In this document: piece by piece, positions 1 through 64,000 of the stretch
Numbering within the stretch: the stretch's first letter is position 1
How the letters are laid out: every line of letters begins with the position of its first letter
Source of the DNA: Chelativorans alearensis
GTDB taxonomy: Bacteria; Pseudomonadota; Alphaproteobacteria; Rhizobiales; Rhizobiaceae
Reading direction: 5' to 3'
Assembly: GCF_010993735.1 (NCBI RefSeq)
Contig: NZ_WQNI01000001.1
Location: 1 to 64,000, forward strand
Length of the DNA stretch: 64,000 nt
Notes under the pieces: model-generated
What the model was told of the DNA's origin: nothing
The model's database searches: none
What the model saw: only the letters and a program-made list of their open reading frames with translations
Position numbers and translations under genes: made by a program

Positions 1-2
1 AC

Positions 3-161
3 GCCGGCACCTGGCAGGAGATCACGCGCGACCGGCACACCAGGCTCTCGGGCGAGCTCAACGTCACCAACCTGCGCGAGCTCGGCGACAACATCCGCGC
101 CATCCAGAACTACATCCGCGCGCAGAACGCGGCCGCCCCCGACGCGCTCCTACGAACCTGA
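3..161 (+). CDS. C-terminal end of an unidentified protein (partial)
   Basis: An open frame enters from the left edge and ends at TGA 159-161, giving the last 52 residues of a protein whose start lies outside the window. The fragment is hydrophilic, with the stretch LNVTNLRELGDNIRAIQNYI looking helical. Codon use resembles the neighbouring genes, which is the main reason for calling it coding. I do not recognise a family. The gene on the right is convergent with it, so there is no operon context in view. Confidence 0.55.
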   Translation, partial: AGTWQEITRDRHTRLSGELNVTNLRELGDNIRAIQNYIRAQNAAAPDALLRT

Positions 162-190
162 TATTGTTCAAGGCGTCGCAGCCGGGTCCT

Positions 191-1012
191 TTACTTGCAA
201 CCTATTGCAAGGAAGTGTGAGCTGGTACCGATGAACGCTGGTTCTTCTTCTGTGGCGTCCAGAAATTCGAGCAGAAGTGCCCGCCTTCGCACGTCCTCCC
301 AGTCCGCATCGAAATTCTTCATCCACATAACGGGGCCCTCGATGGCGGCGAGCTTTTCGATCGAGAAACCGGTCTCTTCCACCTCGGTTCGCAATTCGTC
401 AGGGTGGTGAAAGAATGTCGTCGTGAAATATTGAGGATTATTGGTTGGGTTACGATGCTGGCCATCTTTCAGGTCCTGCCGGATAATCTCGACAAAGACA
501 GGATCCGAGAGCAGGCCATGCGTCATGCCACTCAGGAAAGATGCGAAACGGGAAATCGCGGCGACGAACATGAGCCCACCCGGCCGCAATACGCGGTACG
601 CCTCGCTCAAAGCCTTTAGCCGATCTGCCCGTTCCGTCAGGTGGTAGAGCGGGCCGAGCAGGAGGACGGCATCTGCGCAGGCATCGGCGTAGTCAAGATT
701 GCGGGCGTCGCCCACTGTGCAACTCGCCAATGGGTGTGTCACTTGGGCTGCCGAGGCTTGGCGTGCCTGCTCGACATGGTGTGGGACAGGATCGATGAGA
801 TGGACTTCATGGCCTTGCCGCGCCAACCATAAGGCGTGGACACCCGCTGCACCTCCTACATCGAGAACAATTGATGGAGATTGCGGCAATCGCCGCCCGA
901 TGAGGTCTTGCGTCCGGATGCGCTCCAATTCTCCCACACCGCGGGAAAGGCGCCCGGCTTCGTCGATCTCGCCGTAGTGATCGAACATCTCCGGCGACAG
1001 CGAAGTACTCAC
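191..1012 (-). CDS. Class I SAM-dependent methyltransferase
   Basis: This 273-residue protein has a Rossmann-type methyltransferase core. Motif I (VLDVGGAAGVHALWLARQG, about residues 50-68) is followed by the acidic motif HLIDPVP that should hold the SAM ribose. Motif IV region (VLLLGPLYHL) and the following VLRPGGLM segment complete the UbiE/Methyltransf_11/25-like fold. The start is GTG, supported by an AGGAGAG ribosome-binding site five bases upstream; an internal ATG nine codons in has no such site. The substrate cannot be told from sequence. It is transcribed alone, and its upstream region carries a cluster of GGCATAA-type palindromes. Confidence 0.85.
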   Translation of the reverse strand: MSTSLSPEMFDHYGEIDEAGRLSRGVGELERIRTQDLIGRRLPQSPSIVLDVGGAAGVHALWLARQGHEVHLIDPVPHHVEQARQASAAQVTHPLASCTVGDARNLDYADACADAVLLLGPLYHLTERADRLKALSEAYRVLRPGGLMFVAAISRFASFLSGMTHGLLSDPVFVEIIRQDLKDGQHRNPTNNPQYFTTTFFHHPDELRTEVEETGFSIEKLAAIEGPVMWMKNFDADWEDVRRRALLLEFLDATEEEPAFIGTSSHFLAIGCK

Positions 1013-1203
1013 AAATCTCTCCTGCGTTCTTTCGAACCCCCCATCGAAATCTACTGTTTCTTAGCAGAAGCCAGGAGCGGCTGTACATGCTTCTTGCTGG
1101 CGGGGCCCGCAAAGGGGCGATCTGTAACCTTCCTCGAATCCTTCTGATCATGCCGATACCTGTGAGCCGGAGGCCATCGCTTCCAGCTCCACAGTGCAGA
1201 TGC

Positions 1204-1254
1204 GGCATAATCCCAATGGCGGCATTATGACCGTTATGCCGATATCGGCATAAC
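1204..1254. promoter_or_regulatory. Cluster of TTATGCCG palindromic motifs upstream of the methyltransferase
   Basis: A perfect 22-base palindrome spans 1233-1254, with each half reading GTTATGCCGAT. Two further half-sites (GGCATAA at 1204-1210, GGCATTA at 1221-1227) lie beside it, and an ATGCCGATA copy occurs near 1150. The cluster sits in the 256 bp upstream of the GTG start of the methyltransferase and just past the stop of the GntR gene. Repeated spaced half-sites suggest operators for a dimeric regulator rather than a terminator, and there is no T-run. The regulator is unknown. Confidence 0.5.
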
Positions 1255-1268
1255 CACCGTTGCACGTG

Positions 1269-1985
1269 TCACCCAACATCCCCAAAAACCTCCGGATGCC
1301 TCTCCGAAAACGCCTCCAATTCCGCAATCACCGCATCGATATGCCCCGCCATCGCGGCGCGGGCTTGTGCGGTGTCTCCCGCCTCCAGCGCTTCGAGGAT
1401 GGCCACGTGCTCGGCATAGGTGACGGCGTGGCGGCGGGGGGAGGCGATGAGGCGGCGGGCGCGGTCCAGGGGGAGGCGCACGCTCTCGACGGTGGCGCGC
1501 AGCCGCGGGTAGGAAAGGGCGCTCACCATCAGGTCGTGGAAGGAAAGGTCGAGCGTGTGGAAGCCCTCGCGGTCGGCGGCGTCCACGGCCGCCTTCTGGT
1601 AGCGCAGGTTGCGCCGCAGTTCGGCGAGCAGCGCCGGGTCGCGGCGGCGCGCCAGCGTTTCGGCAACTTCCGCTTCCAGCGCGCGGCGCATGAAGAGGTT
1701 CTCTTCCACGTCCTTGAGCCGGATCAGCGAAACGCTCGAGCCGCTTTGCGGGCGGATGTCTACGAGGCCTTCGCGCTGCAGCCGGTGGAGCGCCTCCGAA
1801 ATGGGAAAACGCGAGACGTCGAAGCGGGCGGTCAGCGCCGCCTTGTCGAGCGGCTGGCCGGGCCTGAGCTCCAGCGTGACGATCGCCTGGCGCAGCGCGT
1901 TGGCGACACGCTCGCTTGCACCGCCCCTTCTCTCCGCCCCCGTTCGGACTGAGCCCATATGGGAAATTTTGGCGCTTGATGTCAT
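1269..1985 (-). CDS. GntR-family transcriptional regulator (FCD/FadR subfamily)
   Basis: A 238-residue protein with an N-terminal winged helix (about residues 28-95; VANALRQAIVTLELRPGQPL, then FDVSRFPISEALHRLQREGL). The C-terminal all-helical domain has acidic and histidine residues typical of the metal-binding FCD effector domain. Such proteins usually repress sugar-acid or organic-acid genes. It is divergent from the UxaA-type dehydratase across a 197 bp spacer, so that gene is its likely target and a sugar acid its likely ligand (inference). ATG at 1985 is the first start; an alternative ATG nine codons later cannot be excluded because neither has a good ribosome-binding site. Confidence 0.85.
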   Translation of the reverse strand: MTSSAKISHMGSVRTGAERRGGASERVANALRQAIVTLELRPGQPLDKAALTARFDVSRFPISEALHRLQREGLVDIRPQSGSSVSLIRLKDVEENLFMRRALEAEVAETLARRRDPALLAELRRNLRYQKAAVDAADREGFHTLDLSFHDLMVSALSYPRLRATVESVRLPLDRARRLIASPRRHAVTYAEHVAILEALEAGDTAQARAAMAGHIDAVIAELEAFSERHPEVFGDVG

Positions 1986-1994
1986 GCTAGCATG
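1983..1994. promoter_or_regulatory. Candidate GntR operator CATGCTAGCATG
   Basis: A perfect 12-base palindrome overlaps the start codon of the GntR gene and faces the divergent dehydratase gene. Its position would allow autoregulation and control of the dehydratase. The sequence is not a textbook FadR-type TGGT site, so this assignment rests on position and symmetry only. Confidence 0.35.
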
Positions 1995-2182
1995 TTAGTA
2001 GGATTTCCCGTGTTTGAAAACGTGGAATTGGTCTGTCGCCTCCGTGGCGGGTAGCCTTGGCGAGCGGCGGGGAGTGAGGTCCCCGCCGGAGAGCGCCGCG
2101 GCAGCAGCGCTGCCGGCAATTCCGCGGACACCAGCGTCTACCGTTAAACACCAAAGGGCGGCGGGTCCGCCGGAGGCATATC

Positions 2183-3715
2183 ATGAACGATCAAGACGGG
2201 CGGCCGTCCTTTCTGCGGCTTGCCGAAACGGACAACATCGCGGTGGCCGCGCGGAAAATCGAGGAAGGCGCTCCTCTCATCGGCGGTGCGCGCGCGGCAA
2301 GCCGCATCCCCTTCGGCCACAAGGTGGCGTTGGCGCCGGTGGCGCGCGGTGCGGCGGTGCGCAAGTTCGGCCAGATCATCGGTTTTGCCAAGGTGCCCAT
2401 CGCCGCCGGCGATTGGGTGCACGAGCACAATGTGGAGATGGGCGACTTCGAGCGCGACTACCGCTTCTGCGAGGAAGCGCGGCCGATCAACGTGCTGCCG
2501 CCCGAGGAGCAGGCGACCTTCGAAGGCTATCGCCGCGCCGATGGCCGCGTCGGCACGCGCAACTATATCGGCATTCTGACCAGCGTGAACTGCTCCGCCT
2601 CGGTCGCCCGGTTCATCGCCGAGGCCGCCATGCGCAATGGTCTCCTCGACGATTTCCCCGAAATCGACGGCGTCGTCTCCTTCACCCACGGCACGGGTTG
2701 CGGGCTGGCCTCGTCCGGCGAGGGCTTCGATCTTCTGAAGCGCACGCAGTGGGGCTACGCCGCCCATCCCAATCTCGGCGGCGTGCTGATGGTTGGGCTC
2801 GGCTGCGAGGTGTTCCAGATCGCCCGCCTGAAGGAGCTTTACGGCCTTGAGGAAAGCGACACCTTCCGCTCGATGACCATTCAGGAATCGGGCGGCACGC
2901 GGCGCACCATCGAGGCCGGGCTGGCGCGCGTCAAGGAGATGCTGCCGGCCGTCGGCGCCCATCGGCGTGAGACGGTGCCGGCCTCCGAGATCACGCTCGC
3001 GCTGCAGTGCGGCGGTTCGGATGGCTATTCCGGCATCACCGCCAATCCCGCGCTCGGCGTGGCGGCCGATATCCTGGTCAAGAACGGCGGCACCGCGGTC
3101 CTCGGCGAAACGCCGGAGATCTACGGCGCCGAACATCTCCTCACCCGCCGCGCCATCAATCGCGAGGTGGGCGAGAAGCTCATCGAGCGCATCCACTGGT
3201 GGGAGGAATACACCGCCCGCAACAAGGGCGAGATGAACAACAATCCCTCGCCGGGAAACAAGGCCGGCGGCCTCACCACCATCCTGGAAAAGTCGCTGGG
3301 GGCGGCGGCCAAGGGCGGCTCGACGCCGCTCAACGCCGTCTACGAATATGCCGAGCAGGTGAGGGAGAGGGGCTTCGTCTTCATGGATACGCCGGGCTAT
3401 GACCCGGTCTCCGTGACGGGGCAGGTGGCGGGCGGCTGCAATGTCGTGTGCTTCACCACCGGCCGCGGCTCGGCCTATGGCTGCAAGCCGTCCCCCTCCA
3501 TCAAGCTTGCCACCAATTCCGCCATGTACGAGCGCATGGAGGAGGACATGGACATCAACTGCGGCGACATCCTCGACGGCGTGAGCCTGGAGGAGAAGGG
3601 ACGCCAGATCTTCGAGGAAGTGCTGGCGGTGGCATCCGGCAAGCGCAGCAAGTCCGAAAAGCTCGGCTACGGCGACAACGAGTTCGTGCCCTGGCAGATC
3701 GGGGCGGTGATGTAG
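2183..3715 (+). CDS. UxaA-family (altronate/galactarate-type) dehydratase
   Basis: This 510-residue protein has the two-part UxaA architecture: an N-terminal SAF domain (about residues 10-100) and a long C-terminal D-galactarate dehydratase/altronate hydrolase domain. The C-terminal domain contains the typical segments FTHGTGCGL, HPNLGGVLMVGLGCE and ALQCGGSDGYSG. Family members dehydrate aldonic or aldaric acids to 2-keto-3-deoxy acids in the cytoplasm, using a metal centre. Length agrees with single-chain UxaA (~500 aa). The ATG follows GGAGG by seven bases. It stands alone downstream of a divergent GntR regulator. The exact substrate (altronate, galactarate or another sugar acid) cannot be decided here. 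Confidence 0.88.
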   Translation: MNDQDGRPSFLRLAETDNIAVAARKIEEGAPLIGGARAASRIPFGHKVALAPVARGAAVRKFGQIIGFAKVPIAAGDWVHEHNVEMGDFERDYRFCEEARPINVLPPEEQATFEGYRRADGRVGTRNYIGILTSVNCSASVARFIAEAAMRNGLLDDFPEIDGVVSFTHGTGCGLASSGEGFDLLKRTQWGYAAHPNLGGVLMVGLGCEVFQIARLKELYGLEESDTFRSMTIQESGGTRRTIEAGLARVKEMLPAVGAHRRETVPASEITLALQCGGSDGYSGITANPALGVAADILVKNGGTAVLGETPEIYGAEHLLTRRAINREVGEKLIERIHWWEEYTARNKGEMNNNPSPGNKAGGLTTILEKSLGAAAKGGSTPLNAVYEYAEQVRERGFVFMDTPGYDPVSVTGQVAGGCNVVCFTTGRGSAYGCKPSPSIKLATNSAMYERMEEDMDINCGDILDGVSLEEKGRQIFEEVLAVASGKRSKSEKLGYGDNEFVPWQIGAVM

Positions 3716-3734
3716 GGATCGCGATCTGCATATT

Positions 3735-3916
3735 GGGCAGGGCTATCACACACGGATTTTGAGTCCTTGATTGGACCTCCACCCCTCACCTCTCCCCTCA
3801 AGGGGGAGGGGGATTGTGAGGCGTCGGCGCCCCCCTCCCCCTTGAGGGGAGGGGTAAGGGGTGGGGGTTCGGGCGAAGCCGCACAAAGACTCCATCCATA
3901 TGCGATAGCCCTGCCC
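3735..3916. repeat. Large palindromic intergenic repeat, copy 1
   Basis: A 182 bp element is bounded by GGGCAGGGCTATC (3735-3747) and its exact reverse complement (3904-3916). Inside are two long C-rich/G-rich arms built on CTCCCCTCAAGGGGGAGGGG and its complement, flanking a short variable centre. A second copy with the same internal order lies at about 16081-16245. Both copies are intergenic. This is a dispersed REP-like element; any ORF across it is an artefact. Confidence 0.9.
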
Positions 3917-4104
3917 TTGAGGGGGATGCCTGCCCCTCGACAAAAGCTCAGGAGGGCGGAGGTGGCAGGGCGCCACTGGTCCAATAGATCGGTCCAGAGC
4001 GGGGATAAATTCGCGTACGTTGAAAACTGTCTCCTCCGCCAACCCATTGTTTCCATTCACTCCGACCAACTTTTTTTCATTTTTTCCCACCAATTTTATT
4101 CACG

Positions 4105-4500
4105 CTCCCCGCCGCCCCCTTATCATGGTCCCCATCGCTCTTGCGGGAACCGGGTCCGGACCGGGGATCAGGGAGAGCGGCGGAGACCTCCTCCACCAGG
4201 GTCGGTTCCTGGAGGCGAGAGGGCCCGCAACAGGCCGGCGGTGCCGGAGGCGCAGGGTGACAGCCTGCGTCGCCGGCATTGCGGAGAAGCCGCCAGGCTT
4301 CCCGTCCGGTCCGGCAAAGACCACCCCCTAATTGGGTGCAGCCGGGAAGAGCGGGAGGCCGAGTGACCGGCCAACCGTCGGGACAGACTCCGGCGGGGCG
4401 CGTTGGAAGCGCCTAATAAAAAATTGAGTGGCACGGACAACGCGCCCCGCTTCCCGGCTCTTTGACATAGCCCGGCTTCAGGTGAAGCGCGGCAACGGAT
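4105..4500. other. Hairpin-rich non-coding stretch, candidate structured RNA
   Basis: No credible gene lies between 3716 and 4582. Within it, 4105-4500 shows several strong stems. These are the palindrome GGTCCGGACC (4153-4162), a two-part stem at 4243-4277 (GCCGG..CGCAGG with CCTGCG..CCGGC), GAAGCC/GGCTTC at 4286-4301, and a perfect 12 bp stem GCGGGGCGCGTT/AACGCGCCCCGC at 4393-4404 and 4439-4450 with a 34-base loop. A TTGACA box follows at 4462-4467. Density and order of stems suggest a structured RNA or leader. I could not match it to RNase P, tmRNA, 6S, SRP or a riboswitch class I know. Strand is undetermined. Confidence 0.35.
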
Positions 4501-4582
4501 AGGCATACCCTTCGCCGGGTAAGGCGCGGCGCTTGCGACCCCCCTTGCACAGACCTTGCCGCAGAGGCGATGACCCAGGCCC

Positions 4583-5662
<1,080 letters not shown>

Positions 5663-5679
5663 GTGGATTTCTTCTCCTG

Positions 5680-6771
5680 TCAGGCCGAACGGGGCTGCGG
5701 CTGGCCGGGAATCCAGCCCTCGTAGAGGGGATGGCCGGGGCCGAGCGGAAAGCGGACGTCCTGGCGGGTGCGCGCGGAGTGGTAGAAGGCGGCCACCAGC
5801 TCGAGCGCGCTGCGCGCGTCCGCGGTGGTGACCGGCAGCGGCGTTCCTTGCGTCAGTGCCCGATGGAAATCGCGCATCTGGCCGGCAAAGCGGGGCGGCA
5901 CCGGCGTCCAATCGGCAAGGAGCGCATCGATCTCGGCCTTCACCTTGTTATCGCGCGGCACGATGCGCCACGGGTCGTTGCCGAGGGCATAGGGAAAGTG
6001 GCTCGATTCGAAAGTCACGTTCTCGAAGGCGAGATGCAGGCGCGAAAGTTCCTCGCGCGAGCCGAGCGTCGCCGTCATCGAGGCCAGCGCGCCGCTCTCC
6101 AACTCCAGGCTGGCGGAGACGCAGTCTTCCACCTCGATGGCGTGCACGCGCGTTGCCACCCGGCCGAAAAGGCCGGCCGGCCGGCCCATCAGCCACATCA
6201 GCATGTCGTGGATGTGGATGGCATGGGTCATCAGGACGCCGCCCAGTTCGGTCGCCCATTTGCCGCGCCAGGGTACGGCATAATAGTCGGGCAGGCGCTG
6301 CCAGAAGGTCTCGGCCGTGCCCACATAGGGCATGCCGGCGACGCCGGAATCGATGATCTTCTTGGCCTTCTGCACGCCATCGCCGTAGCGGTACTGGAAG
6401 ATGGGCATGAGCTTGCCCTTGGCGTTGCGCTCGGCGGCGATGACTTCATCGACTTCTTTGAGCGAGCCGACCAGAGGCTTCTCGCAGATGACGTGCTTGC
6501 CGGCGGCAAGGGCGGCCAGGATCTGGGCGTAGTGGACGGACGGCGGCGTGCAGATATCGATGATGTCGATATCGTCCATACCCAGGAGGTCGTCGAAGGT
6601 GGTCGTCTTGCGGGGAATGCCGAACTCCCCGGCGAAGGCGTCGAGGCGCGCGTTATCGAGGTCGCAGACGGCGATCACCCGGTAGCGCTCGGGGTCGGCC
6701 AGATAGCCCTCGGTGATGTGGGCGCGGCCGATCCCGCATCCCACGATGGCGACAGTCAGGGTTTCGGGCAT
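5680..6771 (-). CDS. Gfo/Idh/MocA-family oxidoreductase
   Basis: A 363-residue NAD(P)-dependent oxidoreductase. The N-terminal Rossmann fold starts VAIVGCGIGRAHI, and the catalytic-lysine motif CEKPLVG is present near residue 98. The C-terminal alpha/beta substrate domain follows. Family members oxidise or interconvert sugars, inositols and glycosides in the cytoplasm. It lies three bases downstream of a second Gfo/Idh gene and 17 bp upstream of the ATPase gene, so all three are co-transcribed. Pairs of such enzymes with a sugar ABC importer often perform sequential oxidation and reduction of a cyclic polyol or glycoside, which is inferred here. Confidence 0.88.
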   Translation of the reverse strand: MPETLTVAIVGCGIGRAHITEGYLADPERYRVIAVCDLDNARLDAFAGEFGIPRKTTTFDDLLGMDDIDIIDICTPPSVHYAQILAALAAGKHVICEKPLVGSLKEVDEVIAAERNAKGKLMPIFQYRYGDGVQKAKKIIDSGVAGMPYVGTAETFWQRLPDYYAVPWRGKWATELGGVLMTHAIHIHDMLMWLMGRPAGLFGRVATRVHAIEVEDCVSASLELESGALASMTATLGSREELSRLHLAFENVTFESSHFPYALGNDPWRIVPRDNKVKAEIDALLADWTPVPPRFAGQMRDFHRALTQGTPLPVTTADARSALELVAAFYHSARTRQDVRFPLGPGHPLYEGWIPGQPQPRSA

Positions 6772-6774
6772 CTG

Positions 6775-7788
6775 CTATCCTTCGGTTGCGGTACGCTCGG
6801 CGAGCGCCTGCGCCTTCAGCGCCAGTTCCATGGCGAGGTAGCAGCGCGCCTGCGGCATGGCGGTCTCGGTGCGGTTTCGGATGTCTTCCAGGAGAGCGCG
6901 GCCGAAGGGCAGGCCGACCTCGCGGCAGTCGATGTGCCGCACGCCGTTCTCGTTGACGATGAAGAGGTGGTTGCTTCCCTCGCGGCCGGCGACGTCGATG
7001 TTCTTGCGCACCTCGATATAGCCTTCCGTGCCGAGGATGGTAAGGCGGCCGTCGCCCCAGGTCGGCAGCTTCGGTGGCGAAAACCAGTCGACGCGCACAT
7101 AGCCGGTAGCGCTTTCGCTCCTCAAGTGCATGTCGCCGAAGTCCTGCAGCCCCGGCGCGTCCTTGTTCGCCCGGTTGGCGATGGTGGCCGACAGCACCTC
7201 GGCGCTGTCGGACCCGGTGAAGAACAGGAACTGCTCGGCCTGGTGCGAGGCGATGTCGGTGAGGATGCCGCCATAGCGCGGGCGCTCGAAGAACCAGCCG
7301 GGCCGCTGCGGCTTGCGCAGCGAGTGCGGCCCGAGGCCAACCGTGTGGATGACCGTGCCGATGGCGCCCGCCTCCACCAGCTCACCCGCCTTCACGGTGG
7401 CCGGGCTCTCGAAGTGCTCGGAATAAAGGATGGAGAAGATGCGGCCGGTGCCGGCCTGAACGCGCTTCACCGCCTCGAGCTGATCGAGGCTCGTGACGCC
7501 CGGCTTGTCGAGGAGGACGTCCTTGCCGTGCTCCATCGCCGCTATGGCGATGCCGGCGCGCTCGTCGGGGATCGCGGCGCTGGTGATGAGCGCGATGGAG
7601 GTGTCCTCCAGGATCGCCGCCCGGTCGGCGACGCGGCGGGCATCGGGGTAGCGCTCGGCAAACTCGGCGGCCAGATCGTCTTCGGGAGCGTGGAAGGAGA
7701 CAAGCTCGGCGCCGGCGCGCAGGAGCATGTCGACCTGGCCGTAGATGTGGCCGTGGTTGAGGCCGATAGCGGCAAAGCGGATGGTCAT
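6775..7788 (-). CDS. Gfo/Idh/MocA-family oxidoreductase
   Basis: A 337-residue relative of the adjacent downstream gene but from a different subfamily. The nucleotide-binding loop reads IGLNHGHIYG instead of a canonical GxGxxG, and the catalytic-lysine motif is LDKPGVTS rather than EKP. The C-terminal half contains the usual substrate-binding sheet. The altered glycine loop may affect cofactor choice. It starts a sub-block of the minus operon after a 254 bp spacer that contains a repeat, and is followed after three bases by the other Gfo/Idh gene. Confidence 0.85.
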   Translation of the reverse strand: MTIRFAAIGLNHGHIYGQVDMLLRAGAELVSFHAPEDDLAAEFAERYPDARRVADRAAILEDTSIALITSAAIPDERAGIAIAAMEHGKDVLLDKPGVTSLDQLEAVKRVQAGTGRIFSILYSEHFESPATVKAGELVEAGAIGTVIHTVGLGPHSLRKPQRPGWFFERPRYGGILTDIASHQAEQFLFFTGSDSAEVLSATIANRANKDAPGLQDFGDMHLRSESATGYVRVDWFSPPKLPTWGDGRLTILGTEGYIEVRKNIDVAGREGSNHLFIVNENGVRHIDCREVGLPFGRALLEDIRNRTETAMPQARCYLAMELALKAQALAERTATEG

Positions 7789-7850
7789 CGGGCGGAGTCC
7801 TGTATTGGCGGAAAGACGAAGGGAGACCGTTGCGCCGAAGGCCTCTTCCG

Positions 7851-7972
7851 CGCGTCATCCCGGCCAAGGGAGCGCAAGCTCCCGCAGAGCCGGGATCCAT
7901 TCCGTGACGCGTCCACGTTCCGGAATGGGTCCCGGACAGCCTCCGCTGCGCTCCGGCTTCCGGGATGACGCG
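7851..7972. repeat. Palindromic intergenic repeat inside the ABC operon
   Basis: CGCGTCATCCCGG at 7851-7863 is matched exactly by its reverse complement at 7960-7972. A second nested pair (GGATCCATTCCG / CGGAATGGGTCC) lies inside. The element fills most of the 254 bp between the permease gene and the first Gfo/Idh gene of the same strand. It can form a long cruciform or RNA hairpin and may separate expression of the transport and enzyme halves of the operon. Confidence 0.8.
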
Positions 7973-8042
7973 CGGAGGGGAAGGTACGCGAAGGAGTGCC
8001 AACCGTGGCAAACATGCTTGTTCTCATCCAAAAACGCCCGCT

Positions 8043-8933
8043 CTACCGCTTGATCCCCGTGGTGGCGATGCCTTCGATCAGCAGCCTCTGGAAGAAGAGG
8101 AAGAAGAAGAACACCGGAACCAGCGACAGCATGGACATGGCGAACAGCCCCGACCAGTCCGACAGGCCGGTCGAGTCCACGAAGGAGCGCAGGCCGAGCT
8201 GGACGGTATAGGTGCGCATGTCGGTGAGGTAAATCAGCGGGCCGAAGAAATCATCCCAGGTCCAGATGAAGGTGAAGATGGCCGCCGTGGCAAGCACCGG
8301 GAGCGACAGGGGCAGCATGATGCGCCAGTAGATGCGCCACGCGCTGCAGCCGTCCATCATCGCCGCCTCGTCGAGTTCGCGCGGAATGCCGCGGAAGAAC
8401 TGCACCATGAGGAAGATGAAGAAGGCGTCCGCCGCCAGGAACTTCGGCACGACGAGCGGCAGCATCGTGCCGACCCAGCCGAGGTTAAGGAACAGGACGT
8501 ACTGGGGAATGAGCGTGACGTGATAGGGCAGCATGAGCGTGCCCAGCATGATCGCGAACCAGAAATTGCGGCCCCAGAACTTGAGCCGCGCGAAGGCGAA
8601 GGCGGCGAGCGAGCAGGCCAGCACGTTGCCGATCACCGACAGGATCGAGATGACGAAGGAGTTCCAGAAGAACGTGCCAAAATCGACGCGCAGGCCGAAC
8701 CAGCCGCGCGGATAAGCCTCGAGCGATACCGAGGAGGGGATGAGCGAGGTGGCGCTGAAGATCTCCTCCTCGGGCCGGAACGAGGCCGAGAGCATCCACA
8801 GGAGCGGATAGAGCATGAGGATGGACGCGCCGATGAGGAGCACATGCAGGAGCACCGACACCCAGGCCCGACGCTTTTCGAGCCCCACGGTTTCGTTTGG
8901 GCGGACGTCGTCCGTGACGGCGATGTCAGTCAT
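8043..8933 (-). CDS. CUT1 sugar ABC transporter permease (MalG type)
   Basis: A 296-residue inner-membrane protein with about six hydrophobic segments; the first lies near residues 28-48 (LLHVLLIGASILMLYPLLWM). The coupling-loop motif EAAMMDGCSAWRIYWRIMLP (EAAxxDGA..G consensus region) that contacts the ATPase is near residues 195-215. Length and topology fit MalG-like subunits. It overlaps the MalF-type gene by eight bases and so is translationally coupled. It forms the transport channel with that subunit. Confidence 0.92.
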   Translation of the reverse strand: MTDIAVTDDVRPNETVGLEKRRAWVSVLLHVLLIGASILMLYPLLWMLSASFRPEEEIFSATSLIPSSVSLEAYPRGWFGLRVDFGTFFWNSFVISILSVIGNVLACSLAAFAFARLKFWGRNFWFAIMLGTLMLPYHVTLIPQYVLFLNLGWVGTMLPLVVPKFLAADAFFIFLMVQFFRGIPRELDEAAMMDGCSAWRIYWRIMLPLSLPVLATAAIFTFIWTWDDFFGPLIYLTDMRTYTVQLGLRSFVDSTGLSDWSGLFAMSMLSLVPVFFFFLFFQRLLIEGIATTGIKR

Positions 8934-9861
8934 CGTAGTGCACCCAGTAGCGCGCGGTGAGGAAGGAGAAAGCCGTGAACAGCGCGACGATCACCAAGAG
9001 AATCCAGGCGAGCGCCGAGGCATAGCCCATGCGGAAGAAGCCGAAGGCCTCCTGGTAGAGGTAGAGCGTATAAAAGAGCGTCGAGTTGATCGGCCCGCCG
9101 GTGCCGCCGGAGATGATGAAGGCCGGCGTAAAGGCCTTGAAGGCCTCGATGGTCTGCACGACCGCGTTGAAGAAGACGACCGGGGTGAGGAGCGGCAGGG
9201 TGATCTTCCAGAACTGGCGCCACTTGGAGGCGCCGTCGAGGCTCGCCGCCTCGTACATGTCCTGCGGGATCTGCCTGAGACCCGCCAGGAAGATGATCAT
9301 CGGCGAGCCGAACTGCCAGACCGAAAGCACGACGAGGGTGTAGAGCGAATAGTTCGGGTTGGAGATCCAGCTCGGGCCCTCGATGCCGAAATTGGCGAGG
9401 AACGAGTTGACGAGACCATTGCCGGCGAAGAGCTGACGCCACAGAACCGCGATGGCGACCGAGGTGCCGAGCAGCGACGGCAGATAGAAGATGGCGCGGT
9501 ACCAGGGCAGGCCCTTCATGCCGCGGTTCAAGGCCATGGCGACGAGGAGCGCGAAGGCGAGCTTCAGGGGCACCGACAGGAGCACGTAGACGAACGTCAC
9601 CTGCATGGAGGCGATAAAGCGCGGATCGGCCGTGGCGATGCGCACATAATTGGCCGCACCGATCCAGCGCGGCGAGGTCAAGAGGTCGAAATCGGTGAAG
9701 GAGAGATAGAGCGAGGCGAGCGCCGGGCCGGCGGTCAGCCCAAGGAAGCCGATGAACCAGGGCAGCAGGAAGAGATAGCCGGCACCGTTGCGCGCCAGGA
9801 CGCGGGCGAGGCGGCCACGGGTGGGCACATAAGGGGATGCGGGAGAGGCGATGGTGGTCAT
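8926..9861 (-). CDS. CUT1 sugar ABC transporter permease (MalF type)
   Basis: A 311-residue inner-membrane subunit with roughly six transmembrane segments, beginning with GYLFLLPWFIGFLGLTAGPA near residue 28. The coupling motif MYEAASLDGASKWRQFWKIT lies near residues 205-225. It resembles UgpA/MalF-like permeases without the large extra periplasmic loop of enteric MalF. It is the second gene of the minus-strand importer operon, 239 bp below the binding-protein gene, the gap being occupied by a hairpin. Confidence 0.92.
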   Translation of the reverse strand: MTTIASPASPYVPTRGRLARVLARNGAGYLFLLPWFIGFLGLTAGPALASLYLSFTDFDLLTSPRWIGAANYVRIATADPRFIASMQVTFVYVLLSVPLKLAFALLVAMALNRGMKGLPWYRAIFYLPSLLGTSVAIAVLWRQLFAGNGLVNSFLANFGIEGPSWISNPNYSLYTLVVLSVWQFGSPMIIFLAGLRQIPQDMYEAASLDGASKWRQFWKITLPLLTPVVFFNAVVQTIEAFKAFTPAFIISGGTGGPINSTLFYTLYLYQEAFGFFRMGYASALAWILLVIVALFTAFSFLTARYWVHYDD

Positions 9862-10007
9862 CTGAGGTGTCTTCGCACGCGATGAAGGGGCATTCCGAGC
9901 CTTGCCCGGATTCTACTATCTGTCATTTGAGAGGGAAGGGCGAATGCCCCGGCAGGTATGGCCATTGCCAATCCGTCTTCCTTGAAGCGTGCAGTAAGGC
10001 AGCTTCG

Positions 10008-10066
10008 CCTTCACCCTCATCCCCGAGCTGCGCGTTTGTCAGGCAGTCCGGGGACGAGGGTGAAGG
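10008..10066. repeat. Inverted repeat between binding-protein and permease genes
   Basis: CCTTCACCCTCATCCCCG at 10008-10025 pairs with 10049-10066 with a single mismatch over 18 bases, leaving a 23-base loop. No T-run follows on the coding (minus) strand, so it is not a strong intrinsic terminator. Its position just after the binding-protein stop codon suggests stabilisation of the upstream transcript or partial attenuation. Confidence 0.75.
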
Positions 10067-10100
10067 TATGCACATATGGTTCAGTCTCGATCTGCAGCGC

Positions 10101-11393
10101 CTACCCGCGCGACAGGATCGACTCGGCTTCGGCGACGAACGCCTCCGCCCCCGATTGCGGCGTGTGCTGGCCGAACGCCACCTCCTCGCTGACACGGATC
10201 AGCATCTTGTCGATCTCGCCCGCGCCGAGCGGCGGCGGGGGCGGCAGGGGGCCGGCGAGATCGCCAAGGCCACCGATGAACTCCACCGCCGCGCGGCCCG
10301 TTTCGTCGAGCTTCGGCGCCAGGGATTCACGCACCGCGGAGGATTCGGGCACGCCCCGCTCCACATCGAGGATCTCCGCCGCCGCCGGGTCGGTGACGAA
10401 GAAGGAGATGTAGGCGGCCGCCGCCTCGGGGTTCTCGCACTGCGCGGAGACCGAGAAGAACATGGACGGCTTACGATAATGCCCGCCGCCTGCATCCGGC
10501 GCAACTCGCGGATAGGCGTGCATGACGATCGGGTCCTTGTTGATTGTCTGGTACCCGACGAGCTGGTTCGAATGGGCATAGGAGACGGCGGCGTGGCCGA
10601 GCGAGACCATGCCGGTCTCGATCTGGTTCTTGTCGAGCGCCTGCATATCCGGCGGAACGCAGGCCTTGGACTCGCGCATATCCGCCCACAGTTGGAACCA
10701 CTCGCGGGTATCCTCCGCGTCGAAGGCAAGCTGGCCATCCTCTGTATAGAGCGCCTTGCCGCGCTGACGGAGGAAGTTCTCGAAGAAAGGTTCGACGCGG
10801 GAGCCGTCCGACAGGCCGTAGAAATTCTGGCGCTTGCCGGCCTTGGTGATCTCCTCGCCGATGCGCTTCATCTCGTCGAAGGTGAGCGAATTGTCGGGGA
10901 TCTCGATGCCCGCTTCCTCGAAGGCCGCCATATTGATCATCATGGCCGAGGAGTTGGCGCCGAGGCTGATGCCGTAGAGCGAGCCGTCGACGGAGCCGCC
11001 GTCAAGCGCGGCCTGGTCGAAGTCCGAGACGTTGAGCGTGTCCGGCACGTAGCTTTCCAACTGCGCCAAGGCGCCGCGGCGGGCGTATTCGAAGATGTAG
11101 CGGTAGTCCATCTGGATGATGTCAGGCGCGTTGCGGCCGGCAACCTGGGTGGCGAGCCTGGGCCAGTAGTCGTCCCAGCCGACGGTCTCGCCGTCGATGG
11201 TGACGCCCGGAGTTTCCTCCATGAAAAGGTTGGAGACCTCGAACGTGCGCTCGGCGCGCGGTTGCGAGCCCCACCACATCAATCTCAGCCGGGTTTCCTG
11301 CCCGAAGGCCGTGCCCGGAAGCCCCAAGGCCGACGCCGACAGCGCTGCTGCGCCGCCGGCGAGCACGCCGCGCCTGTTGATCCTGAATGTCAT
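10101..11393 (-). CDS. Extracellular sugar-binding protein of a CUT1 ABC transporter
   Basis: A 430-residue periplasmic solute-binding protein (family 1). It opens with an export signal containing twin arginines (NRRGVLAGGAAAL) ending at AFGQE, so Tat export is possible. The mature part starts with the usual beta strand TRLRLMWWGS. Tryptophans and acidic residues suited to carbohydrate binding are present. The ATG at 11393 is chosen because GGGAGGA precedes it; a longer open frame upstream has no such site. It is the first gene of the importer operon, downstream of the LacI regulator. The sugar is unknown. Confidence 0.9.
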   Translation of the reverse strand: MTFRINRRGVLAGGAAALSASALGLPGTAFGQETRLRLMWWGSQPRAERTFEVSNLFMEETPGVTIDGETVGWDDYWPRLATQVAGRNAPDIIQMDYRYIFEYARRGALAQLESYVPDTLNVSDFDQAALDGGSVDGSLYGISLGANSSAMMINMAAFEEAGIEIPDNSLTFDEMKRIGEEITKAGKRQNFYGLSDGSRVEPFFENFLRQRGKALYTEDGQLAFDAEDTREWFQLWADMRESKACVPPDMQALDKNQIETGMVSLGHAAVSYAHSNQLVGYQTINKDPIVMHAYPRVAPDAGGGHYRKPSMFFSVSAQCENPEAAAAYISFFVTDPAAAEILDVERGVPESSAVRESLAPKLDETGRAAVEFIGGLGDLAGPLPPPPPLGAGEIDKMLIRVSEEVAFGQHTPQSGAEAFVAEAESILSRG

Positions 11394-11458
11394 CGGTTTT
11401 CCTCCCACTTGACACAACGCATGCGCCCTTGGGGACCCATGCGCGTCGCATTTCAGAG

Positions 11459-11511
11459 CTGGTAAATAACCAGATGGTTACAAGCGTGAACCATCCCTGC
11501 AGACCTGTCAA
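11459..11511 (-). promoter_or_regulatory. Promoter region with two nested inverted repeats upstream of the binding-protein gene
   Basis: Two inverted repeats lie in the 171 bp between LacI and the binding-protein gene: CTGGT-n5-ACCAG at 11459-11473 and GATGGTT-n9-AACCATC at 11473-11495. A TTGACA box reading toward the binding-protein gene is at 11506-11511. Their closeness to a -35 box suggests operator function, but they do not resemble the LacI sites further upstream, so another regulator may act here. Confidence 0.4.
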
Positions 11512-11564
11512 GGCGCCTTGAAGCGTAAAGGCCATCGGCAGGGCCGGCAACCCTTTGCGCTTCG

Positions 11565-12593
11565 CTATTGCGCCCGGTCGCTCCGGCCTTCGACCAGTTC
11601 CATGGGCCAGATGCGGCGCGCGGTGCCGAGCGGATATTGCTCCTTGTAGGCCGGCATTGTGGCAAGCAGGGCTTCGGCGAGCGCTTCACCCAGGGCGTGC
11701 AGGTCGAGGCGGAAGCAGGTGAGCGGCGGGGAGAGGAACTTTGCCTGCGGGCTTTCGCGGAAGCCGATGATGGCGATGTCGCGGCCCGGCGCGAGGCCGG
11801 CGTCGTAAAGGCCGCGGTAGAAGCCGACCGCCGTCGTCTCGTTGACGAGCAGGATCGCCGTCGGGCGGTCGCTCATGGCGACGATCTTCTGCGCCATGGC
11901 GTAGCCGCCGGCCTCGTTGGGCGGCGAGCGCAGGAGGCGATCGGGCGGCAGCGGGAGCCCGTGGCCGGCCAGCGTGCTTTGCGCGGTCTCGACGAAGATA
12001 TGGCCCAGATTGGCGTCGTCGGCCGGTGCGGCAATGGCGATATCGCGGTGGCCCTGGGCGACAAGCCGGTCGATGCCGATGCGGGCCAGGCCCTCGAAGT
12101 CGAGGTCGATCCAGGGGTGGCCGGCATCCGACTGGCTGCGCCCAAGCGCGATGAAGGGGATGTGGCGCTCGGCCAGGAAATCGATGCGCGGGTCGTTTCT
12201 CCGCGTCGCCGAGATGATGAGGGCGTCGGCGAAGCCGCGCGCCACCGTGCGGCGGAGATAGGCGTCGGGGTCTTCGCGCGAGGAGCACAGGAGGACGACG
12301 AGGTCGAGATTGTGGCGAGCGAAGACTGCCTGCACGCCGTCGAAGACGCTCATGAAGAAGGTGTCGCCGTCGCCGGTGATTTCCGAGCCGCTCTGCATCA
12401 TGAAGCCGACCACGCCGGTGGAGCCCTTGCGCAGCGATCGGCCGGCCTGGTTGGGCGCGTAGCCGAGTTCGAGGGCGGCTTCCAGCACGCGCCGGCGGGT
12501 CTCGGCGTTGACGTCGGGACGGCCGTTGAGGGCACGCGAGACAGTGCCGATGGAAATGTCCAGATGCTGGGCGAGACGCTTGATGCCGACCAT
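11565..12593 (-). CDS. LacI-family transcriptional repressor
   Basis: A 342-residue regulator. The N-terminal helix-turn-helix and hinge (IKRLAQHLDISIGTVSRALN, residues 4-23, then GYAPNQAGRSL) are classic LacI/PurR, followed by a periplasmic-binding-protein-like sugar-sensing domain. The ATG at 12593 is chosen because LacI proteins begin just before this helix; the longer frame adds an unrelated 26-residue tail. It stands between two divergent sugar-transport operons and has two perfect-type LacI operators in its upstream region, so it probably controls itself and the plus-strand operon in response to a sugar. Confidence 0.92.
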   Translation of the reverse strand: MVGIKRLAQHLDISIGTVSRALNGRPDVNAETRRRVLEAALELGYAPNQAGRSLRKGSTGVVGFMMQSGSEITGDGDTFFMSVFDGVQAVFARHNLDLVVLLCSSREDPDAYLRRTVARGFADALIISATRRNDPRIDFLAERHIPFIALGRSQSDAGHPWIDLDFEGLARIGIDRLVAQGHRDIAIAAPADDANLGHIFVETAQSTLAGHGLPLPPDRLLRSPPNEAGGYAMAQKIVAMSDRPTAILLVNETTAVGFYRGLYDAGLAPGRDIAIIGFRESPQAKFLSPPLTCFRLDLHALGEALAEALLATMPAYKEQYPLGTARRIWPMELVEGRSDRAQ

Positions 12594-12678
12594 GTCTTCT
12601 GCTGCGTGCCTCTTTTCGTTGGGGCGATTGTGGGTGGGGCTGATCCCCTCGGTCGGACCCGCCGAGGGCATTTTCTTC

Positions 12679-12692
12679 GTAAACGTTTCCGA
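12679..12692. promoter_or_regulatory. LacI-type operator (distal)
   Basis: CGTAAACGTTTCCG matches the LacI/GalR-family consensus around a central CG, with one asymmetric base. It lies about 86 bp upstream of the LacI start and 51 bp (centre to centre) from the second site, close to five helical turns, which suits cooperative binding. Confidence 0.8.
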
Positions 12693-12700
12693 TTTCCTGT

Positions 12701-12729
12701 TGACACGAATGCGCGGCCGATTCTACCGT
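12701..12729 (+). promoter_or_regulatory. Promoter of the plus-strand sugar operon
   Basis: TTGACA at 12701-12706 is followed, 17 bases later, by a weak -10 TACCGT at 12724-12729. The proximal LacI operator begins at the next base, where it would block transcription start. The downstream gene starts at 12811. Confidence 0.55.
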
Positions 12730-12743
12730 CGTAAACGTTTACG
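12730..12743. promoter_or_regulatory. LacI-type operator (proximal)
   Basis: CGTAAACGTTTACG is a perfect 14-base palindrome of the LacI/GalR type, located at the presumed transcription start of the plus-strand operon. It is the strongest predicted site for the adjacent LacI protein. Confidence 0.88.
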
Positions 12744-12810
12744 GACAAGAGCGGCCGCAGCCGGGGAGGGCTGAAGGCGGGCCGCAAGACGTTCGGGAGG
12801 AGGAGACCGC

Positions 12811-13842
12811 GTGACATTCAAGGCCGTTCTGGTGGGTTGCGGAGGCATGGCCAAGGGCTGGCTCCGGGCCGTGCGGGAGATACCCGCGCTTGCCGGCCGC
12901 ATCGAGATTGCCGGGCTGGTGGATGTCGACGAGGGCGCGGCCCGCGCCTTGGTGGACGAGTTTGCGCTCCCGGCGCGCACCGGCTCCGACCTTCCCGCGA
13001 TGCTTCAGGCGGCTGACGCCGACCTTCTCTTCGACGTCGTGCCGCCGGCGGCGCGAAAGCCGGTGGTGCTGGCGGGGCTCGAGCACGGGTGCCACGTGCT
13101 GAGCGAGAAGCCGATGGCGACCTCGCTTCAGGATGCGCGGCTGCTGATCCAGGCGGCGGAGCGGGCGGGACGCCTCCACGCCGTCGTCCAGAACCGGCGC
13201 TTCATTTCCGGGGTGCGGCGCATCCGCGCCTTTCTGGAAAGCCAGGCACTGGGGGACCTGACCGGCCTCCACTGCGACTTCTTCCTCGGGCCCCATTTCG
13301 GCGGCTTCCGCGAGGAGATGGACCATCCGCTGCTGCTCGACATGGCGATCCACACCTTCGACGCGGCGCGTTTCATGGCGGGCAAGGTGCCGCTGGCGGT
13401 CTACGCGCTCGAAACCAACCCGGCGGGTTCCTGGTATGCGCAAGGGGCGGCGGCGAGCGCCATCTTCGAGTTTTCCGACAATGTGACCTTCACCTATCGC
13501 GGCTCGTGGTGCGCGGAGGGGGCGCCGACGAGCTGGGAGGCGGCGTGGCGCTTTACCGGCACGAAGGGCTCGCTCCTCTGGGACGGGGCGGAAAGCTTCG
13601 AGGCACGGGTGGTGGCGAGCGAGGGAAAATTCTTGAACGACCTTGCGCCGATCGACGTTCCGGAAGCCCCGGAGGCGGCGAAGACGCATGGGCATGCCAG
13701 CGTCATCGCCGAGTTCCTGGCGGCGGTCGAGGAAGGGCGCAGGCCAGAGACCGACGGAACCGACAACATCAAGAGCCTGGCGATGGTGTTCGCGGCCATC
13801 GAGAGCGCGGCGACCCATACCCGGGTCGAGATCAGGGAATAG
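12811..13842 (+). CDS. Gfo/Idh/MocA-family oxidoreductase
   Basis: A 343-residue NAD(P)-dependent oxidoreductase. The Rossmann loop VGCGGMAKGW is at the N-terminus and the catalytic-lysine motif SEKPMATS lies near residue 93. The substrate domain contains the HP..DMAIHTFDAARF segment, with the His-Asp pair seen in the family. The GTG start is preceded by GGGAGGAGGAG. It is the first gene of the LacI-controlled plus operon and probably oxidises the imported sugar or its derivative. The isomerase that follows would act on the keto product (inference). Confidence 0.88.
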   Translation: MTFKAVLVGCGGMAKGWLRAVREIPALAGRIEIAGLVDVDEGAARALVDEFALPARTGSDLPAMLQAADADLLFDVVPPAARKPVVLAGLEHGCHVLSEKPMATSLQDARLLIQAAERAGRLHAVVQNRRFISGVRRIRAFLESQALGDLTGLHCDFFLGPHFGGFREEMDHPLLLDMAIHTFDAARFMAGKVPLAVYALETNPAGSWYAQGAAASAIFEFSDNVTFTYRGSWCAEGAPTSWEAAWRFTGTKGSLLWDGAESFEARVVASEGKFLNDLAPIDVPEAPEAAKTHGHASVIAEFLAAVEEGRRPETDGTDNIKSLAMVFAAIESAATHTRVEIRE

Positions 13843-13855
13843 GGAAGGAAAGACG

Positions 13856-14755
13856 TTGAGCGATCCAGCCAAGACCATCCGCATCGGCACCATGATCAAG
13901 GGCAACCGCGCCCGCGCGGACGAGACCATCGCCGCCATCGCCGACCACGGCTTCGAGAGTTTCCAGCCCTTCTTCTGGCAAACGACGGAAGGGCAGGATC
14001 TGGCGGAACTGGGCAAGCGGTGCCGCGAGGCGGTCGGCGACCGCGACATCACCATCTCCACCATCGGCATGTTCGGCAACCCGCTGGAGGAGCGGCCGCT
14101 CGACCGGGAGACGCTGGAGGGGTGGATAAAGTGCATCGACAACGCCCATCATTTCGGCGCCACGTGCGTTGCCGGCTTCACCGGGCGCATCCGCAACATG
14201 CCCATCGAGGACAGCCTTCCGCGCTACAGGGAGGTCTGGTCCGAGCTTGCAAGGCGCGCTGCCGACAAGGGCGTGAAGATCGCCTTCGAGAACTGCGCGA
14301 TGGACGGCAACTGGCAGACAGGCGACTGGAACATCGCCCACAACCCCGACGCCTGGGAGCTGATCTTCAACGAGACGCCGGACGAGCATATCGGTCTCGA
14401 ATGGGAGCCGTGCCACCAGATGGTCTATCTCATCGATCCGCTGCCGCAGATCCGCAAATGGGCGCACAAGTTCTTCCACATCCACGGCAAGGACGCGACC
14501 ATCCGCCGGGACGTGATCCGCGAGCACGGGATCTTCGGCAAGCACCCGTTCGTCTTCATGCGCACGCCGGGCTTCGGCGACAGCAACTGGACGGACATCA
14601 TCTCCGAACTCAGGCTCGCCGGCTGGAGCGGCTCCATCGACATCGAGGGCTGGCACGACCCGGTCTACCGCGACGCGCTGGAGATGACGGGGCAGGTACG
14701 TGCGCTGGAATATCTGAAGAGATGCCGGGGCGGCGCGTTCGTCGCAGCCGGATGA
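13856..14755 (+). CDS. Sugar phosphate isomerase/epimerase (TIM barrel)
   Basis: A 299-residue AP endonuclease-2/xylose isomerase-like TIM-barrel protein. Metal-ligand candidates are spread as in the family: Glu in IAFENCAMDG, the Glu/His pair in GLEWEPCHQM, His in FHIHGKD and Glu in GSIDIEGW. The start is TTG at 13856, preceded by GGAAGGAA at suitable distance; no ATG fits before IGTMIKGN. It is 13 bp downstream of the Gfo/Idh gene. In comparable loci such enzymes act with Gfo/Idh dehydrogenases on 3-keto-sugars or inositol derivatives; here that is inference. Confidence 0.85.
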   Translation: MSDPAKTIRIGTMIKGNRARADETIAAIADHGFESFQPFFWQTTEGQDLAELGKRCREAVGDRDITISTIGMFGNPLEERPLDRETLEGWIKCIDNAHHFGATCVAGFTGRIRNMPIEDSLPRYREVWSELARRAADKGVKIAFENCAMDGNWQTGDWNIAHNPDAWELIFNETPDEHIGLEWEPCHQMVYLIDPLPQIRKWAHKFFHIHGKDATIRRDVIREHGIFGKHPFVFMRTPGFGDSNWTDIISELRLAGWSGSIDIEGWHDPVYRDALEMTGQVRALEYLKRCRGGAFVAAG

Positions 14756-14830
14756 CGAGCCGTGCCGGCCGGGGGGAATGGCCGGCAGGCGGCACAATGC
14801 GGGCGAAGGGTCCGCCAAGTGGAGGAGAAG

Positions 14831-16042
14831 ATGAAACTGAAGACATGTATCCATGCCGTTGCCGGACTTCTGGCCTCGACGGCCATCGTGTCGGCACAAG
14901 AGGTGAGCCTCGATCTTTGGACGATCGATGATCCGGGCGAATACCACTACGTGCTCGCCGAAGAGTTCATGGAGAAGCACCCGGACATCAAGATCAACGT
15001 GCGCACGGTGCAGTTCGAGGACATGGTCAACGACCTCGCCCGCGCCGTGGCGACTGGGACCGGCCCAGACATCACCTACATCGACAACCCGGAAGTGGCT
15101 CTGTTCGCCTCGCGCGGGCTGCTGATGGATCTGAAGCCCTATATCGACAAGTCCGAGATCGTGAATGTCGAGGACATCTATCCCGGCCCGCTCGCTTCGG
15201 TAACCTATGAGGGCGGCATCTACGGCCTGCCGCGCGGGGCCAACACCATCGCGCTCTATTACAACGCCGACATGTACCGCGAAGCGGGCCTCGACCCGGA
15301 CAATCCGCCCAAGACCTGGGATGAGCTTTACGAGGCGGCGAAGGCGCTGACCAAGCCGGAGGAGAATGTCTACGGCATCGCCTTCTCGGCCGTTGCCACG
15401 GAGGAGGGCACATTCCAGTTCCTGCCCTGGCTGCAGATGACGGGCGGCGATTACGACAACGTCGCGACCGAGGGCGGTGCCCGCGCGCTCAACTTCTGGA
15501 AGCGCCTGCTCGACGAGCGGCTGGCCTCGCCCGACACGCTGATCCGCGGGCAGTGGGACTCCACCGGCACCTTCAACGCCGGAAGTGCCGCCATGTCGAT
15601 CTCCGGCCCCTGGGAACTGCCGCGCATGAGCGAGGAGGCCGACTTCGAGTACCGGGCCGCACTCCTGCCGGTGCCGGAGGAGGGGGCGACACGGGCCTCC
15701 GCGCTCGGCGAGGGCGACAACGTGATCCTGGCGAGCACGGACAATCCGGACGAGGCCTTCATGTTCGTCGAGTTCCTTTACGCGCAGATGCCGCGCGTGT
15801 GGAACGAGTTCGGCTACCTGCCGGCCTCGGATGTGGAGGTCACCGACCCCAACAATGCGGAGATCTATGCCGTCTTCGAGGAGAGCATGAAATATGCGCG
15901 CAACCGTGGGCCGCATCCCGAATGGCCGCGCATCTCGCAGGCGATCCAGCAGGCCATCCAGTCGACGCTGACCGGGCAGGCGGAGGCGGAAGCCGCGCTT
16001 GAAACGGCACAGCAGAAGATCGACGGGGTGCTGGGGGATTGA
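14831..16042 (+). CDS. Extracellular sugar-binding protein of a second CUT1 transporter
   Basis: A 403-residue family-1 solute-binding protein. A Sec signal peptide occupies about residues 1-21 (IHAVAGLLASTAIVSA, cleavage before QEVSL). The mature protein has the usual two-lobe features, including GTGPDITYIDNPEV and IYGLPRGANTIALYYN. The ATG at 14831 follows GGAGGAG; the frame upstream is not coding. It captures the sugar in the periplasm for the permeases encoded 260 bp downstream. The gap holds a large repeat. Confidence 0.92.
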   Translation: MKLKTCIHAVAGLLASTAIVSAQEVSLDLWTIDDPGEYHYVLAEEFMEKHPDIKINVRTVQFEDMVNDLARAVATGTGPDITYIDNPEVALFASRGLLMDLKPYIDKSEIVNVEDIYPGPLASVTYEGGIYGLPRGANTIALYYNADMYREAGLDPDNPPKTWDELYEAAKALTKPEENVYGIAFSAVATEEGTFQFLPWLQMTGGDYDNVATEGGARALNFWKRLLDERLASPDTLIRGQWDSTGTFNAGSAAMSISGPWELPRMSEEADFEYRAALLPVPEEGATRASALGEGDNVILASTDNPDEAFMFVEFLYAQMPRVWNEFGYLPASDVEVTDPNNAEIYAVFEESMKYARNRGPHPEWPRISQAIQQAIQSTLTGQAEAEAALETAQQKIDGVLGD

Positions 16043-16080
16043 GGGTGCGGCGGTAGCCGTGGCGCCCATTCCCTCCCCGT

Positions 16081-16245
16081 AAGGGGTTATCGCATATGGG
16101 TTCTGAGTCCTTGATCGGACCCCCACCCCTCACCCCTCCCCTCAAGGGGGAGGGGGATTCTGGGACGTCGACGCTCCCCTCCCCCTTGAGGGGAGGGGTG
16201 AGGGGTGGGGGTCCCGGCGAAGCCGGCATATGGGATAGCCCTGCC
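16081..16245. repeat. Large palindromic intergenic repeat, copy 2, inside an operon
   Basis: This element has the same order of segments as 3735-3916: a GAGTCCTTGATCGGACC segment, facing arms built on CCCCTCAAGGGGGAGGGG, and an outer end GATAGCCCTGCC at 16234-16245. It fills the spacer between the binding-protein and permease genes. The transcript would form a very stable hairpin, which in other bacteria protects the upstream binding-protein mRNA from 3' decay. Confidence 0.9.
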
Positions 16246-16302
16246 GCAAAGGGAGGGAAGGGGCGCCCGACCGCCGACCCGACCCGCCAAGGAGGATCGT
16301 TG

Positions 16303-17205
16303 ATGGCACGTTTCATACGCTCCGTGCGCGACGCCCGCGGCCTGGATGCGGTCCTGGTGTGGCTGGCGCTCGGTTATCTCGGGGTCTTCTCGGCTTTTCC
16401 GCTGGTCTACAACGTCGTCATTTCGCTGCAGACGGTGGACCTGTTCTCGCTGGCCTCCTTCGAGCGGCCCTTCGTCGGGCTGCAGAACTACCGCGAGGTG
16501 CTGGGCGATCCGGTCGCCGGCACCGTTCTGTGGAACACGATACAGTTCGTGGTGCTGTCGGTCGTCTTCCAGCTTGCGATCGGCTTCGGCCTGGCGCTGT
16601 TCTTTCAGCAGGACTTTCCCGGCGCCACATATCTGCGCGGGCTGTTCCTGGCCGGCTGGATCATGCCAGCGCTGGTGGTCGGGGCGGTCTGGAGCTGGAT
16701 TCTCGCCGGCGATTTCGGCGTCCTCAACTACCTCTTACGCTCGCTCGGCATCACCGACGGCAACATCTTCTGGCTCTCCGATCCGAACGTTTCGCTCTAT
16801 TCGGTCATCATCGCCAATATCTGGCTCGGCATTCCCTTCAACATGATCCTCCTGTCGGTCGGCCTCGCGGCGATCCCGCGGGACGTCTACGAGGCGGCCG
16901 AGTTAGACGGGGCGGGCGCCTGGCAGCGCTTCTTCACCATCACACTGCCCCTGATGCGCGCGCCGCTGGGTGCCGTCGTCTCGCTCGGCATCATCTTCAC
17001 GCTGCAACAGTTCGACCTCTTCGCCGCGCTGACCCAGGGCGGGCCGTCGAACGCCTCCAACGTGGCTCAGTACTGGTCCTGGCAGCTTTCCTTCCAGACC
17101 TATCAGATCTCCTACGGCTCGGTGGTGTCGGTGCTGATGATCGTCTTCGTAGTGGCGGTGGCGGCGGTCTATACCCGCTCTACCCGGCACGAGCAGAGCT
17201 ATTGA
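16303..17205 (+). CDS. CUT1 sugar ABC transporter permease (MalF type)
   Basis: A 300-residue inner-membrane protein with about six hydrophobic segments; the first is at about residues 20-42 (VLVWLALGYLGVFSAFPLVY). The coupling motif VYEAAELDGAGAWQRFFTIT lies near residue 200. The ATG at 16303 is preceded by AAGGAGGA. It pairs with the next gene, 12 bp downstream, to form the channel. Confidence 0.92.
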   Translation: MARFIRSVRDARGLDAVLVWLALGYLGVFSAFPLVYNVVISLQTVDLFSLASFERPFVGLQNYREVLGDPVAGTVLWNTIQFVVLSVVFQLAIGFGLALFFQQDFPGATYLRGLFLAGWIMPALVVGAVWSWILAGDFGVLNYLLRSLGITDGNIFWLSDPNVSLYSVIIANIWLGIPFNMILLSVGLAAIPRDVYEAAELDGAGAWQRFFTITLPLMRAPLGAVVSLGIIFTLQQFDLFAALTQGGPSNASNVAQYWSWQLSFQTYQISYGSVVSVLMIVFVVAVAAVYTRSTRHEQSY

Positions 17206-17216
17206 GGAGCGGGGCC

Positions 17217-18029
17217 ATGAGAAAATATGTTCTGCTGGCGCTCGCCATCCTGTTCGTGGCCATCTACCTTTTCCCGCTTTACTGGATGTATGTGACGGCA
17301 TTGAAAGCCGGCTCCGAGATCTTCCGCTTCCCGCCGACCTTCTGGCCCGAGACGCTTCATTTCAACGTCGCCGACGTCTGGGTGCGGCTCAGGATGGACC
17401 GCTTCCTGACGAATTCGCTGATCATCGCCGCGGGCACCACGACCATCATCGTGGCGGTCGGCACCGGCTGTGCCTATGCGCTGGCCAGGGTGCGCTCCAT
17501 CTGGATGGATGTGGCCATGTTCACGACGCTGATGATGCAGGTGCTGCCGTCCTCGCTGATGATCACGCCGATCTTCGTATCCTTCAATCATGTCGGGCTG
17601 CTCGATTATCCGCGCCTGGCGGTTGTGCTGGCGCAGGCGGCGAAGCTTCTGCCGCTTTATATCGTCCTGTGCCGCACGGCCTTCATGCAGGTGCCGCGGG
17701 AACTGGAGGAGGCGGGGCTGGTGGACGGCAATTCCCGGCTCGGCGCCTTCCTGCAGATCGCCATCCCGCTGGCGCGCAACGGCATCCTCGTGACGGCGGT
17801 GCTCGTCTTCCTCTTGTCCTTCGGCGAATATGTCTATTCGCGCTCGCTCATCGGCGAACGGGCGCTGCAGCCGGCCACCGTCGGCCTGCAGTCCTTCATG
17901 GGACCCAACACCAGCGACTGGTCGGGCGTCATGACATATTCGGCCATCTACGTAACGCCGATCCTTTTCATCTTCGTGCTGCTGCAGCGGCGCATCGTCA
18001 GCGGACTGACCGCGGGAGCCCTGAAATGA
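17217..18029 (+). CDS. CUT1 sugar ABC transporter permease (MalG type)
   Basis: A 270-residue inner-membrane subunit with about six transmembrane segments, starting VLLALAILFVAIYLFPLYWM. The ATPase-coupling loop is at ELEEAGLVDGNSRLGAFLQI, near residue 165. Length is typical of MalG-like permeases. The start at 17217 has a GAGGAG site. Its stop overlaps the ATPase start by four bases (ATGA), so the two are translationally coupled. Confidence 0.92.
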   Translation: MRKYVLLALAILFVAIYLFPLYWMYVTALKAGSEIFRFPPTFWPETLHFNVADVWVRLRMDRFLTNSLIIAAGTTTIIVAVGTGCAYALARVRSIWMDVAMFTTLMMQVLPSSLMITPIFVSFNHVGLLDYPRLAVVLAQAAKLLPLYIVLCRTAFMQVPRELEEAGLVDGNSRLGAFLQIAIPLARNGILVTAVLVFLLSFGEYVYSRSLIGERALQPATVGLQSFMGPNTSDWSGVMTYSAIYVTPILFIFVLLQRRIVSGLTAGALK

Positions 18030-19099
18030 CCTCACCGCAGATCGAACTGGAGCATGTGGACAAGCATTACGGGCATTTCCACGCGCTCAAGGACATCAAT
18101 CTCGAGATCGGCAAGGGCCGGTTCGTCGCCCTGGTCGGGCCGTCGGGCTGCGGGAAGTCGACGCTCCTGCGCTCGCTGGCAGGGCTGGAATCGATCACCG
18201 GCGGCACGATGAAGATCGATGGTGAAATGATGAACGGCGTGCCGCCGCGTCGGCGCGACGTGGCCATGGTGTTCCAGTCCTACGCGCTCTACCCGCATAT
18301 GACGGTGAAGGAGAACCTCACCTATTCCATGCGGCTGAAGCGCAAGCCGAAGGAGGAGCGCGAGAAGGCGGCCAGGGAAGTGGCGGAGATCACCGGCCTT
18401 GGGAACCTGCTCGACCGCTACCCGCGCGAGCTTTCGGGCGGCCAGCGCCAGCGCGTTGCGATGGGCCGCGCCATCATCCGCCATCCGAAGGCCTTCCTCT
18501 TCGACGAGCCGCTATCGAACCTCGATGCCGCGCTTCGCGTCCACATGCGCAAGGAGATCCGCGCGCTGCACGACCGGCTGGGCGCGACGTCGGTCTACGT
18601 CACGCATGACCAGGTGGAGGCGATGACCATGGCCGACCACGTGGTGGTGATGCGCGAGGGCGTGATCGAGCAGGCCGGCGCTCCGCTCGATCTCTACGAC
18701 CATCCGGCCAACCGTTTCGTCGCCGGCTTCATCGGCTCGCCGGCGATGAATTTCGTCGAGGCGGCGGTGACGGAGGCGGGCGACGCGGTGGCACTCGAGG
18801 GGTACGACGGCGCGGTGCTGCCGCTCGGCCGCAAGCTGGAGGCGGGACGGCGGGTGGTCGCCGGCCTCAGGCCGGAGCATCTGAGCCTCGGCGAGCCGGA
18901 CAAGAGCCAGTTCCGCGTCGGCGTCGGCGTTGTCGAGTTCACGGGTGCGGCGAGCTATCTCTCGTCGGCCGGCGAGCCGGAGCTGACGGTTTTCCATGCG
19001 GGTCGCACCGAGGTGCGGCCGGGTGAGACCGTGGGGCTCACCATCGCGCCGCGGCACGTGCACCTGTTCGACCCGGAAACGGGACGGCGGGTCGGGTAG
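18026..19099 (+). CDS. CUT1 sugar ABC transporter ATP-binding protein
   Basis: A 357-residue MalK/UgpC-type ATPase. Walker A GPSGCGKST is near residues 36-44, the Q-loop in VFQSYALYPH, the signature LSGGQRQRVAMGRA near residue 135, Walker B FLFDEPLSNLD and the H-loop in YVTHDQVEAMTMAD. The C-terminal region after about residue 240 is the TOBE regulatory domain (GLRPEHLSLG). It is the last gene of the LacI-controlled plus operon and is followed convergently by the MarR gene. Confidence 0.93.
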   Translation: MTSPQIELEHVDKHYGHFHALKDINLEIGKGRFVALVGPSGCGKSTLLRSLAGLESITGGTMKIDGEMMNGVPPRRRDVAMVFQSYALYPHMTVKENLTYSMRLKRKPKEEREKAAREVAEITGLGNLLDRYPRELSGGQRQRVAMGRAIIRHPKAFLFDEPLSNLDAALRVHMRKEIRALHDRLGATSVYVTHDQVEAMTMADHVVVMREGVIEQAGAPLDLYDHPANRFVAGFIGSPAMNFVEAAVTEAGDAVALEGYDGAVLPLGRKLEAGRRVVAGLRPEHLSLGEPDKSQFRVGVGVVEFTGAASYLSSAGEPELTVFHAGRTEVRPGETVGLTIAPRHVHLFDPETGRRVG

Positions 19100-19139
19100 T
19101 TTCGCAGAGGAAGGCGACCGGCATCCCTCCCTCATTCCA

Positions 19140-19604
19140 CTACTCCACCAGCTTCCACAGAAGCGGCAGAAGCTGCTCCCGGCCGCCAGGCCCAAGCTTG
19201 CGCGCAAAATGCTCTTCGTGTGCGGCCTGAAGCTGCCGTGCCTTGCCGAGCAGTGCCCTGCCTTCCTTCGTCAGATGCAGCGCGTAGGAGCGGCGGTCCT
19301 TCTTGGAGGGGCGGCGCTCGATCAGGTTCCGCTTCTCCAGGTGGTCGACCATCGTCACGAAATTGGTACGCTGGACACCCAGCGCCGCGCTTACCTCGGA
19401 CTGGTTGAGACCGGGGTTCTCGTCGATGATGATGAGGGCCGAGAAATAGGCTGGCCTCAAGTCGACGGTCTCCAGTGTGCGGATGAAGTCGTCGAAGATG
19501 ACGAGTTGGGCGCGGCGCAGGGCGTATCCGATAAAGCCCGGAAGAGGGCCGAGACTGACGCCGTTGGGCGCTGCGGTTGCGCCGCGGTCTTCGCTATTGT
19601 CCAT
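19140..19604 (-). CDS. MarR-family transcriptional regulator
   Basis: A 154-residue winged-helix regulator. The recognition region (GLNQSEVSAALGVQRTNFVT) and the wing with basic residues (LIERRPSKKDRRSYALHLT) are clear. The start at 19604 has GGGAGGA about ten bases upstream; a longer form starting at 19628 is possible. MarR proteins with this layout usually repress aromatic-acid or stress genes and release DNA on ligand binding. It is divergent from the CUT2 operon, and a 37-base operator-like palindrome lies between them. Whether it or the SorC-type regulator binds there is open. Confidence 0.85.
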   Translation of the reverse strand: MDNSEDRGATAAPNGVSLGPLPGFIGYALRRAQLVIFDDFIRTLETVDLRPAYFSALIIIDENPGLNQSEVSAALGVQRTNFVTMVDHLEKRNLIERRPSKKDRRSYALHLTKEGRALLGKARQLQAAHEEHFARKLGPGGREQLLPLLWKLVE

Positions 19605-19738
19605 AAACAAGCGGTCCTCCCAAACCATCCGCGCCGCAATAGCACACTATAGCCGGCTCTCAAGCCTTCACCAGACCCGCGGCATTCCTCCTGGCTCCAG
19701 GTTTTGGGCCCCGGGAACGACGGCCACCGTGTGCGCTC

Positions 19739-19767
19739 TTGACGGGGCGCGGGGTTTCTGCTTTTCA
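19739..19767 (+). promoter_or_regulatory. Promoter of the CUT2 sugar operon
   Basis: TTGACG at 19739-19744 and TTTTCA at 19762-19767 are separated by 17 bases. The large inverted repeat that follows would cover the transcription start. The first gene begins at 19834. Confidence 0.45.
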
Positions 19768-19769
19768 TC

Positions 19770-19806
19770 AAACAACAAATGAGCATATTTCGCTCATTTG
19801 TTGTTT
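19770..19806. promoter_or_regulatory. Perfect 15-bp inverted repeat, strong operator candidate
   Basis: AAACAACAAATGAGC (19770-19784) is repeated exactly in inverse at 19792-19806, separated by seven bases (ATATTTC). It is A/T-rich against a GC-rich background. It ends 27 bases before the binding-protein start codon, downstream of a plausible promoter, as expected for repressor binding. No T-run in a terminator position is present. Candidates for binding are the divergent MarR protein and the operon's own SorC-type regulator. Confidence 0.8.
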
Positions 19807-19833
19807 TATCATCGCTCAACGGGAGGAGCACGC

Positions 19834-20811
19834 ATGTTCGGGTTTTCAAGGATTGTTTCGGTGCTTGCCGCATTGCCGCTTGCCGCGGTGGTGGGCGCGG
19901 GAGTGGCGGGTGCGGAGGGGCTGAAGATCGGCTTCAGCCAGGTCACGCTGCAGTCGCCTTTCTACGTGCAGCTCAAGAACGGTGCCGAGGCGGCGGCCGA
20001 GGCGGGCGACGACACGCTGATCTTCCTCGACGCCAATGGCGACGTCAGCAAGCAGAACAACGATATCCAGGATCTCATCACCCAGGGCGTGGATGTGGTC
20101 ATCATCAACCCGGTCAACCCGGATGCGGTGGTGCCTTCGCTGGAGGCGGCGACAGCGGCGGGCATTCCCGTCATTACCGTCGACCGCAGCATCAACGGCG
20201 AGGGCGTCACCGCCCATATCGGCCGCGACAACAAGAACATGGGAGCGCTCGTCGGCAAGGCCGTGGTCGAGCGCCTGAAGGCCGACGGTGTCGAGGGGGC
20301 GAAGATCATCGAGATCCAGGGCGACGCCGGGGGCGCCGTCATGATGGACCGCCGCGACGGCTTCCATGCCTCGCTCGAAGGGTCGGGCCACACGATCCTC
20401 GAAGGGCCGTATGCCGAATATATCCGCGCCAATGCCGTGGTCGCCATGCAGGATCTTCTGCAGGCGCACACCGATGTGAAAGTGGTCTATGCGCACAATG
20501 ACGATATGGCGCTCGGCGCCCTGCAGGTGCTGCAGGAAAGCGGCCGCGACGACGTGCTGATCGCCGGCGTCGACGGGCTGTCCGAGGCGCTCAGTGTGAT
20601 GGAGGCGGGCGGCAACTACATCGCCACCACGCTCAACGACCCGCAATATCTGGGCGACGTGACCATCCAGGTGGCGCGCGAGGCGGCGGCCGGCAAGAAG
20701 GTGCCCGGCTTCGTCGATGCGGGCACCACCCTGGTGACACCGGAGAATGTGGGCGAGTTCCCGCACGATGCGCTGTTCGCGGAATACCGGCCCGAGGTTC
20801 TGGCCAGGTAA
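19834..20811 (+). CDS. CUT2 (Rbs-like) sugar-binding periplasmic protein
   Basis: A 325-residue Peripla_BP_4 family protein. A signal peptide spans about residues 1-26 (VLAALPLAAVVGAGVAGAEG). The mature N-terminus LKIGFSQVTLQSPFYVQLKN is typical of ribose/xylose/AI-2-type binding proteins. Later segments NPVNPDAVVPSLEAA and the hinge motifs follow the family. GGGAGGAG precedes the ATG at 19834; the frame extends upstream through the operator but is not coding there. It delivers a sugar or polyol to the permease encoded further down the operon. Confidence 0.92.
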   Translation: MFGFSRIVSVLAALPLAAVVGAGVAGAEGLKIGFSQVTLQSPFYVQLKNGAEAAAEAGDDTLIFLDANGDVSKQNNDIQDLITQGVDVVIINPVNPDAVVPSLEAATAAGIPVITVDRSINGEGVTAHIGRDNKNMGALVGKAVVERLKADGVEGAKIIEIQGDAGGAVMMDRRDGFHASLEGSGHTILEGPYAEYIRANAVVAMQDLLQAHTDVKVVYAHNDDMALGALQVLQESGRDDVLIAGVDGLSEALSVMEAGGNYIATTLNDPQYLGDVTIQVAREAAAGKKVPGFVDAGTTLVTPENVGEFPHDALFAEYRPEVLAR

Positions 20812-20822
20812 GGCTCCCAAGA

Positions 20823-20859
20823 CCGCACGCACGGTGGGCTAGCTCCGCCGTGCGCGCGG
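20823..20859. repeat. Hairpin between binding-protein and dehydrogenase genes
   Basis: CCGCACGCACGGTGG (20823-20837) pairs with 20845-20859 in 13 of 15 positions plus a G-U pair, with a seven-base loop. It lies directly after the binding-protein stop codon and has no T-run. Transcript stabilisation or attenuation is likely. Confidence 0.7.
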
Positions 20860-20897
20860 CCCACGGGTCTCTCAAAAGATTGAAACAGGAACAGACA

Positions 20898-21920
20898 ATG
20901 CGCGCAGCAGTGCTCCATCGTCCCGGCGATATCCGCGTCGAGGACGTCCCCGCCCCCCGGCTTCATGACAACCACGCCCTGGTGCGCGTGGCCTCGGTCG
21001 GGGTCTGCGGTTCGGACCTGCCGCGCATGCTGATCAAGGGCGCGCACCGGATGCCGCTCATCTGCGGGCACGAGTTCTCCGGCCATGTCGCGGAGGTCGG
21101 CGAGGGGTTGGAGGGGTTCACGGTCGGCGATCTCGTCGTCGTGCCGCCGATGCTGCCGTGCCATGCCTGCGACCAGTGCCTGAAAGGGCAGTTCTCGCGC
21201 TGCCGCGACTACGACTATTTCGGCTCGCGCCGCGACGGCGCCTATGCCGAATATGTCTCGGTCCCCGCCTCAAACCTCCTGAAGGTGCCGGCCGGTGCCG
21301 ACCCCAGGGCGGTCGCCATGGCCGATCCCGCCTCCATCGCCCTTCATGCCATCTGGAAGGCGGGCGGGATCGCCGTCGGCCAGCGCGGCGGCGTGATCGG
21401 CTGCGGGCCCATTGGCCTTTTCGCCATCCAGTGGATGCGGCTCATGGGGGTGAGCGAGGTCGTGGCGGTCGATGTTTCCGAGCACAAGCTGGCGTTGGCT
21501 AGGGAGGCGGGCGCCACCCACACTATCCTGGCCGGCGACGGGGCGACCGGCGACCTGCCGTGCGACGTGATTATCGAGGCGGCGGGAAACACCGCCGCCA
21601 TCGCCGCTGCCGTGCGGCTTGCGGCCCCCGGCGGGCATGTCGTCTTCATCGGCATTCCCGTTGGCGAGGTGGCGCTGCCCAACACCGCCTTCCAGCATTT
21701 CCTGCGCCAGGAGGTTTCGCTCCACGGCTCCTGGAATTCCTTCGGCGCCCCCTTTCCGGGGCCGCAATGGGCCGCCACGCTGGAAGCGCTTGGCACCGGC
21801 CGTCTGAAATGGGAGTTTCTCATCAGCCACGATCTGGACCTTGCCGAATTGCCCGGTATGTTCGCGCGGTTCCGCGACGAGCCGGACATGTTCTATTCCA
21901 AGGTCATGTTCCGGCCGTAG
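20898..21920 (+). CDS. Zinc-dependent medium-chain dehydrogenase, GatD-like
   Basis: A 340-residue MDR-family dehydrogenase. The catalytic-zinc region VGVCGSDL..CGHEFSGHV is followed by the structural-zinc cysteines (PCHACDQCLKGQFSRC), the segment FGSRRDGAYAEYV that resembles galactitol-1-phosphate 5-dehydrogenases, and the Rossmann motif GCGPIGL. It should oxidise a polyol or polyol phosphate with NAD+. The ATG at 20898 follows CAGGA; the longer frame is spurious. It sits between the binding protein and the kinase, so it probably works on the imported substrate before or after phosphorylation. Substrate unproven. Confidence 0.88.
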   Translation: MRAAVLHRPGDIRVEDVPAPRLHDNHALVRVASVGVCGSDLPRMLIKGAHRMPLICGHEFSGHVAEVGEGLEGFTVGDLVVVPPMLPCHACDQCLKGQFSRCRDYDYFGSRRDGAYAEYVSVPASNLLKVPAGADPRAVAMADPASIALHAIWKAGGIAVGQRGGVIGCGPIGLFAIQWMRLMGVSEVVAVDVSEHKLALAREAGATHTILAGDGATGDLPCDVIIEAAGNTAAIAAAVRLAAPGGHVVFIGIPVGEVALPNTAFQHFLRQEVSLHGSWNSFGAPFPGPQWAATLEALGTGRLKWEFLISHDLDLAELPGMFARFRDEPDMFYSKVMFRP

Positions 21921-21967
21921 CATTGTGCGTCGGCCCGGCGGGGCGTGCGTGGTGGGAGGAGAGACAG

Positions 21968-23482
21968 ATGACACTTGTCCTGGGGTTCGATCTGGGAACG
22001 GGAAGCGTCCGCGCCGGCGTCTACGACCTTGACGGCGGCACGATGCGCGGCAGCGCGGAAGAGCGCTACGAGACCGTCTACCCGCGCCCGGGATGGGCGG
22101 AACAGCAGCCGGAGGAGTGGTGGAAAGCCCTTGTCAGTGCCGGCAGGCGGGCGGTGGAGGCGGCGGGCAGCCGCGATATCGCCGCCGTCTCAGTGGCCGC
22201 AACGGCATCCACCGTCGTCGCCTGCCGGCGCGACAGCACGCCGGTCTACCCGGCTATACTGTGGATGGACTGCCGGGCCACACGCGAGGCGCATGAGACC
22301 GGCAGGCTCGCCCACCCCGTCATGGCCTATAGCGGCGGCGAGGACGCCGCCGAATGGCTGGTGCCCAAGGTGATGTGGCTGGCGCGGCACGAGCCGGAAG
22401 TGTTCGCCCGGGCCGAGGTGATGTGCGAGGCCCTCGACTACATCAACTACCGGCTCTGTGGCGAATGGGCCGGCTCGCGCATGAACGCCACCTGCAAGTG
22501 GAACTACGACGCGGCTGCCGAGCGCTACGTGCCGGAGATATACGAGAGCCTGGGCGTTGCCGCGCTTATCGACAAGCTGCCGTCACGCATCGTGCCGGTT
22601 GGCGGTGTGGTGGGCCATGTGCGCGGCGAGATCGCGGCCGAACTCGGCCTCACCTCCACGCCGCTTTTGACGCAGGGCGGTATCGACGCGGAGATGGGGA
22701 TGCTGGGCGCGGGGACGATCGATCCCGGCAGCATGCTCATCGTCGGCGGCACATCGGTCGCTCACCTCACGCATCTCGATGCGCAGCGCCCGCTGCCCGG
22801 CTTCTGGGGACCCTATCCCAATGCGCTGATGGACGGGCGCTGGCTGGTCGAGGGTGGGCAGGTCTCGGCCGGCTCCATTCTCAACTGGCTGGCGGGGAAG
22901 ATTTTCGGGCTGGACGAGGCCGGCCATCACGCGCTCATCGCCGAAGCGTCCCGGCTTGTCCCGGAGAAGACGGGCCTGATGGTGCTCGACTACTGGATGG
23001 GAAACCGCACGCCCTATCGCGATGCCGGTCTGCGCGGCGCCATCCTGGGCCTCTCACTCGGCCATGGCCGGGCGGAGATATACCGTTCGGCGGTCGATGC
23101 GGTGGCGCTCGGCACGGTCAACGTCCTGCGGGCGCTGGAGAAGGAAGGCGTCTTGATCGAGCGGATCGTCATGGGGGGCGGCATCTGCCACAATCCGCTG
23201 TGGCTGCAGGCGACGGTGGACGCGCTCGGCCGGCCGGTGCAGCTGGTGCGCGAAGAGAACCTCTCACTGCTCGGTGCCGTTGTCAGCGCGGCCTGCGGCC
23301 TCGGCCTCTACCCGGACCTTGCTTCCGCCTCGCACGCGCTCGCCGTCGGCGGATCGGCGATGATGCCGGAGCCGGAGCGGACATCCTGGTACGACGGCGC
23401 TCTGGCCCGCTACGACGAGCTCACCAGCACGCTCGCGCCCACCTTGCACCGGCTTTCGGCATCGGAGGACGGCGCCCCATGA
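21968..23482 (+). CDS. FGGY-family carbohydrate kinase
   Basis: A 504-residue kinase with the FGGY N-terminal phosphate-binding motif (LGFDLGTGSVRAGVYD) and substrate-domain segments (WMDCRATREAHETG). The C-terminal ATPase domain contains GGTSVAHL and IVMGGGICHNPLWLQ. Members phosphorylate sugars or polyols such as xylulose, ribulose, erythritol or AI-2. Start ATG 21968 follows GGAGGAGAGAC. The stop overlaps the regulator start by four bases. The presence of a kinase in a CUT2 operon implies that the imported substrate is phosphorylated in the cytoplasm; which hydroxyl is unknown. Confidence 0.9.
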   Translation: MTLVLGFDLGTGSVRAGVYDLDGGTMRGSAEERYETVYPRPGWAEQQPEEWWKALVSAGRRAVEAAGSRDIAAVSVAATASTVVACRRDSTPVYPAILWMDCRATREAHETGRLAHPVMAYSGGEDAAEWLVPKVMWLARHEPEVFARAEVMCEALDYINYRLCGEWAGSRMNATCKWNYDAAAERYVPEIYESLGVAALIDKLPSRIVPVGGVVGHVRGEIAAELGLTSTPLLTQGGIDAEMGMLGAGTIDPGSMLIVGGTSVAHLTHLDAQRPLPGFWGPYPNALMDGRWLVEGGQVSAGSILNWLAGKIFGLDEAGHHALIAEASRLVPEKTGLMVLDYWMGNRTPYRDAGLRGAILGLSLGHGRAEIYRSAVDAVALGTVNVLRALEKEGVLIERIVMGGGICHNPLWLQATVDALGRPVQLVREENLSLLGAVVSAACGLGLYPDLASASHALAVGGSAMMPEPERTSWYDGALARYDELTSTLAPTLHRLSASEDGAP

Positions 23483-24468
23483 GCGAGGCCAGAACCCCCG
23501 TTCGTCTGCCTTCCGACGAGCAGCGCGAGTATCTGATGGTGCGCGCGGCAAAGCTCTATTACGACCTGCAGCGCACGCAGGGCGAGATCGCGAAGGAATT
23601 GGGCCTCACCCGCTGGCAGATCGGCCGGCTGCTCACCGAGGCGCGTGAATTGGGCGTCGTGCGTATCGAGATCACCCCGCGCTCCAGCCGCGCCACCGAC
23701 CTTGAAGTGGCGTTGCAGCAGGCGTTCGGGCTTAGCGATGCCGTGGTCGTGCCCCATGGAGAAAGCCACGACGGCGACGTGCTTCTGGAGGCGGTGGCGC
23801 AGGCGGCCAGCAAATATATCGCCGGGCTCAAGCCTCAGGTCGCGCTCATGGGCGTTTCGTGGGGGCGCACCATGTCCGCGGTCGCCCGTTTCCTGCCGGC
23901 CAACTGGAATCCGGGGCTGCACGTGGTGCTCGTCAACGGCGCGACGAATTTCCGCTCGACGTCGGATCGCGTGATCGCCGTGGCGGAAGAGTTCGCGCGC
24001 AGCGCCAACGGCATGGCGACGCTGCTGCCGGTGCCGGCCATCGTCGGCAAGAAGAGCACGCGCGAGGTGCTGGAGCAGGATCCGGTGATCGAGAAGGTGC
24101 TGGAGCTTGCCGCCGAGGCGGAGGTCGTGTGCTTCAGCATGGGCGGTCTTTCGCATGAATCCGTGCTGGTGACCTCCGGCTATATCGATGCGGACCATAT
24201 CGATAGGCTGGGAGAAGAGGGCGCCGTCGGCGATATTCTGGGCCGTTTCATCGATGCGTCGGGGGCCGTCGTCGACGAGGAACTCGACGGCCGCACCATC
24301 GGCCTGCGCCTCGATCTCCTGAAGAAGAAGAAGCGTTCCATCGGCATCGCCTCGGGGCCGGAGAAGCACGCCGTGACGCTTGCCGCGCTCAAGGCCGGCT
24401 ACCTATCGGTCCTCATCACCGACGAAACCACGGCGCGCGCCGCGTTGGAGGGTGCGGATGGCCGATGA
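23479..24468 (+). CDS. SorC/DeoR-type sugar-binding transcriptional regulator
   Basis: A 329-residue regulator. The N-terminal helix-turn-helix (TQGEIAKELGLTRWQIGRLL, about residues 34-53) is followed by a sugar-phosphate-sensing domain similar to SorC, EryD and LsrR (MGVSWGRTMSAVARFL). Such proteins respond to the phosphorylated product of the operon's kinase. It overlaps the kinase gene by four bases and the ATPase gene by 11, so it is made along with the pathway, giving feedback control. Its operator is probably in the promoter of the same operon. Confidence 0.9.
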   Translation: MSEARTPVRLPSDEQREYLMVRAAKLYYDLQRTQGEIAKELGLTRWQIGRLLTEARELGVVRIEITPRSSRATDLEVALQQAFGLSDAVVVPHGESHDGDVLLEAVAQAASKYIAGLKPQVALMGVSWGRTMSAVARFLPANWNPGLHVVLVNGATNFRSTSDRVIAVAEEFARSANGMATLLPVPAIVGKKSTREVLEQDPVIEKVLELAAEAEVVCFSMGGLSHESVLVTSGYIDADHIDRLGEEGAVGDILGRFIDASGAVVDEELDGRTIGLRLDLLKKKKRSIGIASGPEKHAVTLAALKAGYLSVLITDETTARAALEGADGR

Positions 24469-25951
24469 CGTGCTTGTCGTGGAGAACGTATCGAAGCGTT
24501 TTCCCATGAACATCGTCGCGCTGGAGCAGGCCTCGCTGACGGTGCGCCGCGGCGAGATCCATTGCCTTTTGGGCGCCAACGGCGCGGGAAAGTCGACGTT
24601 GTTGAAGATGGTCGCCGGCGCGCTGAAGCCGTCGGGCGGGCGCATTAGCCTCGAGGGCCAGGCGCTCGATCTGCACTCGCCGGCCGATGCCGCGCGCGCC
24701 GGCATCTCCATGATCTATCAGGAGCTCGACCTCGTCCCCCAGCTCACCGTGGAGCAGAACCTGTTCCTCGGCCATGCGCCGGGCAAGGCCGGCATCATCG
24801 ACCGCCGCACGCGCAGCGAGCGTGCCCACGAAGCGCTCCGGCGCATCGGCGCGCGCTTTTCGCCGAGGGCGCGGGTGGAGCAGCTTTCGGTGGCCAACCA
24901 GCAGCTCACCGCCATCGCCCGCTCGCTGACCATGAACGCCAAGATCATCATCATGGACGAGCCCTCCGCCGCGCTCAACGAGACGGAGCTGGAAGCCGTG
25001 TTCGCGGTGATCCGCGACCTCGTGCGCCAGGGGGTCTCGATCCTCTATGTCAGCCACCGGCTGGCCGAGCTGCGCGAGATCGGCGACCGTGTCACCGTTC
25101 TGCGCGGCGGGCGCACCATCGCCACCTACGACGTCGCCGATACGCCGGACGCGGCGCTGGTGGAGGCGGTGATCGGCAAGGCGCGCACGCTGGTCGAGCG
25201 CAAGGCGCGGCCGCCGGTCGCCGGCGAGGTGGCGTTGTCGGTCAACAAGATGCGCGGTGCGGATGGGCTTATGGTGGAGGATTTCGCCGTGCGCTGGGGC
25301 GAGGTGACGGGGCTCACCGGCCTCAACGGCTCCGGCCGCACCACGTTCCTGCGTTCGCTGTTCGGCGATCTAAGGTTCGAGGGTAAGGTGGAGGTCGGCG
25401 GCCGGCCTTACCGCCCCACCCATCCCGCGCATGCGATCCGGCGCGGCCTCGGCCTGGTGCCGGAGAGCCGCAAGACCCACGGCCTCGTTCTCGATGCGCC
25501 GATCTACAAGAACGCCACGCTCGCCTCGCTCGGCGGCCGCTTCACCATGAGCCACCACCACGAGCGGGAGAGGGCGCGGCCGGTGCTCGACCGGCTGTCG
25601 ACCAGATATGCCGACCTGGACCAAGCCGTCATGCAGCTTTCGGGCGGCAACCAGCAGAAGGTGGTGCTCGCCAAGTGGGTGGTGAACGGGGCGAAGATCC
25701 TGCTGCTCGACGAGCCGAGCCGCGGGCTCGACGTGGGTGCGAAGGCCGATCTTTACGCGCTGGTGGAGAAGCTGGCGGCCGACGGCGCCGCCGTGATCGT
25801 GGCGAGCAGCGAGCTCGATGAACTCTACGCGGCCTGCGATTCCATCTGGGTGTTCCACGAAGGCCGGATCCTCGACCGCTACGATCCGTCCGTCACCGGC
25901 CGCGAAACGATACTGAAGGCGACCATTCTTGGAGACCAGCATGTCCACTGA
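24458..25951 (+). CDS. CUT2 sugar ABC transporter ATP-binding protein (RbsA-like)
   Basis: A 497-residue protein with two fused nucleotide-binding domains. The first has an intact Walker A (LGANGAGKSTLLK) and Walker B (IIIMDEPSAALNE). The second has a degenerate Walker A (LNGSGRTTFLRS, Arg for Lys) with signature LSGGNQQKVVLAKW and LLLDEPSRGLD. Asymmetric domains of this kind are normal for RbsA/XylG/LsrA. Start ATG 24458 lies inside the end of the regulator gene. It overlaps the permease by 11 bases. Confidence 0.93.
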   Translation: MADDVLVVENVSKRFPMNIVALEQASLTVRRGEIHCLLGANGAGKSTLLKMVAGALKPSGGRISLEGQALDLHSPADAARAGISMIYQELDLVPQLTVEQNLFLGHAPGKAGIIDRRTRSERAHEALRRIGARFSPRARVEQLSVANQQLTAIARSLTMNAKIIIMDEPSAALNETELEAVFAVIRDLVRQGVSILYVSHRLAELREIGDRVTVLRGGRTIATYDVADTPDAALVEAVIGKARTLVERKARPPVAGEVALSVNKMRGADGLMVEDFAVRWGEVTGLTGLNGSGRTTFLRSLFGDLRFEGKVEVGGRPYRPTHPAHAIRRGLGLVPESRKTHGLVLDAPIYKNATLASLGGRFTMSHHHERERARPVLDRLSTRYADLDQAVMQLSGGNQQKVVLAKWVVNGAKILLLDEPSRGLDVGAKADLYALVEKLAADGAAVIVASSELDELYAACDSIWVFHEGRILDRYDPSVTGRETILKATILGDQHVH

Positions 25952-26939
25952 CAACGCGATCGCCGAACGCGCGCCGGCCCATCGGCGCCTTGCCAACCTT
26001 CTGATCGAGTACAACTTCATCGCCATCTTCGTGGTCGTGGTGGTGATCGCCGCCGCGCTCTCCGACAATTTCCTGACCTTCGTCAACATCGCCAACCTGT
26101 TCCAGCAGGCGGCCGTCGTGGGCGTGGTGGCGATCGGCATGACGTTCGTGATCCTCACCGGCAACATCGACCTGTCGGTGGGCTCGCTGACCGCGCTCTG
26201 CGGCATGGTGGTGGCTGTACTGATGGCGGCGGGATGGGACCCGGCGCTGGCCGTCGTGGCAACCGCTCTGGTGGGTCTTTCCTGCGGGGCCGCGATGGGG
26301 GCGACGAGCGCCTATGGCCAGGTGCCGAGCTTCATCGTCACGCTCGCCGGCCTCGTCTCCTTCCGCGGCATCACCTACCTCCTGACGGACGGCGTGCCGG
26401 TGAGCGGGCTGCCGCCGTCCTTCGCCGCCATCTCGTCCTCGGTCGTTCCCATCCTGCCCGGGCTTAACCTGACCTCGATGGCGCTGATCTTCATTTGCCT
26501 GTGCGTCGCCGGCGGGCTGGTGCTGCGGTTCACCGTGTTCGGCGAGTATGTCTACGCCACGGGCGGCAACCCGGAGGCCGCCCGCCTGTCGGGCCTGCCG
26601 ACGCGGCTGATGGTGACGGCCGTTTTCGCCATCTCCGGCGTGACGTCGGCCATCGCCGGCATTCTGCTCACCTCGCGTCTGCGCATCGGCCAGCCGACGG
26701 CGGCGCAGGGGCTGGAGCTCGATGCCATCGCCGCGGTGGTGCTGGGCGGCACCAGCCTCTTCGGCGGGCGCGGCAGTCTTCTCGGTACGTTCTTCGCCGT
26801 CATGCTCTTGCAGGTGCTGCGCAACGTTTTCAACCTTTTGGGGCTCGGATCGTTCTATCAAATGACGGTGACCGGCTTTATCATAGTCGCTGCCGTTCTG
26901 CTCAACCGTTTCATCGAGATGAGGAGGGGTCGCGGATGA
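25941..26939 (+). CDS. CUT2 sugar ABC transporter permease (RbsC-like)
   Basis: A 332-residue inner-membrane permease with eight to ten hydrophobic segments and the conserved GMTFVILTGNIDLSVGSLTAL motif region near residue 68. The C-terminal block LDAIAAVVLGGTSLFGGRGS is typical of RbsC/XylH. Start ATG 25941 follows GGAG by six bases. Only one permease gene is present, consistent with a homodimer as in Rbs, unlike the two-permease Lsr system. Its stop overlaps the aldolase start (ATGA). Confidence 0.92.
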   Translation: MSTDNAIAERAPAHRRLANLLIEYNFIAIFVVVVVIAAALSDNFLTFVNIANLFQQAAVVGVVAIGMTFVILTGNIDLSVGSLTALCGMVVAVLMAAGWDPALAVVATALVGLSCGAAMGATSAYGQVPSFIVTLAGLVSFRGITYLLTDGVPVSGLPPSFAAISSSVVPILPGLNLTSMALIFICLCVAGGLVLRFTVFGEYVYATGGNPEAARLSGLPTRLMVTAVFAISGVTSAIAGILLTSRLRIGQPTAAQGLELDAIAAVVLGGTSLFGGRGSLLGTFFAVMLLQVLRNVFNLLGLGSFYQMTVTGFIIVAAVLLNRFIEMRRGRG

Positions 26940-27946
26940 TCCTGCCGGAAAAGCACCCGACAATCAAAGCCGTCCCCGAGGCGGGAAGCGGGCCGCACGA
27001 GGTTCGCAATCGCGGCACGGCGCTGACCCCCGAATGGTTCGAGGACGTGGCGGTGAACCTTTCCGCCGCCGAGCGGCGGGCGGCGACGCTCACCACCCGG
27101 CGCTCGGTGAAGAAGGCGTGGCAGGCGGCGTGGCTGGTTCGCGCCATCACCTGCATCGACCTTACCACGCTTGCCGGCGACGACACGGCTGGCCGCGTGC
27201 GCCGGCTGTGCGCCAAGGCGAAGAAGCCGCTCTCCGACGAGCTGCTGACCGCCTTGGGGCTGGAGGAGGAGCGCATTACCACGGGCGCTGTCTGCGTTTA
27301 TCCCACCATGGTGCCGCACGCGGTGAAGGCGCTGGAGGGCTCGGGCGTTCCCGTGGCTTCGGTCGCCACCGGCTTTCCCGCGGGCCTTACGCCGCTGCCG
27401 CAGCGGCTTGCCGAAATCCGCTATGCGGTGGAGGCGGGGGCGGCGGAGATCGACATCGTGATCACCCGCGAATATGTGCTGACGCAGAACTGGCAGGCGC
27501 TCTATGACGAGGTTTCCGCCATGCGCGAAGCCTGCGGTCCCGCGCATCTGAAGACGATCCTGGCCACCGGCGACATCGCCACGCTGCGCAACGTCTACCG
27601 CGCCTCGATGGTGGCCATGCAGGCCGGCGCCGACTTCATCAAGACCTCCACGGGCAAGGAGGCGGTGAACGCCGTCCTGCCTGTCGGGCTCACCATGGTG
27701 CGGGCGATCCGCGACTATGGCGCGCTGTCGGGAGAGATCGTCGGCTTCAAGCCCGCGGGCGGCATGCGCACGGCCAAGGATGCGCTCTCCTGGCTCATCC
27801 TCATGAAGGAGGAACTCGGCACGGCCTGGACGATGCCCGACCGCTTCCGCCTCGGCGCCAGCTCCATGCTGGGCGACATCGAACGCCAGCTCGAACATTA
27901 CGCCACCGGGCGCTACTCCGCGTCCCACCGTCACGCACTCGCCTGA
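26936..27946 (+). CDS. deoC: Deoxyribose-phosphate aldolase family protein
   Basis: A 336-residue class I aldolase of the DeoC type. The Schiff-base lysine is Lys236 in FIKTSTGK, and the second active-site lysine is Lys272 in GFKPAGGM. An early acidic segment (AAEIDIVI) supplies the expected Asp. The chain is about 80 residues longer at the N-terminus than E. coli DeoC, as in the longer alphaproteobacterial/eukaryotic form. The enzyme splits a 2-deoxy-sugar phosphate into an aldehyde plus a triose phosphate. It is coupled to the permease and followed after eight bases by an aldehyde dehydrogenase, which would remove the aldehyde. Confidence 0.9.
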   Translation: MILPEKHPTIKAVPEAGSGPHEVRNRGTALTPEWFEDVAVNLSAAERRAATLTTRRSVKKAWQAAWLVRAITCIDLTTLAGDDTAGRVRRLCAKAKKPLSDELLTALGLEEERITTGAVCVYPTMVPHAVKALEGSGVPVASVATGFPAGLTPLPQRLAEIRYAVEAGAAEIDIVITREYVLTQNWQALYDEVSAMREACGPAHLKTILATGDIATLRNVYRASMVAMQAGADFIKTSTGKEAVNAVLPVGLTMVRAIRDYGALSGEIVGFKPAGGMRTAKDALSWLILMKEELGTAWTMPDRFRLGASSMLGDIERQLEHYATGRYSASHRHALA

Positions 27947-27954
27947 GGCCACTC

Positions 27955-30351
27955 ATGGAACAGATCAGGGATATCATGCGCACCATGGAATACGGGCCGG
28001 CCCCGGAGGCGGGCGAGGAGGTTGCCGCGTGGCTGAAGGCGCGCGCTGCCGGCATCGGCCATTTCATCGGCGGCAAGTTCGTCGCCCCGGGAAAGGAGCG
28101 CTTCGCGACGGTGAACCCGGCCACCGAGGCCGAGCTTGCCCGCGTGGCGCAGGGCAGCGAGGCGGAGGTGGACGCGGCGGTGAAGGCGGCGCGCGGGGCT
28201 TTCGCCAAATGGTCGAAGCTGCCGGGGCACGAGCGGGCGCGCTACCTCTACGCCATCGCCCGGCATATCCAGAAGCGCGAGCGTTTCTTCGCCGTGCTCG
28301 AAAGCATGGATAACGGCAAGCCGATCCGCGAGACGCGCGACATCGACATTCCGCTGGTGGCACGGCACTTCTACCACCATGCCGGCTGGGCGGAGATGGT
28401 GGAGAGCGAGTTCGAGGGCTTCTCGCCGGTCGGCGTCTGCGGGCAGATCATCCCGTGGAACTTCCCCCTCCTGATGCTCGCCTGGAAGATCGCGCCGGCA
28501 CTTGCGGCGGGCAACACGGTGGTCCTGAAGCCGGCAGAGCAGACGCCGCTGACGGCGGCCGCCTTCGCCGAGATCTGCGAGGAGGTCGGCCTGCCGGCGG
28601 GCGTGGTCAACATCGTTCATGGCGACGGGCGCACGGGGGCTGCGATCACGGCGCACGAGGATATCGACAAGATCGCCTTCACCGGCTCGACGGAGGTCGG
28701 GCGCATCATCCGCGAGGCGCTGGCCGGTTCGGGCAAGAAGCTGTCGCTGGAGCTCGGCGGCAAGTCGCCCTTCATTGTCTTCGAAGACGCCGATCTCGAC
28801 GGCGCGGCGGAAGGCGTGGTGGATGCCATCTGGTTCAACCAGGGCGAGGTGTGCTGCGCGGGCTCGCGCATCCTCGTGCAGGAGGGCGTTGCCGAACGCT
28901 TCTACGACAAGCTGCGCCGGCGCATGGAGACGCTGCGCATCGGCGATCCGCTGGACAAGGGGATCGACGTCGGCGCCGTCGTCTCGGCGGAGCAACTTGA
29001 GCGCATCTCGACGCTGGTGAAAAAGGGCGAGGAAGAGGGCGGTACGCTCTGGCGGGCGCCGGGCGCGCTGCCGGAGAAGGGCTATTTCTTCTCGCCGTCC
29101 TTCTTCACCGAAGTAGACCCCGCCTCGACGGTGTGCGGGGTGGAGATCTTCGGCCCGGTCGCCGTCGCCATGACGTTCCGCACCCCGGCGGAGGCGGTGG
29201 AACTCGCCAACAACACGCGCTACGGCCTTGCAGCCTCCATATGGTCGGAGAACATCAATCTGGCGCTTGATGCCGCGGCCAAGGTGAAGGCCGGCGTCGT
29301 GTGGGTGAACTGCACCAACATGCTCGACGCGGGCTCCGGCTTCGGCGGCTACCGCGAGAGCGGTTTTGGCCGCGAGGGCGCGCGCGAGGGGCTTTACGAA
29401 TATCTGGTGAGCGACGTCGAGAAGGCGCTGAAGCCGGCCAAGGAGCAGGCCGTCTTCACGCCACGCGGCGCGCCGGAAGAGGAGCGCCGCTTCGCCGGCC
29501 TCGGCCGTATCGACCGCACGGCGAAGAACTATGTGGGCGGGAAGCAGGCGCGGCCGGACGGCGGTTACTCTTATGACGTCATCGGCAAGGGCGGCGCCGT
29601 CATCGGCCAGGCGCCGCTCGGCAACCGCAAGGACATCCGCAACGCGGTCGAGGCGGCGGCGAAGGCCGGCGGCTGGGGCGGCGTGACGGCGCACAACCGG
29701 GCGCAGGTGCTCTACTATGTGGGCGAGAACCTCGACGCGCGGCGCGGGGAGTTCGAGGCGCTGCTGTCGGAGAGCACCGGCCAGAGCGCCAAGGCCGCTT
29801 CCGCCGAGTTCGATGCGGCGCTCAAGCGCGTCTTCTACTACGCCGCGCAGGCCGACAAATATGACGGCGCAGTGCATGCCACCAAGTCGCGGCATGTGAC
29901 GCTGGCCATGAACGAGCCGTGGGGCGTGATGGGGATCGTGGCGCCCGAAGAAGCGCCGCTCGCCGCCTTCGTGTCGCTCGTGCTGCCGGCGATCGCCATG
30001 GGCAACCGGGTGGTGGCCGTTCCCTCGACCCGGCATCCGCTGATCGCCGCCAATCTTTACCAGGTCTTCGATACGTCTGACGTGCCGGGCGGTGTGGTGA
30101 ACATCGTCTCCGGCGAGAAGGACGTTTTGGCGAAGACGCTGGCCGAGCACGACGCGGTGGCGGCCATGTGGTATTTCGGCGGCAAGGAAGGCAGCGCCAT
30201 GGTCGAACGCGCCTCCTGCGGCAACCTCAAGGCCACCTGGGTGAGTGACGGCAATGCGCGCGACTGGCTGGACGATCGCCAGGCGCGCGGACGGGAGTTT
30301 CTGCGCCGGGCGACGCAGGTGAAGAACATCTGGGTTCCTTACGGGGAGTGA
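27955..30351 (+). CDS. Two-domain aldehyde dehydrogenase of the ALDH16 type
   Basis: A 798-residue protein. Residues about 30-490 form a complete aldehyde dehydrogenase with IPWNFPLLML, ELGGKSPFIVF (general-base Glu) and FNQGEVCCAGSR (nucleophilic Cys). Residues about 505-798 are a second, shortened ALDH-like domain (NYVGGKQARP, PWGVMGIVAPEE, GGVVNIVSG). It lacks both the Cys motif and the ELGGK glutamate; the corresponding region reads SCGNLKATWVS. One active and one inactive domain is the hallmark of ALDH16. It probably oxidises the aldehyde released by the adjacent DeoC enzyme. Last gene of the CUT2 operon. Confidence 0.9.
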   Translation: MEQIRDIMRTMEYGPAPEAGEEVAAWLKARAAGIGHFIGGKFVAPGKERFATVNPATEAELARVAQGSEAEVDAAVKAARGAFAKWSKLPGHERARYLYAIARHIQKRERFFAVLESMDNGKPIRETRDIDIPLVARHFYHHAGWAEMVESEFEGFSPVGVCGQIIPWNFPLLMLAWKIAPALAAGNTVVLKPAEQTPLTAAAFAEICEEVGLPAGVVNIVHGDGRTGAAITAHEDIDKIAFTGSTEVGRIIREALAGSGKKLSLELGGKSPFIVFEDADLDGAAEGVVDAIWFNQGEVCCAGSRILVQEGVAERFYDKLRRRMETLRIGDPLDKGIDVGAVVSAEQLERISTLVKKGEEEGGTLWRAPGALPEKGYFFSPSFFTEVDPASTVCGVEIFGPVAVAMTFRTPAEAVELANNTRYGLAASIWSENINLALDAAAKVKAGVVWVNCTNMLDAGSGFGGYRESGFGREGAREGLYEYLVSDVEKALKPAKEQAVFTPRGAPEEERRFAGLGRIDRTAKNYVGGKQARPDGGYSYDVIGKGGAVIGQAPLGNRKDIRNAVEAAAKAGGWGGVTAHNRAQVLYYVGENLDARRGEFEALLSESTGQSAKAASAEFDAALKRVFYYAAQADKYDGAVHATKSRHVTLAMNEPWGVMGIVAPEEAPLAAFVSLVLPAIAMGNRVVAVPSTRHPLIAANLYQVFDTSDVPGGVVNIVSGEKDVLAKTLAEHDAVAAMWYFGGKEGSAMVERASCGNLKATWVSDGNARDWLDDRQARGREFLRRATQVKNIWVPYGE

Positions 30352-30357
30352 GGCGGC

Positions 30358-30600
30358 TCAGTCGGGGCGGTAGCCTCTCTTCAATTTCTGCGCCAGCACG
30401 CGGGCCAGAGCCTTTCCGGCAGCCTCTTCGTCCGCGTGAAGGTCCAGCCGCTCTCTTCCCCAGGTGCCGATGCGGCCCCAATTGCGCCTGAGGGCGACGG
30501 CGCCGAAGAGCGTCGGCTCCACCGACAGGGCATAGAAGCGCGCCATGTTTCGGGCAGGATCGATGCGTTTGAGGAGGAGGGGATGGCGGGCGGTGTGCAT
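30358..30600 (-). CDS. Small WGR-domain protein
   Basis: An 80-residue protein consisting almost entirely of a WGR domain: FYALSVEPTLFGAVALRRNW followed by the name-giving W-G-R-I-G-T-WGR segment. WGR domains bind nucleic acid in larger proteins, but the role of stand-alone bacterial copies is not known. It is convergent with the ALDH gene, with six bases between stops. The start at 30600 is the likelier of two ATGs, because the upstream one (30636) adds a Gly/Asp stretch; neither has a good ribosome-binding site. Confidence 0.75.
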   Translation of the reverse strand: MHTARHPLLLKRIDPARNMARFYALSVEPTLFGAVALRRNWGRIGTWGRERLDLHADEEAAGKALARVLAQKLKRGYRPD

Positions 30601-30718
30601 GCCGCCATCATCCCTGCCGCCTCCAAGCCGGTCCAACGACTAATTTGAATCGGTCGGGCTTGAGCGATTCACGCGGCTGATGGATTGTTCCGAGGGTTTG
30701 ACCGCTGGTAGTCCGTCG

Positions 30719-30745
30719 CCAACGGCTAATCACCAGGGCCGTTGG
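30719..30745. terminator. Hairpin after the CoA-synthase gene
   Basis: CCAACGGC (30719-30726) and GCCGTTGG (30738-30745) form an eight-base stem with an 11-base loop just past the stop codon of the minus-strand CoA-synthase gene. No U-tract follows, so termination would need Rho. It could simply be an mRNA-stabilising hairpin. Confidence 0.4.
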
Positions 30746-30747
30746 TA

Positions 30748-32601
30748 TCAGGTGTTCACCACCAGCACCCGCTCGTCCGGCGGCTCGGCATAGAGCGCCT
30801 CCACATCCGCCGCCCGGTGCTCCAGCACGGCGCGCTGGTTGATCGAGCCCTTGTCGGTGACCTCGCCGGCGTCGATGGAAGGTAGAGTTTCGAGCAGGAT
30901 CGCCCGCATGACGCGGGTGGAGGAGCCGCCGGGGAGTTTGGCAAGGCTGTCGAGATGGGCCTTGATGGCGCCGCGCACGGCCGGATGGCGCACGATCTCG
31001 GCCAGGGTGGCGTTGGCGGGAAGATCGCCGGCGAGCCGACGGCATTCCTGCGGGTCGACGATGACCAATGCCGTCAGATAGTCGCGGTTGATGGCGGCAA
31101 GCACGACGTCGCGGATAAGAGGGGCGGCGTGGGCGATGAGGCGGGCGCGCAGGGGCCCGACGCTGACCCAGGTGCCGCTTGCCAGCTTGAAATCCTCCGA
31201 GATGCGGCCGTCGAAGAAAAAGCCTTCCTCCGGACGGCGCTCGTCAACGAATTTCAGGGCATCGCCGAAGCGGTAGAAACCTTCCTCGTCGAAAGCATTC
31301 GCCGTCTTGTCCGGCTCGCGCCAGTAGCCGGGCGTAACGTTCGGCCCCTTCACCCGCGCCTCCAGCTTGCCGTCGACGGGGAAGAGCTTCAGCCGGTTGC
31401 CGGGCACGGGAACGCCGACGCGACCGGAAGCGGCGGTGTGCGGCGTGCAGCTGAGCGAGAAGGGCGCGGTTTCGGTGGCGCCGAGGCCGGTGAGGATGGG
31501 AACGCGGGCGCCGATCGAGGCGACGGCAAGCGCGTCGAGCGCGTTCCAGACATGCGGCGAGAGCCCGGCCCCGGCAAAGAAGAGCGCCTGGACGCGTGAG
31601 AAGAAGTGGTCACGTAGCGCCTTGTCTTCCTTCAGGAACGGCACCAGCGCTTCATACCCCTTGGGCACGTTGAAATAGATCGACGGCGCGATCTCGCGCA
31701 GGTTTTTCACCGTGGCGGCGATGCCGGTGGGCGTCGGCAGCCCGTCGTCGATATAGAGAGAGCCGCCATTATAAAGCACGAGGCCGATATTGTGGTTGCC
31801 GCCGAAGGTGTGGTTCCAGGGCAGCCAGTCGATGATGGTGGGGCCGTCTTTCAGGAAGGTGAGCGCGTAGCGCAGCATTTCCTGGTTGGCCGTCAGCATG
31901 CGTTGGGTGGTGATGACGGCCTTGGGGCCTCCGGTCGAGCCGGAGGTCATGAGGAATTTGGCGATGGTATCCGGGCCGACTTTCGCGCGGGCGCGGTCGA
32001 GAGCGGCGTCGGGCCCGGCATTGTAAAGTGTGTAGAGCGGGACCGCCTCGCGGCCTTCCGGGGCGCCGCGGGTGAACACAGTCGGCGCGTCGGCCGGCCA
32101 GACGGCATCGAGCGCCTTCGAGAAAGCCGTGCCGTCGGCCACGAACACGAGGCCGGGGGTGATGAGCTTGAAGATGTGCTTCAGCTTGCCGTGGTCGGTG
32201 GAGATCAGCGAATAGGCGGGCGAGACGGGGGCGTGCGGTACGCCGATATGCATGGCGGCGAGCGCGATGAGCGCATGGTCGATGCCGTTGCCCGACAGGA
32301 TCGCCAGCGGCCGCTCTTGTGAAAGCCCGAAGGGCAGAAGAGCCGTGCCCAGGCGGCGGACCGCCTCGAGTGCCTCGCGGTAGGTGATCCTGCGCCAGCC
32401 TTCGCCCTGACGCTCGGCCATGAAAACCTTGTCCGGCCTTTCCAATGCCCATCTCTCAAGACAATCGCACATGGAGGGCGCATAGTCGGGAAGCGTGTTC
32501 ACCGGCGTCACGAAGATGGCGCCGTCGTCGCGGCGCTGCAGCGTGATGTCGAGATTGCCGAACGGGACGTCCCGGAACGGGCTTGAAACCTGTGCACTCA
32601 T
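30748..32601 (-). CDS. Feruloyl-CoA synthase (hydroxycinnamate-CoA ligase)
   Basis: A 617-residue AMP-forming acyl-CoA synthetase. The phosphate loop [12 protein letters not shown] is near residue 185, the adenine region [10 protein letters not shown] near residue 380, and the conserved Asp/Arg segment [19 protein letters not shown] further on. Length and the N-terminal region fit feruloyl-CoA synthases, which activate ferulate, coumarate or caffeate. The ATG at 32601 follows GGGAGGAG. It is divergent from a crotonase gene across a 173 bp promoter region with an inverted repeat, which fits a hydroxycinnamate side-chain pathway. Confidence 0.88.
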
Positions 32602-32715
32602 GCCACCACTCCTCCCAAGCGGATAATGCATCTCCGCCCCTTGTCTGCCCACACCTTTTCCCGTCCCGCAACGCTCTTCCGATGCCGGCGTTCCTGGGGC
32701 GAGGCCATCGATACA

Positions 32716-32734
32716 TTGTTATTGAATATAACAA
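32716..32734. promoter_or_regulatory. Candidate MarR-type operator TTGTTAT-n5-ATAACAA
   Basis: A perfect seven-base inverted repeat with a five-base spacer sits in the divergent promoter region of the CoA-synthase and crotonase genes. Size and AT-richness resemble sites of MarR repressors that sense hydroxycinnamoyl-CoA in alphaproteobacteria. No regulator gene adjoins it; the nearest MarR gene in view is at 19.1 kb. Confidence 0.6.
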
Positions 32735-32774
32735 AATTCTGCGCTATCATTCAAGCCAATGCATGAGGCCGTCG

Positions 32775-33557
32775 ATGACCGAGATTTCCGCCTTTGACGA
32801 CGTGCTGTCTGTCCGCGTGGAGGAGGGCATCGCCCACCTTACGCTGACGCGCCCCGGAAAGCAGAACGCGCTCAACGACTTGGTGATCGATGCGCTCGAC
32901 CGCTTCTTTTCCAAGCCCGGCGAGGATGTGCGCGTGGCGGTGCTTTCGGGCGCGGGAAACCACTTCTCGGCCGGTCTCGATCTCGGCGAGCATGTGGAGC
33001 GGAGCGCGGCCGAGACCATGCATCACTCGCGCAACTGGCACCGCGTGATGGACCTGATCCAGTTCGGCGGGCTGCCGGTGGTCTCCGCGCTTCATGGCGG
33101 GGTGATCGGCGGCGGGCTGGAATTGGCGGCGGCTACGCATGTGCGGGTGGCAGAGCCTTCGGCGTTCTTCCAGTTGCCCGAGGGGCGGCGCGGCATCTTC
33201 GTGGGCGGCGGTGCCTCGGTACGCATCGGCCGCATCCTCGGCCCCGACCGGCTGACGGAGATGATGCTGACGGGCCGCAAATACACGGCCGACGAGGCGC
33301 TTTCCCTCGGTCTGGCGCACTATCGCGTGGGCGAGGGGGAGGCGCTAGCCAAGGCCGAGGAGATGGCGCGCCGGATCGCCGGCAACGCGCAGCTCTCCAA
33401 CCACCTCATCATCCAGAGCCTGGCGCGCATCGATGACATGTCGCGGACGGACGGGCTGTTTACCGAAAGCCTCGCCGCGGCGCTTTCGGTCTCCAGCGAG
33501 GACGCGCGGGAGGGACTGACGGCGTTTCTCGAAAAGCGCTCGCCGCGCTTCCGCTAG
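32775..33557 (+). CDS. Enoyl-CoA hydratase/isomerase (crotonase) family protein
   Basis: A 260-residue crotonase. The oxyanion-hole segments are SGAGNHFSAGLDL and HGGVIGGGLELAAA; the two acid/base glutamates are in GGLELA and QLPEGRRG. It is expected to hydrate, and perhaps cleave, the cinnamoyl-CoA made by the divergent synthase. It lacks the particular motifs I know for bona fide feruloyl-CoA hydratase-lyase, so hydratase only is possible. ATG 32775 is favoured over ATG 32763 because GAGG lies six bases before it. A TRAP transporter follows on the same strand. Confidence 0.85.
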   Translation: MTEISAFDDVLSVRVEEGIAHLTLTRPGKQNALNDLVIDALDRFFSKPGEDVRVAVLSGAGNHFSAGLDLGEHVERSAAETMHHSRNWHRVMDLIQFGGLPVVSALHGGVIGGGLELAAATHVRVAEPSAFFQLPEGRRGIFVGGGASVRIGRILGPDRLTEMMLTGRKYTADEALSLGLAHYRVGEGEALAKAEEMARRIAGNAQLSNHLIIQSLARIDDMSRTDGLFTESLAAALSVSSEDAREGLTAFLEKRSPRFR

Positions 33558-33669
33558 GAAGGTGAAGCAGAACGGAGGCTGCTGCGAGGAAACGGGAATA
33601 GGACTGCATCTGACCCCGCGTGGAGGAGGCGAAGACCCCAGTACGCGGGCTCGAACCAGGGAGGAAACG

Positions 33670-34728
33670 ATGACTGACAAGAGACGATCCATCACACGCC
33701 GCCGCACGCTCGGCCTTATCGGCGGCGCGCTCGCCGCCCCCGCCTATATCCGCGACCTGCACGCGGCCGAGGTGACCTTGCGCCTGTCGCATATGCTGCC
33801 GCCGGTCGCGCCGATGCACGCGCAGGTGCTGGAGCCGTGGGCAAAAGAGATCGGCGAGAAGAGCGAGGGGCGCATCGACGTCCAGATCTTCCCGGCCATG
33901 CAGCTCGGCGGCAAGCCGCCGCAGCTTGCCGACCAGGTGCGCGACGGTATCGCCGACATCGCCTGGACGCTGGTGGTCTACACGCCCGGCCGCTTTCCCC
34001 TGTCGGAGACCGGCAGCCTGCCCTTCATGGTCACGAACGCGGAGAACACCTCCGTCGCGCTGCACAAGTTCATGGAGGAAATGGGCATGGACGAGTACAA
34101 GGGCGTCAAGCCGCTCGCCTTCCATGCCCATGCGCCGGGGAAATTCCACATGCGCGAGAAAGCCATCGAAAAGGCTGCGGACATGAAGGGCCTGAAGATC
34201 CGCGCGCCCAACGAGACCTTCGGCAAGGCGCTCGAGATTCTGGGGGCCGAGCCGGTTTTCTTTCCCGTCACGGAAATGGCGGTGGGGCTTGCCAACGGCG
34301 TCATCGACGGCACGCTCCTGCCCTACGAAGTGGTGCCCGTCTACAAGCTTCAGGAGCTGACGAGCGTGCACTGCGCGGCGGCCCCGGTCGGCCGCGGCTT
34401 CTATACGAACACCTTCAACGTGCTGATGAACGAACGGGTCTACGAAGGGCTGCCCGACGATCTGAGGGCGGTCGTCGACGAGCATTCGGGTGTCGAGTTC
34501 GCACGCCGCATCGGCGCCAATTTCGATACTTTCGAAGAGGTGGGCCGCAAGCTTTGCGAGGAGCAGGGAAACACCTTCGTGGAGGTGCCGGGCGAGGAGG
34601 TGGAAAGCTGGCGCGAGATGGTGCAGCCGGTCGTCGACGACTGGATCGCCATGCTCAACGACAAGGGCATCGACGGCGCCCGTGCGGTCGAGCGCCTCAA
34701 CGCGCTGATCGACGCAGAGAGCGCGTGA
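33670..34728 (+). CDS. TRAP transporter solute-binding protein (DctP family)
   Basis: A 352-residue periplasmic receptor. The N-terminus has consecutive arginines before a hydrophobic stretch (SITRRRTLGLIGGALAAPAY), possibly a Tat signal. The mature part starts EVTLRLSHMLPPVAPMH. The conserved Arg that clamps a substrate carboxylate is probably in LKIRAPNE. The start at 33670 follows GAGGAAA. Together with the two following permease genes it imports an organic acid. Location beside the CoA-synthase/crotonase pair points to a hydroxycinnamate or similar aromatic acid (inference). Confidence 0.9.
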   Translation: MTDKRRSITRRRTLGLIGGALAAPAYIRDLHAAEVTLRLSHMLPPVAPMHAQVLEPWAKEIGEKSEGRIDVQIFPAMQLGGKPPQLADQVRDGIADIAWTLVVYTPGRFPLSETGSLPFMVTNAENTSVALHKFMEEMGMDEYKGVKPLAFHAHAPGKFHMREKAIEKAADMKGLKIRAPNETFGKALEILGAEPVFFPVTEMAVGLANGVIDGTLLPYEVVPVYKLQELTSVHCAAAPVGRGFYTNTFNVLMNERVYEGLPDDLRAVVDEHSGVEFARRIGANFDTFEEVGRKLCEEQGNTFVEVPGEEVESWREMVQPVVDDWIAMLNDKGIDGARAVERLNALIDAESA

Positions 34729-34735
34729 CGCACGC

Positions 34736-35290
34736 ATGGAGCGGCCTGGCAAGGATGACGGCCCGGCAAGACGGCGCGGCGTTCTTGCCGCGCTGAACCG
34801 GCTTATCGACTTTCTCTGCTGGGCCGCGGCGACGCTTGCCGGCGCGGTGGTGCTGGGCGTTTCGCTCGCCGTGGTGTGGTCGGTGGTAGGAAGCGCGCTG
34901 GGCTTCGGCGGCATTCGAGGCGAGTTCGAGCTGGTGGAATACGGCTGCGGCGTTTCCGCCTTCCTGTTCCTGCCGCTCGCCCAGCTCCGGCGCGCCCACA
35001 TCATCGTCGATCTCTTTTCGAACTGGCTGCCGGAGCGCGGGCGATATGGGCTCGAAGGCCTGTGGGAGATCGTCTTCGCCGCCGCCTGGCTGGTGATCGC
35101 CTGGCGTTTCACCGATGGCATGGCCGGCGCACTCGATTATGACGACCGCTCCATGCTTTTGAAGATACCGCTGTGGGCGATGTATGTGCCGGCGCTGTTC
35201 GGTGCGGTGCTTTCCGCCATCGTTGCCGTACGCCACGGCGTCACGCTCCTTCGTGGCAAGGCGGTCGGGCATGCGGTGGTGAGCCAATGA
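34736..35290 (+). CDS. TRAP transporter small permease (DctQ family)
   Basis: A 184-residue membrane protein with four predicted transmembrane segments (starting about residues 26-50, IDFLCWAAATLAGAVVLGVS). The DctQ-typical EYGCGVSAFLFLPLAQLRRAH region contains the conserved EY and RRAHI. It starts seven bases after the receptor stop, and its stop overlaps the large permease start (ATGA). Confidence 0.88.
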   Translation: MERPGKDDGPARRRGVLAALNRLIDFLCWAAATLAGAVVLGVSLAVVWSVVGSALGFGGIRGEFELVEYGCGVSAFLFLPLAQLRRAHIIVDLFSNWLPERGRYGLEGLWEIVFAAAWLVIAWRFTDGMAGALDYDDRSMLLKIPLWAMYVPALFGAVLSAIVAVRHGVTLLRGKAVGHAVVSQ

Positions 35291-36609
35291 GCCCCATCGA
35301 GGTCTTCACCGCCATGGTGGTGGTGCTGCTGGCGCTGATCGTGCTGCGTGCGCCTATCGCGCTCGCCATGGGGCTTGTGGGGGCGGCGGGCTATATCCTG
35401 CAGGCGGGGTGGCCGCCGCTTTCGGCCTATCTGAAGACGGCGATGGTCGACAAGTTCGTCTCCTACGACCTTGCGGTCGTGCCGCTCTTCATCCTCATGG
35501 GGCAGATCGCCATGCGCACGGGCATGAGCCGGGCGATCTTTTCCGCCTCCAATGCATGGCTGGGGCACCACCGCGGCGGGCTGGCCATGGCCTCGGTGGC
35601 GGGTTGCGCGGCCTTCGGCTCGATCTGCGGCTCGTCCATCGCCACCGCCTCCACCATGGCGCAGGTGGCGCTGCCGGAGATGCGCCGTCACGGCTATTCG
35701 GGCGCGCTCAGCGCGGGGTCGCTGGCTGCCGGCGGCACGCTCGGCATCCTCATCCCGCCGTCGATCGTGCTCATCATCTATGCGCTCCTGACGGAGCAGA
35801 ACATCGTCAAGCTGTTCCTGGCCGCCACCGTGCCGGGGTTGATGGCGGTGGTGGGGTTCGTGCTGGCGATCGCAGTCTATGTCCGCATCTTCCCTGGAGA
35901 GGCGGCGGCGAGCGAGCGGATGCCGTACACCGCCCGTTTCCGCTCGCTGCTCGATGTCTGGCATGTGGCACTGGTCTTCGTCGGCGTGCTCGGCGGCATC
36001 TATGCCGGCTTCTTCACCCCTGCTCAAGGGGCGGCCGTCGGGGTCGTCATGGTGGCGGCGGTGGGGTTTGTCCTGTGTACCCTGACGGCCAGGAACCTTT
36101 TCGACTGCATCATCGAGACGGCGGCCACCTCGGCCATGATCTTCGCCATCATCTTCGGCGCCGACCTCTTCAACGTGGCGCTGGCGCTGACACGCATCCC
36201 CACGCTTGCTGCCGGCTGGCTGCAGGCGGCGGAGATCTCGCCCATGCTGGTGCTGATCGTGCTGATCGGCTTCTATCTGGTGATGGGCTGCATCATGGAC
36301 AGTCTGTCGATGATCCTGCTCACCGTCCCGGTGCTCTTCCCTGCCTTCATGGGGCTCGATTTCGGGATGACCGAACTGCACCAGGCCATGTGGTTCGGCA
36401 TCATCACACTGATCGTGGTGGAACTCGGCATGATCACACCGCCGGTGGGGCTCAACCTTTTCGTCATCTCTGCCCTCGCGCCGGAGATAAAGACACATGA
36501 GGTCTTTCGCGGTGCCGTGCCCTTCATCCTGGCGGAGTTCCTGCGCATCGCCCTCGTCGTCATGGCGCCGGCCACGACCTACTGGCTGGTCGACCTGGTC
36601 ATGCCGTGA
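35287..36609 (+). CDS. TRAP transporter large permease (DctM family)
   Basis: A 440-residue protein with 11-12 hydrophobic segments, the ion/substrate translocation subunit. Conserved DctM segments are present: VPLFILMGQIAMRTGMS, GSICGSSIATASTMAQVALP, the IPPSIVLIIYALLTEQ region and ELGMITPPVGLNLFVI near the C-terminus. It is coupled to DctQ. A mosaic intergenic repeat follows immediately. Confidence 0.92.
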   Translation: MSPIEVFTAMVVVLLALIVLRAPIALAMGLVGAAGYILQAGWPPLSAYLKTAMVDKFVSYDLAVVPLFILMGQIAMRTGMSRAIFSASNAWLGHHRGGLAMASVAGCAAFGSICGSSIATASTMAQVALPEMRRHGYSGALSAGSLAAGGTLGILIPPSIVLIIYALLTEQNIVKLFLAATVPGLMAVVGFVLAIAVYVRIFPGEAAASERMPYTARFRSLLDVWHVALVFVGVLGGIYAGFFTPAQGAAVGVVMVAAVGFVLCTLTARNLFDCIIETAATSAMIFAIIFGADLFNVALALTRIPTLAAGWLQAAEISPMLVLIVLIGFYLVMGCIMDSLSMILLTVPVLFPAFMGLDFGMTELHQAMWFGIITLIVVELGMITPPVGLNLFVISALAPEIKTHEVFRGAVPFILAEFLRIALVVMAPATTYWLVDLVMP

Positions 36610-36633
36610 GGCGCTCTCCGCCTTCGCGCGCTA

Positions 36634-36732
36634 GATCGTGATGCCTCTTCGTGGAATCGGCATCACGATCTATCTCTTTGTTTTAGCATGATCTTATCCG
36701 AAAACCGGTATCCACTTTTCGGGATCATGCTC
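36634..36732. repeat. Mosaic of two palindromic intergenic repeats
   Basis: Part one is GATCGTGATGCC (36634-36645) with its exact complement at 36659-36670. Part two starts with GCATGATC (36686-36693), holds the CGAAAACCGG..CTTTTCGGG block, and ends GATCATGC (36723-36730). The second type is a common dispersed intergenic element in Rhizobiales genomes. Part two runs into the 3' end of the DapA-like gene and supplies its last dozen codons and stop. Confidence 0.85.
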
Positions 36733-37659
36733 TAGCGCCCGGATGCGCGCGCGGAACCCCTCCGTCCCCTCGATGACCGCATCGACAATCGCGTCGAGCG
36801 CCCAGAAACGCTGGCGGACGTCGTAGTCGATCACGCGGCAGCGGATGCTTCTCATCGTTCCGAGGCGCTGATGGTAGAGCTTGGCGATGGCGGGGTAGCC
36901 GTAGGCCTCCGAAAGGGCGGCAAGGGTGAGATGGGCGGCGAGTTCGCCGGCAAACTCCGGCCACCTGGCGCCGTGGTCGGCGAGCCAGCGGTAGAGGTCG
37001 GGGTGATAGTTGTTGGCGATGCCGCAGAAGCCCGGTGCGCCGGCCTGGAGTGCAGGCCAGGCGATGGCCGCGTTGGCGTTGACCACCGCGAGCGGCGACC
37101 CCTTCGCCAGCGCCAGCCGGCGCTTGAGCACATCGATATCGCAGGAGACGTCCTTGAGGACGGCGAAGCGCCCGCTGTCGCAGCAGAACCTGAACTCGTC
37201 GTCGCTCAGGAGGCGGCGATGGGGGGCGGGACACTCGTAGAGCCCCAACGGCAGGTCGGCGGGGAGTGCCGCGAAGAGGGCCTCGAGGTTGGAACGGAAG
37301 GTCTCCGCGCCCGTCTGCGCCGGGTCGAGGCGGTTGGTGACGAGCACCAGCCCGTCGATGCCGGTGTCGGCCATGGCGGCAAGCTCGGCCTTCTGCGCCT
37401 CCAGGTCGTCCGCCACGTGGCCGGAGGCGACGACCGGCAGCCGCCCGCCCGCCGCCTTGGCCGTGAAGCGCGCCAGCGCGACGCGCTCTTCGATGCTCAG
37501 GTTTGCCATCTCGCTGGACTGGCAGACCGCGAAAAGCGCCGACGAGCCGTTGGCGATGTACCACTCTATCAGGGCTTCGAGATCGGCCCAGTCTATACGC
37601 CCCTCATCGCCGAACGGGGTCAGCATGACGGGGATGATTCCATCGATGGGGGCGATCAT
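36694..37659 (-). CDS. Dihydrodipicolinate synthase (DapA)/N-acetylneuraminate lyase family protein
   Basis: A 321-residue class I TIM-barrel lyase. The N-terminus DGIIPVMLTPFGDEGRIDW and the Schiff-base lysine in FAVLKDVS are clear. The usual GxxGE of true DHDPS is replaced by CQSSEMANLS, so it is not lysine-biosynthetic DapA. It more likely acts on a keto-acid sugar derivative. The start at 37659 has GAGAAG before it; 37674 is an alternative. The last ~12 residues (HDPEKWIPVFG) are encoded by a dispersed repeat, so the C-terminus is recently altered. It lies downstream of a TRAP transporter on the same strand. Confidence 0.85.
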   Translation of the reverse strand: MIAPIDGIIPVMLTPFGDEGRIDWADLEALIEWYIANGSSALFAVCQSSEMANLSIEERVALARFTAKAAGGRLPVVASGHVADDLEAQKAELAAMADTGIDGLVLVTNRLDPAQTGAETFRSNLEALFAALPADLPLGLYECPAPHRRLLSDDEFRFCCDSGRFAVLKDVSCDIDVLKRRLALAKGSPLAVVNANAAIAWPALQAGAPGFCGIANNYHPDLYRWLADHGARWPEFAGELAAHLTLAALSEAYGYPAIAKLYHQRLGTMRSIRCRVIDYDVRQRFWALDAIVDAVIEGTEGFRARIRALEHDPEKWIPVFG

Positions 37660-37704
37660 GGTTGGACTTCTCATGGTAGGCGGGAGGGGCCTTGGGGTTG
37701 AGGT

Positions 37705-38997
37705 TCAGCGGTATCCGAAAAGCTCGGGCAGGAACAAAACGGTCTGCGGGAACAGGATCATGACCAGGAGGGCTGCGAGGAGGACGCCCATGAAGGGCCA
37801 GATCTCACGGATGATGTCCTTGAGGGGAATGTCCGTCACGGCGTTGATGACGAACAGCAGCACGCCGTAGGGCGGTGTGATGAGCCCGACCATGATATTG
37901 ATGACGATGACGACGCCGAAATGCACCGGATCGATGCCCAGCGTCGTCACGGTGGGCAGGAACAGGGGAACGACGACGAGCAGAAGCGTCGTGGCGTCGA
38001 ACAGGCAGCCGAGCGCCAGGAACAGAAGATTGACGGCGATGAGGAAAAGGACCGGCGGGACGTCCAGGCCGGCAAGGCTCTCGGCGACGATGCCCGGGAT
38101 ATTCTCGCTCGCCACCAGATAGTTGAACACCAGGGCGGCGGCGATGATCATGCCGATGGCGGCGGTGGAGCGGGCGCTGCCCAGAACCAGCTCGTGGAAC
38201 TGCCGCCAGCTCATGGCGCGGTAGACGAGGGCGGCGAGCACCAGCGCGTAGGCGGCGGCCACCGCGGCAGCCTCGGTCGGGGTCGTCACGCCGCCATAGA
38301 TGCCCGTCAAAAGGATGACCGGCAGCATGAGTGCTGGAAAGGCCCGGAAGGTGATCGCGGGCAGCGCCTTGAGGGGCACCACCTCGTCGGTGTGGAAGTT
38401 GCGCCGCCGCGCCGTCCAGGCGTTGAAGACCATCAGCGTGGCGCCGATGATCAGCCCCGGAACGATACCGCCGAGGAACAGGTAGCCGATCGAGCTGCCC
38501 GAGATCAGCGCGTAGAGCACCATGGGGATCGACGGCGGGATGATGGGGCCGATGACCGCCGAGGCGGCAGTGAGTGCGGCGGCGTAGCCGGCCGGATAAC
38601 GGCCATCCTTGCGCATCATGTCGATGATGATCCGGCCGATGCCGGCGGCATCGGCGATGGCCGAGCCCGACATGCCCGAGAAGATCAGGCTCGCCACCAC
38701 GTTGACCTGCGCCAGCCCGCCGCGGAAGCGCCCCACCAGGGCGACGCAGAACGTCAGGAGCCGGTCCGTCACCGTACCGGCGTTCATGAAGTTGGCGGCG
38801 AGGATGAACAGCGGGACGGCCAGAAGCACAAAGGAGCCGAACAGCCCGTTCAGGCTTTGCTCGGCGATAAGGCCGACATCCTGGCCGCTCATGAACAGAT
38901 AGGCGATGGCCGCCGCGAACATGGCGAAGGCGATCGGCAGGCCGCCGCCGGACAGGATGAAAAAGCCGGCGATGGCGAGGAGAAACGGTGTGCTCAT
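37705..38997 (-). CDS. TRAP transporter large permease (DctM family)
   Basis: A 430-residue polytopic protein with 11-12 hydrophobic segments. Typical motifs are VPLFILAANFMNAGTV, IFSGMSGSAIADAAG, IGPIIPPSIPMVLYALISG and GLITPPYGVLLFVI. It starts with ATG 38997, overlapping the small permease stop by four bases. With its partners it imports the substrate handled by the downstream DapA-like enzyme. It is the second TRAP system of the window and not a close duplicate of the first. Confidence 0.92.
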   Translation of the reverse strand: MSTPFLLAIAGFFILSGGGLPIAFAMFAAAIAYLFMSGQDVGLIAEQSLNGLFGSFVLLAVPLFILAANFMNAGTVTDRLLTFCVALVGRFRGGLAQVNVVASLIFSGMSGSAIADAAGIGRIIIDMMRKDGRYPAGYAAALTAASAVIGPIIPPSIPMVLYALISGSSIGYLFLGGIVPGLIIGATLMVFNAWTARRRNFHTDEVVPLKALPAITFRAFPALMLPVILLTGIYGGVTTPTEAAAVAAAYALVLAALVYRAMSWRQFHELVLGSARSTAAIGMIIAAALVFNYLVASENIPGIVAESLAGLDVPPVLFLIAVNLLFLALGCLFDATTLLLVVVPLFLPTVTTLGIDPVHFGVVIVINIMVGLITPPYGVLLFVINAVTDIPLKDIIREIWPFMGVLLAALLVMILFPQTVLFLPELFGYR

Positions 38998-39482
38998 GGG
39001 TTTTCCGCCGCGCGCTCGCTTACTGCTATGCCGTCCCGCAGAGTGCGGTAGAGCGCCAGGACCGACCGGATGACGACCGCGAGGGCAAACACCGCGAAGA
39101 TCGAGAAGACGTAGTCGAAGCGGATGCGGGTGATCGGCGTGGAGTCGATCTTCATGAAGGCGATGTAGTCGACGATGGCCGGCAATGCGCTGGCGAAGGC
39201 GACCGCCAGCACCGCATGGCCGATCAGGCTCAAGACCCAGCGCGGGCGAGGGGCGAGCGCATCGGACAGGATGGAGAAAGTGATGTGCTCGCGCTCCTCC
39301 AGAAGAAAGGCGCAGGTCCAGAACACTGCCCAGATGTAGAGGATGACGCAGGCCTCCGACGTCCAGCCGAGCGGATGGTTGACGACATAGCGCATGAAGA
39401 CCTGCAACAGAAACGAGGCGAACATGGCCGTGAGCAAGCCCACGGCCACGATCTCAGCGAATTTGCGCCACTTGCCGATCAT
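38994..39482 (-). CDS. TRAP transporter small permease (DctQ family)
   Basis: A 162-residue membrane protein with four hydrophobic segments (first at IVAVGLLTAMFASFLLQVFM). The conserved WTSEACVILYIWAVFWTCAF and EEREHITF stretches of DctQ are present. It lies 21 bp below the receptor gene and is coupled to the large permease. Confidence 0.88.
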   Translation of the reverse strand: MIGKWRKFAEIVAVGLLTAMFASFLLQVFMRYVVNHPLGWTSEACVILYIWAVFWTCAFLLEEREHITFSILSDALAPRPRWVLSLIGHAVLAVAFASALPAIVDYIAFMKIDSTPITRIRFDYVFSIFAVFALAVVIRSVLALYRTLRDGIAVSERAAENP

Positions 39483-39503
39483 CGACTGGACGTGTCCCCT
39501 GCG

Positions 39504-40502
39504 CTACTCGACGGCGTTGACGCGGTCGACGATGCCTTCCGGCCAGTCGGCGGCGAACTCGGATTCCAGGTACATCTTCTGCACCCGCTCGCGGAAGGCT
39601 TCGCGGTCGGGCTCGTAGACCTTGAGGCCCTCACCCTCGAAGAAGGACACCAGCTCCGCCTCGTCGGCGATGCGGTTCTCGTCGTTATAGGCGGTGGCTT
39701 TCTCGGCGGCGGCGGTGACGGCCTCCTTCTGACTGTCGGACAGCGCGTCCCAGGTCTCGCCCGACATCGACAGGAAGATCGCATCCACCAGATGCGAGGT
39801 CAGCACGATCTGCTTGGTGACCTCGTAGAACTTCGCCGCCTTGTTGGTGGGCAGCGGGTTGTCCTGCCCGTCGACGACGCCGGTCTGCAGCGCCGTGTAG
39901 ACCTCACCGAAGGCGATCGCCACCGGCGAGGCGCCGAGTGCCGTTCCAAGGAACTGCCAGGCGTCCGATCCCGGCATGCGCAGCTTCACGCCAGCCAGGT
40001 CCTCGGGTGTACGGACCTCGTCTTCGGTGCGCAGGTTTAGCTGGCGGGTGCCGAGATAGCCGACGTCGAGGATATGGATGCCCATCTCTTCCTCGACCAT
40101 GCCGTAGAACTCGGCGCCGACATCGCCGCGGAACACCTTCTTCTGATGCTCTGGGTCGCGGATGAGGTAGCCGGCGGTGAAGACCGACCAGGCCGGAATC
40201 TGCTTGGCGATGTCCTGGGCGGAGATCATCGCCATGTCGAGATTGCCGCGCTGCATGGCGGCCGGCTCCGTGCCCTGCTTGAAGAGCGTGGCATTGAGGT
40301 GGATCTCGACGTCGAACTCGCCGGGCGCCGCGCTTTCAAGCTCATCCTTGAACACGGTCAGCATCTTGGCGTGCCAGTCGGATTCCACGGCCGGTGTGGA
40401 TATCCTCAGTTTGATGGCGTCCGCCGCCGCAAGGGCCGGCATCGCCGTGGAAAGGGCCAGCGCACCCATGGCGGCCAGCGCAAGACGTCTGGTCAAATGC
40501 AT
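39504..40502 (-). CDS. TRAP transporter solute-binding protein (DctP family)
   Basis: A 332-residue periplasmic receptor with a signal peptide of about 26 residues (LALAAMGALALSTAMPALAA, cut before ADAIKL). The substrate-carboxylate Arg is likely in GVKLRMPGSDAW. The start is preceded by GGGAGGAG. The gene is divergent from a GntR regulator, with 110 bp between starts. A DapA-like enzyme downstream suggests a keto-acid or sugar-acid substrate (inference). Confidence 0.9.
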   Translation of the reverse strand: MHLTRRLALAAMGALALSTAMPALAAADAIKLRISTPAVESDWHAKMLTVFKDELESAAPGEFDVEIHLNATLFKQGTEPAAMQRGNLDMAMISAQDIAKQIPAWSVFTAGYLIRDPEHQKKVFRGDVGAEFYGMVEEEMGIHILDVGYLGTRQLNLRTEDEVRTPEDLAGVKLRMPGSDAWQFLGTALGASPVAIAFGEVYTALQTGVVDGQDNPLPTNKAAKFYEVTKQIVLTSHLVDAIFLSMSGETWDALSDSQKEAVTAAAEKATAYNDENRIADEAELVSFFEGEGLKVYEPDREAFRERVQKMYLESEFAADWPEGIVDRVNAVE

Positions 40503-40584
40503 TTCTCACTCCTCCCTGATTGCAGTTAAGTTCGGATTCCCATTTGCCGGGAACGATGCTATTAGAATGCAAACGCAGACTAAC

Positions 40585-40597
40585 ATGTCAACGACAT
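40585..40597. promoter_or_regulatory. Candidate GntR operator ATGTC-n3-GACAT
   Basis: A perfect five-base inverted repeat lies between the divergent TRAP receptor gene and the GntR gene, 15 bases before the regulator's start codon. Position suits control of both genes. The assignment is positional. Confidence 0.45.
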
Positions 40598-40612
40598 TTC
40601 ACGAGTGGCGGA

Positions 40613-41284
40613 ATGCTGAAGTCTGAAAACGGCCTGAAGACGCTTCGCGCGGAGGCCTACGGCCGCATTGTCGATCTCCTCAACACGCAGGAGGTGCATC
40701 CGGGCCAGGTGGTGACCCAGCGCGAGCTTGTCGAGCGCACGAACACCTCGCTAGCCGCCGTGCGCGAGGCCATTCCGCGTCTCGAGGCGGAGGGCCTGAT
40801 CGTCACGCTGCGCCAGCGCGGGCTCATGTTTCCGAATGTCGACGTGGCCTTCATACGCAACGCTTACCAGTTGCGCGTCATTCTGGAGCTCGAGGCGATC
40901 GCCAATGTGCCGCGCAACATCCAGCCTACCACCATCGAGGATTGGGAGCGGGAGCACCGGGACATCCTGCAGCGCCTGCAAGAGGATGCTACGGAAGAGC
41001 TGGCGAGGAAGGCGCAGGCCCTGGACTGGGGGATGCACGATCAGCTCATCCGCTCGCTGGGCAATGACCTGATTGCCGAAGTCTATCGCGTCAACGCCAT
41101 CAAGGTGCGCATGGCGGCGCAAAAGCGCCTTCTGGTCACGCCCCTGAACGCCATCCGCGTCATGAACGAGCATCTCGCTATCCTCGAGGCGCTGCGCCGT
41201 CAAAAGGGGGAGGAGGCCGCGGCGGCGATGCGCAAGCACATCGGCAACTCGATGCAGCTCGCGCTTGGAGGGGAGATCGACTGA
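40613..41284 (+). CDS. GntR-family transcriptional regulator (FCD subfamily)
   Basis: A 223-residue regulator with an N-terminal winged helix (VTQRELVERTNTSLAAVREAIPRLEAEGLI, roughly residues 30-60). The helical FCD effector domain contains acidic and His residues (HDQLIRSLGN, MNEHLAILEAL). The ATG at 40613 fits the usual start of the family; the frame extends upstream through the promoter but is not coding there. It is divergent from the TRAP/DapA-like operon, its presumed target. Confidence 0.85.
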   Translation: MLKSENGLKTLRAEAYGRIVDLLNTQEVHPGQVVTQRELVERTNTSLAAVREAIPRLEAEGLIVTLRQRGLMFPNVDVAFIRNAYQLRVILELEAIANVPRNIQPTTIEDWEREHRDILQRLQEDATEELARKAQALDWGMHDQLIRSLGNDLIAEVYRVNAIKVRMAAQKRLLVTPLNAIRVMNEHLAILEALRRQKGEEAAAAMRKHIGNSMQLALGGEID

Positions 41285-41347
41285 GGGCAGGCGGCCCGCT
41301 TCGTCCTCTCCTGTCCGTCCGTCGTTTGTGGCCTATATGCATTTCGC

Positions 41348-42793
41348 ATGACGGTTCAACGGCAGATTGCACGGCTTGCAGGCGATTTGCGCCGCCCGGC
41401 GCGGCTGCTTGCCTGGCTGCTTCTCGTTCTGGCCGGCCTTTTCGGCCTCGCGCTCCCGCTGTCCTCGCAGGAGGGCGGGACGGCGCTGGTGCTGCGGCTG
41501 GAGGGCGCGGTCAGCCCGGCAACGGCGGACTTTGTGCAGCGCGGGCTCGAAGAGGCGGCGGAACGCAACGCAGCGCTGGCGATCCTGCAGATGGATACGC
41601 CCGGCGGCCTCGACACCTCCATGCGCGACATCATCCGCGCCATCCTGGCCTCGCCCGTGCCGGTGGCGAGTTTCGTGGCGCCGAGCGGCGCGCGGGCGGC
41701 GAGCGCCGGCACCTATATCCTTTATGCCAGCCACGTGGCCGCCATGGCGCCGGGCACCAACCTGGGCGCGGCAACGCCGATTTCCATCGGCGGCGGCTTT
41801 CCCTTCGGCGGCGACGAGGAGACGGATCAGCAGAAGGAGAACGAGGAGGGCGGCGAGAACGCGCCGGCCCCACGCAACGCGGCGGAGGCCAAGGCGGTCA
41901 ACGATGCCGTGGCCTATATCCGCGGCTTGGCGGAGCTGCGTGGCCGCAACGTCGAGTGGGCCGAGAAGGCCGTGCGCGAGGCGGCGAGCCTCTCCTCTTC
42001 CGCGGCGTTGCGTGAGGGTGTCATCGATCTTACGGCCGCAAACATCGGTGAGCTCCTCACCAAGGCGGACGGGCGCACCGTGCGTCTCGGTGAAGAAGAT
42101 ACCACGCTGAAGACAGCCGGGCTTGCCATTGAGGAGCTGGAGCCCGACTGGCGCACGCGGCTGCTCTCCGTCATCACAGATCCCAACGTCGCGCTCATCC
42201 TCATGATGATCGGCATCTACGGGCTCATCTTCGAGTTCCTCAATCCCGGCGCGTTGCTGCCGGGCACCATCGGCGCCGTCAGCCTGCTTACCGGCCTTTA
42301 TGCGCTGGCGGTGTTGCCGGTCAGCTATGCCGGGGCCGCGCTGATGGTGCTGGGGATGGGGCTGATCGTGGCCGAGGCGTTTGCGCCGTCCTTCGGCATT
42401 CTCGGCCTCGGCGGCACGGTGTCGCTGGTGCTGGGCGCCACCATTCTGTTCGACACCGAGGTGCCCGGCTTCGGGCTCTCCTGGGAGGTGGTGGGCGCCG
42501 TGGCGGCGGCGAGCCTGGGCATGACGCTTCTTATCGTCCGGCTTGCCTGGAGTTCGCGCAGGCGCGCCGTGGTTACCGGCGAGCAGGGGATGATCGGTGC
42601 CGTCGGACAGGTGCGGAACTGGAACGGAAGAGAGGGCCATGTGCTTGTCCATGGCGAACGCTGGAAGGCTGTCTCCCCCACGCCGCTTCAGGTCGGCGCG
42701 GTGGTGCGCGTCACTGACATAAAGGGGCTCACCCTGAAAGTCGTCGCCATGGACGGGCAGGCACCCGTGAGCGCGAGAGGAGAAGAACCATGA
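41348..42793 (+). CDS. NfeD-family membrane serine protease
   Basis: A 481-residue NfeD1b protein. It starts with a signal/transmembrane segment, then a ClpP-like serine protease domain ([15 protein letters not shown]; nucleophile Ser in [10 protein letters not shown]; catalytic Lys probably in [12 protein letters not shown]). Four or more transmembrane helices follow (about residues 275-400), and a soluble OB-fold NfeD domain closes the chain ([20 protein letters not shown]). Such proteases work with stomatin-like proteins; the next gene, overlapping by four bases, is exactly such a partner. An acidic Glu/Asp-rich insert near residue 160 is noticeable. Confidence 0.92.
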
Positions 42794-43566
42794 ACCTGTT
42801 CGGCGGTTTTACCTTCTATGCCGTCCTGATCGTCATCCTGCTGTTCATCCTTGCCTCGGCGATCAAGATCCTCAGGGAATATATGCGTGGCGTGGTCTTC
42901 ACCCTTGGCCGCTTCACGGCGGTGAAGGGGCCGGGGCTGATCCTGATCGTCCCCTTCGTGCAGCAGATGGTGCGGGTCGACCTGCGCACGCTCGTGCTCG
43001 ACGTGCCGAGCCAGGACGTCATCTCCCACGACAATGTCTCGGTGCGCGTCAACGCGGTGATCTATTTCCGCGTCGTCGATCCCGAAAAAGCGACGATCCA
43101 GGTCGAGGACTATATGATGGCGACCAGCCAGCTTGCCCAGACGACGCTGCGCTCGGTGCTCGGCAAGCACGATCTGGACGAGATGCTGGCCGAGCGCGAC
43201 AAGCTCAACAACGACATCCAGGAAATCCTCGACGAACAGACCGACGCCTGGGGCATCAAGGTCGCCAATGTCGAGATCAAGCATGTCGACATCAACGAAT
43301 CCATGATCCGCGCCATCGCCCGCCAGGCCGAGGCCGAGCGCGAGCGGCGCGCCAAGATCATCAATGCCGAGGGCGAGCAGCAGGCGGCCCAGAAGCTGCT
43401 CGAGGCGGCGGAGATCCTGTCCAGGCAGCCCGAGGCCATGCAGCTCCGCTATCTGGGGTCGCTCAACGTTGTGGCGGGCGAGAAGAACTCCACCATCGTC
43501 TTCCCCTTCCCGATGGAGCTCGCCAGCCTCGTGCCCGGCATGACCAAAGCGAAGCCGGCTGAATGA
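42790..43566 (+). CDS. Slipin/stomatin-like SPFH protein
   Basis: A 258-residue SPFH-domain protein. One N-terminal membrane segment ([20 protein letters not shown]) is followed by [20 protein letters not shown] and the band-7 core ([20 protein letters not shown]). A charged coiled-coil-like region ([20 protein letters not shown]) comes after that. Slipins form oligomeric membrane scaffolds and are substrates or partners of NfeD1b proteases, the gene immediately upstream and translationally coupled. Confidence 0.93.
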
Positions 43567-43602
43567 GGGGCTTGGGCGCGCCGGCGGTCTGGCATCCTTC
43601 CA

Positions 43603-44349
43603 TTACGCACCCATCGTAAGGTCGGCCACCACCGGCAGGTGGTCCGATGCGTTGCGTGCGGCGGGGTCGGTCCAGTTTTTGAGCAGCATCCCGGTCGGCC
43701 GGCAATAGACGCGGTCGAGGGCGAGGAGGGGATAGAACGCGGGGTAGGTCTTCATGTGGCTATGCCCTGGGAACAGTCGGTTGAGCGTCGTCTGCACCGA
43801 GCCGCGCCATATCCAGTCGTTGAAGTCTCCGAGCATGACCGTACGGTTGGGCCCGCTCTGGCAAATCCGGGCGAGGAGTCGCGCCTGATGGCGCCGTTCC
43901 GCAAAGCTCAGCCCCAGATGCACTGCGGCGAGATGGAGCGGGCCGTAGGGTGTATCAACGAGCGTCTCGATGACGGCGCGCGGCTCGCGCCGGCGATAGG
44001 AGACATCGTGGCACTGCGCCTCCGATATCGGCCAGCGGCTGATGACGGCATGGCCGTAGTCGCCGTCCGGTGCGGTGATCAGCCGGCTTTCGCTGGAATT
44101 GCCGCCCAGAGCCGCGGCAAGAAAGGCGAAGGCGTCCGACGTTTCCGTCAGCGGCTTGCGGGAGTCGATCTCTTGCAGGGCGACGATATCCGGTGCATGC
44201 CGCCGCACGAGCGCCACCACGCGCTTAAGGTCGTGGCGGCGGTCGGAGCCGAGGCCGCCGTGGATGTTCCAGGTCATCACCCGCACGGTGGCCGGGCCGG
44301 CACCCGCGGCCCTTTCTGCGTCTGCCATATCAAAGGTGTCGGGTTTCAT
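43603..44349 (-). CDS. Endonuclease/exonuclease/phosphatase (EEP) family protein
   Basis: A 248-residue EEP-fold hydrolase. The motifs VMTWNIHGGLG (metal Asn), IVALQEID (metal Glu), VMLGDFNDW (catalytic Asp/Asn) and the terminal SDHLPVVADL (Asp-His pair) are all present. No signal peptide is visible. In Rhizobiales, genes of this type often lie beside PLD-family and UPF0104 genes, as here, suggesting phosphodiester or lipid head-group chemistry at the membrane (inference). The start at 44349 lacks a good ribosome-binding site; an in-frame ATG is seven codons downstream. Confidence 0.85.
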   Translation of the reverse strand: MKPDTFDMADAERAAGAGPATVRVMTWNIHGGLGSDRRHDLKRVVALVRRHAPDIVALQEIDSRKPLTETSDAFAFLAAALGGNSSESRLITAPDGDYGHAVISRWPISEAQCHDVSYRRREPRAVIETLVDTPYGPLHLAAVHLGLSFAERRHQARLLARICQSGPNRTVMLGDFNDWIWRGSVQTTLNRLFPGHSHMKTYPAFYPLLALDRVYCRPTGMLLKNWTDPAARNASDHLPVVADLTMGA

Positions 44350-44466
44350 ATGAGGTGAACGTCAAGGCAGCAGGATCGTTGAGGGGATGAGAGCTTTTTC
44401 GTATTCGGATCGCTTGGCGCTCCAGCGCGTTGTCCCCGGTCGGGCGAGGGAGAAGGATGGCTGCCA

Positions 44467-45432
44467 TTGATATCCCACAGCGAGACCGACGCGCGAGCGG
44501 CCAGGCACCGGCCATGGCGGCGCTACCTCGGCTACACCGCTGCCGTAGCGGCGGTGGCCCTTGCCGGCTTCCTCCTCTACCGGACGCTGTCGCGATATGA
44601 CTGGGCGGAGCTGGTCTCTGCCGTCGCTGCGGTCTCCTTCGACCGCCTGCTGATCGCCATCTGCTTTGCCGCGGCGAGCTATCTCAGTCTCACCGGCTTC
44701 GATTTTCTCGCCTTGCGCTACGCCGGCCATCCGCTTTCCTATCGACGGGCAGCACTTGCTTCCTTCACCAGCCTTTCCATCGGCCATAATATCGGTCTTG
44801 CGGCTTTGAGCAGCGGTGCCCTGCGTTACCGCTTCTATTCCCGCTGGGGGCTCGGCGCGGGGGATGTCGCCAAGGTCATCCTGTTTTGCGCGCTGACGGT
44901 GGCGCTTGGCCTGTCGATCCTGGGCGGGGTGGCGCTTCTCTTCCATCCCGATCTCGCCGTCCAGGTGATGGGGGTGCCGCGCGGATCGGTCTACTTCGTG
45001 GGCGCGGCGTGCCTCGTATGGCCGGCGCTCTATCTGTTTCTGACGGCGACCATCAAGCATCCGCTGCGCTTTCGCGGCCGCAGTCTCGCCTTGCCGAGCC
45101 TCAGGCTGGCGCTCGGGCAGGCGATCATCGGGTCTGTGAACTTCGCCTTCGTGGCCGCCGCGCTGCACCAGGCGATCGCCGCGCTTCAGGATGTGCCCTA
45201 TCTTGCGGTGGCCTCGGTCTATGTGACGGCCAATGTGGCCACGCTGGTCACCCATGCGCCCGGCGGGCTGGGCGTGGTGGAAAGCGTGGTCCTTTTCCTG
45301 CTGCCTCACGCAAAGCTTATCGGCGCCGTGCTCGTGTTCCGCTTTGTCTACTTCCTCCTGCCACTCGTGCTCGGCAGCGTGTTGCTGGTCTCGTCGGAGC
45401 TCGTCCTGTCGCGCCCGGCCGGGACATCGTGA
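44467..45432 (+). CDS. UPF0104/lysylphosphatidylglycerol synthase-type transmembrane protein
   Basis: A 321-residue integral membrane protein with eight hydrophobic segments, beginning at about residue 22 (YLGYTAAVAAVALAGFLLY). The family motif region SLSIGHNIGLAALSSGALRY lies near residue 105. These domains form the flippase part of MprF but also occur alone. There is no catalytic aminoacyl-transfer domain here. The start is TTG, preceded by AGAAGGA; the nearby ATG is out of frame. Its 3' end overlaps the convergent PLD gene by 85 bases. Confidence 0.82.
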   Translation: MISHSETDARAARHRPWRRYLGYTAAVAAVALAGFLLYRTLSRYDWAELVSAVAAVSFDRLLIAICFAAASYLSLTGFDFLALRYAGHPLSYRRAALASFTSLSIGHNIGLAALSSGALRYRFYSRWGLGAGDVAKVILFCALTVALGLSILGGVALLFHPDLAVQVMGVPRGSVYFVGAACLVWPALYLFLTATIKHPLRFRGRSLALPSLRLALGQAIIGSVNFAFVAAALHQAIAALQDVPYLAVASVYVTANVATLVTHAPGGLGVVESVVLFLLPHAKLIGAVLVFRFVYFLLPLVLGSVLLVSSELVLSRPAGTS

Positions 45433-46898
45433 GCCGGGCCGCGGCCGAGAAGCTCGCGCAGCCTTTCGACCACGTGGAAGGGGCGCTCGGGATCGAGGAG
45501 GCGCGTGCCTGGAAAGGAGCCGGTCGGCCCACGATAGACCGTCAGCGGCCGCAGTCCGCGGCTATTGTGGTTGAGGCTCTCGATGGCCCGGCTGAGACAG
45601 CCTTCCCGGCGGACGGCCGCGCGCACAAGCGCGGGATCGACACCGAGGTGCTCGGCCACCAGCCTCTCGCGGCAGCCGGCGATGGCGGCGCGGGTCTCCG
45701 GCCGGTCGGCCTCGATCGCCACGTCGCATTCGGTGTCGAGGCCGACGGAACGGTTATTGAGGTTGGACGAGCCGACACGCATCACCCTGTCGTCGACGAT
45801 CATCAACTTGGCATGCACCAGAACGCGGTGGTCGCCGGTAAGACCGGGCACGACGGGATAGTGAACATGCAGGCGATTGTGACGGTCGGTGCGCTTGAGG
45901 GCGCGCAGCAGCCGCTCTCGGTTTGCCCCCATGATGAAGCGTTCGATCAGGCCATTGGCCGTGCGCGTGCAGATCACCACGATTTCAGGTCCGCGTGGCC
46001 GCGATAGGCTTTCCCCGAGGATGCCGCGCAGGCGCCTCGCGGTGAAGTATTGGGCTTCGATGTAGACGGTGTGCCTTGCCGCCCGCAGCATATCCTCGAT
46101 CAGTTGGGCGGACTCTTCCACCGGGCGGCGCCCGCCGAGGCGCGGCGCCGTGCGGGCCACGGCCATGGGCACATCGGTGAAATCGGCCTGAAGCCCCTCC
46201 GGCCACCGCTCGACCGGAGGCCCAAGGGGCTTTTCCTCGCCGACTGCGTCCCGCCAGCGTTCGCGCACGACCTGCGCCACGATACGCGCAACCGGGCCAT
46301 CAGCCACCATCTGCAGATCGTGCACCGGATCGTAGTGCGTGCCGTCGGGGTTGCGGCGCAGCGGATGATCGGCCTCGTGGCTGGCGGTGTCCCAACGCTC
46401 GATGGTCAGGTCCATCCCGCCGACGAAGGCGATGGAATCGTCAACCAGCACGATTTTCTGGTGATGCGCGGCGTGGAGCGGGTGATGGGCGTCCAGGTGC
46501 AGATGGACGCGCGGGTGGCTCTGCCACTCCTCCCCCAGCACCAGAGGCATCGTTGCGCCTGGCGCATGCACGGCCGCCAGGCTCCAGACGAGCACGCAGA
46601 CCTCCAGTTCCGGGCGCTCCTCCACCAGCGCGCGCAGAAGGTCGCCAAGCGCCGGCGCGTCCGGCCCGTCCTGCGGGCGCAGGCGGACACGCGCATCGAA
46701 ATCCCAGGCGATGATATAAATCGATCGCGTGGCCATACGCAGCGCTTTGTCGAGCTCCGCGAAATAGGCCTCGGCGTCGACCAGAAGGGTAGCACGCCGC
46801 GCCGTGGCCACCGCGCGGCAATTGCGGCCCGGCACCAGGAGCTTTCCTCGCCTCCGGCGTGATCCTGCTGCGCCTTTCACCTTTACCCCATCCTGCAT
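45348..46898 (-). CDS. Phospholipase D/cardiolipin synthase-like protein
   Basis: A 516-residue PLD-superfamily enzyme with two HKD motifs: HHQKIVLVDDSIAFVGGMD in the N-terminal half and HAKLMIVDDRVMRVGSSN in the C-terminal half. There is no N-terminal membrane anchor, unlike classical cardiolipin synthases. The start at 46898 is chosen because AAAGGGG precedes it and the upstream frame is basic, low-complexity sequence. Activity could be phospholipid synthesis or hydrolysis. It is convergent and overlaps with the UPF0104 gene, and an EEP hydrolase gene is nearby. The last ~30 residues are hydrophilic and look unstructured. Confidence 0.87.
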   Translation of the reverse strand: MQDGVKVKGAAGSRRRRGKLLVPGRNCRAVATARRATLLVDAEAYFAELDKALRMATRSIYIIAWDFDARVRLRPQDGPDAPALGDLLRALVEERPELEVCVLVWSLAAVHAPGATMPLVLGEEWQSHPRVHLHLDAHHPLHAAHHQKIVLVDDSIAFVGGMDLTIERWDTASHEADHPLRRNPDGTHYDPVHDLQMVADGPVARIVAQVVRERWRDAVGEEKPLGPPVERWPEGLQADFTDVPMAVARTAPRLGGRRPVEESAQLIEDMLRAARHTVYIEAQYFTARRLRGILGESLSRPRGPEIVVICTRTANGLIERFIMGANRERLLRALKRTDRHNRLHVHYPVVPGLTGDHRVLVHAKLMIVDDRVMRVGSSNLNNRSVGLDTECDVAIEADRPETRAAIAGCRERLVAEHLGVDPALVRAAVRREGCLSRAIESLNHNSRGLRPLTVYRGPTGSFPGTRLLDPERPFHVVERLRELLGRGPAHDVPAGRDRTSSDETSNTLPSTSGRRK

Positions 46899-47041
46899 AT
46901 GCGGACCCCTTTCGGCCCGATTGCCTGTGTGATCTGCCTTCTCAACGCGCGGACGCGGCATTCGGTTCGCTGCGGCACGGCCGAAGTTCCCGCAGCCAGA
47001 ACCGTTGGGTGCTCTGGACCTCGTTCGATCGAAGTGACAAA

Positions 47042-47054
47042 CTGGTCGGACCAG
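47042..47054. promoter_or_regulatory. FadR/GntR-type operator CTGGTCGGACCAG
   Basis: A perfect palindrome with one central base matches the TGGT-n3-ACCA core of FCD-type GntR operators. It lies 41 bases upstream of the M24 peptidase start codon. Similar cores occur at 53.5-53.7 and 63.4-63.6 kb. No regulator gene is adjacent, so control in trans is likely. Confidence 0.65.
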
Positions 47055-47095
47055 ATGCACCACCCGGCAGGTGCATGATTGAGAGGAGGAGCAAT

Positions 47096-48277
47096 ATGCA
47101 GGCGGAAAGCGGCTTGGCCCTTAAGGTCCCGTTCGACACGGAGCGGCTAGACCGGCTGATGGAGGAGGCGGGCATCGACGTTCTCCTGGCGACGTCGAAG
47201 CACAACACGCAGTATTTGCTGGGCGGCTACAAGTTCATCTTCTTCGCCGCCATGGATGCCATCGGCCATAGCCGCTATCTCCCCATCGTCATCTACGAGA
47301 AGGGACGGCCGGAGCGGTCGGCCTACATCGCCAACCGCATGGAAGGCGGCGAACACCAGAACAAGCCGTTCTGGACGCCGGCTTTTCACCCCGCCGCGTG
47401 GGGAACCCTGGATGCCGCCGAAGTGGCGGTGGAGCATCTCGGAAAGATCGGCAGGGCGGGGGCGCGCATCGGCATCGAGCCGGCCTTTTTGCCGGTGGAT
47501 GCCTACCGGCTGTTGACCGCGCGGCTGGAGGGCGCCTCTTTCGTCGATGCCACGGGCGCGCTGGAGCGCATGCGCGCGATCAAGACGCCCGCCGAACTGG
47601 AAAAGCTGCGTCTGGCGTCCGAGCGGATCACGGATTCCATGCTGGCGACGATCGGCTGGGCGCGCGAGGGCACCACCAAGGCCGAGATCATCGAGCGGCT
47701 GCGGCGGGAAGAGACGGAGCGCGGCCTGACCTTCGAATATTGCCTGCTGACGCTGGGCGGCAGCCACAACCGCGCCGCCTCGCCGCAAGCCTGGAGGCCG
47801 GGCGAGGTGCTGTCGATCGATTCCGGCGGCAACTACCATGGCTATGTCGGCGACCTTTGCCGTATGGGCGTTCTCGGCGAGCCGGACGCGGAGCTCCAGG
47901 ACCTGCTGGCGGAGGTGGAAGCCGTGCAGCAGGCGGCTTTCTCCAAGGTGAGGGCCGGTACGCGGGGCGGTGACATGATCGCCCGCGCCCAGGAGACCCT
48001 GAAGTCCTCGCCCATCGCCGCCTTCACGGATTTCTTTGCTCACGGCATGGGCTTGATCACGCACGAGGTGCCGTTCCTGATGACCAACCACCCCGTCACC
48101 TACGAAGGCGTCGACGCCGCGCGCCCGCTGGAGGCGGGCATGGTGCTCTCGGTGGAGACGACCATGCTCCATCCCACCCGCGGCTTCATCAAGCTCGAAG
48201 ACACGGTGGCGGTGACAGCCGACGGCTATGAGATGTTCGGCGACCGTGGCAGGGGGTGGAACAGGGGCGGGGGGTGA
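47096..48277 (+). CDS. M24-family metallopeptidase (Xaa-Pro aminopeptidase/creatinase fold)
   Basis: A 393-residue protein with an N-terminal creatinase-like domain (about 1-165) and a C-terminal pita-bread catalytic domain. All five metal ligands can be seen: Asp in LSIDSGG, Asp in GDLCRMG, His in FFAHGMGLITHE, Glu in LSVETTM and Glu in IKLEDTVAV. It may cleave a Xaa-Pro dipeptide or hydrolyse a non-peptide amide. ATG 47096 follows GAGGAGGAG. It has its own promoter region with a GntR-type palindrome. A palindromic repeat follows its stop by seven bases. Confidence 0.9.
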   Translation: MQAESGLALKVPFDTERLDRLMEEAGIDVLLATSKHNTQYLLGGYKFIFFAAMDAIGHSRYLPIVIYEKGRPERSAYIANRMEGGEHQNKPFWTPAFHPAAWGTLDAAEVAVEHLGKIGRAGARIGIEPAFLPVDAYRLLTARLEGASFVDATGALERMRAIKTPAELEKLRLASERITDSMLATIGWAREGTTKAEIIERLRREETERGLTFEYCLLTLGGSHNRAASPQAWRPGEVLSIDSGGNYHGYVGDLCRMGVLGEPDAELQDLLAEVEAVQQAAFSKVRAGTRGGDMIARAQETLKSSPIAAFTDFFAHGMGLITHEVPFLMTNHPVTYEGVDAARPLEAGMVLSVETTMLHPTRGFIKLEDTVAVTADGYEMFGDRGRGWNRGGG

Positions 48278-48284
48278 TGCTCTA

Positions 48285-48319
48285 GACCAGCTCATCGATC
48301 CATGAACGATGAACTGGTC
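48285..48319. repeat. 35-bp near-perfect palindrome after the peptidase gene
   Basis: GACCAG..CTGGTC arms with CTCATCG/CGATGAA inside form a near-perfect palindrome centred on the CATGA near 48302. It is followed within 12 bases by another dispersed repeat, and together they fill the gap between two convergent genes. It could serve as a bidirectional transcription end without a T-run. Confidence 0.7.
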
Positions 48320-48330
48320 CAACTCCTTGT

Positions 48331-48383
48331 CTTGTCGCAATTCCGGACGCAAAACCGGTTTCCGCTTTTCCTGAAATTGCTCT
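48331..48383. repeat. Dispersed intergenic repeat with GCAATTCCGG/CTGAAATTGC ends
   Basis: The block from GCAATTCCGG (48337-48346) through AAAACCGGTTTCCGCTTTTC to CTGAAATTGC (48371-48380) is a familiar Rhizobiales intergenic palindromic element. Its right end abuts the stop codon of the cytochrome gene. Confidence 0.75.
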
Positions 48384-48714
48384 ATTCCGGCGTCTCGACT
48401 GTGATCTTGATTGACGAATACCAGGCTGCGACGTTCGAGATATCGTCGTCCGTGAGATCCTTCGCCACCACGTCCATCATCTCGTTCCTCCGCTTGCCGG
48501 AGCGGAAAGCCTTCAACTGCGTCTGCAGATAGATCTCGCTTTCGCCCGCTAGATGAGGCGCGACGGGGATTTGTGCGATCCCGTCGAGCCCGTGGCACGT
48601 GCGGCATTGGGCGCTTGCGATCTGCCGGCCTGCCTGCATATCGCCGGCAGCGGCCATGCCCGTTAGTGCCGCGAGGCCCAATGCAGTGGAAAGCAGTTTG
48701 ATGATCGATGCCAT
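48382..48714 (-). CDS. Periplasmic class I cytochrome c
   Basis: A 110-residue single-heme cytochrome. A signal peptide of about 22 residues (IKLLSTALGLAALTGMAAAG) is followed by the heme-attachment motif CRTCH. The axial methionine is probably in KRRNEMMDVV. Size fits cytochrome c553/c4-half types. It follows the PQQ-type dehydrogenase gene by 102 bp on the same strand, so it is the likely electron acceptor of that enzyme in the periplasm. Confidence 0.88.
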   Translation of the reverse strand: MASIIKLLSTALGLAALTGMAAAGDMQAGRQIASAQCRTCHGLDGIAQIPVAPHLAGESEIYLQTQLKAFRSGKRRNEMMDVVAKDLTDDDISNVAAWYSSIKITVETPE

Positions 48715-48816
48715 TTCAGTGCCCAATAGAAGGCGCCCGCCGCTTGGCGGCAGGCGATGCTTGAATGGATGGCCCCTCGCGTTTCCCTCACGAGGGGCCG
48801 CTCGTGCCCACCCTTC

Positions 48817-50067
48817 CTATTCGTACGAGATGCGGTAGAGCGCCCCCACCAGATCGTCGGAGACGATGATGGAGCCGTCGCGCAACTGCGCCACATCGAC
48901 CGGGCGGCCGAGATATTCGCCGTTCTCGTCCAGCCAGCCTTCCGCGAAGACCTCGGTCTCCCCCGCGGTGCCGTCCTCGTTGACGGCGGTGAACATCACC
49001 CGCGCGCCAATGGGTGTGGTGCGGTTCCACGAGCCGTGCTGGGCGGAAAAGATGCCGCCACGATATTTGGCGGGGAACTGCCGCCCGGTATAGAAGGTCA
49101 TGCCGAGATCGGCCGCATGGGCGTCCATTTCCACTGCCGGCATGACGACGTCGTCCGGCGGTTCCTCGCCCTTATATTCCTCCGTGCGCACCGAGCCGCC
49201 GCCATACCAGGGAAAGCCGAAGTGCTGGCCGGCCTCCGTCTGGCGGTTGATCTCGCCGGGCGGGATGTCGTCGCCCATCCCATCCACCTGATTGTCGGTG
49301 AACCAGAGTTCGCCATTGGCCGGATTGAAGTCGTGGCCGACCGAGTTGCGGATGCCATAGGTATAGACCTCGCGGCTGGTGCCGTCCTGATCCATCCGGA
49401 TGATGCCGCCGATGCCATGCTGCCTGTAGAGCTCCAATTTCTCCGGCGCCGGGACGTTGAAGGGCTGGCCAAGGGAAATGTAGAGCTTGCCGTCGGGGCC
49501 GACACGGCAGACGCGAGCGGTGTGGTTGTAGCTTTCCTCCTCGACCGGGATCAGCTCGCCCTGTTTCACCACCTCGCTGGCGGCAACGTCGGGGCTCTCG
49601 TAGAAGAACTCGGCAGCCGGATAGACTATCACGCGGTTCTGCTCGACGATGTAGAGCATGCCGTCCGGTGAGAAGCACGGTCCGTTGGGCACGGTCATGG
49701 CCAACGGCGGCGCGAAGTCCTTGACTTCATCGGCAACGCGATCCTTGTCGCGGTCGGTCACGGCCCAGACTTTTGTCTTGCGGGTGCCAACGAAGGTGAC
49801 GACGCCTTGCGGCCCGACTGCGATGTGGCGTGCATCGGGCACGATTGCATAAAGGCTGATCTGGAAACCGTCAGGCAGTTTGATCCTCTCAAGTGTACGG
49901 CTGATCGCCTCGGCCTTCTCCCCACCTTGCTCGATTTCGGTGAACTCGGTGGTGCCGGTGGTCTTGAAAGAGCTCAGCCGCTCGAGATTCTCCGATTGCT
50001 GCTGTCCATAAGCCAGCGCCGTCGTGCCGATCAACATGGCCAGCGAAGCCGCAGTTGTCCTCGTCAT
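48817..50067 (-). CDS. PQQ-dependent sugar (glucose/sorbosone-type) dehydrogenase
   Basis: A 416-residue exported six-bladed beta-propeller protein. The signal peptide is at about residues 1-21 (ASLAMLIGTTALAYG). The propeller has family-typical segments such as NSVGHDFNPANGELWFTDNQ and QHGSWNRTTPIGARV, the latter with His/Arg expected near PQQ. It should oxidise a sugar or aldehyde in the periplasm and pass electrons to the cytochrome c encoded just downstream. Exact substrate unknown; no PQQ-biosynthesis gene is in the window. Confidence 0.87.
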   Translation of the reverse strand: MTRTTAASLAMLIGTTALAYGQQQSENLERLSSFKTTGTTEFTEIEQGGEKAEAISRTLERIKLPDGFQISLYAIVPDARHIAVGPQGVVTFVGTRKTKVWAVTDRDKDRVADEVKDFAPPLAMTVPNGPCFSPDGMLYIVEQNRVIVYPAAEFFYESPDVAASEVVKQGELIPVEEESYNHTARVCRVGPDGKLYISLGQPFNVPAPEKLELYRQHGIGGIIRMDQDGTSREVYTYGIRNSVGHDFNPANGELWFTDNQVDGMGDDIPPGEINRQTEAGQHFGFPWYGGGSVRTEEYKGEEPPDDVVMPAVEMDAHAADLGMTFYTGRQFPAKYRGGIFSAQHGSWNRTTPIGARVMFTAVNEDGTAGETEVFAEGWLDENGEYLGRPVDVAQLRDGSIIVSDDLVGALYRISYE

Positions 50068-50120
50068 TGCTTCCTCCCAGAGCTTGCGTGCGGGAGTCCA
50101 ATGTCGGCCGAAACCCGGGA

Positions 50121-50139
50121 AATGACAATCATCGTCATT
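50121..50139. promoter_or_regulatory. Inverted repeat AATGAC-n7-GTCATT upstream of the sugar dehydrogenase
   Basis: A perfect six-base inverted repeat lies 54 bases upstream of the dehydrogenase start codon and 78 bases past the stop of the cupin gene. It may be an operator for the dehydrogenase/cytochrome unit. Confidence 0.35.
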
Positions 50140-50217
50140 CCATGCGCGGCCGCGCAGGCGCCGCCTACCCGTTCCCCACCCGGTCTTGAGCTACTTTCGC
50201 TCGCGGGAGTTTCGTCC

Positions 50218-50634
50218 CTATCCCTTTGCCGGGACGAGCCGGAAGTCGGGTAGCGCGCGCAGCGCCTGCTCGGGGCCGGCCGGGGCATAGACCACGAAGA
50301 GCCGCATCGGGCCGTCGCCCGTGTTGAGCGTCGAGTGGTAGCGGCTTTCGGGTACGTAGACCGTGCAGCCGGGGTGCACCTCGTGTACGACCGGGTTGCC
50401 TTCCTCGTCCTCGACCATCTGCTCGCCGGTGCCGGCGATCACGAAGATGATCTCCTCCGCGCCGGGGTGGTTGTGGCGGGCGTGGCCCTGGCCTTTTTCG
50501 AGATCGACCACGCCGCCGGAAAAGCGCCCGGCGCCGTTCACTTCCGGCCCCACCGTCAGGGCCAGGCGGCCCCAATCGAAGGCGAAGGTGTCGACCTCCT
50601 CCGGATAGACGAAGATCCTTTCCATGCCGCTCAT
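50218..50634 (-). CDS. Cupin-domain protein
   Basis: A 138-residue single-cupin protein. Metal-binding motif 1 (GHARHNHPGAEEIIFVIAGTG) and motif 2 (PESRYHSTLNTGDGPM, one His) are recognisable. GGGAGGATGAG precedes ATG 50634. It is the last gene of the UPF0261/PEP-hydrolase-like operon, with one base between genes. Small cupins of this kind bind a metal and isomerise, oxidise or bind small acids; a precise role cannot be given. Confidence 0.85.
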   Translation of the reverse strand: MSGMERIFVYPEEVDTFAFDWGRLALTVGPEVNGAGRFSGGVVDLEKGQGHARHNHPGAEEIIFVIAGTGEQMVEDEEGNPVVHEVHPGCTVYVPESRYHSTLNTGDGPMRLFVVYAPAGPEQALRALPDFRLVPAKG

Positions 50635-50635
50635 C

Positions 50636-51490
50636 TCATCCTCCCGCTGAAGCTGGCACCCGCAACGGCAGTGCCTTGAAGCTGGCGATCTGATCGCGGA
50701 TCGCCGCCTCGGCCGGCAGGCGCTCCATCGAGCTGGCGCCGTAGAAGCCATGGCAGCCCTCGGCGCGCTCCAGGACGTAGCGCGCGTCCTCCGGCATGGC
50801 GATCGGCCCGCCGTGACACAAGACGATGATATCCTCGCGCACCGCGCGCCCGGCGGCGGCGATGGCCTCGATCTCGGCAACGCATTCGTCGAGAGACTTG
50901 GCCGAGGTGGCGCCGATGGTGCCGCCGGTGGTCACACCCATATGGGCGACGACGATATCGGCACCGGCCCCGGCCATGGCGACGGCCTCGTCCGTGTTGA
51001 AGACATAGGGCGTCGTCAGAAGGTCGAGTTCGTGGGCGGCGGCGATCATGTCGACCTCGAGCCCATAGCCCATGCCGGTCTCCTCGAAACTCTGCCGCAT
51101 GCGGCCGTCGAACAGGCCGATGGTGGGGAAGTTCTGGACACCCGAAAAGCCCATCGCCTTCAATTCGGCCAGGAACTGCGGCATCAGCACGAAAGGGTCG
51201 GTGCCGTTGACGCCGGCCAGAACCGGTGTGTTCCTCACCACCGGCAGCACCTCGACGGCCATCTCCCTGACGATCTCGTTGGCGTTCCCGTAGGCGAGCA
51301 GGCCGGCGGCCGAGCCGCGGCCGGCCATGCGGTAACGGCCGGAATTGTAGATAATGATGAGATCGATGCCGCCGGCCTCCTCCGCCTTGGCCGAAAGGCC
51401 GGTGCCCGCGCCACCGCCGACGATGGGCCGACCCTCGGCGATCATCGCACGGAATTTCTCCAGAATTGTCTTGCGGGGGATGGCGGGCAT
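50636..51490 (-). CDS. Phosphoenolpyruvate hydrolase-like TIM-barrel protein
   Basis: A 284-residue protein of the PEP-hydrolase/TIM-barrel signal-transduction family. Typical segments are [54 protein letters not shown] and [12 protein letters not shown]. It regularly occurs next to, or fused with, UPF0261 (Tm-1 N-domain) proteins, as here with a 10-base gap. No member has a firmly assigned natural reaction that I know. The start at 51490 fits the family N-terminus. Confidence 0.85.
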
Positions 51491-51500
51491 GCGGGGGGTC

Positions 51501-52697
51501 TCACTCTCTGGCCATTTCGAGGAAGGCGGCAACCGCCGCCTCGGCGAATTCGGGATCGTTGATATTGAATGGCACGCGCTCGATGCGCCGGTTGGCGGCG
51601 GGCTTCAGCGCGCTCTCGATGCCGGCGAAAAGCTCCGCGTCGGCCTCGGGATCGAAGAAGGCGCCCCCCTCGATATCGAGGGCGGAGACGCCCTTTTCCG
51701 GTATCAGGAAGCGCAACGGCCCTTCGCAGGCGTCAAGCCGCGTGCCGATCCATTCGCCGATGGTGCGGCACTCTTCGGCGTTCGTGCGCATCAGCGTCAC
51801 GTTGGGGTTGTGGCGGTAGAGGTTGCGGTTGCGATACCGTTCGGGCACCGTCTCCGGCGCCCAGAAGTTGACAATGTCGCAGGCACCCGGCGCGCCGACA
51901 TAAGGCAGCCTGGTGCGCGCCACGGCGCCGAAGCGGTCCTCCGTTGCAGGCAGCACGCCGCCGAATAAGAGATCGCAGACCTCGGTGGTGGTGATGTCGA
52001 GGAGGCCGGCGAGCATGGCGCTGTCGGCGAGTTTTTCCATGGTGCGCCCGCCGGTGCCGGTGGCGTGGAAGACCATGCAGTCGTATTTGTCGCGCAGGCG
52101 CTGCGTGATCGCCGTCACGCAGGGCGTGGTGACGCCGAACATGGTGAGCCCGAGCGCCGGCTTTCCCTCCGCCCGCGGTGCCGGGCGCATGGCCATGCCG
52201 GCGATGGCTTGCGCCGCGTTGTGCAGGATGGTGCGGCTCAAGCCGTTGAGGCCGGCCATGTCGGTCACCGAAGGCATCATGATGATGTCGGAAATGTCGA
52301 CATAAGGGGCGGTATCGCCGGAAGCGAGGGTCGAGACCATCAGCTTGGGCACGCCGTAGGCAAGCCGCCGCATGCCGGCGGTGACGATGGACGTGCCGCC
52401 CCCGCCGCCGATGCCGATCACGGCGGCGATATCCTCGCGCGCGGCGATGAAATTGGCGAAGGCCTCGCCCATAGCCGCAACCGCCTTGCCGCGGTCGTCG
52501 CCGCCGAGCACGGCCTCGGCGCCCGCCGGATGGTGCGCGGCGACCTCGGCGGCACTTACGTCGACTTCCACTGTCGGCGCGCGCGTGCCGACATCGACGC
52601 GCCGCACCTCGCCGCCGGCCGCCGCGATGGCGGAGGCCAGAAAAGCCAGTTCCTCGCCTTTGGTATCGGCCGTGGCGACGGCATAGATGCGCTTCAT
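51501..52697 (-). CDS. UPF0261 (Tm-1-like ATP-binding domain) family protein
   Basis: A 398-residue protein with the UPF0261 signature N-terminus [18 protein letters not shown], the glycine-rich segment [17 protein letters not shown] and [15 protein letters not shown]. The family is related to the ATP-binding region of the tomato Tm-1 resistance protein; its bacterial role is unknown. The ATG at 52697 has GGGAGG before it. It heads an operon with the PEP-hydrolase-like and cupin genes, divergent from a TetR regulator. Confidence 0.88.
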
Positions 52698-52727
52698 GGT
52701 CCTCCCGCGCGGCCCGGGCCCCCTCCT

Positions 52728-52791
52728 AGTGGTACGATCTGTTTGGGTCAGACCACTTGCGCGATGGCTGCGTCGTCGCAGCCATCGCGCT
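52728..52791. repeat. Two adjacent palindromes in the UPF0261-TetR spacer
   Basis: AGTGGT (52728-52733) and ACCACT (52753-52758) flank a GATCTGTTTGGGTC core. Directly after it, GCGCGATGGCTGCG (52760-52773) pairs perfectly with 52778-52791 around a four-base TCGT loop. The pair resembles a compact dispersed intergenic repeat rather than a specific operator. Confidence 0.65.
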
Positions 52792-52835
52792 TGCCCCACC
52801 GCAGCTCCTCCCGAAAGAATGCCGTTGCATATTTT

Positions 52836-52870
52836 TGAGACACGCGTATCATATTGATATGGACGTCTCA
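52836..52870. promoter_or_regulatory. TetR operator candidate: two concentric inverted repeats
   Basis: TATCA-TAT-TGATA (52847-52859) is nested inside TGAGAC (52836-52841) and GTCTCA (52865-52870). Both pairs share the same centre at 52853. The site covers the TetR start codon, as expected for autorepression, and faces the divergent UPF0261 operon. Confidence 0.65.
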
Positions 52871-53500
52871 CGTCAACAATCTGAATTGGTGGACGAGGCC
52901 GAGCGGGGCCCACGGGCGCGAACCCGGCGGTTGATGCTGGAGACGGCGACGCGGCTGATGCAGGCCGGCGCCACGCCGTCGGTCAGCGAGGTGGCGGAGG
53001 CCGCCGGCGTGTCGCGCGCCACCGCCTACCGCTATTTCCCCAGCCAGGCCGCGCTCGTGCACGCCGTGGTCGACGAGGCGCTGGGGCCGATCCTCACCTG
53101 GCGATCGGCATCGGACAGCGCCGGTGAGCGCGTGGCCGATCTTTTCGCGTTCTCGCTGCCGCGCATCGAGGAGTTCGAGGCAACCTTCAAGGCGGCGCTG
53201 AAACTGTCGTTGGAACAGTGGGCGCAGCGCCAGACGGACACTTTGGGCAACGAGCCGCAGTTTACGCGCGGCCACCGCGTCGACCTTCTGCGGCAGGCGC
53301 TGGCACCGCTTAAGGGCGAGCTTTCCAAGGGGCAGATCGACCGGCTGGCGCAGGCCCTGTCGTTGACCTTCGGCGTCGAGACGCTGATTGTCCTGAAAGA
53401 CATCTGGGGCCTCGATGCCGGCCGGACGCAGGCCGTGGCGCAATGGGCGGCGGGCGCGCTCGTGCGCGCGGCGGTGGAGGAGGCAAGGTCCGCGAAGTAG
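52859..53500 (+). CDS. TetR/AcrR-family transcriptional regulator
   Basis: A 213-residue regulator. The TetR helix-turn-helix (SVSEVAEAAGVSRATAYRYF, about residues 41-60) follows a basic N-terminal arm (RARTRRLMLETATRL). The remaining helical domain is the ligand-binding/dimer part, of unknown specificity. The start at 52859 fits the family length. It is divergent from the UPF0261 operon, so it probably controls that operon. Confidence 0.87.
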   Translation: MDVSRQQSELVDEAERGPRARTRRLMLETATRLMQAGATPSVSEVAEAAGVSRATAYRYFPSQAALVHAVVDEALGPILTWRSASDSAGERVADLFAFSLPRIEEFEATFKAALKLSLEQWAQRQTDTLGNEPQFTRGHRVDLLRQALAPLKGELSKGQIDRLAQALSLTFGVETLIVLKDIWGLDAGRTQAVAQWAAGALVRAAVEEARSAK

Positions 53501-53516
53501 GGAGAGTGGAAGGAAT

Positions 53517-53529
53517 CTGGTTCGACCAG
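53517..53529. promoter_or_regulatory. GntR-type operator CTGGTTCGACCAG (distal site, transporter side)
   Basis: The site has TGGT-n3-ACCA symmetry and seven-base arms (AATCTGG/CCAGATT). The same 12-base core, CTGGTTCGACCA, recurs at 63445-63456 on the other side of the locus. A T-run follows, so a second role as terminator for the TetR gene is possible. Confidence 0.65.
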
Positions 53530-53676
53530 ATTGGGTTTTTATCGAAAAGTCTGAAATAATGCGGCTGAACCTATGCAAGCCGCAAGCCCGATCCCCGTCG
53601 AGCGGGATAGGCAAGAAATGCTGGAATACAAGGACGTTTTGAGAAGGATCAGCGGGAGGAACGCGCTACAAAGAGC

Positions 53677-53703
53677 TTGACGGAACTTTACATTTGGTAA
53701 TAC
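53677..53703 (+). promoter_or_regulatory. Promoter of the 53.9-59.5 kb transporter operon
   Basis: TTGACG at 53677-53682 and TAATAC at 53698-53703 are separated by 15 bases. The -10 box lies inside the operator that follows. The 357 bp between the TetR gene and the binding-protein gene contain nothing else I can identify. Confidence 0.6.
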
Positions 53704-53705
53704 CA
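53695..53705. promoter_or_regulatory. GntR-type operator TGGTAATACCA on the -10 box (transporter side)
   Basis: A perfect palindrome with one central base that coincides with the -10 element. The same site with the central base exchanged (TGGTATTACCA) lies at 63626-63636 in the same position relative to a TTGAC box. This is typical of FCD GntR repressors, and the likely binder is the regulator encoded at 60.6-61.3 kb. Confidence 0.75.
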
Positions 53706-53857
53706 GATCGAGGAGGAGGTTGCGGGCCCGTCGGGTTCGCGGCGGGACGGGCGAAGCTGGGGAGGGCTTCGCTCAGGGAGGCGGCAACGCGGAGGAGTAC
53801 CGGAGCCGGCGCCGCCGGCATCCTGAAATGCGTGGGTATGATTGGGAGGAATTCGTC

Positions 53858-55168
53858 ATGCGTATCAAACTGACCGGCATGCTTGCCGGAATAGGCCTTG
53901 CTTTGTCCAGCGGAACGTCCGTTTTCGCGCAGGAACTCACCATCTTCTGGGCCGAATGGGATCCGGCCAACTATTTGCAGGAACTGGTCAACGAATACAC
54001 GGCCGAAACCGGCGTCACGGTCAGGGTCGAGACGACGCCCTGGGCGGACTTCCAGACCAAGGCTTTCGCCGAGTTCAACGCGCACGGCGACGCCTATGAC
54101 ATGGTGGTCGGCGATTCGCAGTGGCTGGGCGCGGGCTCCGAAGGCGGCCACTATGTCGACCTGACCGAGTTCTTCGAGGAGCACAAGATCGCAGAGACCT
54201 TCGTGCCGGCGACGGTCAGCGCCTATGCCGAGTATCCGAAAGCCAGCGGCAAGTACTGGGCGGTTCCGACGGAGGGCGATGCCAATGGCTGGGCCTACCG
54301 CAAGGACTGGTTCGAGGATCCGGAAGAGATGGCCGCCTTCAAGGAGAAGTACGGCTACGACCTCGATGTGCCGAAGGACTACCAGCAGCTCCGCGACATC
54401 GCCGAGTTCTTCCATCGCCCGGACGAGGGCCGCTACGGCATCGCCCTTTATACGGACAACTCCTATGACGGCCTGATCATGGGTGTGGAGCAGACGATCT
54501 TCACCTATGGCGGCGAGCTCGGCGACTATGAGAGCTTCAAGGTCCAGGACATCACCAATTCGCCCGAGAACGTCGAAGCGCTGGAGATGTATCGCGAGCT
54601 CTACCAGTTCACGCCGCCCAACTGGGGCAAAGTGTTCTTCCTGGAGAACAACCAGGCCATCACCGAGGGCCTGGCGGCGATGAGCATGAACTATTTCGCC
54701 TTCTTCCCGGCGCTCGCCAATCCGGCGACCAACCCGAACGCGGATGCGACGGGCTATTTCGTCAATCCGCCCGGACCGACGGGCGCGCAACATGCCGCTC
54801 TCGGTGGCCAGGGGCTGTCGATCGTCAGCTATTCGCAGAACCAGGAAGAAGCCTTCAAGTTCCTGGAGTGGTTCATCCAGGAGGATGTGCAGAAGAAGTG
54901 GGCCGAGCTCGGCGGTTACACCTGCCATGCGGCGGTTCTGGAATCGGAGGAATTCCGCAACGCCACGCCGTTCAACGAGGCCTTCTACCAGTCGATGCAG
55001 ATCGTGAAGGACTTCTGGGCGGTGCCGGAATACGCGGAGTTGCTCACCCAGATGAACAACCGCGTCTATCCCTATGTGGTCGGCGGTGACGGCACCGCGA
55101 AAGACGCTCTCGACGGGCTCGCCGCGGATTGGGAAGAGACGTTCACGAGGTATGGCCGTCTGAACTAG
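53858..55168 (+). CDS. Extracellular solute-binding protein of a CUT1 ABC transporter
   Basis: A 436-residue family-1 binding protein. A signal peptide spans about residues 1-24 (GIGLALSSGTSVFAQ). The mature start ELTIFWAEWDPANYLQELVN and a tyrosine/tryptophan-rich interior suggest a carbohydrate or sugar-acid ligand. The ATG at 53858 follows GGGAGGA; the frame upstream is leader sequence. It is the first gene of an operon with two permeases, a small membrane protein and two ATPases. Confidence 0.9.
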   Translation: MRIKLTGMLAGIGLALSSGTSVFAQELTIFWAEWDPANYLQELVNEYTAETGVTVRVETTPWADFQTKAFAEFNAHGDAYDMVVGDSQWLGAGSEGGHYVDLTEFFEEHKIAETFVPATVSAYAEYPKASGKYWAVPTEGDANGWAYRKDWFEDPEEMAAFKEKYGYDLDVPKDYQQLRDIAEFFHRPDEGRYGIALYTDNSYDGLIMGVEQTIFTYGGELGDYESFKVQDITNSPENVEALEMYRELYQFTPPNWGKVFFLENNQAITEGLAAMSMNYFAFFPALANPATNPNADATGYFVNPPGPTGAQHAALGGQGLSIVSYSQNQEEAFKFLEWFIQEDVQKKWAELGGYTCHAAVLESEEFRNATPFNEAFYQSMQIVKDFWAVPEYAELLTQMNNRVYPYVVGGDGTAKDALDGLAADWEETFTRYGRLN

Positions 55169-55178
55169 GGGCGGGGAA

Positions 55179-55206
55179 GGCGGAGGGGGCGCACGCTCCC
55201 TCCGCC
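55179..55206. repeat. Hairpin between binding-protein and permease genes
   Basis: GGCGGAGGG (55179-55187) and CCCTCCGCC (55198-55206) form a perfect nine-base stem with further G-C pairing inside. It lies 10 bases after the binding-protein stop. No T-run follows. Confidence 0.75.
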
Positions 55207-55223
55207 TCTCAAGCAACTTGCCG

Positions 55224-56156
55224 ATGACTGACGTGGAAAGGAACCGGGTCGTGACGACGGTCGCCCTTGAAAGGCTGGATCCCCGCTCGCGTGCTGCCGC
55301 CCGCGGCTGGAGCGATCTTACGATCCGCAACATGTTCATCATTCCGACGATCGTCTTCCTGATCGTCTTCAACATCTTCCCGCTGCTCTATTCGCTCGGC
55401 TATTCCTTCACCGACTTTCGCGCGTCGGTCAGCGCGCCGGCGAATTTCGTCGGCCTCGACAACTATCAGCGGCTCCTTTCCGACCCGAACATCTGGCGCA
55501 ACTTCACGGTGACGGCGAAATACGTGATCGTCTCGGTCGGCGGGCAGATGATCGTCGGCTTCGGCGTGGCGCTCCTGCTCAATCGCAGCTTCCCCTTCAA
55601 GGGCTTTGTGACGACGCTGCTGCTTCTGCCGATGATGATGTCGATGGCGGTCGTCGGCCTTTTCTGGAAGCTGCTCTACGATCCGTCCTGGGGCATCATC
55701 AACTACGCCCTTGGCCTTGGCCGGTTCGACTGGCTGTCCAACCCGGACATGGCGCTCTATGCGGTGGCCATCACCGATATCTGGATGTGGTCGCCCTTCG
55801 TGATGCTTCTGTCGCTGGCGGGCCTCTCGGCGGTGCCGAAGCATCTCTACGAGGCGGCGGCGATCGACCGTGCCAGCAACTGGTACACCTTCACCCATAT
55901 CACGCTGCCGCTGGTATCGCCGCTTCTCCTCATCGCCCTCATCTTCCGCACAATGGAGGCGTTCAAGAGTTTCGACCTTCCCTTCATCATGAGCGGGCAG
56001 CCGACCACCGAGGTGGTCGCCATCCGCCTTTACAAGATGGCCTTCCAGGAATGGCAGACCGGGCTTTCCTGCGCGCTCGCCTACATCATGCTGATCGTCG
56101 TGATCGCGATCACCAACATCTACGTCAAATATCTGAACCGCGTGAAGGAGCGCTGA
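55224..56156 (+). CDS. CUT1 ABC transporter permease (MalF type)
   Basis: A 310-residue inner-membrane protein with six hydrophobic segments (the first is FIIPTIVFLIVFNIFPLLYS, about residues 34-53). The coupling motif LYEAAAIDRASNWYTFTHIT lies near residue 210. The start at 55224 is preferred over a TTG two codons earlier, although neither has a clear ribosome-binding site, so translation may be modest. One base separates it from the next permease. Confidence 0.92.
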   Translation: MTDVERNRVVTTVALERLDPRSRAAARGWSDLTIRNMFIIPTIVFLIVFNIFPLLYSLGYSFTDFRASVSAPANFVGLDNYQRLLSDPNIWRNFTVTAKYVIVSVGGQMIVGFGVALLLNRSFPFKGFVTTLLLLPMMMSMAVVGLFWKLLYDPSWGIINYALGLGRFDWLSNPDMALYAVAITDIWMWSPFVMLLSLAGLSAVPKHLYEAAAIDRASNWYTFTHITLPLVSPLLLIALIFRTMEAFKSFDLPFIMSGQPTTEVVAIRLYKMAFQEWQTGLSCALAYIMLIVVIAITNIYVKYLNRVKER

Positions 56157-56157
56157 G

Positions 56158-57114
56158 ATGGCCGCCGTCAAGACGCCGCGCCAGAAGGTGGCGAACCAGC
56201 TGGCCATCGCAGCCGTCATCGTCATCGCCATCATCTTCCTGGCTCCGATCTATTGGATCGGCTCCACGGCCTTCAAGCCGCGGGCGCTCGCCACCACCGT
56301 GCCGCCGACCGTTCTCTTCCAGCCGGAGGTCACGCCCTTCGTCAAGCTGTTCACCAGGCGCGTCCAGCTCAACCGGCCGGTCGAGCCCGAGGCCTACGAG
56401 GCCGCACCCTGGTGGGAAAAGCGCATCTATGACGGCGGCGAGCGGGTGCTGCGCGTGGGCGAGGATGTGCAGCTCTCCGGCTATCCCGATCGTTTCCTGA
56501 ACAGCCTGATCATCGCCGTCACCAGCACCCTCCTCGCCGTCTCGATGGGCACGCTGACGGCTTACGGGTTCTCGCGCTTCAGGGTGGCAGGCGAGCAGGA
56601 CTGGCTGTTCTTCATCCTGTCGACGCGCATGCTGCCGCCGGTCGTCGTGGCGATCCCGATGTTCCTCATGTATCGCGTGGTGGGCATGACAGACACGCAT
56701 ATCGGCCTCATCATCCTCTACACCGCCTTCAATCTCTCCTTCTCGGTGTGGCTCATGAAAGGCTTCATCGACGAGATCCCGAAGGAATACGAGGAGGCCG
56801 CGCTGGTCGACGGCTACACGCGCATGCAGGCCTTCTTCAAGATCGTGCTGCCGGAGGCGGCCACCGGCATCGCCGCAACGGCCGTCTTCTGCTTCATCAC
56901 GGCCTGGAACGAATATGCCTTCGCGCTGATGCTGACCAACCGGGACGCGCAGACCGCGCCGCCCTTCATTCCCGCGCAGGTCGGTTCCGGCTTGACCGAC
57001 TGGACGACGATCGCCGCCGGCACGTTCCTGTTCCTGCTGCCGGTCGCCATCTTCACATTCCTGCTTCGCAACCATCTCCTGCGCGGCATGTCCTTCGGAG
57101 CGATACGCAAATGA
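56158..57114 (+). CDS. CUT1 ABC transporter permease (MalG type)
   Basis: A 318-residue inner-membrane subunit. After the first transmembrane helix there is an unusually long periplasmic stretch (about residues 50-110, with RVQLNRPVEPEAYEAAPWWE). Five more helices follow. The coupling loop is YEEAALVDGYTRMQAFFKIV. The extended loop is a feature of the glycerol/polyol-type CUT1 systems with two ATPases. Its stop overlaps the small gene by four bases. Confidence 0.9.
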   Translation: MAAVKTPRQKVANQLAIAAVIVIAIIFLAPIYWIGSTAFKPRALATTVPPTVLFQPEVTPFVKLFTRRVQLNRPVEPEAYEAAPWWEKRIYDGGERVLRVGEDVQLSGYPDRFLNSLIIAVTSTLLAVSMGTLTAYGFSRFRVAGEQDWLFFILSTRMLPPVVVAIPMFLMYRVVGMTDTHIGLIILYTAFNLSFSVWLMKGFIDEIPKEYEEAALVDGYTRMQAFFKIVLPEAATGIAATAVFCFITAWNEYAFALMLTNRDAQTAPPFIPAQVGSGLTDWTTIAAGTFLFLLPVAIFTFLLRNHLLRGMSFGAIRK

Positions 57115-57332
57115 GCTTCCGCAGGCTGAACCGGAAATATCTCGTGCCGGGCGCGCAGACCGTGATGATCCTCGGCATCGTCGCGCTTTGCCAGCCCTGG
57201 AACCTGTTCCTGCACCGCTACGGCGTGACGATCACCCTCATCGGGCTCGTCGCCTTCCTCATTACCTCCCACATCCCGCCCGAGGCGGAAGCACCGGAGG
57301 AGGATGCGCACGAGGGGAGGCTGGCGGAATGA
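57111..57332 (+). CDS. Small two-helix membrane protein of the transporter operon
   Basis: A 73-residue protein with two hydrophobic segments (about 16-32, TVMILGIVALCQPWNLF; about 36-53, YGVTITLIGLVAFLITSH) and an acidic tail. It overlaps both neighbours by four bases, so it is certainly translated with the transporter. Small membrane proteins in the same position occur in glycerol-type ABC operons with paired ATPases. Its function is unknown; it may be an accessory subunit. Confidence 0.82.
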   Translation: MSFRRLNRKYLVPGAQTVMILGIVALCQPWNLFLHRYGVTITLIGLVAFLITSHIPPEAEAPEEDAHEGRLAE

Positions 57333-58438
57333 CGCATATCGAGCTTCGCGGCGTGCAAAAATTCTTCGGCGACGTTCAGGTCATCAAGGACATGAACCTT
57401 GTCATCGAAGACAACGAGTTCATCGTCATGCTGGGGCCGTCGGGCTGCGGCAAGACGACGACGCTGCGCGCCGTCGCCGGCCTCGAGACGATCGACGAGG
57501 GCGACATCCTGATCGACGGCAAGGTGGTGCAGCATCTGAAGGCCGCCGACCGCGACATCGCCTTCGTGTTCCAGTCTTTCTCGCTCTACCCGCACATGAC
57601 CGTCTACGAGAACATCGCCTTTCCGCTGCGCGCCACGCGGCAAAGCAAGGCGGAGGTCGACCGGGCGGTGCGCCGGGTGGCGGATGTTTTGCGGATCGCG
57701 CCGCTGCTTTCGCGCCGGCCGTCGGCCCTTTCGGGCGGCGACATGCAGCGCGTGGCGATCGGCCGTGCGCTGGTGCGCAGTCCCAAGGCGCTTTTGATGG
57801 ACGAGCCCATCGGCGCGCTCGACGCCAAGCTGCGCGAGGAGATGCGCACCGAAATCAAGCGCCTGCACATGAAGCAGGGCTCCACCACCGTCTACGTCAC
57901 CCACGACCAGGTGGAGGCGATGGCGCTCGCCGACCGCATCGTCATTATGAACGAGGGCGTGCTGCAGCAGGTGGGCACGCCGGACGACGTCTATACCCAC
58001 CCCGCCAATCTCTTTGTCGCGCAGTTTGTCGGCAGTCCGGTGATGAACGTTGCGGAAGCGCACGTGGCCGAGGCGGCGTCGGACGCCCGCGTCGTCATGC
58101 CGGGCGCGGCGGAGGGTTTTGTCTTCCCGCGAACTCTTCTCGGCCGGCTGGAAGCTGGCGGAGCGAAGGGGGACGGTCTCGCGCTCGGCATCCGCCCTGA
58201 GGGCGTTCTTGTCGAGCGCGAGCGCCGGGAGGGCTACCTGCCGGTCGAGGCACACATCATCGAGCCGCTCGGCTCGCACGACATCATCGACCTCAAGGTC
58301 GGCACGCAGATGCTGAGGGCACGCACGAAGGCCGGCTTCGTGCCGCGCCCGGGCGAAAAAGTGTGGGTCAGGATCGACCCCGCCCAGGCGCATTTTTTCG
58401 ATGCGGAAAGCGGCAGGTCTTTCGGGGTGAGGTTGTGA
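57329..58438 (+). CDS. CUT1 ABC transporter ATP-binding protein, first of a pair
   Basis: A 369-residue MalK-like ATPase. Walker A GPSGCGKTTTLR is near residues 35-46, the Q-loop in VFQSFSLYPH, Walker B LLMDEPIGALD and the H-loop in YVTHDQVEAMALAD. The signature reads LSGGDMQRVAIGRA, with Asp-Met in place of Gly-Gln. A TOBE-like C-terminal domain follows. It overlaps the next ATPase gene by one base, and the two probably form a heterodimer. Confidence 0.92.
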   Translation: MTHIELRGVQKFFGDVQVIKDMNLVIEDNEFIVMLGPSGCGKTTTLRAVAGLETIDEGDILIDGKVVQHLKAADRDIAFVFQSFSLYPHMTVYENIAFPLRATRQSKAEVDRAVRRVADVLRIAPLLSRRPSALSGGDMQRVAIGRALVRSPKALLMDEPIGALDAKLREEMRTEIKRLHMKQGSTTVYVTHDQVEAMALADRIVIMNEGVLQQVGTPDDVYTHPANLFVAQFVGSPVMNVAEAHVAEAASDARVVMPGAAEGFVFPRTLLGRLEAGGAKGDGLALGIRPEGVLVERERREGYLPVEAHIIEPLGSHDIIDLKVGTQMLRARTKAGFVPRPGEKVWVRIDPAQAHFFDAESGRSFGVRL

Positions 58439-59517
58439 TGGCCCATATCGAGCTCAAGCACGTCACCAAAAGATTCGGCGCCACGACCGCTCTCCGCAAC
58501 CTGGACCTGGAGATCGCAGACGGCGAGTTCTTCGTCCTGCTCGGCGAGACGGGGGCAGGCAAGACGACGACGCTGCGGCTCATCGCCGGCCTGGAAAAGC
58601 CGACCGAAGGGCAGATCCTCATCGATGGGGCGGATGTCAGCGACTGGGGACCGGCCGAGCGCGACGTGGCGCTGGTGCTGCAGCAATACTCTCTCTATCC
58701 GCGCTATACGGTGCGCGAGAACCTCGAATTTCCGCTGAAGGCGAAGATCCGGCATGTCGAGCCGGAGGAGATAACGAATCAGGTGGCTCGCGCGGCGAAA
58801 ATCCTGCGCATCGAGCACCTGCTCGACCGCAAGACGGACAGGCTGTCGGGCGGCGAGATGCAGCGTGTCTCCATCGGCCGCGCCATCGTGCGCAAGCCGC
58901 GCGTCTTCCTGATGGACGAGCCGCTGTCCGCTCTCGACGCCAAGCTGCGTGAGGCGCTGCGCACGGAGCTGAAAAACCTGCAGATGACGCTCGGCGCCAC
59001 CTTCCTCTTCGTCACGCATGACCAGATCGAGGCCATGTCGATGGGCGACAAGATCGGCGTACTGGACAGGGGCCGGCTGGTGCAGACGGGCACGCCCTAC
59101 GAGATCTACAACAACCCGCGCAACACCTTCGTCGCCCGTTCCGTTGGTTCGCCGCCGATGAACCTCCTCGACGGCCGGCTGGTGGAAGGGCGGGCGGTCG
59201 TCGCCCCGAAGCGCTTCGAGTTGCCGCTGAACGGGCAGGCAGGCGCAGTTTCGGAAGGGCGCCCGCTCGTCTTCGGCATCCGCCCGGAAGACCTCACCGT
59301 GGAAACCGGCGCGCCCGTCGAGGCGACGGTGCACGACGTGGAGAACCACGGCGTTGAAAAAATCCTCACCCTGCGTGCCGGCGATGCCATGCTGCACGCC
59401 ACCGTTTCCGCCCGGACGCATGTCGCGGTGGACGAGACGGTGCGGTTTGCGTGGAATCCTGAAAAGGTGGTTCTTTTCGATGGCGCCAGCGGGCTTAGCC
59501 TGCGGCACGGAGGGTAG
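58438..59517 (+). CDS. CUT1 ABC transporter ATP-binding protein, second of a pair
   Basis: A 359-residue ATPase. Walker A is GETGAGKTTTLR (Thr-Gly-Ala instead of Ser-Gly-Cys). The Q-loop region is VLQQYSLYPR, the signature LSGGEMQRVSIGRA, Walker B FLMDEPLSALD and the H-loop FVTHDQIEAMSMGD. The C-terminus is a TOBE domain (GIRPEDLTVE). Paired, non-identical ATPases are unusual for CUT1 systems but known for glycerol importers. It is the last gene of the operon; 60 bp separate it from the convergent hydroxyacid dehydrogenase. Confidence 0.92.
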   Translation: MAHIELKHVTKRFGATTALRNLDLEIADGEFFVLLGETGAGKTTTLRLIAGLEKPTEGQILIDGADVSDWGPAERDVALVLQQYSLYPRYTVRENLEFPLKAKIRHVEPEEITNQVARAAKILRIEHLLDRKTDRLSGGEMQRVSIGRAIVRKPRVFLMDEPLSALDAKLREALRTELKNLQMTLGATFLFVTHDQIEAMSMGDKIGVLDRGRLVQTGTPYEIYNNPRNTFVARSVGSPPMNLLDGRLVEGRAVVAPKRFELPLNGQAGAVSEGRPLVFGIRPEDLTVETGAPVEATVHDVENHGVEKILTLRAGDAMLHATVSARTHVAVDETVRFAWNPEKVVLFDGASGLSLRHGG

Positions 59518-59577
59518 GGCGGTCTGTACGCCGGGAATAGGGCCGGGGGCTGCCGCAGCCGACCGGCCTGGCCCAAC

Positions 59578-60552
59578 TCACGTCACCTGAAATCGCTTCC
59601 GATAAAGCGCCACCGCCTCCGGGTTGCACAGGTTCTCGGGCAATTGCCCGTCGAGCACCCGGATCGCCTCTTCGGCCGCGCCCGTTCCCATCCTCATCAT
59701 GCTTTCCTCGGTGATGCCGGCGGCGTGCGGCGTGAGGATGACGTTGTCGAAGGTGAAATAGGGATGATCGGCCGGCAGCGGGTGGGAATCGAAAACGTCG
59801 AGTGCGGCACCCGCAATGCGGCCCTCACCAAGGGCGGCGATGAGCGCCTCCTGGTCGACGACGGGGCCACGCGAGACGTTGACGAGCAGGGCCGAAGGCT
59901 TCATGCGCGCGATGCGCTCCCGGCCGATGAGACCCCGCGTGTCGGGCGTCAGCGGGCAGCACAGCACGATGATGTCGCTTTCCTCGATGAGCTGGTCGAG
60001 GCTTGCCGGTCGCGCGCCCTCGGGCAGGGTGGCGGGTGTGCGCGTGTTGACCACGAGGTCAAGACCGAAACCGCGTGCGATGCGGAAGACGGCGCGGCCC
60101 ACATTGCCCATGCCGACGATGCCCATTGTGCGGCCGCCGAGCTCGGCGCCATGGTCGGCATGGGCGCGGCCGGCAAACCATCCCGTCGCCCTCAGGTCGC
60201 GGTCCATGGAGCGGAAGCGCCGGAGAAGCGCCAGCGTGACCAGGAAAACGTGCTCGGCCACCGTTCGTGCGTTGGCGCCCGGCACATTGGCGACCAGCAC
60301 GCCGGCCACCGTCGCCGCCTCGACCGGGATCATGTCGAGCCCGGCGCCGTGGCGGATGGCGGCACGCAGGCGGGGTGCGGCGGTAAAAAGCGAGGCCGGC
60401 AGCGGCGCGCGGACGATGACGATATCGGCCTCGCGGCCTTCCCCAAGCAGCGTCTCGGGATCGGCGTTGCTCGAAATGCGCAGCTCGCCGGCTCCGGCCA
60501 GCATCGCTTCCGCGCGCGGATGAAGCGCGTTGGTGGAAAGGATAATCGGCAA
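59578..60552 (-). CDS. D-isomer 2-hydroxyacid dehydrogenase family protein
   Basis: A 324-residue NAD(P)-dependent dehydrogenase. The Rossmann loop GIVGMGNVGRAV, the catalytic Arg in VNVSRGPVVDQ and the catalytic His in LTPHAAG are present. The catalytic Glu position (normally DVFxxEP) reads DVFDSHP, so Glu is replaced by His. The start is probably TTG at 60552, with AGGT upstream; no ATG is available before PIILSTNAL. It lies 11 bp below the GntR gene and probably reduces or oxidises a hydroxy/keto acid of the pathway. Confidence 0.85.
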   Translation of the reverse strand: MPIILSTNALHPRAEAMLAGAGELRISSNADPETLLGEGREADIVIVRAPLPASLFTAAPRLRAAIRHGAGLDMIPVEAATVAGVLVANVPGANARTVAEHVFLVTLALLRRFRSMDRDLRATGWFAGRAHADHGAELGGRTMGIVGMGNVGRAVFRIARGFGLDLVVNTRTPATLPEGARPASLDQLIEESDIIVLCCPLTPDTRGLIGRERIARMKPSALLVNVSRGPVVDQEALIAALGEGRIAGAALDVFDSHPLPADHPYFTFDNVILTPHAAGITEESMMRMGTGAAEEAIRVLDGQLPENLCNPEAVALYRKRFQVT

Positions 60553-60563
60553 AGGACCCGTAC

Positions 60564-61268
60564 CTATGCTTGCTCGACCGCCTCGGACTCTACGCCGCCG
60601 ATCAGGCCCTTCCAATAGCTCTCCGCCCCCTTGAGATGCGCGCTCATCAGGGCTTGCGCCAGATTGCCGTCGCGGCGCTGGAGCGCTTCGTAGATCTGGA
60701 TGTGCTCGGCGTGCGAGCGCCGCGCCCGCTCCGGATCGCTGAAATAGATCGGCAGGCGCTGTTCGCCCATCAGATAGTAGACGCTGCAAACCTTGTGAAA
60801 GACGCTGTTCTGGGTGGCGCGCACGATCTCCAGATGGAAGTCGCGGTCCTCCCGCCACAGGCCCTCGCCGGCGGCAAGCCGCTTCTCCGAGGCGTTCAGG
60901 ATTTCGCGCAGCCGCTCGAAATTTTCCTCCGTCGCGCGTTCGCAGGCAAGCTCGGCCGCCTTGATCTCGTGGATCTTGCGCAATTCCACCGTCTCATAGA
61001 TCTGGATCGGGTCGAGCGGCACGCCGGCCCTTGCGAACAGCGCCATCGCCTCGACGCTCGCTTGCTTGGTCGTAAGATAGATGCCGGATTTTGCACGGCG
61101 CTCGACGATGCGCATGGCCTCGAGGATCGCCAGGGCCTCGCGGACCTGGCCACGGCTAACGGCAAAATGCTCGGCCAGCTCACGCTCGGACGGCGTGCGC
61201 CCGTTCGCTGCATTGGAGCGGGAATAGAGATAGGCTGCCAGGTCCGGCAGGAGGTTGTTCTCCTTCAT
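60564..61268 (-). CDS. GntR-family transcriptional regulator (FCD subfamily), likely local repressor
   Basis: A 234-residue regulator. The winged helix (TPSERELAEHFAVSRGQVRE, about residues 25-44, then IVERRAKSGIYL) precedes a helical FCD domain with candidate metal/effector residues (RDFHLEIVRATQN, HAEHIQIYEAL). It is coupled to the enolase-superfamily gene (ATGA overlap). TGGT-n3-ACCA sites, the expected operators for this class, lie at both ends of the locus, so it probably represses both operons until a sugar acid is present. Confidence 0.88.
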   Translation of the reverse strand: MKENNLLPDLAAYLYSRSNAANGRTPSERELAEHFAVSRGQVREALAILEAMRIVERRAKSGIYLTTKQASVEAMALFARAGVPLDPIQIYETVELRKIHEIKAAELACERATEENFERLREILNASEKRLAAGEGLWREDRDFHLEIVRATQNSVFHKVCSVYYLMGEQRLPIYFSDPERARRSHAEHIQIYEALQRRDGNLAQALMSAHLKGAESYWKGLIGGVESEAVEQA

Positions 61269-62437
61269 GGGCTCTTCTGCGCGTGCGCCTCCAGGAACTT
61301 TTCACGTACCGTGAAGCCGAGGCCCGGCTTCTCCGGGATCCGGACCATACCATCGCTCGCCTCCACCTTTTCCTCGATCAGGTCGTGGATCATGGGATTG
61401 GCGCCGAGGGAATATTCGACGATGAAACTCGCCGGCGAGGCCGCGCATACATGCAAGCCGGCGAAGAAACAAGGCGCCCCGGCCCACAAATGCGGTGCCA
61501 GCCGCAGGTTGAAGGCACTGGCAAGCGCGCCGATACGCATGGCCTCGGTGATGCCGCCGCAGAAGCCGGGATCGGGCTGGAAGATGTCCGCGGACCTAAG
61601 AAGCGCAAGCTCGCGGAAAGCGAACCGCGTCGCCTCGCTCTCGCCGGCAGCAACCGGAACGCTGCTTGAGGCGCGCACCTCGGCCATGCCCCTCTTGTCG
61701 TCGGCGATCACCGGCTCCTCGAACCAGGCAAGGTCGCAGTCGGCGACGAGATGGGCGAAGCGCTTTGCCTCGGCCACAGTATAGGTGCCGTGCGCATCCG
61801 CCATCAGATCGATGTCCGGACCGAGGGTTGCCCGTGCCGCCCGCACCCGCGCGGCCGAGACCTGCACCGGCCCGTCCTGGGCGCCGACGCGCATCTTGAC
61901 CGCCTTGAAGCCGCCGGTCTCGACATAGGCCAGCAATTGTTCGCCGATCGTTTCCGGCCCCGCCCAGCCGCCGGAGGCATAGGCCGGCAGGCGCTCGGCC
62001 TTGCGGCCGCCGAGAAGCCGCCAGACCGGCTGGCCGAGGGATTTGCCCAAAATGTCCCACAACGCGATGTCGACGGCGCTGATGGCCGCCACCGTCAGTC
62101 CGCGCCGGGCGAGTATCGGCATGGCGTGACCGCTGGATGCCGCCGTCTCGTGGCGCACGTCGTTATAGAGCATCTCCCAGATAACGCTTATATCGGCCGG
62201 GTCGCGGCCGATCAGCCTCGGGCCGATCTCGTGGTTGAGAAGGTAGACGAGGGCGGCGTAGGTGCCGGCACTTCCCGCGGCGTTCTTGCCTTCCCCCCAG
62301 CCGACGAGGCCGTCATCGGTCGTAATCCGCAGGATCGCCGCGTCGAAGGTGGCCGTCTGGCCGAAATCGCTGCGGTGCTGGCGACCTTCCTCGATGGGTA
62401 TGCGCACCCACCACGCCTCTACTTGTCTGATCCGCAT
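61265..62437 (-). CDS. Enolase-superfamily (mandelate racemase type) sugar-acid dehydratase or epimerase
   Basis: A 390-residue protein with an N-terminal capping domain and a TIM barrel. Metal ligands appear as Asp in LMADAHG, Glu in WFEEPV and Glu in VAAGES. The His/Asp dyad is in APHLW and FQPDPGFCGG. The second-strand base motif reads VKMRVG (K-x-R) instead of the usual K-x-K. That pattern suggests an acid-sugar dehydratase in which the His side of the active site dominates. Its neighbours (hydroxyacid dehydrogenase, isomerases, ABC importer) fit a sugar-acid pathway. Confidence 0.87.
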   Translation of the reverse strand: MRIRQVEAWWVRIPIEEGRQHRSDFGQTATFDAAILRITTDDGLVGWGEGKNAAGSAGTYAALVYLLNHEIGPRLIGRDPADISVIWEMLYNDVRHETAASSGHAMPILARRGLTVAAISAVDIALWDILGKSLGQPVWRLLGGRKAERLPAYASGGWAGPETIGEQLLAYVETGGFKAVKMRVGAQDGPVQVSAARVRAARATLGPDIDLMADAHGTYTVAEAKRFAHLVADCDLAWFEEPVIADDKRGMAEVRASSSVPVAAGESEATRFAFRELALLRSADIFQPDPGFCGGITEAMRIGALASAFNLRLAPHLWAGAPCFFAGLHVCAASPASFIVEYSLGANPMIHDLIEEKVEASDGMVRIPEKPGLGFTVREKFLEAHAQKSP

Positions 62438-62467
62438 GCCCGTTCCCCGACCCGCCGCCTGGTGCCG

Positions 62468-63355
62468 CTACCTGATGAGCGGCAGGATGGTCTCGGCCGT
62501 GATCCGCATCTGGTCGGAATAGAACTCCTCCGTCAGCAGGCTGGAGCCGTGATCCTGGATGAACTTGAGCTGCTCGGGCGGGATGTCGACCGGATTGCGC
62601 TCCACCATGTTCGGATATTTCGCCGCCGGCGTGCGGTCGACGGGCGCTACGAACTCGTTGGTGAGCGCGCCGTCATAGCCGATCTCCTTCAGCGTGCCGA
62701 CGATCCTTTCCCAGTCGAGCTGGCCCAGCCCACAGGCGAAACGATTGTTGTCGGCTACGTGGAAATCGTAGAGGCGCTTTCCGGCAAGCCGGATCGCCTC
62801 GTACATGTCCTCTTCCTCGATGTTGAGGTGGAAGGCGTCGAGGCAGACACCGCAGTCGGGATGCACCGCGTCCGCCAGGGCGAGGGCCTGCGCCGCGCGA
62901 TTGAAGAGATAGGTTTCGAAGCGGTTGAGCGGCTCGATCGCCACCCGCACACCCTTGGCCTGGGCATGGGCGAAGCACTCCCTGGTGGCGTCCACCACCC
63001 ATTTCCACTCCTCCTCCTCGGTACCGTCCGGCACCACCTTGCCGACGGTCGCCGGAACCAGGGTGACGATTTCGCCATCGAGTTCCGAGACCATGGTGAT
63101 GACGCTCTTCACGTAGTCGACCGAACGGGCGCGCTGGCCTTCGTCCCTGGCCGCCAGATTGCGCTCGCCGAGCGTCAGGGTGACGGCGCCCCAGCAGCGT
63201 ATGCCGTGCTCCTTGAGGGCTGCACGGGTCTCACTCGGGTCGTACTGGTCGGGCTCACCCGAAATCTCGATGCTCTCGTAGCCGAATTTCTTGATCCGCC
63301 GCAGCGTCGTTTCCAGCGGTTCCGCACGCATCCAGTTGTGCGTCGAAAGATGCAT
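62468..63355 (-). CDS. Sugar phosphate isomerase/epimerase (TIM barrel)
   Basis: A 295-residue xylose-isomerase-like TIM-barrel protein. Candidate metal ligands are Glu in VAIEPLNRFE, Asp and His in CLDAFHLNIEE and His in FHVADNNRF. This pattern matches the D-tagatose/D-psicose 3-epimerase branch and its relatives. ATG 63355 follows GGGGAGGA. It is the first gene of the minus operon and sits next to the GntR-type site at 63445. Confidence 0.85.
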   Translation of the reverse strand: MHLSTHNWMRAEPLETTLRRIKKFGYESIEISGEPDQYDPSETRAALKEHGIRCWGAVTLTLGERNLAARDEGQRARSVDYVKSVITMVSELDGEIVTLVPATVGKVVPDGTEEEEWKWVVDATRECFAHAQAKGVRVAIEPLNRFETYLFNRAAQALALADAVHPDCGVCLDAFHLNIEEEDMYEAIRLAGKRLYDFHVADNNRFACGLGQLDWERIVGTLKEIGYDGALTNEFVAPVDRTPAAKYPNMVERNPVDIPPEQLKFIQDHGSSLLTEEFYSDQMRITAETILPLIR

Positions 63356-63444
63356 GGTGTTCCTCCCCAAATCCGATACTAGCGCTTGCGCGGGGCTGAA
63401 AGCCGGCGCGCCTTTACCTCAAGCCGCTCCAGCATTTCGGCTAA

Positions 63445-63456
63445 CTGGTTCGACCA
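63445..63456. promoter_or_regulatory. GntR-type operator CTGGTTCGACCA (enzyme side)
   Basis: It is identical over 12 bases to the site at 53517-53528. It lies 90 bases upstream of the isomerase start and 180 bp (centre to centre) from the second site at 63626-63636. It probably controls the minus operon that encodes the GntR protein itself. Confidence 0.7.
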
Positions 63457-63607
63457 AATGTGCATGGAAGGAAGCTCTAGCGCACTTTTCACCTTGCAGC
63501 AAGGAGGCGGGGAAGGAAGTGCCGGGGGAGTGCCGTTCTCCCATGTTTCCGTGTGATTTCGCGCCTTTTCGACTCTGAGTCCGCGCGCCGGCGCAGCCGA
63601 TGTGTCC

Positions 63608-63634
63608 TTGACCCATTTGTCGTTTTGGTATTAC
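63608..63634 (+). promoter_or_regulatory. Promoter of the gene at the right edge
   Basis: TTGACC at 63608-63613 and TATTAC at 63629-63634 are spaced by 15 bases, the same arrangement as at 53677-53703. The 320 bp between the two divergent isomerase genes hold only this promoter and the two operator sites. Confidence 0.6.
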
Positions 63635-63636
63635 CA
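63626..63636. promoter_or_regulatory. GntR-type operator TGGTATTACCA on the -10 box (right edge)
   Basis: A perfect palindrome with one central base, the reverse complement of the transporter-side site at 53695-53705, and likewise placed on the -10 element. Confidence 0.75.
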
Positions 63637-63675
63637 GAAGAAGCCGGCCGGCGAGGCGGGCTCGGGAGGGAATGC

Positions 63676-64000
63676 ATGAAGATCGGCATGTGCATGTATC
63701 TGTGGACGACGAACGTCTCCGCAAGGCACGAGGCGCTGCTGCGCGATATCAAGGCGACCGGTTTCGACGGCGTCGAAATCCCCGTCATGGCCGGAAACCC
63801 GGTGAAATACCGCCGGCTGGGCGCCATGCTCGACCGGATCGGCCTGGAGCGCACGGCGGTCTCGGCTATCGGCGATCCGGGGAAGAACCTCATTTCGCCC
63901 GATGCGCTCACGCAAAAGGCCGGCATCGCCTACATGCGGCAGGCCATCGACTGCGCGGCCGCACTCGGTGCGACCATGCTCTCGGGGCCGCTGCACTCCA
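63676..64000 (+). CDS. Sugar isomerase/epimerase, D-tagatose/psicose 3-epimerase-like (partial, cut by window end)
   Basis: An open frame from ATG 63676 (preceded by GGGAGGG) runs off the right edge. It gives 108 residues that start MKIGMCMYLWTTNVSARH and continue DIKATGFDGVEIPVM and AAALGATMLSGPLHS. The GPLHS segment and the barrel order match the N-terminal half of ketose 3-epimerases. Its promoter has the same operator architecture as the transporter operon, so it belongs to the same pathway. Confidence 0.85.
   Translation, partial: MKIGMCMYLWTTNVSARHEALLRDIKATGFDGVEIPVMAGNPVKYRRLGAMLDRIGLERTAVSAIGDPGKNLISPDALTQKAGIAYMRQAIDCAAALGATMLSGPLHS

Follow-up and report, generated by a model that had tools for sequence, protein, structure and literature searches.

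A conserved bacterial operon for the breakdown of a sugar-like compound, possibly a 2-deoxypentitol, that may converge on 2-deoxyribose-5-phosphate

Which compound is consumed by an operon that combines a sugar importer, a GatD-like dehydrogenase and a carbohydrate kinase with an aldolase and an aldehyde dehydrogenase? Such an operon is found at positions 19834-30351 of the window, a 64,000-nucleotide stretch of Chelativorans alearensis DNA, where a first-pass annotation had listed this set of functions. Family matches bear the list out, including the presence of just one permease: eight genes follow each other on the + strand with tight spacing (intergenic distances of 86, 47, -4, -11, -11, -4 and 8 bp in gene order) downstream of a palindrome. 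The Pfam assignments given below, except those for FGGY, were made on longer mechanical ORFs.

19770..19806, no strand, palindrome AAACAACAAATGAGC-N7-GCTCATTTGTTGTTT, probable SorC operator, upstream of the SBP gene
19834..20811, + strand, CUT2 solute-binding protein (SBP; Peripla_BP_4, E 2e-57)
20898..21920, + strand, GatD-like zinc dehydrogenase (MDR; ADH_N/ADH_zinc_N)
21968..23482, + strand, FGGY carbohydrate kinase (FGGY_N/FGGY_C)
23479..24468, + strand, SorC-family regulator (PF04198, E 4e-61)
24458..25951, + strand, CUT2 ATPase with two ABC domains (ABC_tran, 2 stretches)
25941..26939, + strand, CUT2 permease (BPD_transp_2, E 1e-35)
26936..27946, + strand, 2-deoxyribose-5-phosphate aldolase (DeoC), long type (DeoC family; TIGR00126)
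27955..30351, + strand, ALDH16-type two-domain aldehyde dehydrogenase (Aldedh; full-length match to 6mvr)

Neither promoter-like sites (1 versus 1.0 in shuffles) nor terminator-like sites (4 versus 5.3) are in excess; one terminator-like site lies at 30364-30377, directly 3' of the ALDH16 gene.

This operon is a real, conserved bacterial family for the uptake and breakdown of a sugar-like compound, as the same gene set recurs in too many genomes to be a product of chance, which supports the earlier view of one coherent catabolic operon. Among the 80 best of 95 confirmed kinase-homologue loci, with the relatives' genes grouped from codon-usage gene calls, the dehydrogenase is present at 76, the SorC regulator at 72, a DeoC of the host's type at 55 (and another DeoC at 9 more), ALDH16 at 52 and an orthologous importer at 40. 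At 64/80 loci the kinase thus has a DeoC of either kind no more than 9 kb away, and the chance of such proximity is below 1% per locus given 16 DeoC among 16 genus genomes of 3.3-5.8 Mb. At 9/80 loci with 10 kb present on both sides no DeoC is nearby, and all nine genomes encode one elsewhere. The family is widespread among relatives of rhizobia and of Rhodobacter/Paracoccus, Acetobacteraceae and Actinobacteria, the latter probably including M. smegmatis, and its member genes are annotated one by one in public genomes. Our literature search found neither this operon nor deoxyribitol catabolism described, consistent with the earlier statement that no described pathway has exactly this set. In S. 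meliloti, SMb20854-56 appear as transporter rows in an excerpt of PMC2597717 and SMb20855 in an expression table excerpted from PMC12542648; from gene position, SMb20852/53 would be the kinase and dehydrogenase.

We propose, with a probability of about 0.5, that the operon controls its own expression and serves to degrade a small sugar or polyol, for which a 2-deoxypentitol or close relative is the likeliest candidate, by a route converging on 2-deoxyribose-5-phosphate. The best-understood part of this route is its end, and the last two enzymes point to a deoxy-sugar or deoxy-sugar-alcohol as substrate. DeoC scores above the curated cut-off of the DERA model TIGR00126 (151.4 versus 117.3 bits), and the DERA catalytic residues K236, K272 and D173 (Schiff-base lysine, second lysine and catalytic aspartate), which we take to match their E. 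coli equivalents, are invariant in 48/48 sequences. The 798-aa ALDH16 shows the layout of a classical ALDH with a C-terminal second domain, about 770-800 aa in all, and its nearest solved ALDH by sequence is the 767-aa 6mvr (aligned over 4-797, E 9.7e-273), presumably the Loktanella ALDH16. Its catalytic cysteine is kept in 49/49 sequences; human ALDH16 is described as lacking this cysteine in an excerpt of PMC8160307.

The two genes also travel together outside the kinase loci. DeoC adjoins ALDH16 in 20/23 ALDH16 loci sampled within the order and in 12/12 DeoC loci from those genus members that lack the kinase. At locus L105 the pair lies beside RbsD and a ribokinase homologue, and at L108 it sits within a deoxynucleoside operon that also encodes PNP, Cdd, DeoA, DeoB and Upp; there, DeoC (59% identical) and ALDH16 (61% identical) of the same kind stand side by side, and the kinase and dehydrogenase are replaced by phosphorylases, Cdd, DeoB and Upp along with a different importer. 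Together with the DERA match and the 48/48 conserved residues, these contexts make convergence on 2-deoxyribose-5-phosphate most likely. DeoC would then cleave this compound to glyceraldehyde-3-phosphate and acetaldehyde, and ALDH16 would oxidize acetaldehyde to acetate; the presence of the pair inside a deoxynucleoside operon also makes the earlier suggestion of aldol cleavage to triose phosphate plus an aldehyde oxidized by ALDH16 the best reading. This suggests a physiological role for bacterial ALDH16 in acetaldehyde removal after DERA. A ketose-1-phosphate route, in which a DeoC-family aldolase would yield dihydroxyacetone phosphate (DHAP) and glycolaldehyde or lactaldehyde for ALDH16, resembles the fucose and rhamnose pathways in combining an FGGY kinase, an aldolase and an ALDH, but is very improbable: DeoC passes the DERA model with its catalytic residues kept, the same residues occur in DeoC of kinase-less loci including nucleoside operons, and the one short-type replacement DeoC examined (L088) likewise scores above the DERA cut-off.

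The importer, kinase and dehydrogenase would act earlier in the route. The SBP, which with the ABC components would take up the substrate, is 59% identical to 4yv7 of M. smegmatis (MSMEI_3018), which we take to be a glycerol-bound structure, and it resembles ribose-binding proteins while staying below the RbsB equivalog cut-off (NF007936; 182.4 versus 337 bits). An excerpt of PMC12027616 describes MSMEG_3091-3094 of the same species as transporter, sugar-binding regulator, FGGY kinase and oxidoreductase, a tag order that matches our gene types, though MSMEG_3095 is called a second FGGY kinase and no substrate is named there; we infer that 4yv7 belongs to this locus. The FGGY kinase would phosphorylate the substrate and the dehydrogenase would oxidize it, possibly in that order. 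The kinase retains its catalytic aspartate in 73/73 sequences, and its top models (ribulokinase, xylulokinase and pentulose kinase) all stay below cut-off. The best NCBIfam model of the dehydrogenase is GatD, galactitol-1-phosphate 5-dehydrogenase (NF007642), at 248.8 bits with a cut-off of 550; its zinc-site histidine and glutamate and the NAD-binding aspartate are kept in 72/72 sequences, the zinc cysteine in 69/72 (the other three being gaps) while at three of the four structural-zinc positions 67/72 have a cysteine. GatD proper has a polyol phosphate as its substrate. A specific version of our proposal, which we put forward as tentative, is import of a 2-deoxypentitol or similar reduced deoxy-sugar, FGGY phosphorylation and conversion of the resulting polyol phosphate to 2-deoxyribose-5-phosphate by the GatD-type dehydrogenase, followed by DERA and ALDH16, in a route common to Alphaproteobacteria and Actinobacteria. 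The gene set kept across the 80 loci speaks for this route, which nevertheless needs an aldehyde, whereas GatD-type enzymes usually give ketones. If correct, it gives a widespread operon a substrate class that can be put to the test, and it indicates a possible new way for compounds to enter the deoxyribose-phosphate pool.

Two known systems that the first-pass annotation had set apart from this operon were compared with it. The Lsr operon shares FGGY, SorC, CUT2 and DeoC-superfamily gene types, the basis for an AI-2 uptake and processing function, but all Lsr models tested match well below cut-off (bits/cut-off: LsrK 135.8/528, LsrR 135.5/486, LsrB 28.6/384, LsrA 336.8/586, LsrC 157.9/388), and unlike Lsr with its two permeases this operon has a true DERA, one permease, a dehydrogenase and ALDH16, leaving the AI-2 reading with hardly any credibility. 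The erythritol operon encodes an EryB-type dehydrogenase of the GlpD family, which Pfam and NCBIfam labels reveal nowhere among the operon proteins, and as far as these labels tell this is probably not an erythritol operon.

Could the substrate simply be 2-deoxy-D-ribose? DeoK is a PfkB-type kinase, and the FGGY protein would have to be a deoxyribokinase unlike it, with the dehydrogenase in a side role. The DeoC-ALDH16 end, the SBP's likeness to ribose-binding proteins and a deoxyribonucleoside regulator as nearest solved relative of the SorC protein agree with this idea, and the deoK-deoC pathway shares the logic of a kinase followed by DeoC yielding acetaldehyde and G3P (excerpt of PMC6365646), but differs from our operon with its FGGY kinase, zinc dehydrogenase and CUT2 importer. 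The idea seems unlikely given the dehydrogenase at 76/80 loci and the regulator's loss of the DeoR lysine (see below). Furthermore, at L057 and L092 a DeoC-ALDH16-RbsD-ribokinase set adjoins ADH-FGGY-SorC, which argues that the FGGY kinase handles something other than deoxyribose, as the 2-deoxypentitol route would have it.

A further question is whether DeoC-ALDH16 belongs to the pathway at all. In an ordinary polyol or pentulose operon, where a polyol is turned into a ketose and this into its phosphate, the pair would serve nucleosides and merely share the transcript; we consider this rather unlikely, even if the kinase's nearest models speak for it. The operon DeoC is the host's only one, the host nucleoside operon contains none in the 19.9 kb read, and nine loci have no DeoC nearby, all of which favors this reading over the 2-deoxypentitol route. 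So does the persistence of DeoC-ALDH16 in genus members without the kinase, some with operon remnants (L141). Locus L017 of C. salis likewise retains the pair with the kinase intact; it was rejected as a minimal kinase-DeoC-ALDH16 operon and not counted as support, since an ADH 3' remnant marks it as decayed, and the genome has no ADH homologue at E <= 1e-40. Conversely, no isomerase or epimerase is found among the eight genes by family labels, and DeoC has apparently been recruited to the kinase locus at least three times, as the main long clade, as the L057/L070/L092 DeoC nested among those of kinase-less loci (support 0.991) and as the short type. Of the 64 DeoC-bearing kinase loci, 33 were chosen by hand, and 31 genomes carrying these were searched: 14 encode more than one DeoC, in line with the 2-deoxypentitol route, and 17 a single one, which counts against it. 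With no other DeoC in the host and none in the part of its nucleoside operon read, DeoC-ALDH16 probably also takes part in deoxynucleoside breakdown there.

The regulator bears on the substrate as well. Its nearest solved relative, 8r7y, is the deoxyribonucleoside regulator DeoR of Bacillus subtilis, likewise of the SorC family, but our protein stays below the Bacillus-type DeoR equivalog cut-off (NF053881; 235.6 versus 420 bits). In 69/69 sequences, Asn153 occupies the column of the DeoR effector-binding lysine, which presumably forms a Schiff base with deoxyribose-5-phosphate. With this replacement, we consider it unlikely that the regulator senses the aldehyde of deoxyribose-5-phosphate covalently as DeoR does; the asparagine fits an effector other than an open-chain aldehyde. 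In the 2-deoxypentitol route, the SorC protein would be retuned from the deoxyribose-phosphate aldehyde to the polyol phosphate. It would sit on the upstream palindrome as a repressor as long as no phosphorylated intermediate is bound to it. Sites of the CANATGNGCA-N5-TGCNCATNTG type (at least 12/16 positions) occur in 32/41 upstream regions, several of them from close relatives, versus about 1.3% of block-shuffled ones, with a consensus drawn up after viewing the sites.

The eight genes on the plus strand at 19834-30351 form a real and conserved catabolic operon that is apparently undescribed: the literature searched yielded no paper about it. The span proposed in the first-pass annotation is exact to the base, from the start codon of the binding protein (SBP) at 19834 to the end of the ALDH16 stop codon at 30351, and the gene families named there agree with Pfam and NCBIfam assignments. 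Neighboring genes overlap by 4, 11, 11, and 4 bp or are separated by 86, 47, and 8 bp, and the operon is preceded by the following features:

19140-19628, minus strand: MarR-family regulator gene, upstream of the operon and divergent
19770-19806: palindrome with 15-bp arms, 27 bp before the SBP start

Downstream, 30748-36609 holds genes for an AMP-binding enzyme (minus strand) and, on the plus strand, an enoyl-CoA hydratase and the TRAP transporter components DctP, DctQ, and DctM.

Comparison loci were fetched from genomes of named species by their kinase, the closest being that of Chelativorans xinjiangense (98%), and partners were called by identity thresholds. Among the best 80 of 95 confirmed loci, the dehydrogenase is present in 76, the SorC regulator in 72, long-type DeoC in 55, and ALDH16 in 52, while orthologous SBP, ATPase, and permease genes are found in 40 each. 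All seven partners occur in 26 of these 80 loci, and another arrangement (23/80) combines dehydrogenase, SorC, DeoC, and ALDH16 without the window-type importer. DeoC of either kind was not found in 16 of the 80 (7 where the sequence after the kinase is shorter than 5 kb and 9 with 10 kb on both sides), and all 9 genomes of the latter carry DeoC elsewhere. At nine loci, DeoC bears only a weak resemblance to that of the window; 8 of these form one cluster, whose one scored member (L088) reaches 207.5 bits in the model of 2-deoxyribose-5-phosphate aldolase (DERA; TIGR00126). The host genome comprises 5.70 Mb in 36 contigs. Within its genus, distribution is patchy, since the kinase is present in 4 of 16 genomes (host counted) compared to 15 of 16 for DeoC. 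In the part of PMC12027616 consulted, Mycobacterium smegmatis tags 3091 (transporter), 3092 (regulator), 3093 (FGGY kinase), and 3094 (oxidoreductase) match the order of the window operon, but 3095 is labelled a second FGGY kinase where this order would place the SBP. The window SBP shares 59% identity with the SBP of structure 4yv7 (M. smegmatis MSMEI_3018).

Sequence and context give good support to the DERA/ALDH16 end of the route, but not to any substrate. The window DeoC scores above the DERA cut-off (151.4 versus 117.3 bits), and its catalytic lysines, aspartates, and cysteine are unchanged in 48 of 48 sequences. ALDH16 (E <= 1e-180) occurs in 23 of 121 sampled genomes of the order, host counted. 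Among 23 loci taken from the 22 non-host genomes, DeoC adjoins ALDH16 in 20 going by gene labels (none seen at L115, L116, and L120) and the window-type kinase is present in 2 (L099 and L121, the latter with ALDH16 in two overlapping pieces). In genus members lacking the kinase, ALDH16 adjoins DeoC at 12 of 12 DeoC loci (11 genomes). Partners at other loci of the order sample include those of a deoxynucleoside operon (L108; PNP, Cdd, DeoA, DeoB, and Upp all over model cut-offs, with a BMP-like binding protein scoring under its own) and RbsD with a ribokinase homologue (L105; the homologue of the latter at L110 passes the ribokinase model). Because of these partners and family knowledge, the DeoC-ALDH16 pair looks like a general module converting deoxyribose-5-phosphate to glyceraldehyde-3-phosphate and acetate. 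The ALDH16 counterpart at two actinobacterial loci (L085:7604-9978 and L087:8511-10791) is split into an ALDH and a distinct half-ALDH, which makes ALDH16 look like their fusion product.

Two observations argue that DeoC belongs to the pathway: it was recruited repeatedly, and at least two DeoC genes are present in 14 of 31 genomes searched (33 picked out of 64 DeoC-carrying loci, minus 2). When 66 DeoC sequences (50 belonging to kinase loci and 16 others) are placed in a tree, those of L057, L070, and L092 group with DeoC of kinase-less loci outside the main clade (support 0.991), and short-type DeoC is a further recruitment to the kinase locus. The kinase-locus label changes 7 times, compared to 14.6 on average after shuffling; labels are therefore also strongly clustered. 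Other observations argue against membership: the window operon holds the sole DeoC of the host, single DeoC genes are found in 17 of the 31 genomes, and kinase-less genus members keep a close DeoC-ALDH16 (L139, L140, and L143; 88-90% identical). In the host, DeoC therefore likely serves both the pathway and nucleoside breakdown. Also on this side, no DeoC was found in the 19.9 kb read of the host nucleoside operon on contig 13 (L137, G000:C13:36500-56400; ABC, permeases, Cdd, PNP, and DeoA), whereas the homologous L108 operon has DeoC-ALDH16 inside; the window operon apparently provides the missing activity. L141 (SorC and a permease fragment, no kinase) and L017 (a 3' remnant of the dehydrogenase gene and an intact kinase), which both retain DeoC-ALDH16, represent stepwise operon decay in Chelativorans.

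The best-matching models for the kinase are those of ribulokinase, xylulokinase, and FGGY pentulose kinases, though every score is below cut-off, which suggests a five-carbon substrate. GatD is the nearest model for the dehydrogenase, again below cut-off. No isomerase was found in the eight-gene set; a single oxidation plus a single phosphorylation should therefore give the DeoC substrate, a balance that a 2-deoxypentitol would fit. According to the part of PMC6365646 consulted, deoK-deoC was the only deoxyribose route known before the oxidative routes of that paper. At L057 and L092, a DeoC-ALDH16-RbsD-ribokinase set adjoins dehydrogenase-FGGY-SorC, and the FGGY kinase there therefore need not act on deoxyribose. 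The nearest solved relative of the SorC regulator is the deoxyribonucleoside regulator DeoR; the column of its effector lysine is Asn in 69 of 69 regulators (Asn153 in the window), which fits a non-aldehyde effector. The predicted SBP structure (mean pLDDT 90) matches ribose-type and other sugar-binding proteins, so the model does not fix the ligand.

An operator-like site, CANATGNGCA-N5-TGCNCATNTG, scores at least 12/16 in 32 of 41 upstream regions (the window and 40 loci, several closely related) compared to about 1.3% of block-shuffled regions, with a consensus drawn up after inspecting part of the same data. Actinobacterial loci score 15-16 (L089, L091, and L093) or only 10-12 (L087, L088, and L090). 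At importer-less loci, dehydrogenase-FGGY-SorC-DeoC-ALDH16 often follows a CUT2/XylB-like/SDR/SDR/GldA or an RpiR/520-aa MDR-like/XylB-like set. Sites directly upstream of the dehydrogenase (L060, L063, and L071; 12-13/16) or between dehydrogenase and kinase (L067; 15/16) suggest that this unit has its own promoter there; in the same scan, however, sites scoring 12-13 also lie inside genes, and most importer-less loci have no such site. At L144, from one genus genome, the window-type kinase is absent and the dehydrogenase is combined with DeoC-ALDH16 and a XylB-like kinase. MDR-like proteins of 513-523 aa (L059:5621-7192 and L144:13158-14696) have a recognizable ADH_N and a weak, widely separated ADH_zinc_N domain, and mostly accompany an RpiR regulator and XylB-like kinase, often adjoining a window-type operon. 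L096 (Sinorhizobium meliloti pSymB) and L097 (a Rhizobium leguminosarum plasmid) carry a cupin-type GPI, a XylB-like kinase, two SDRs, and GldA with the operon-type dehydrogenase-kinase pair.
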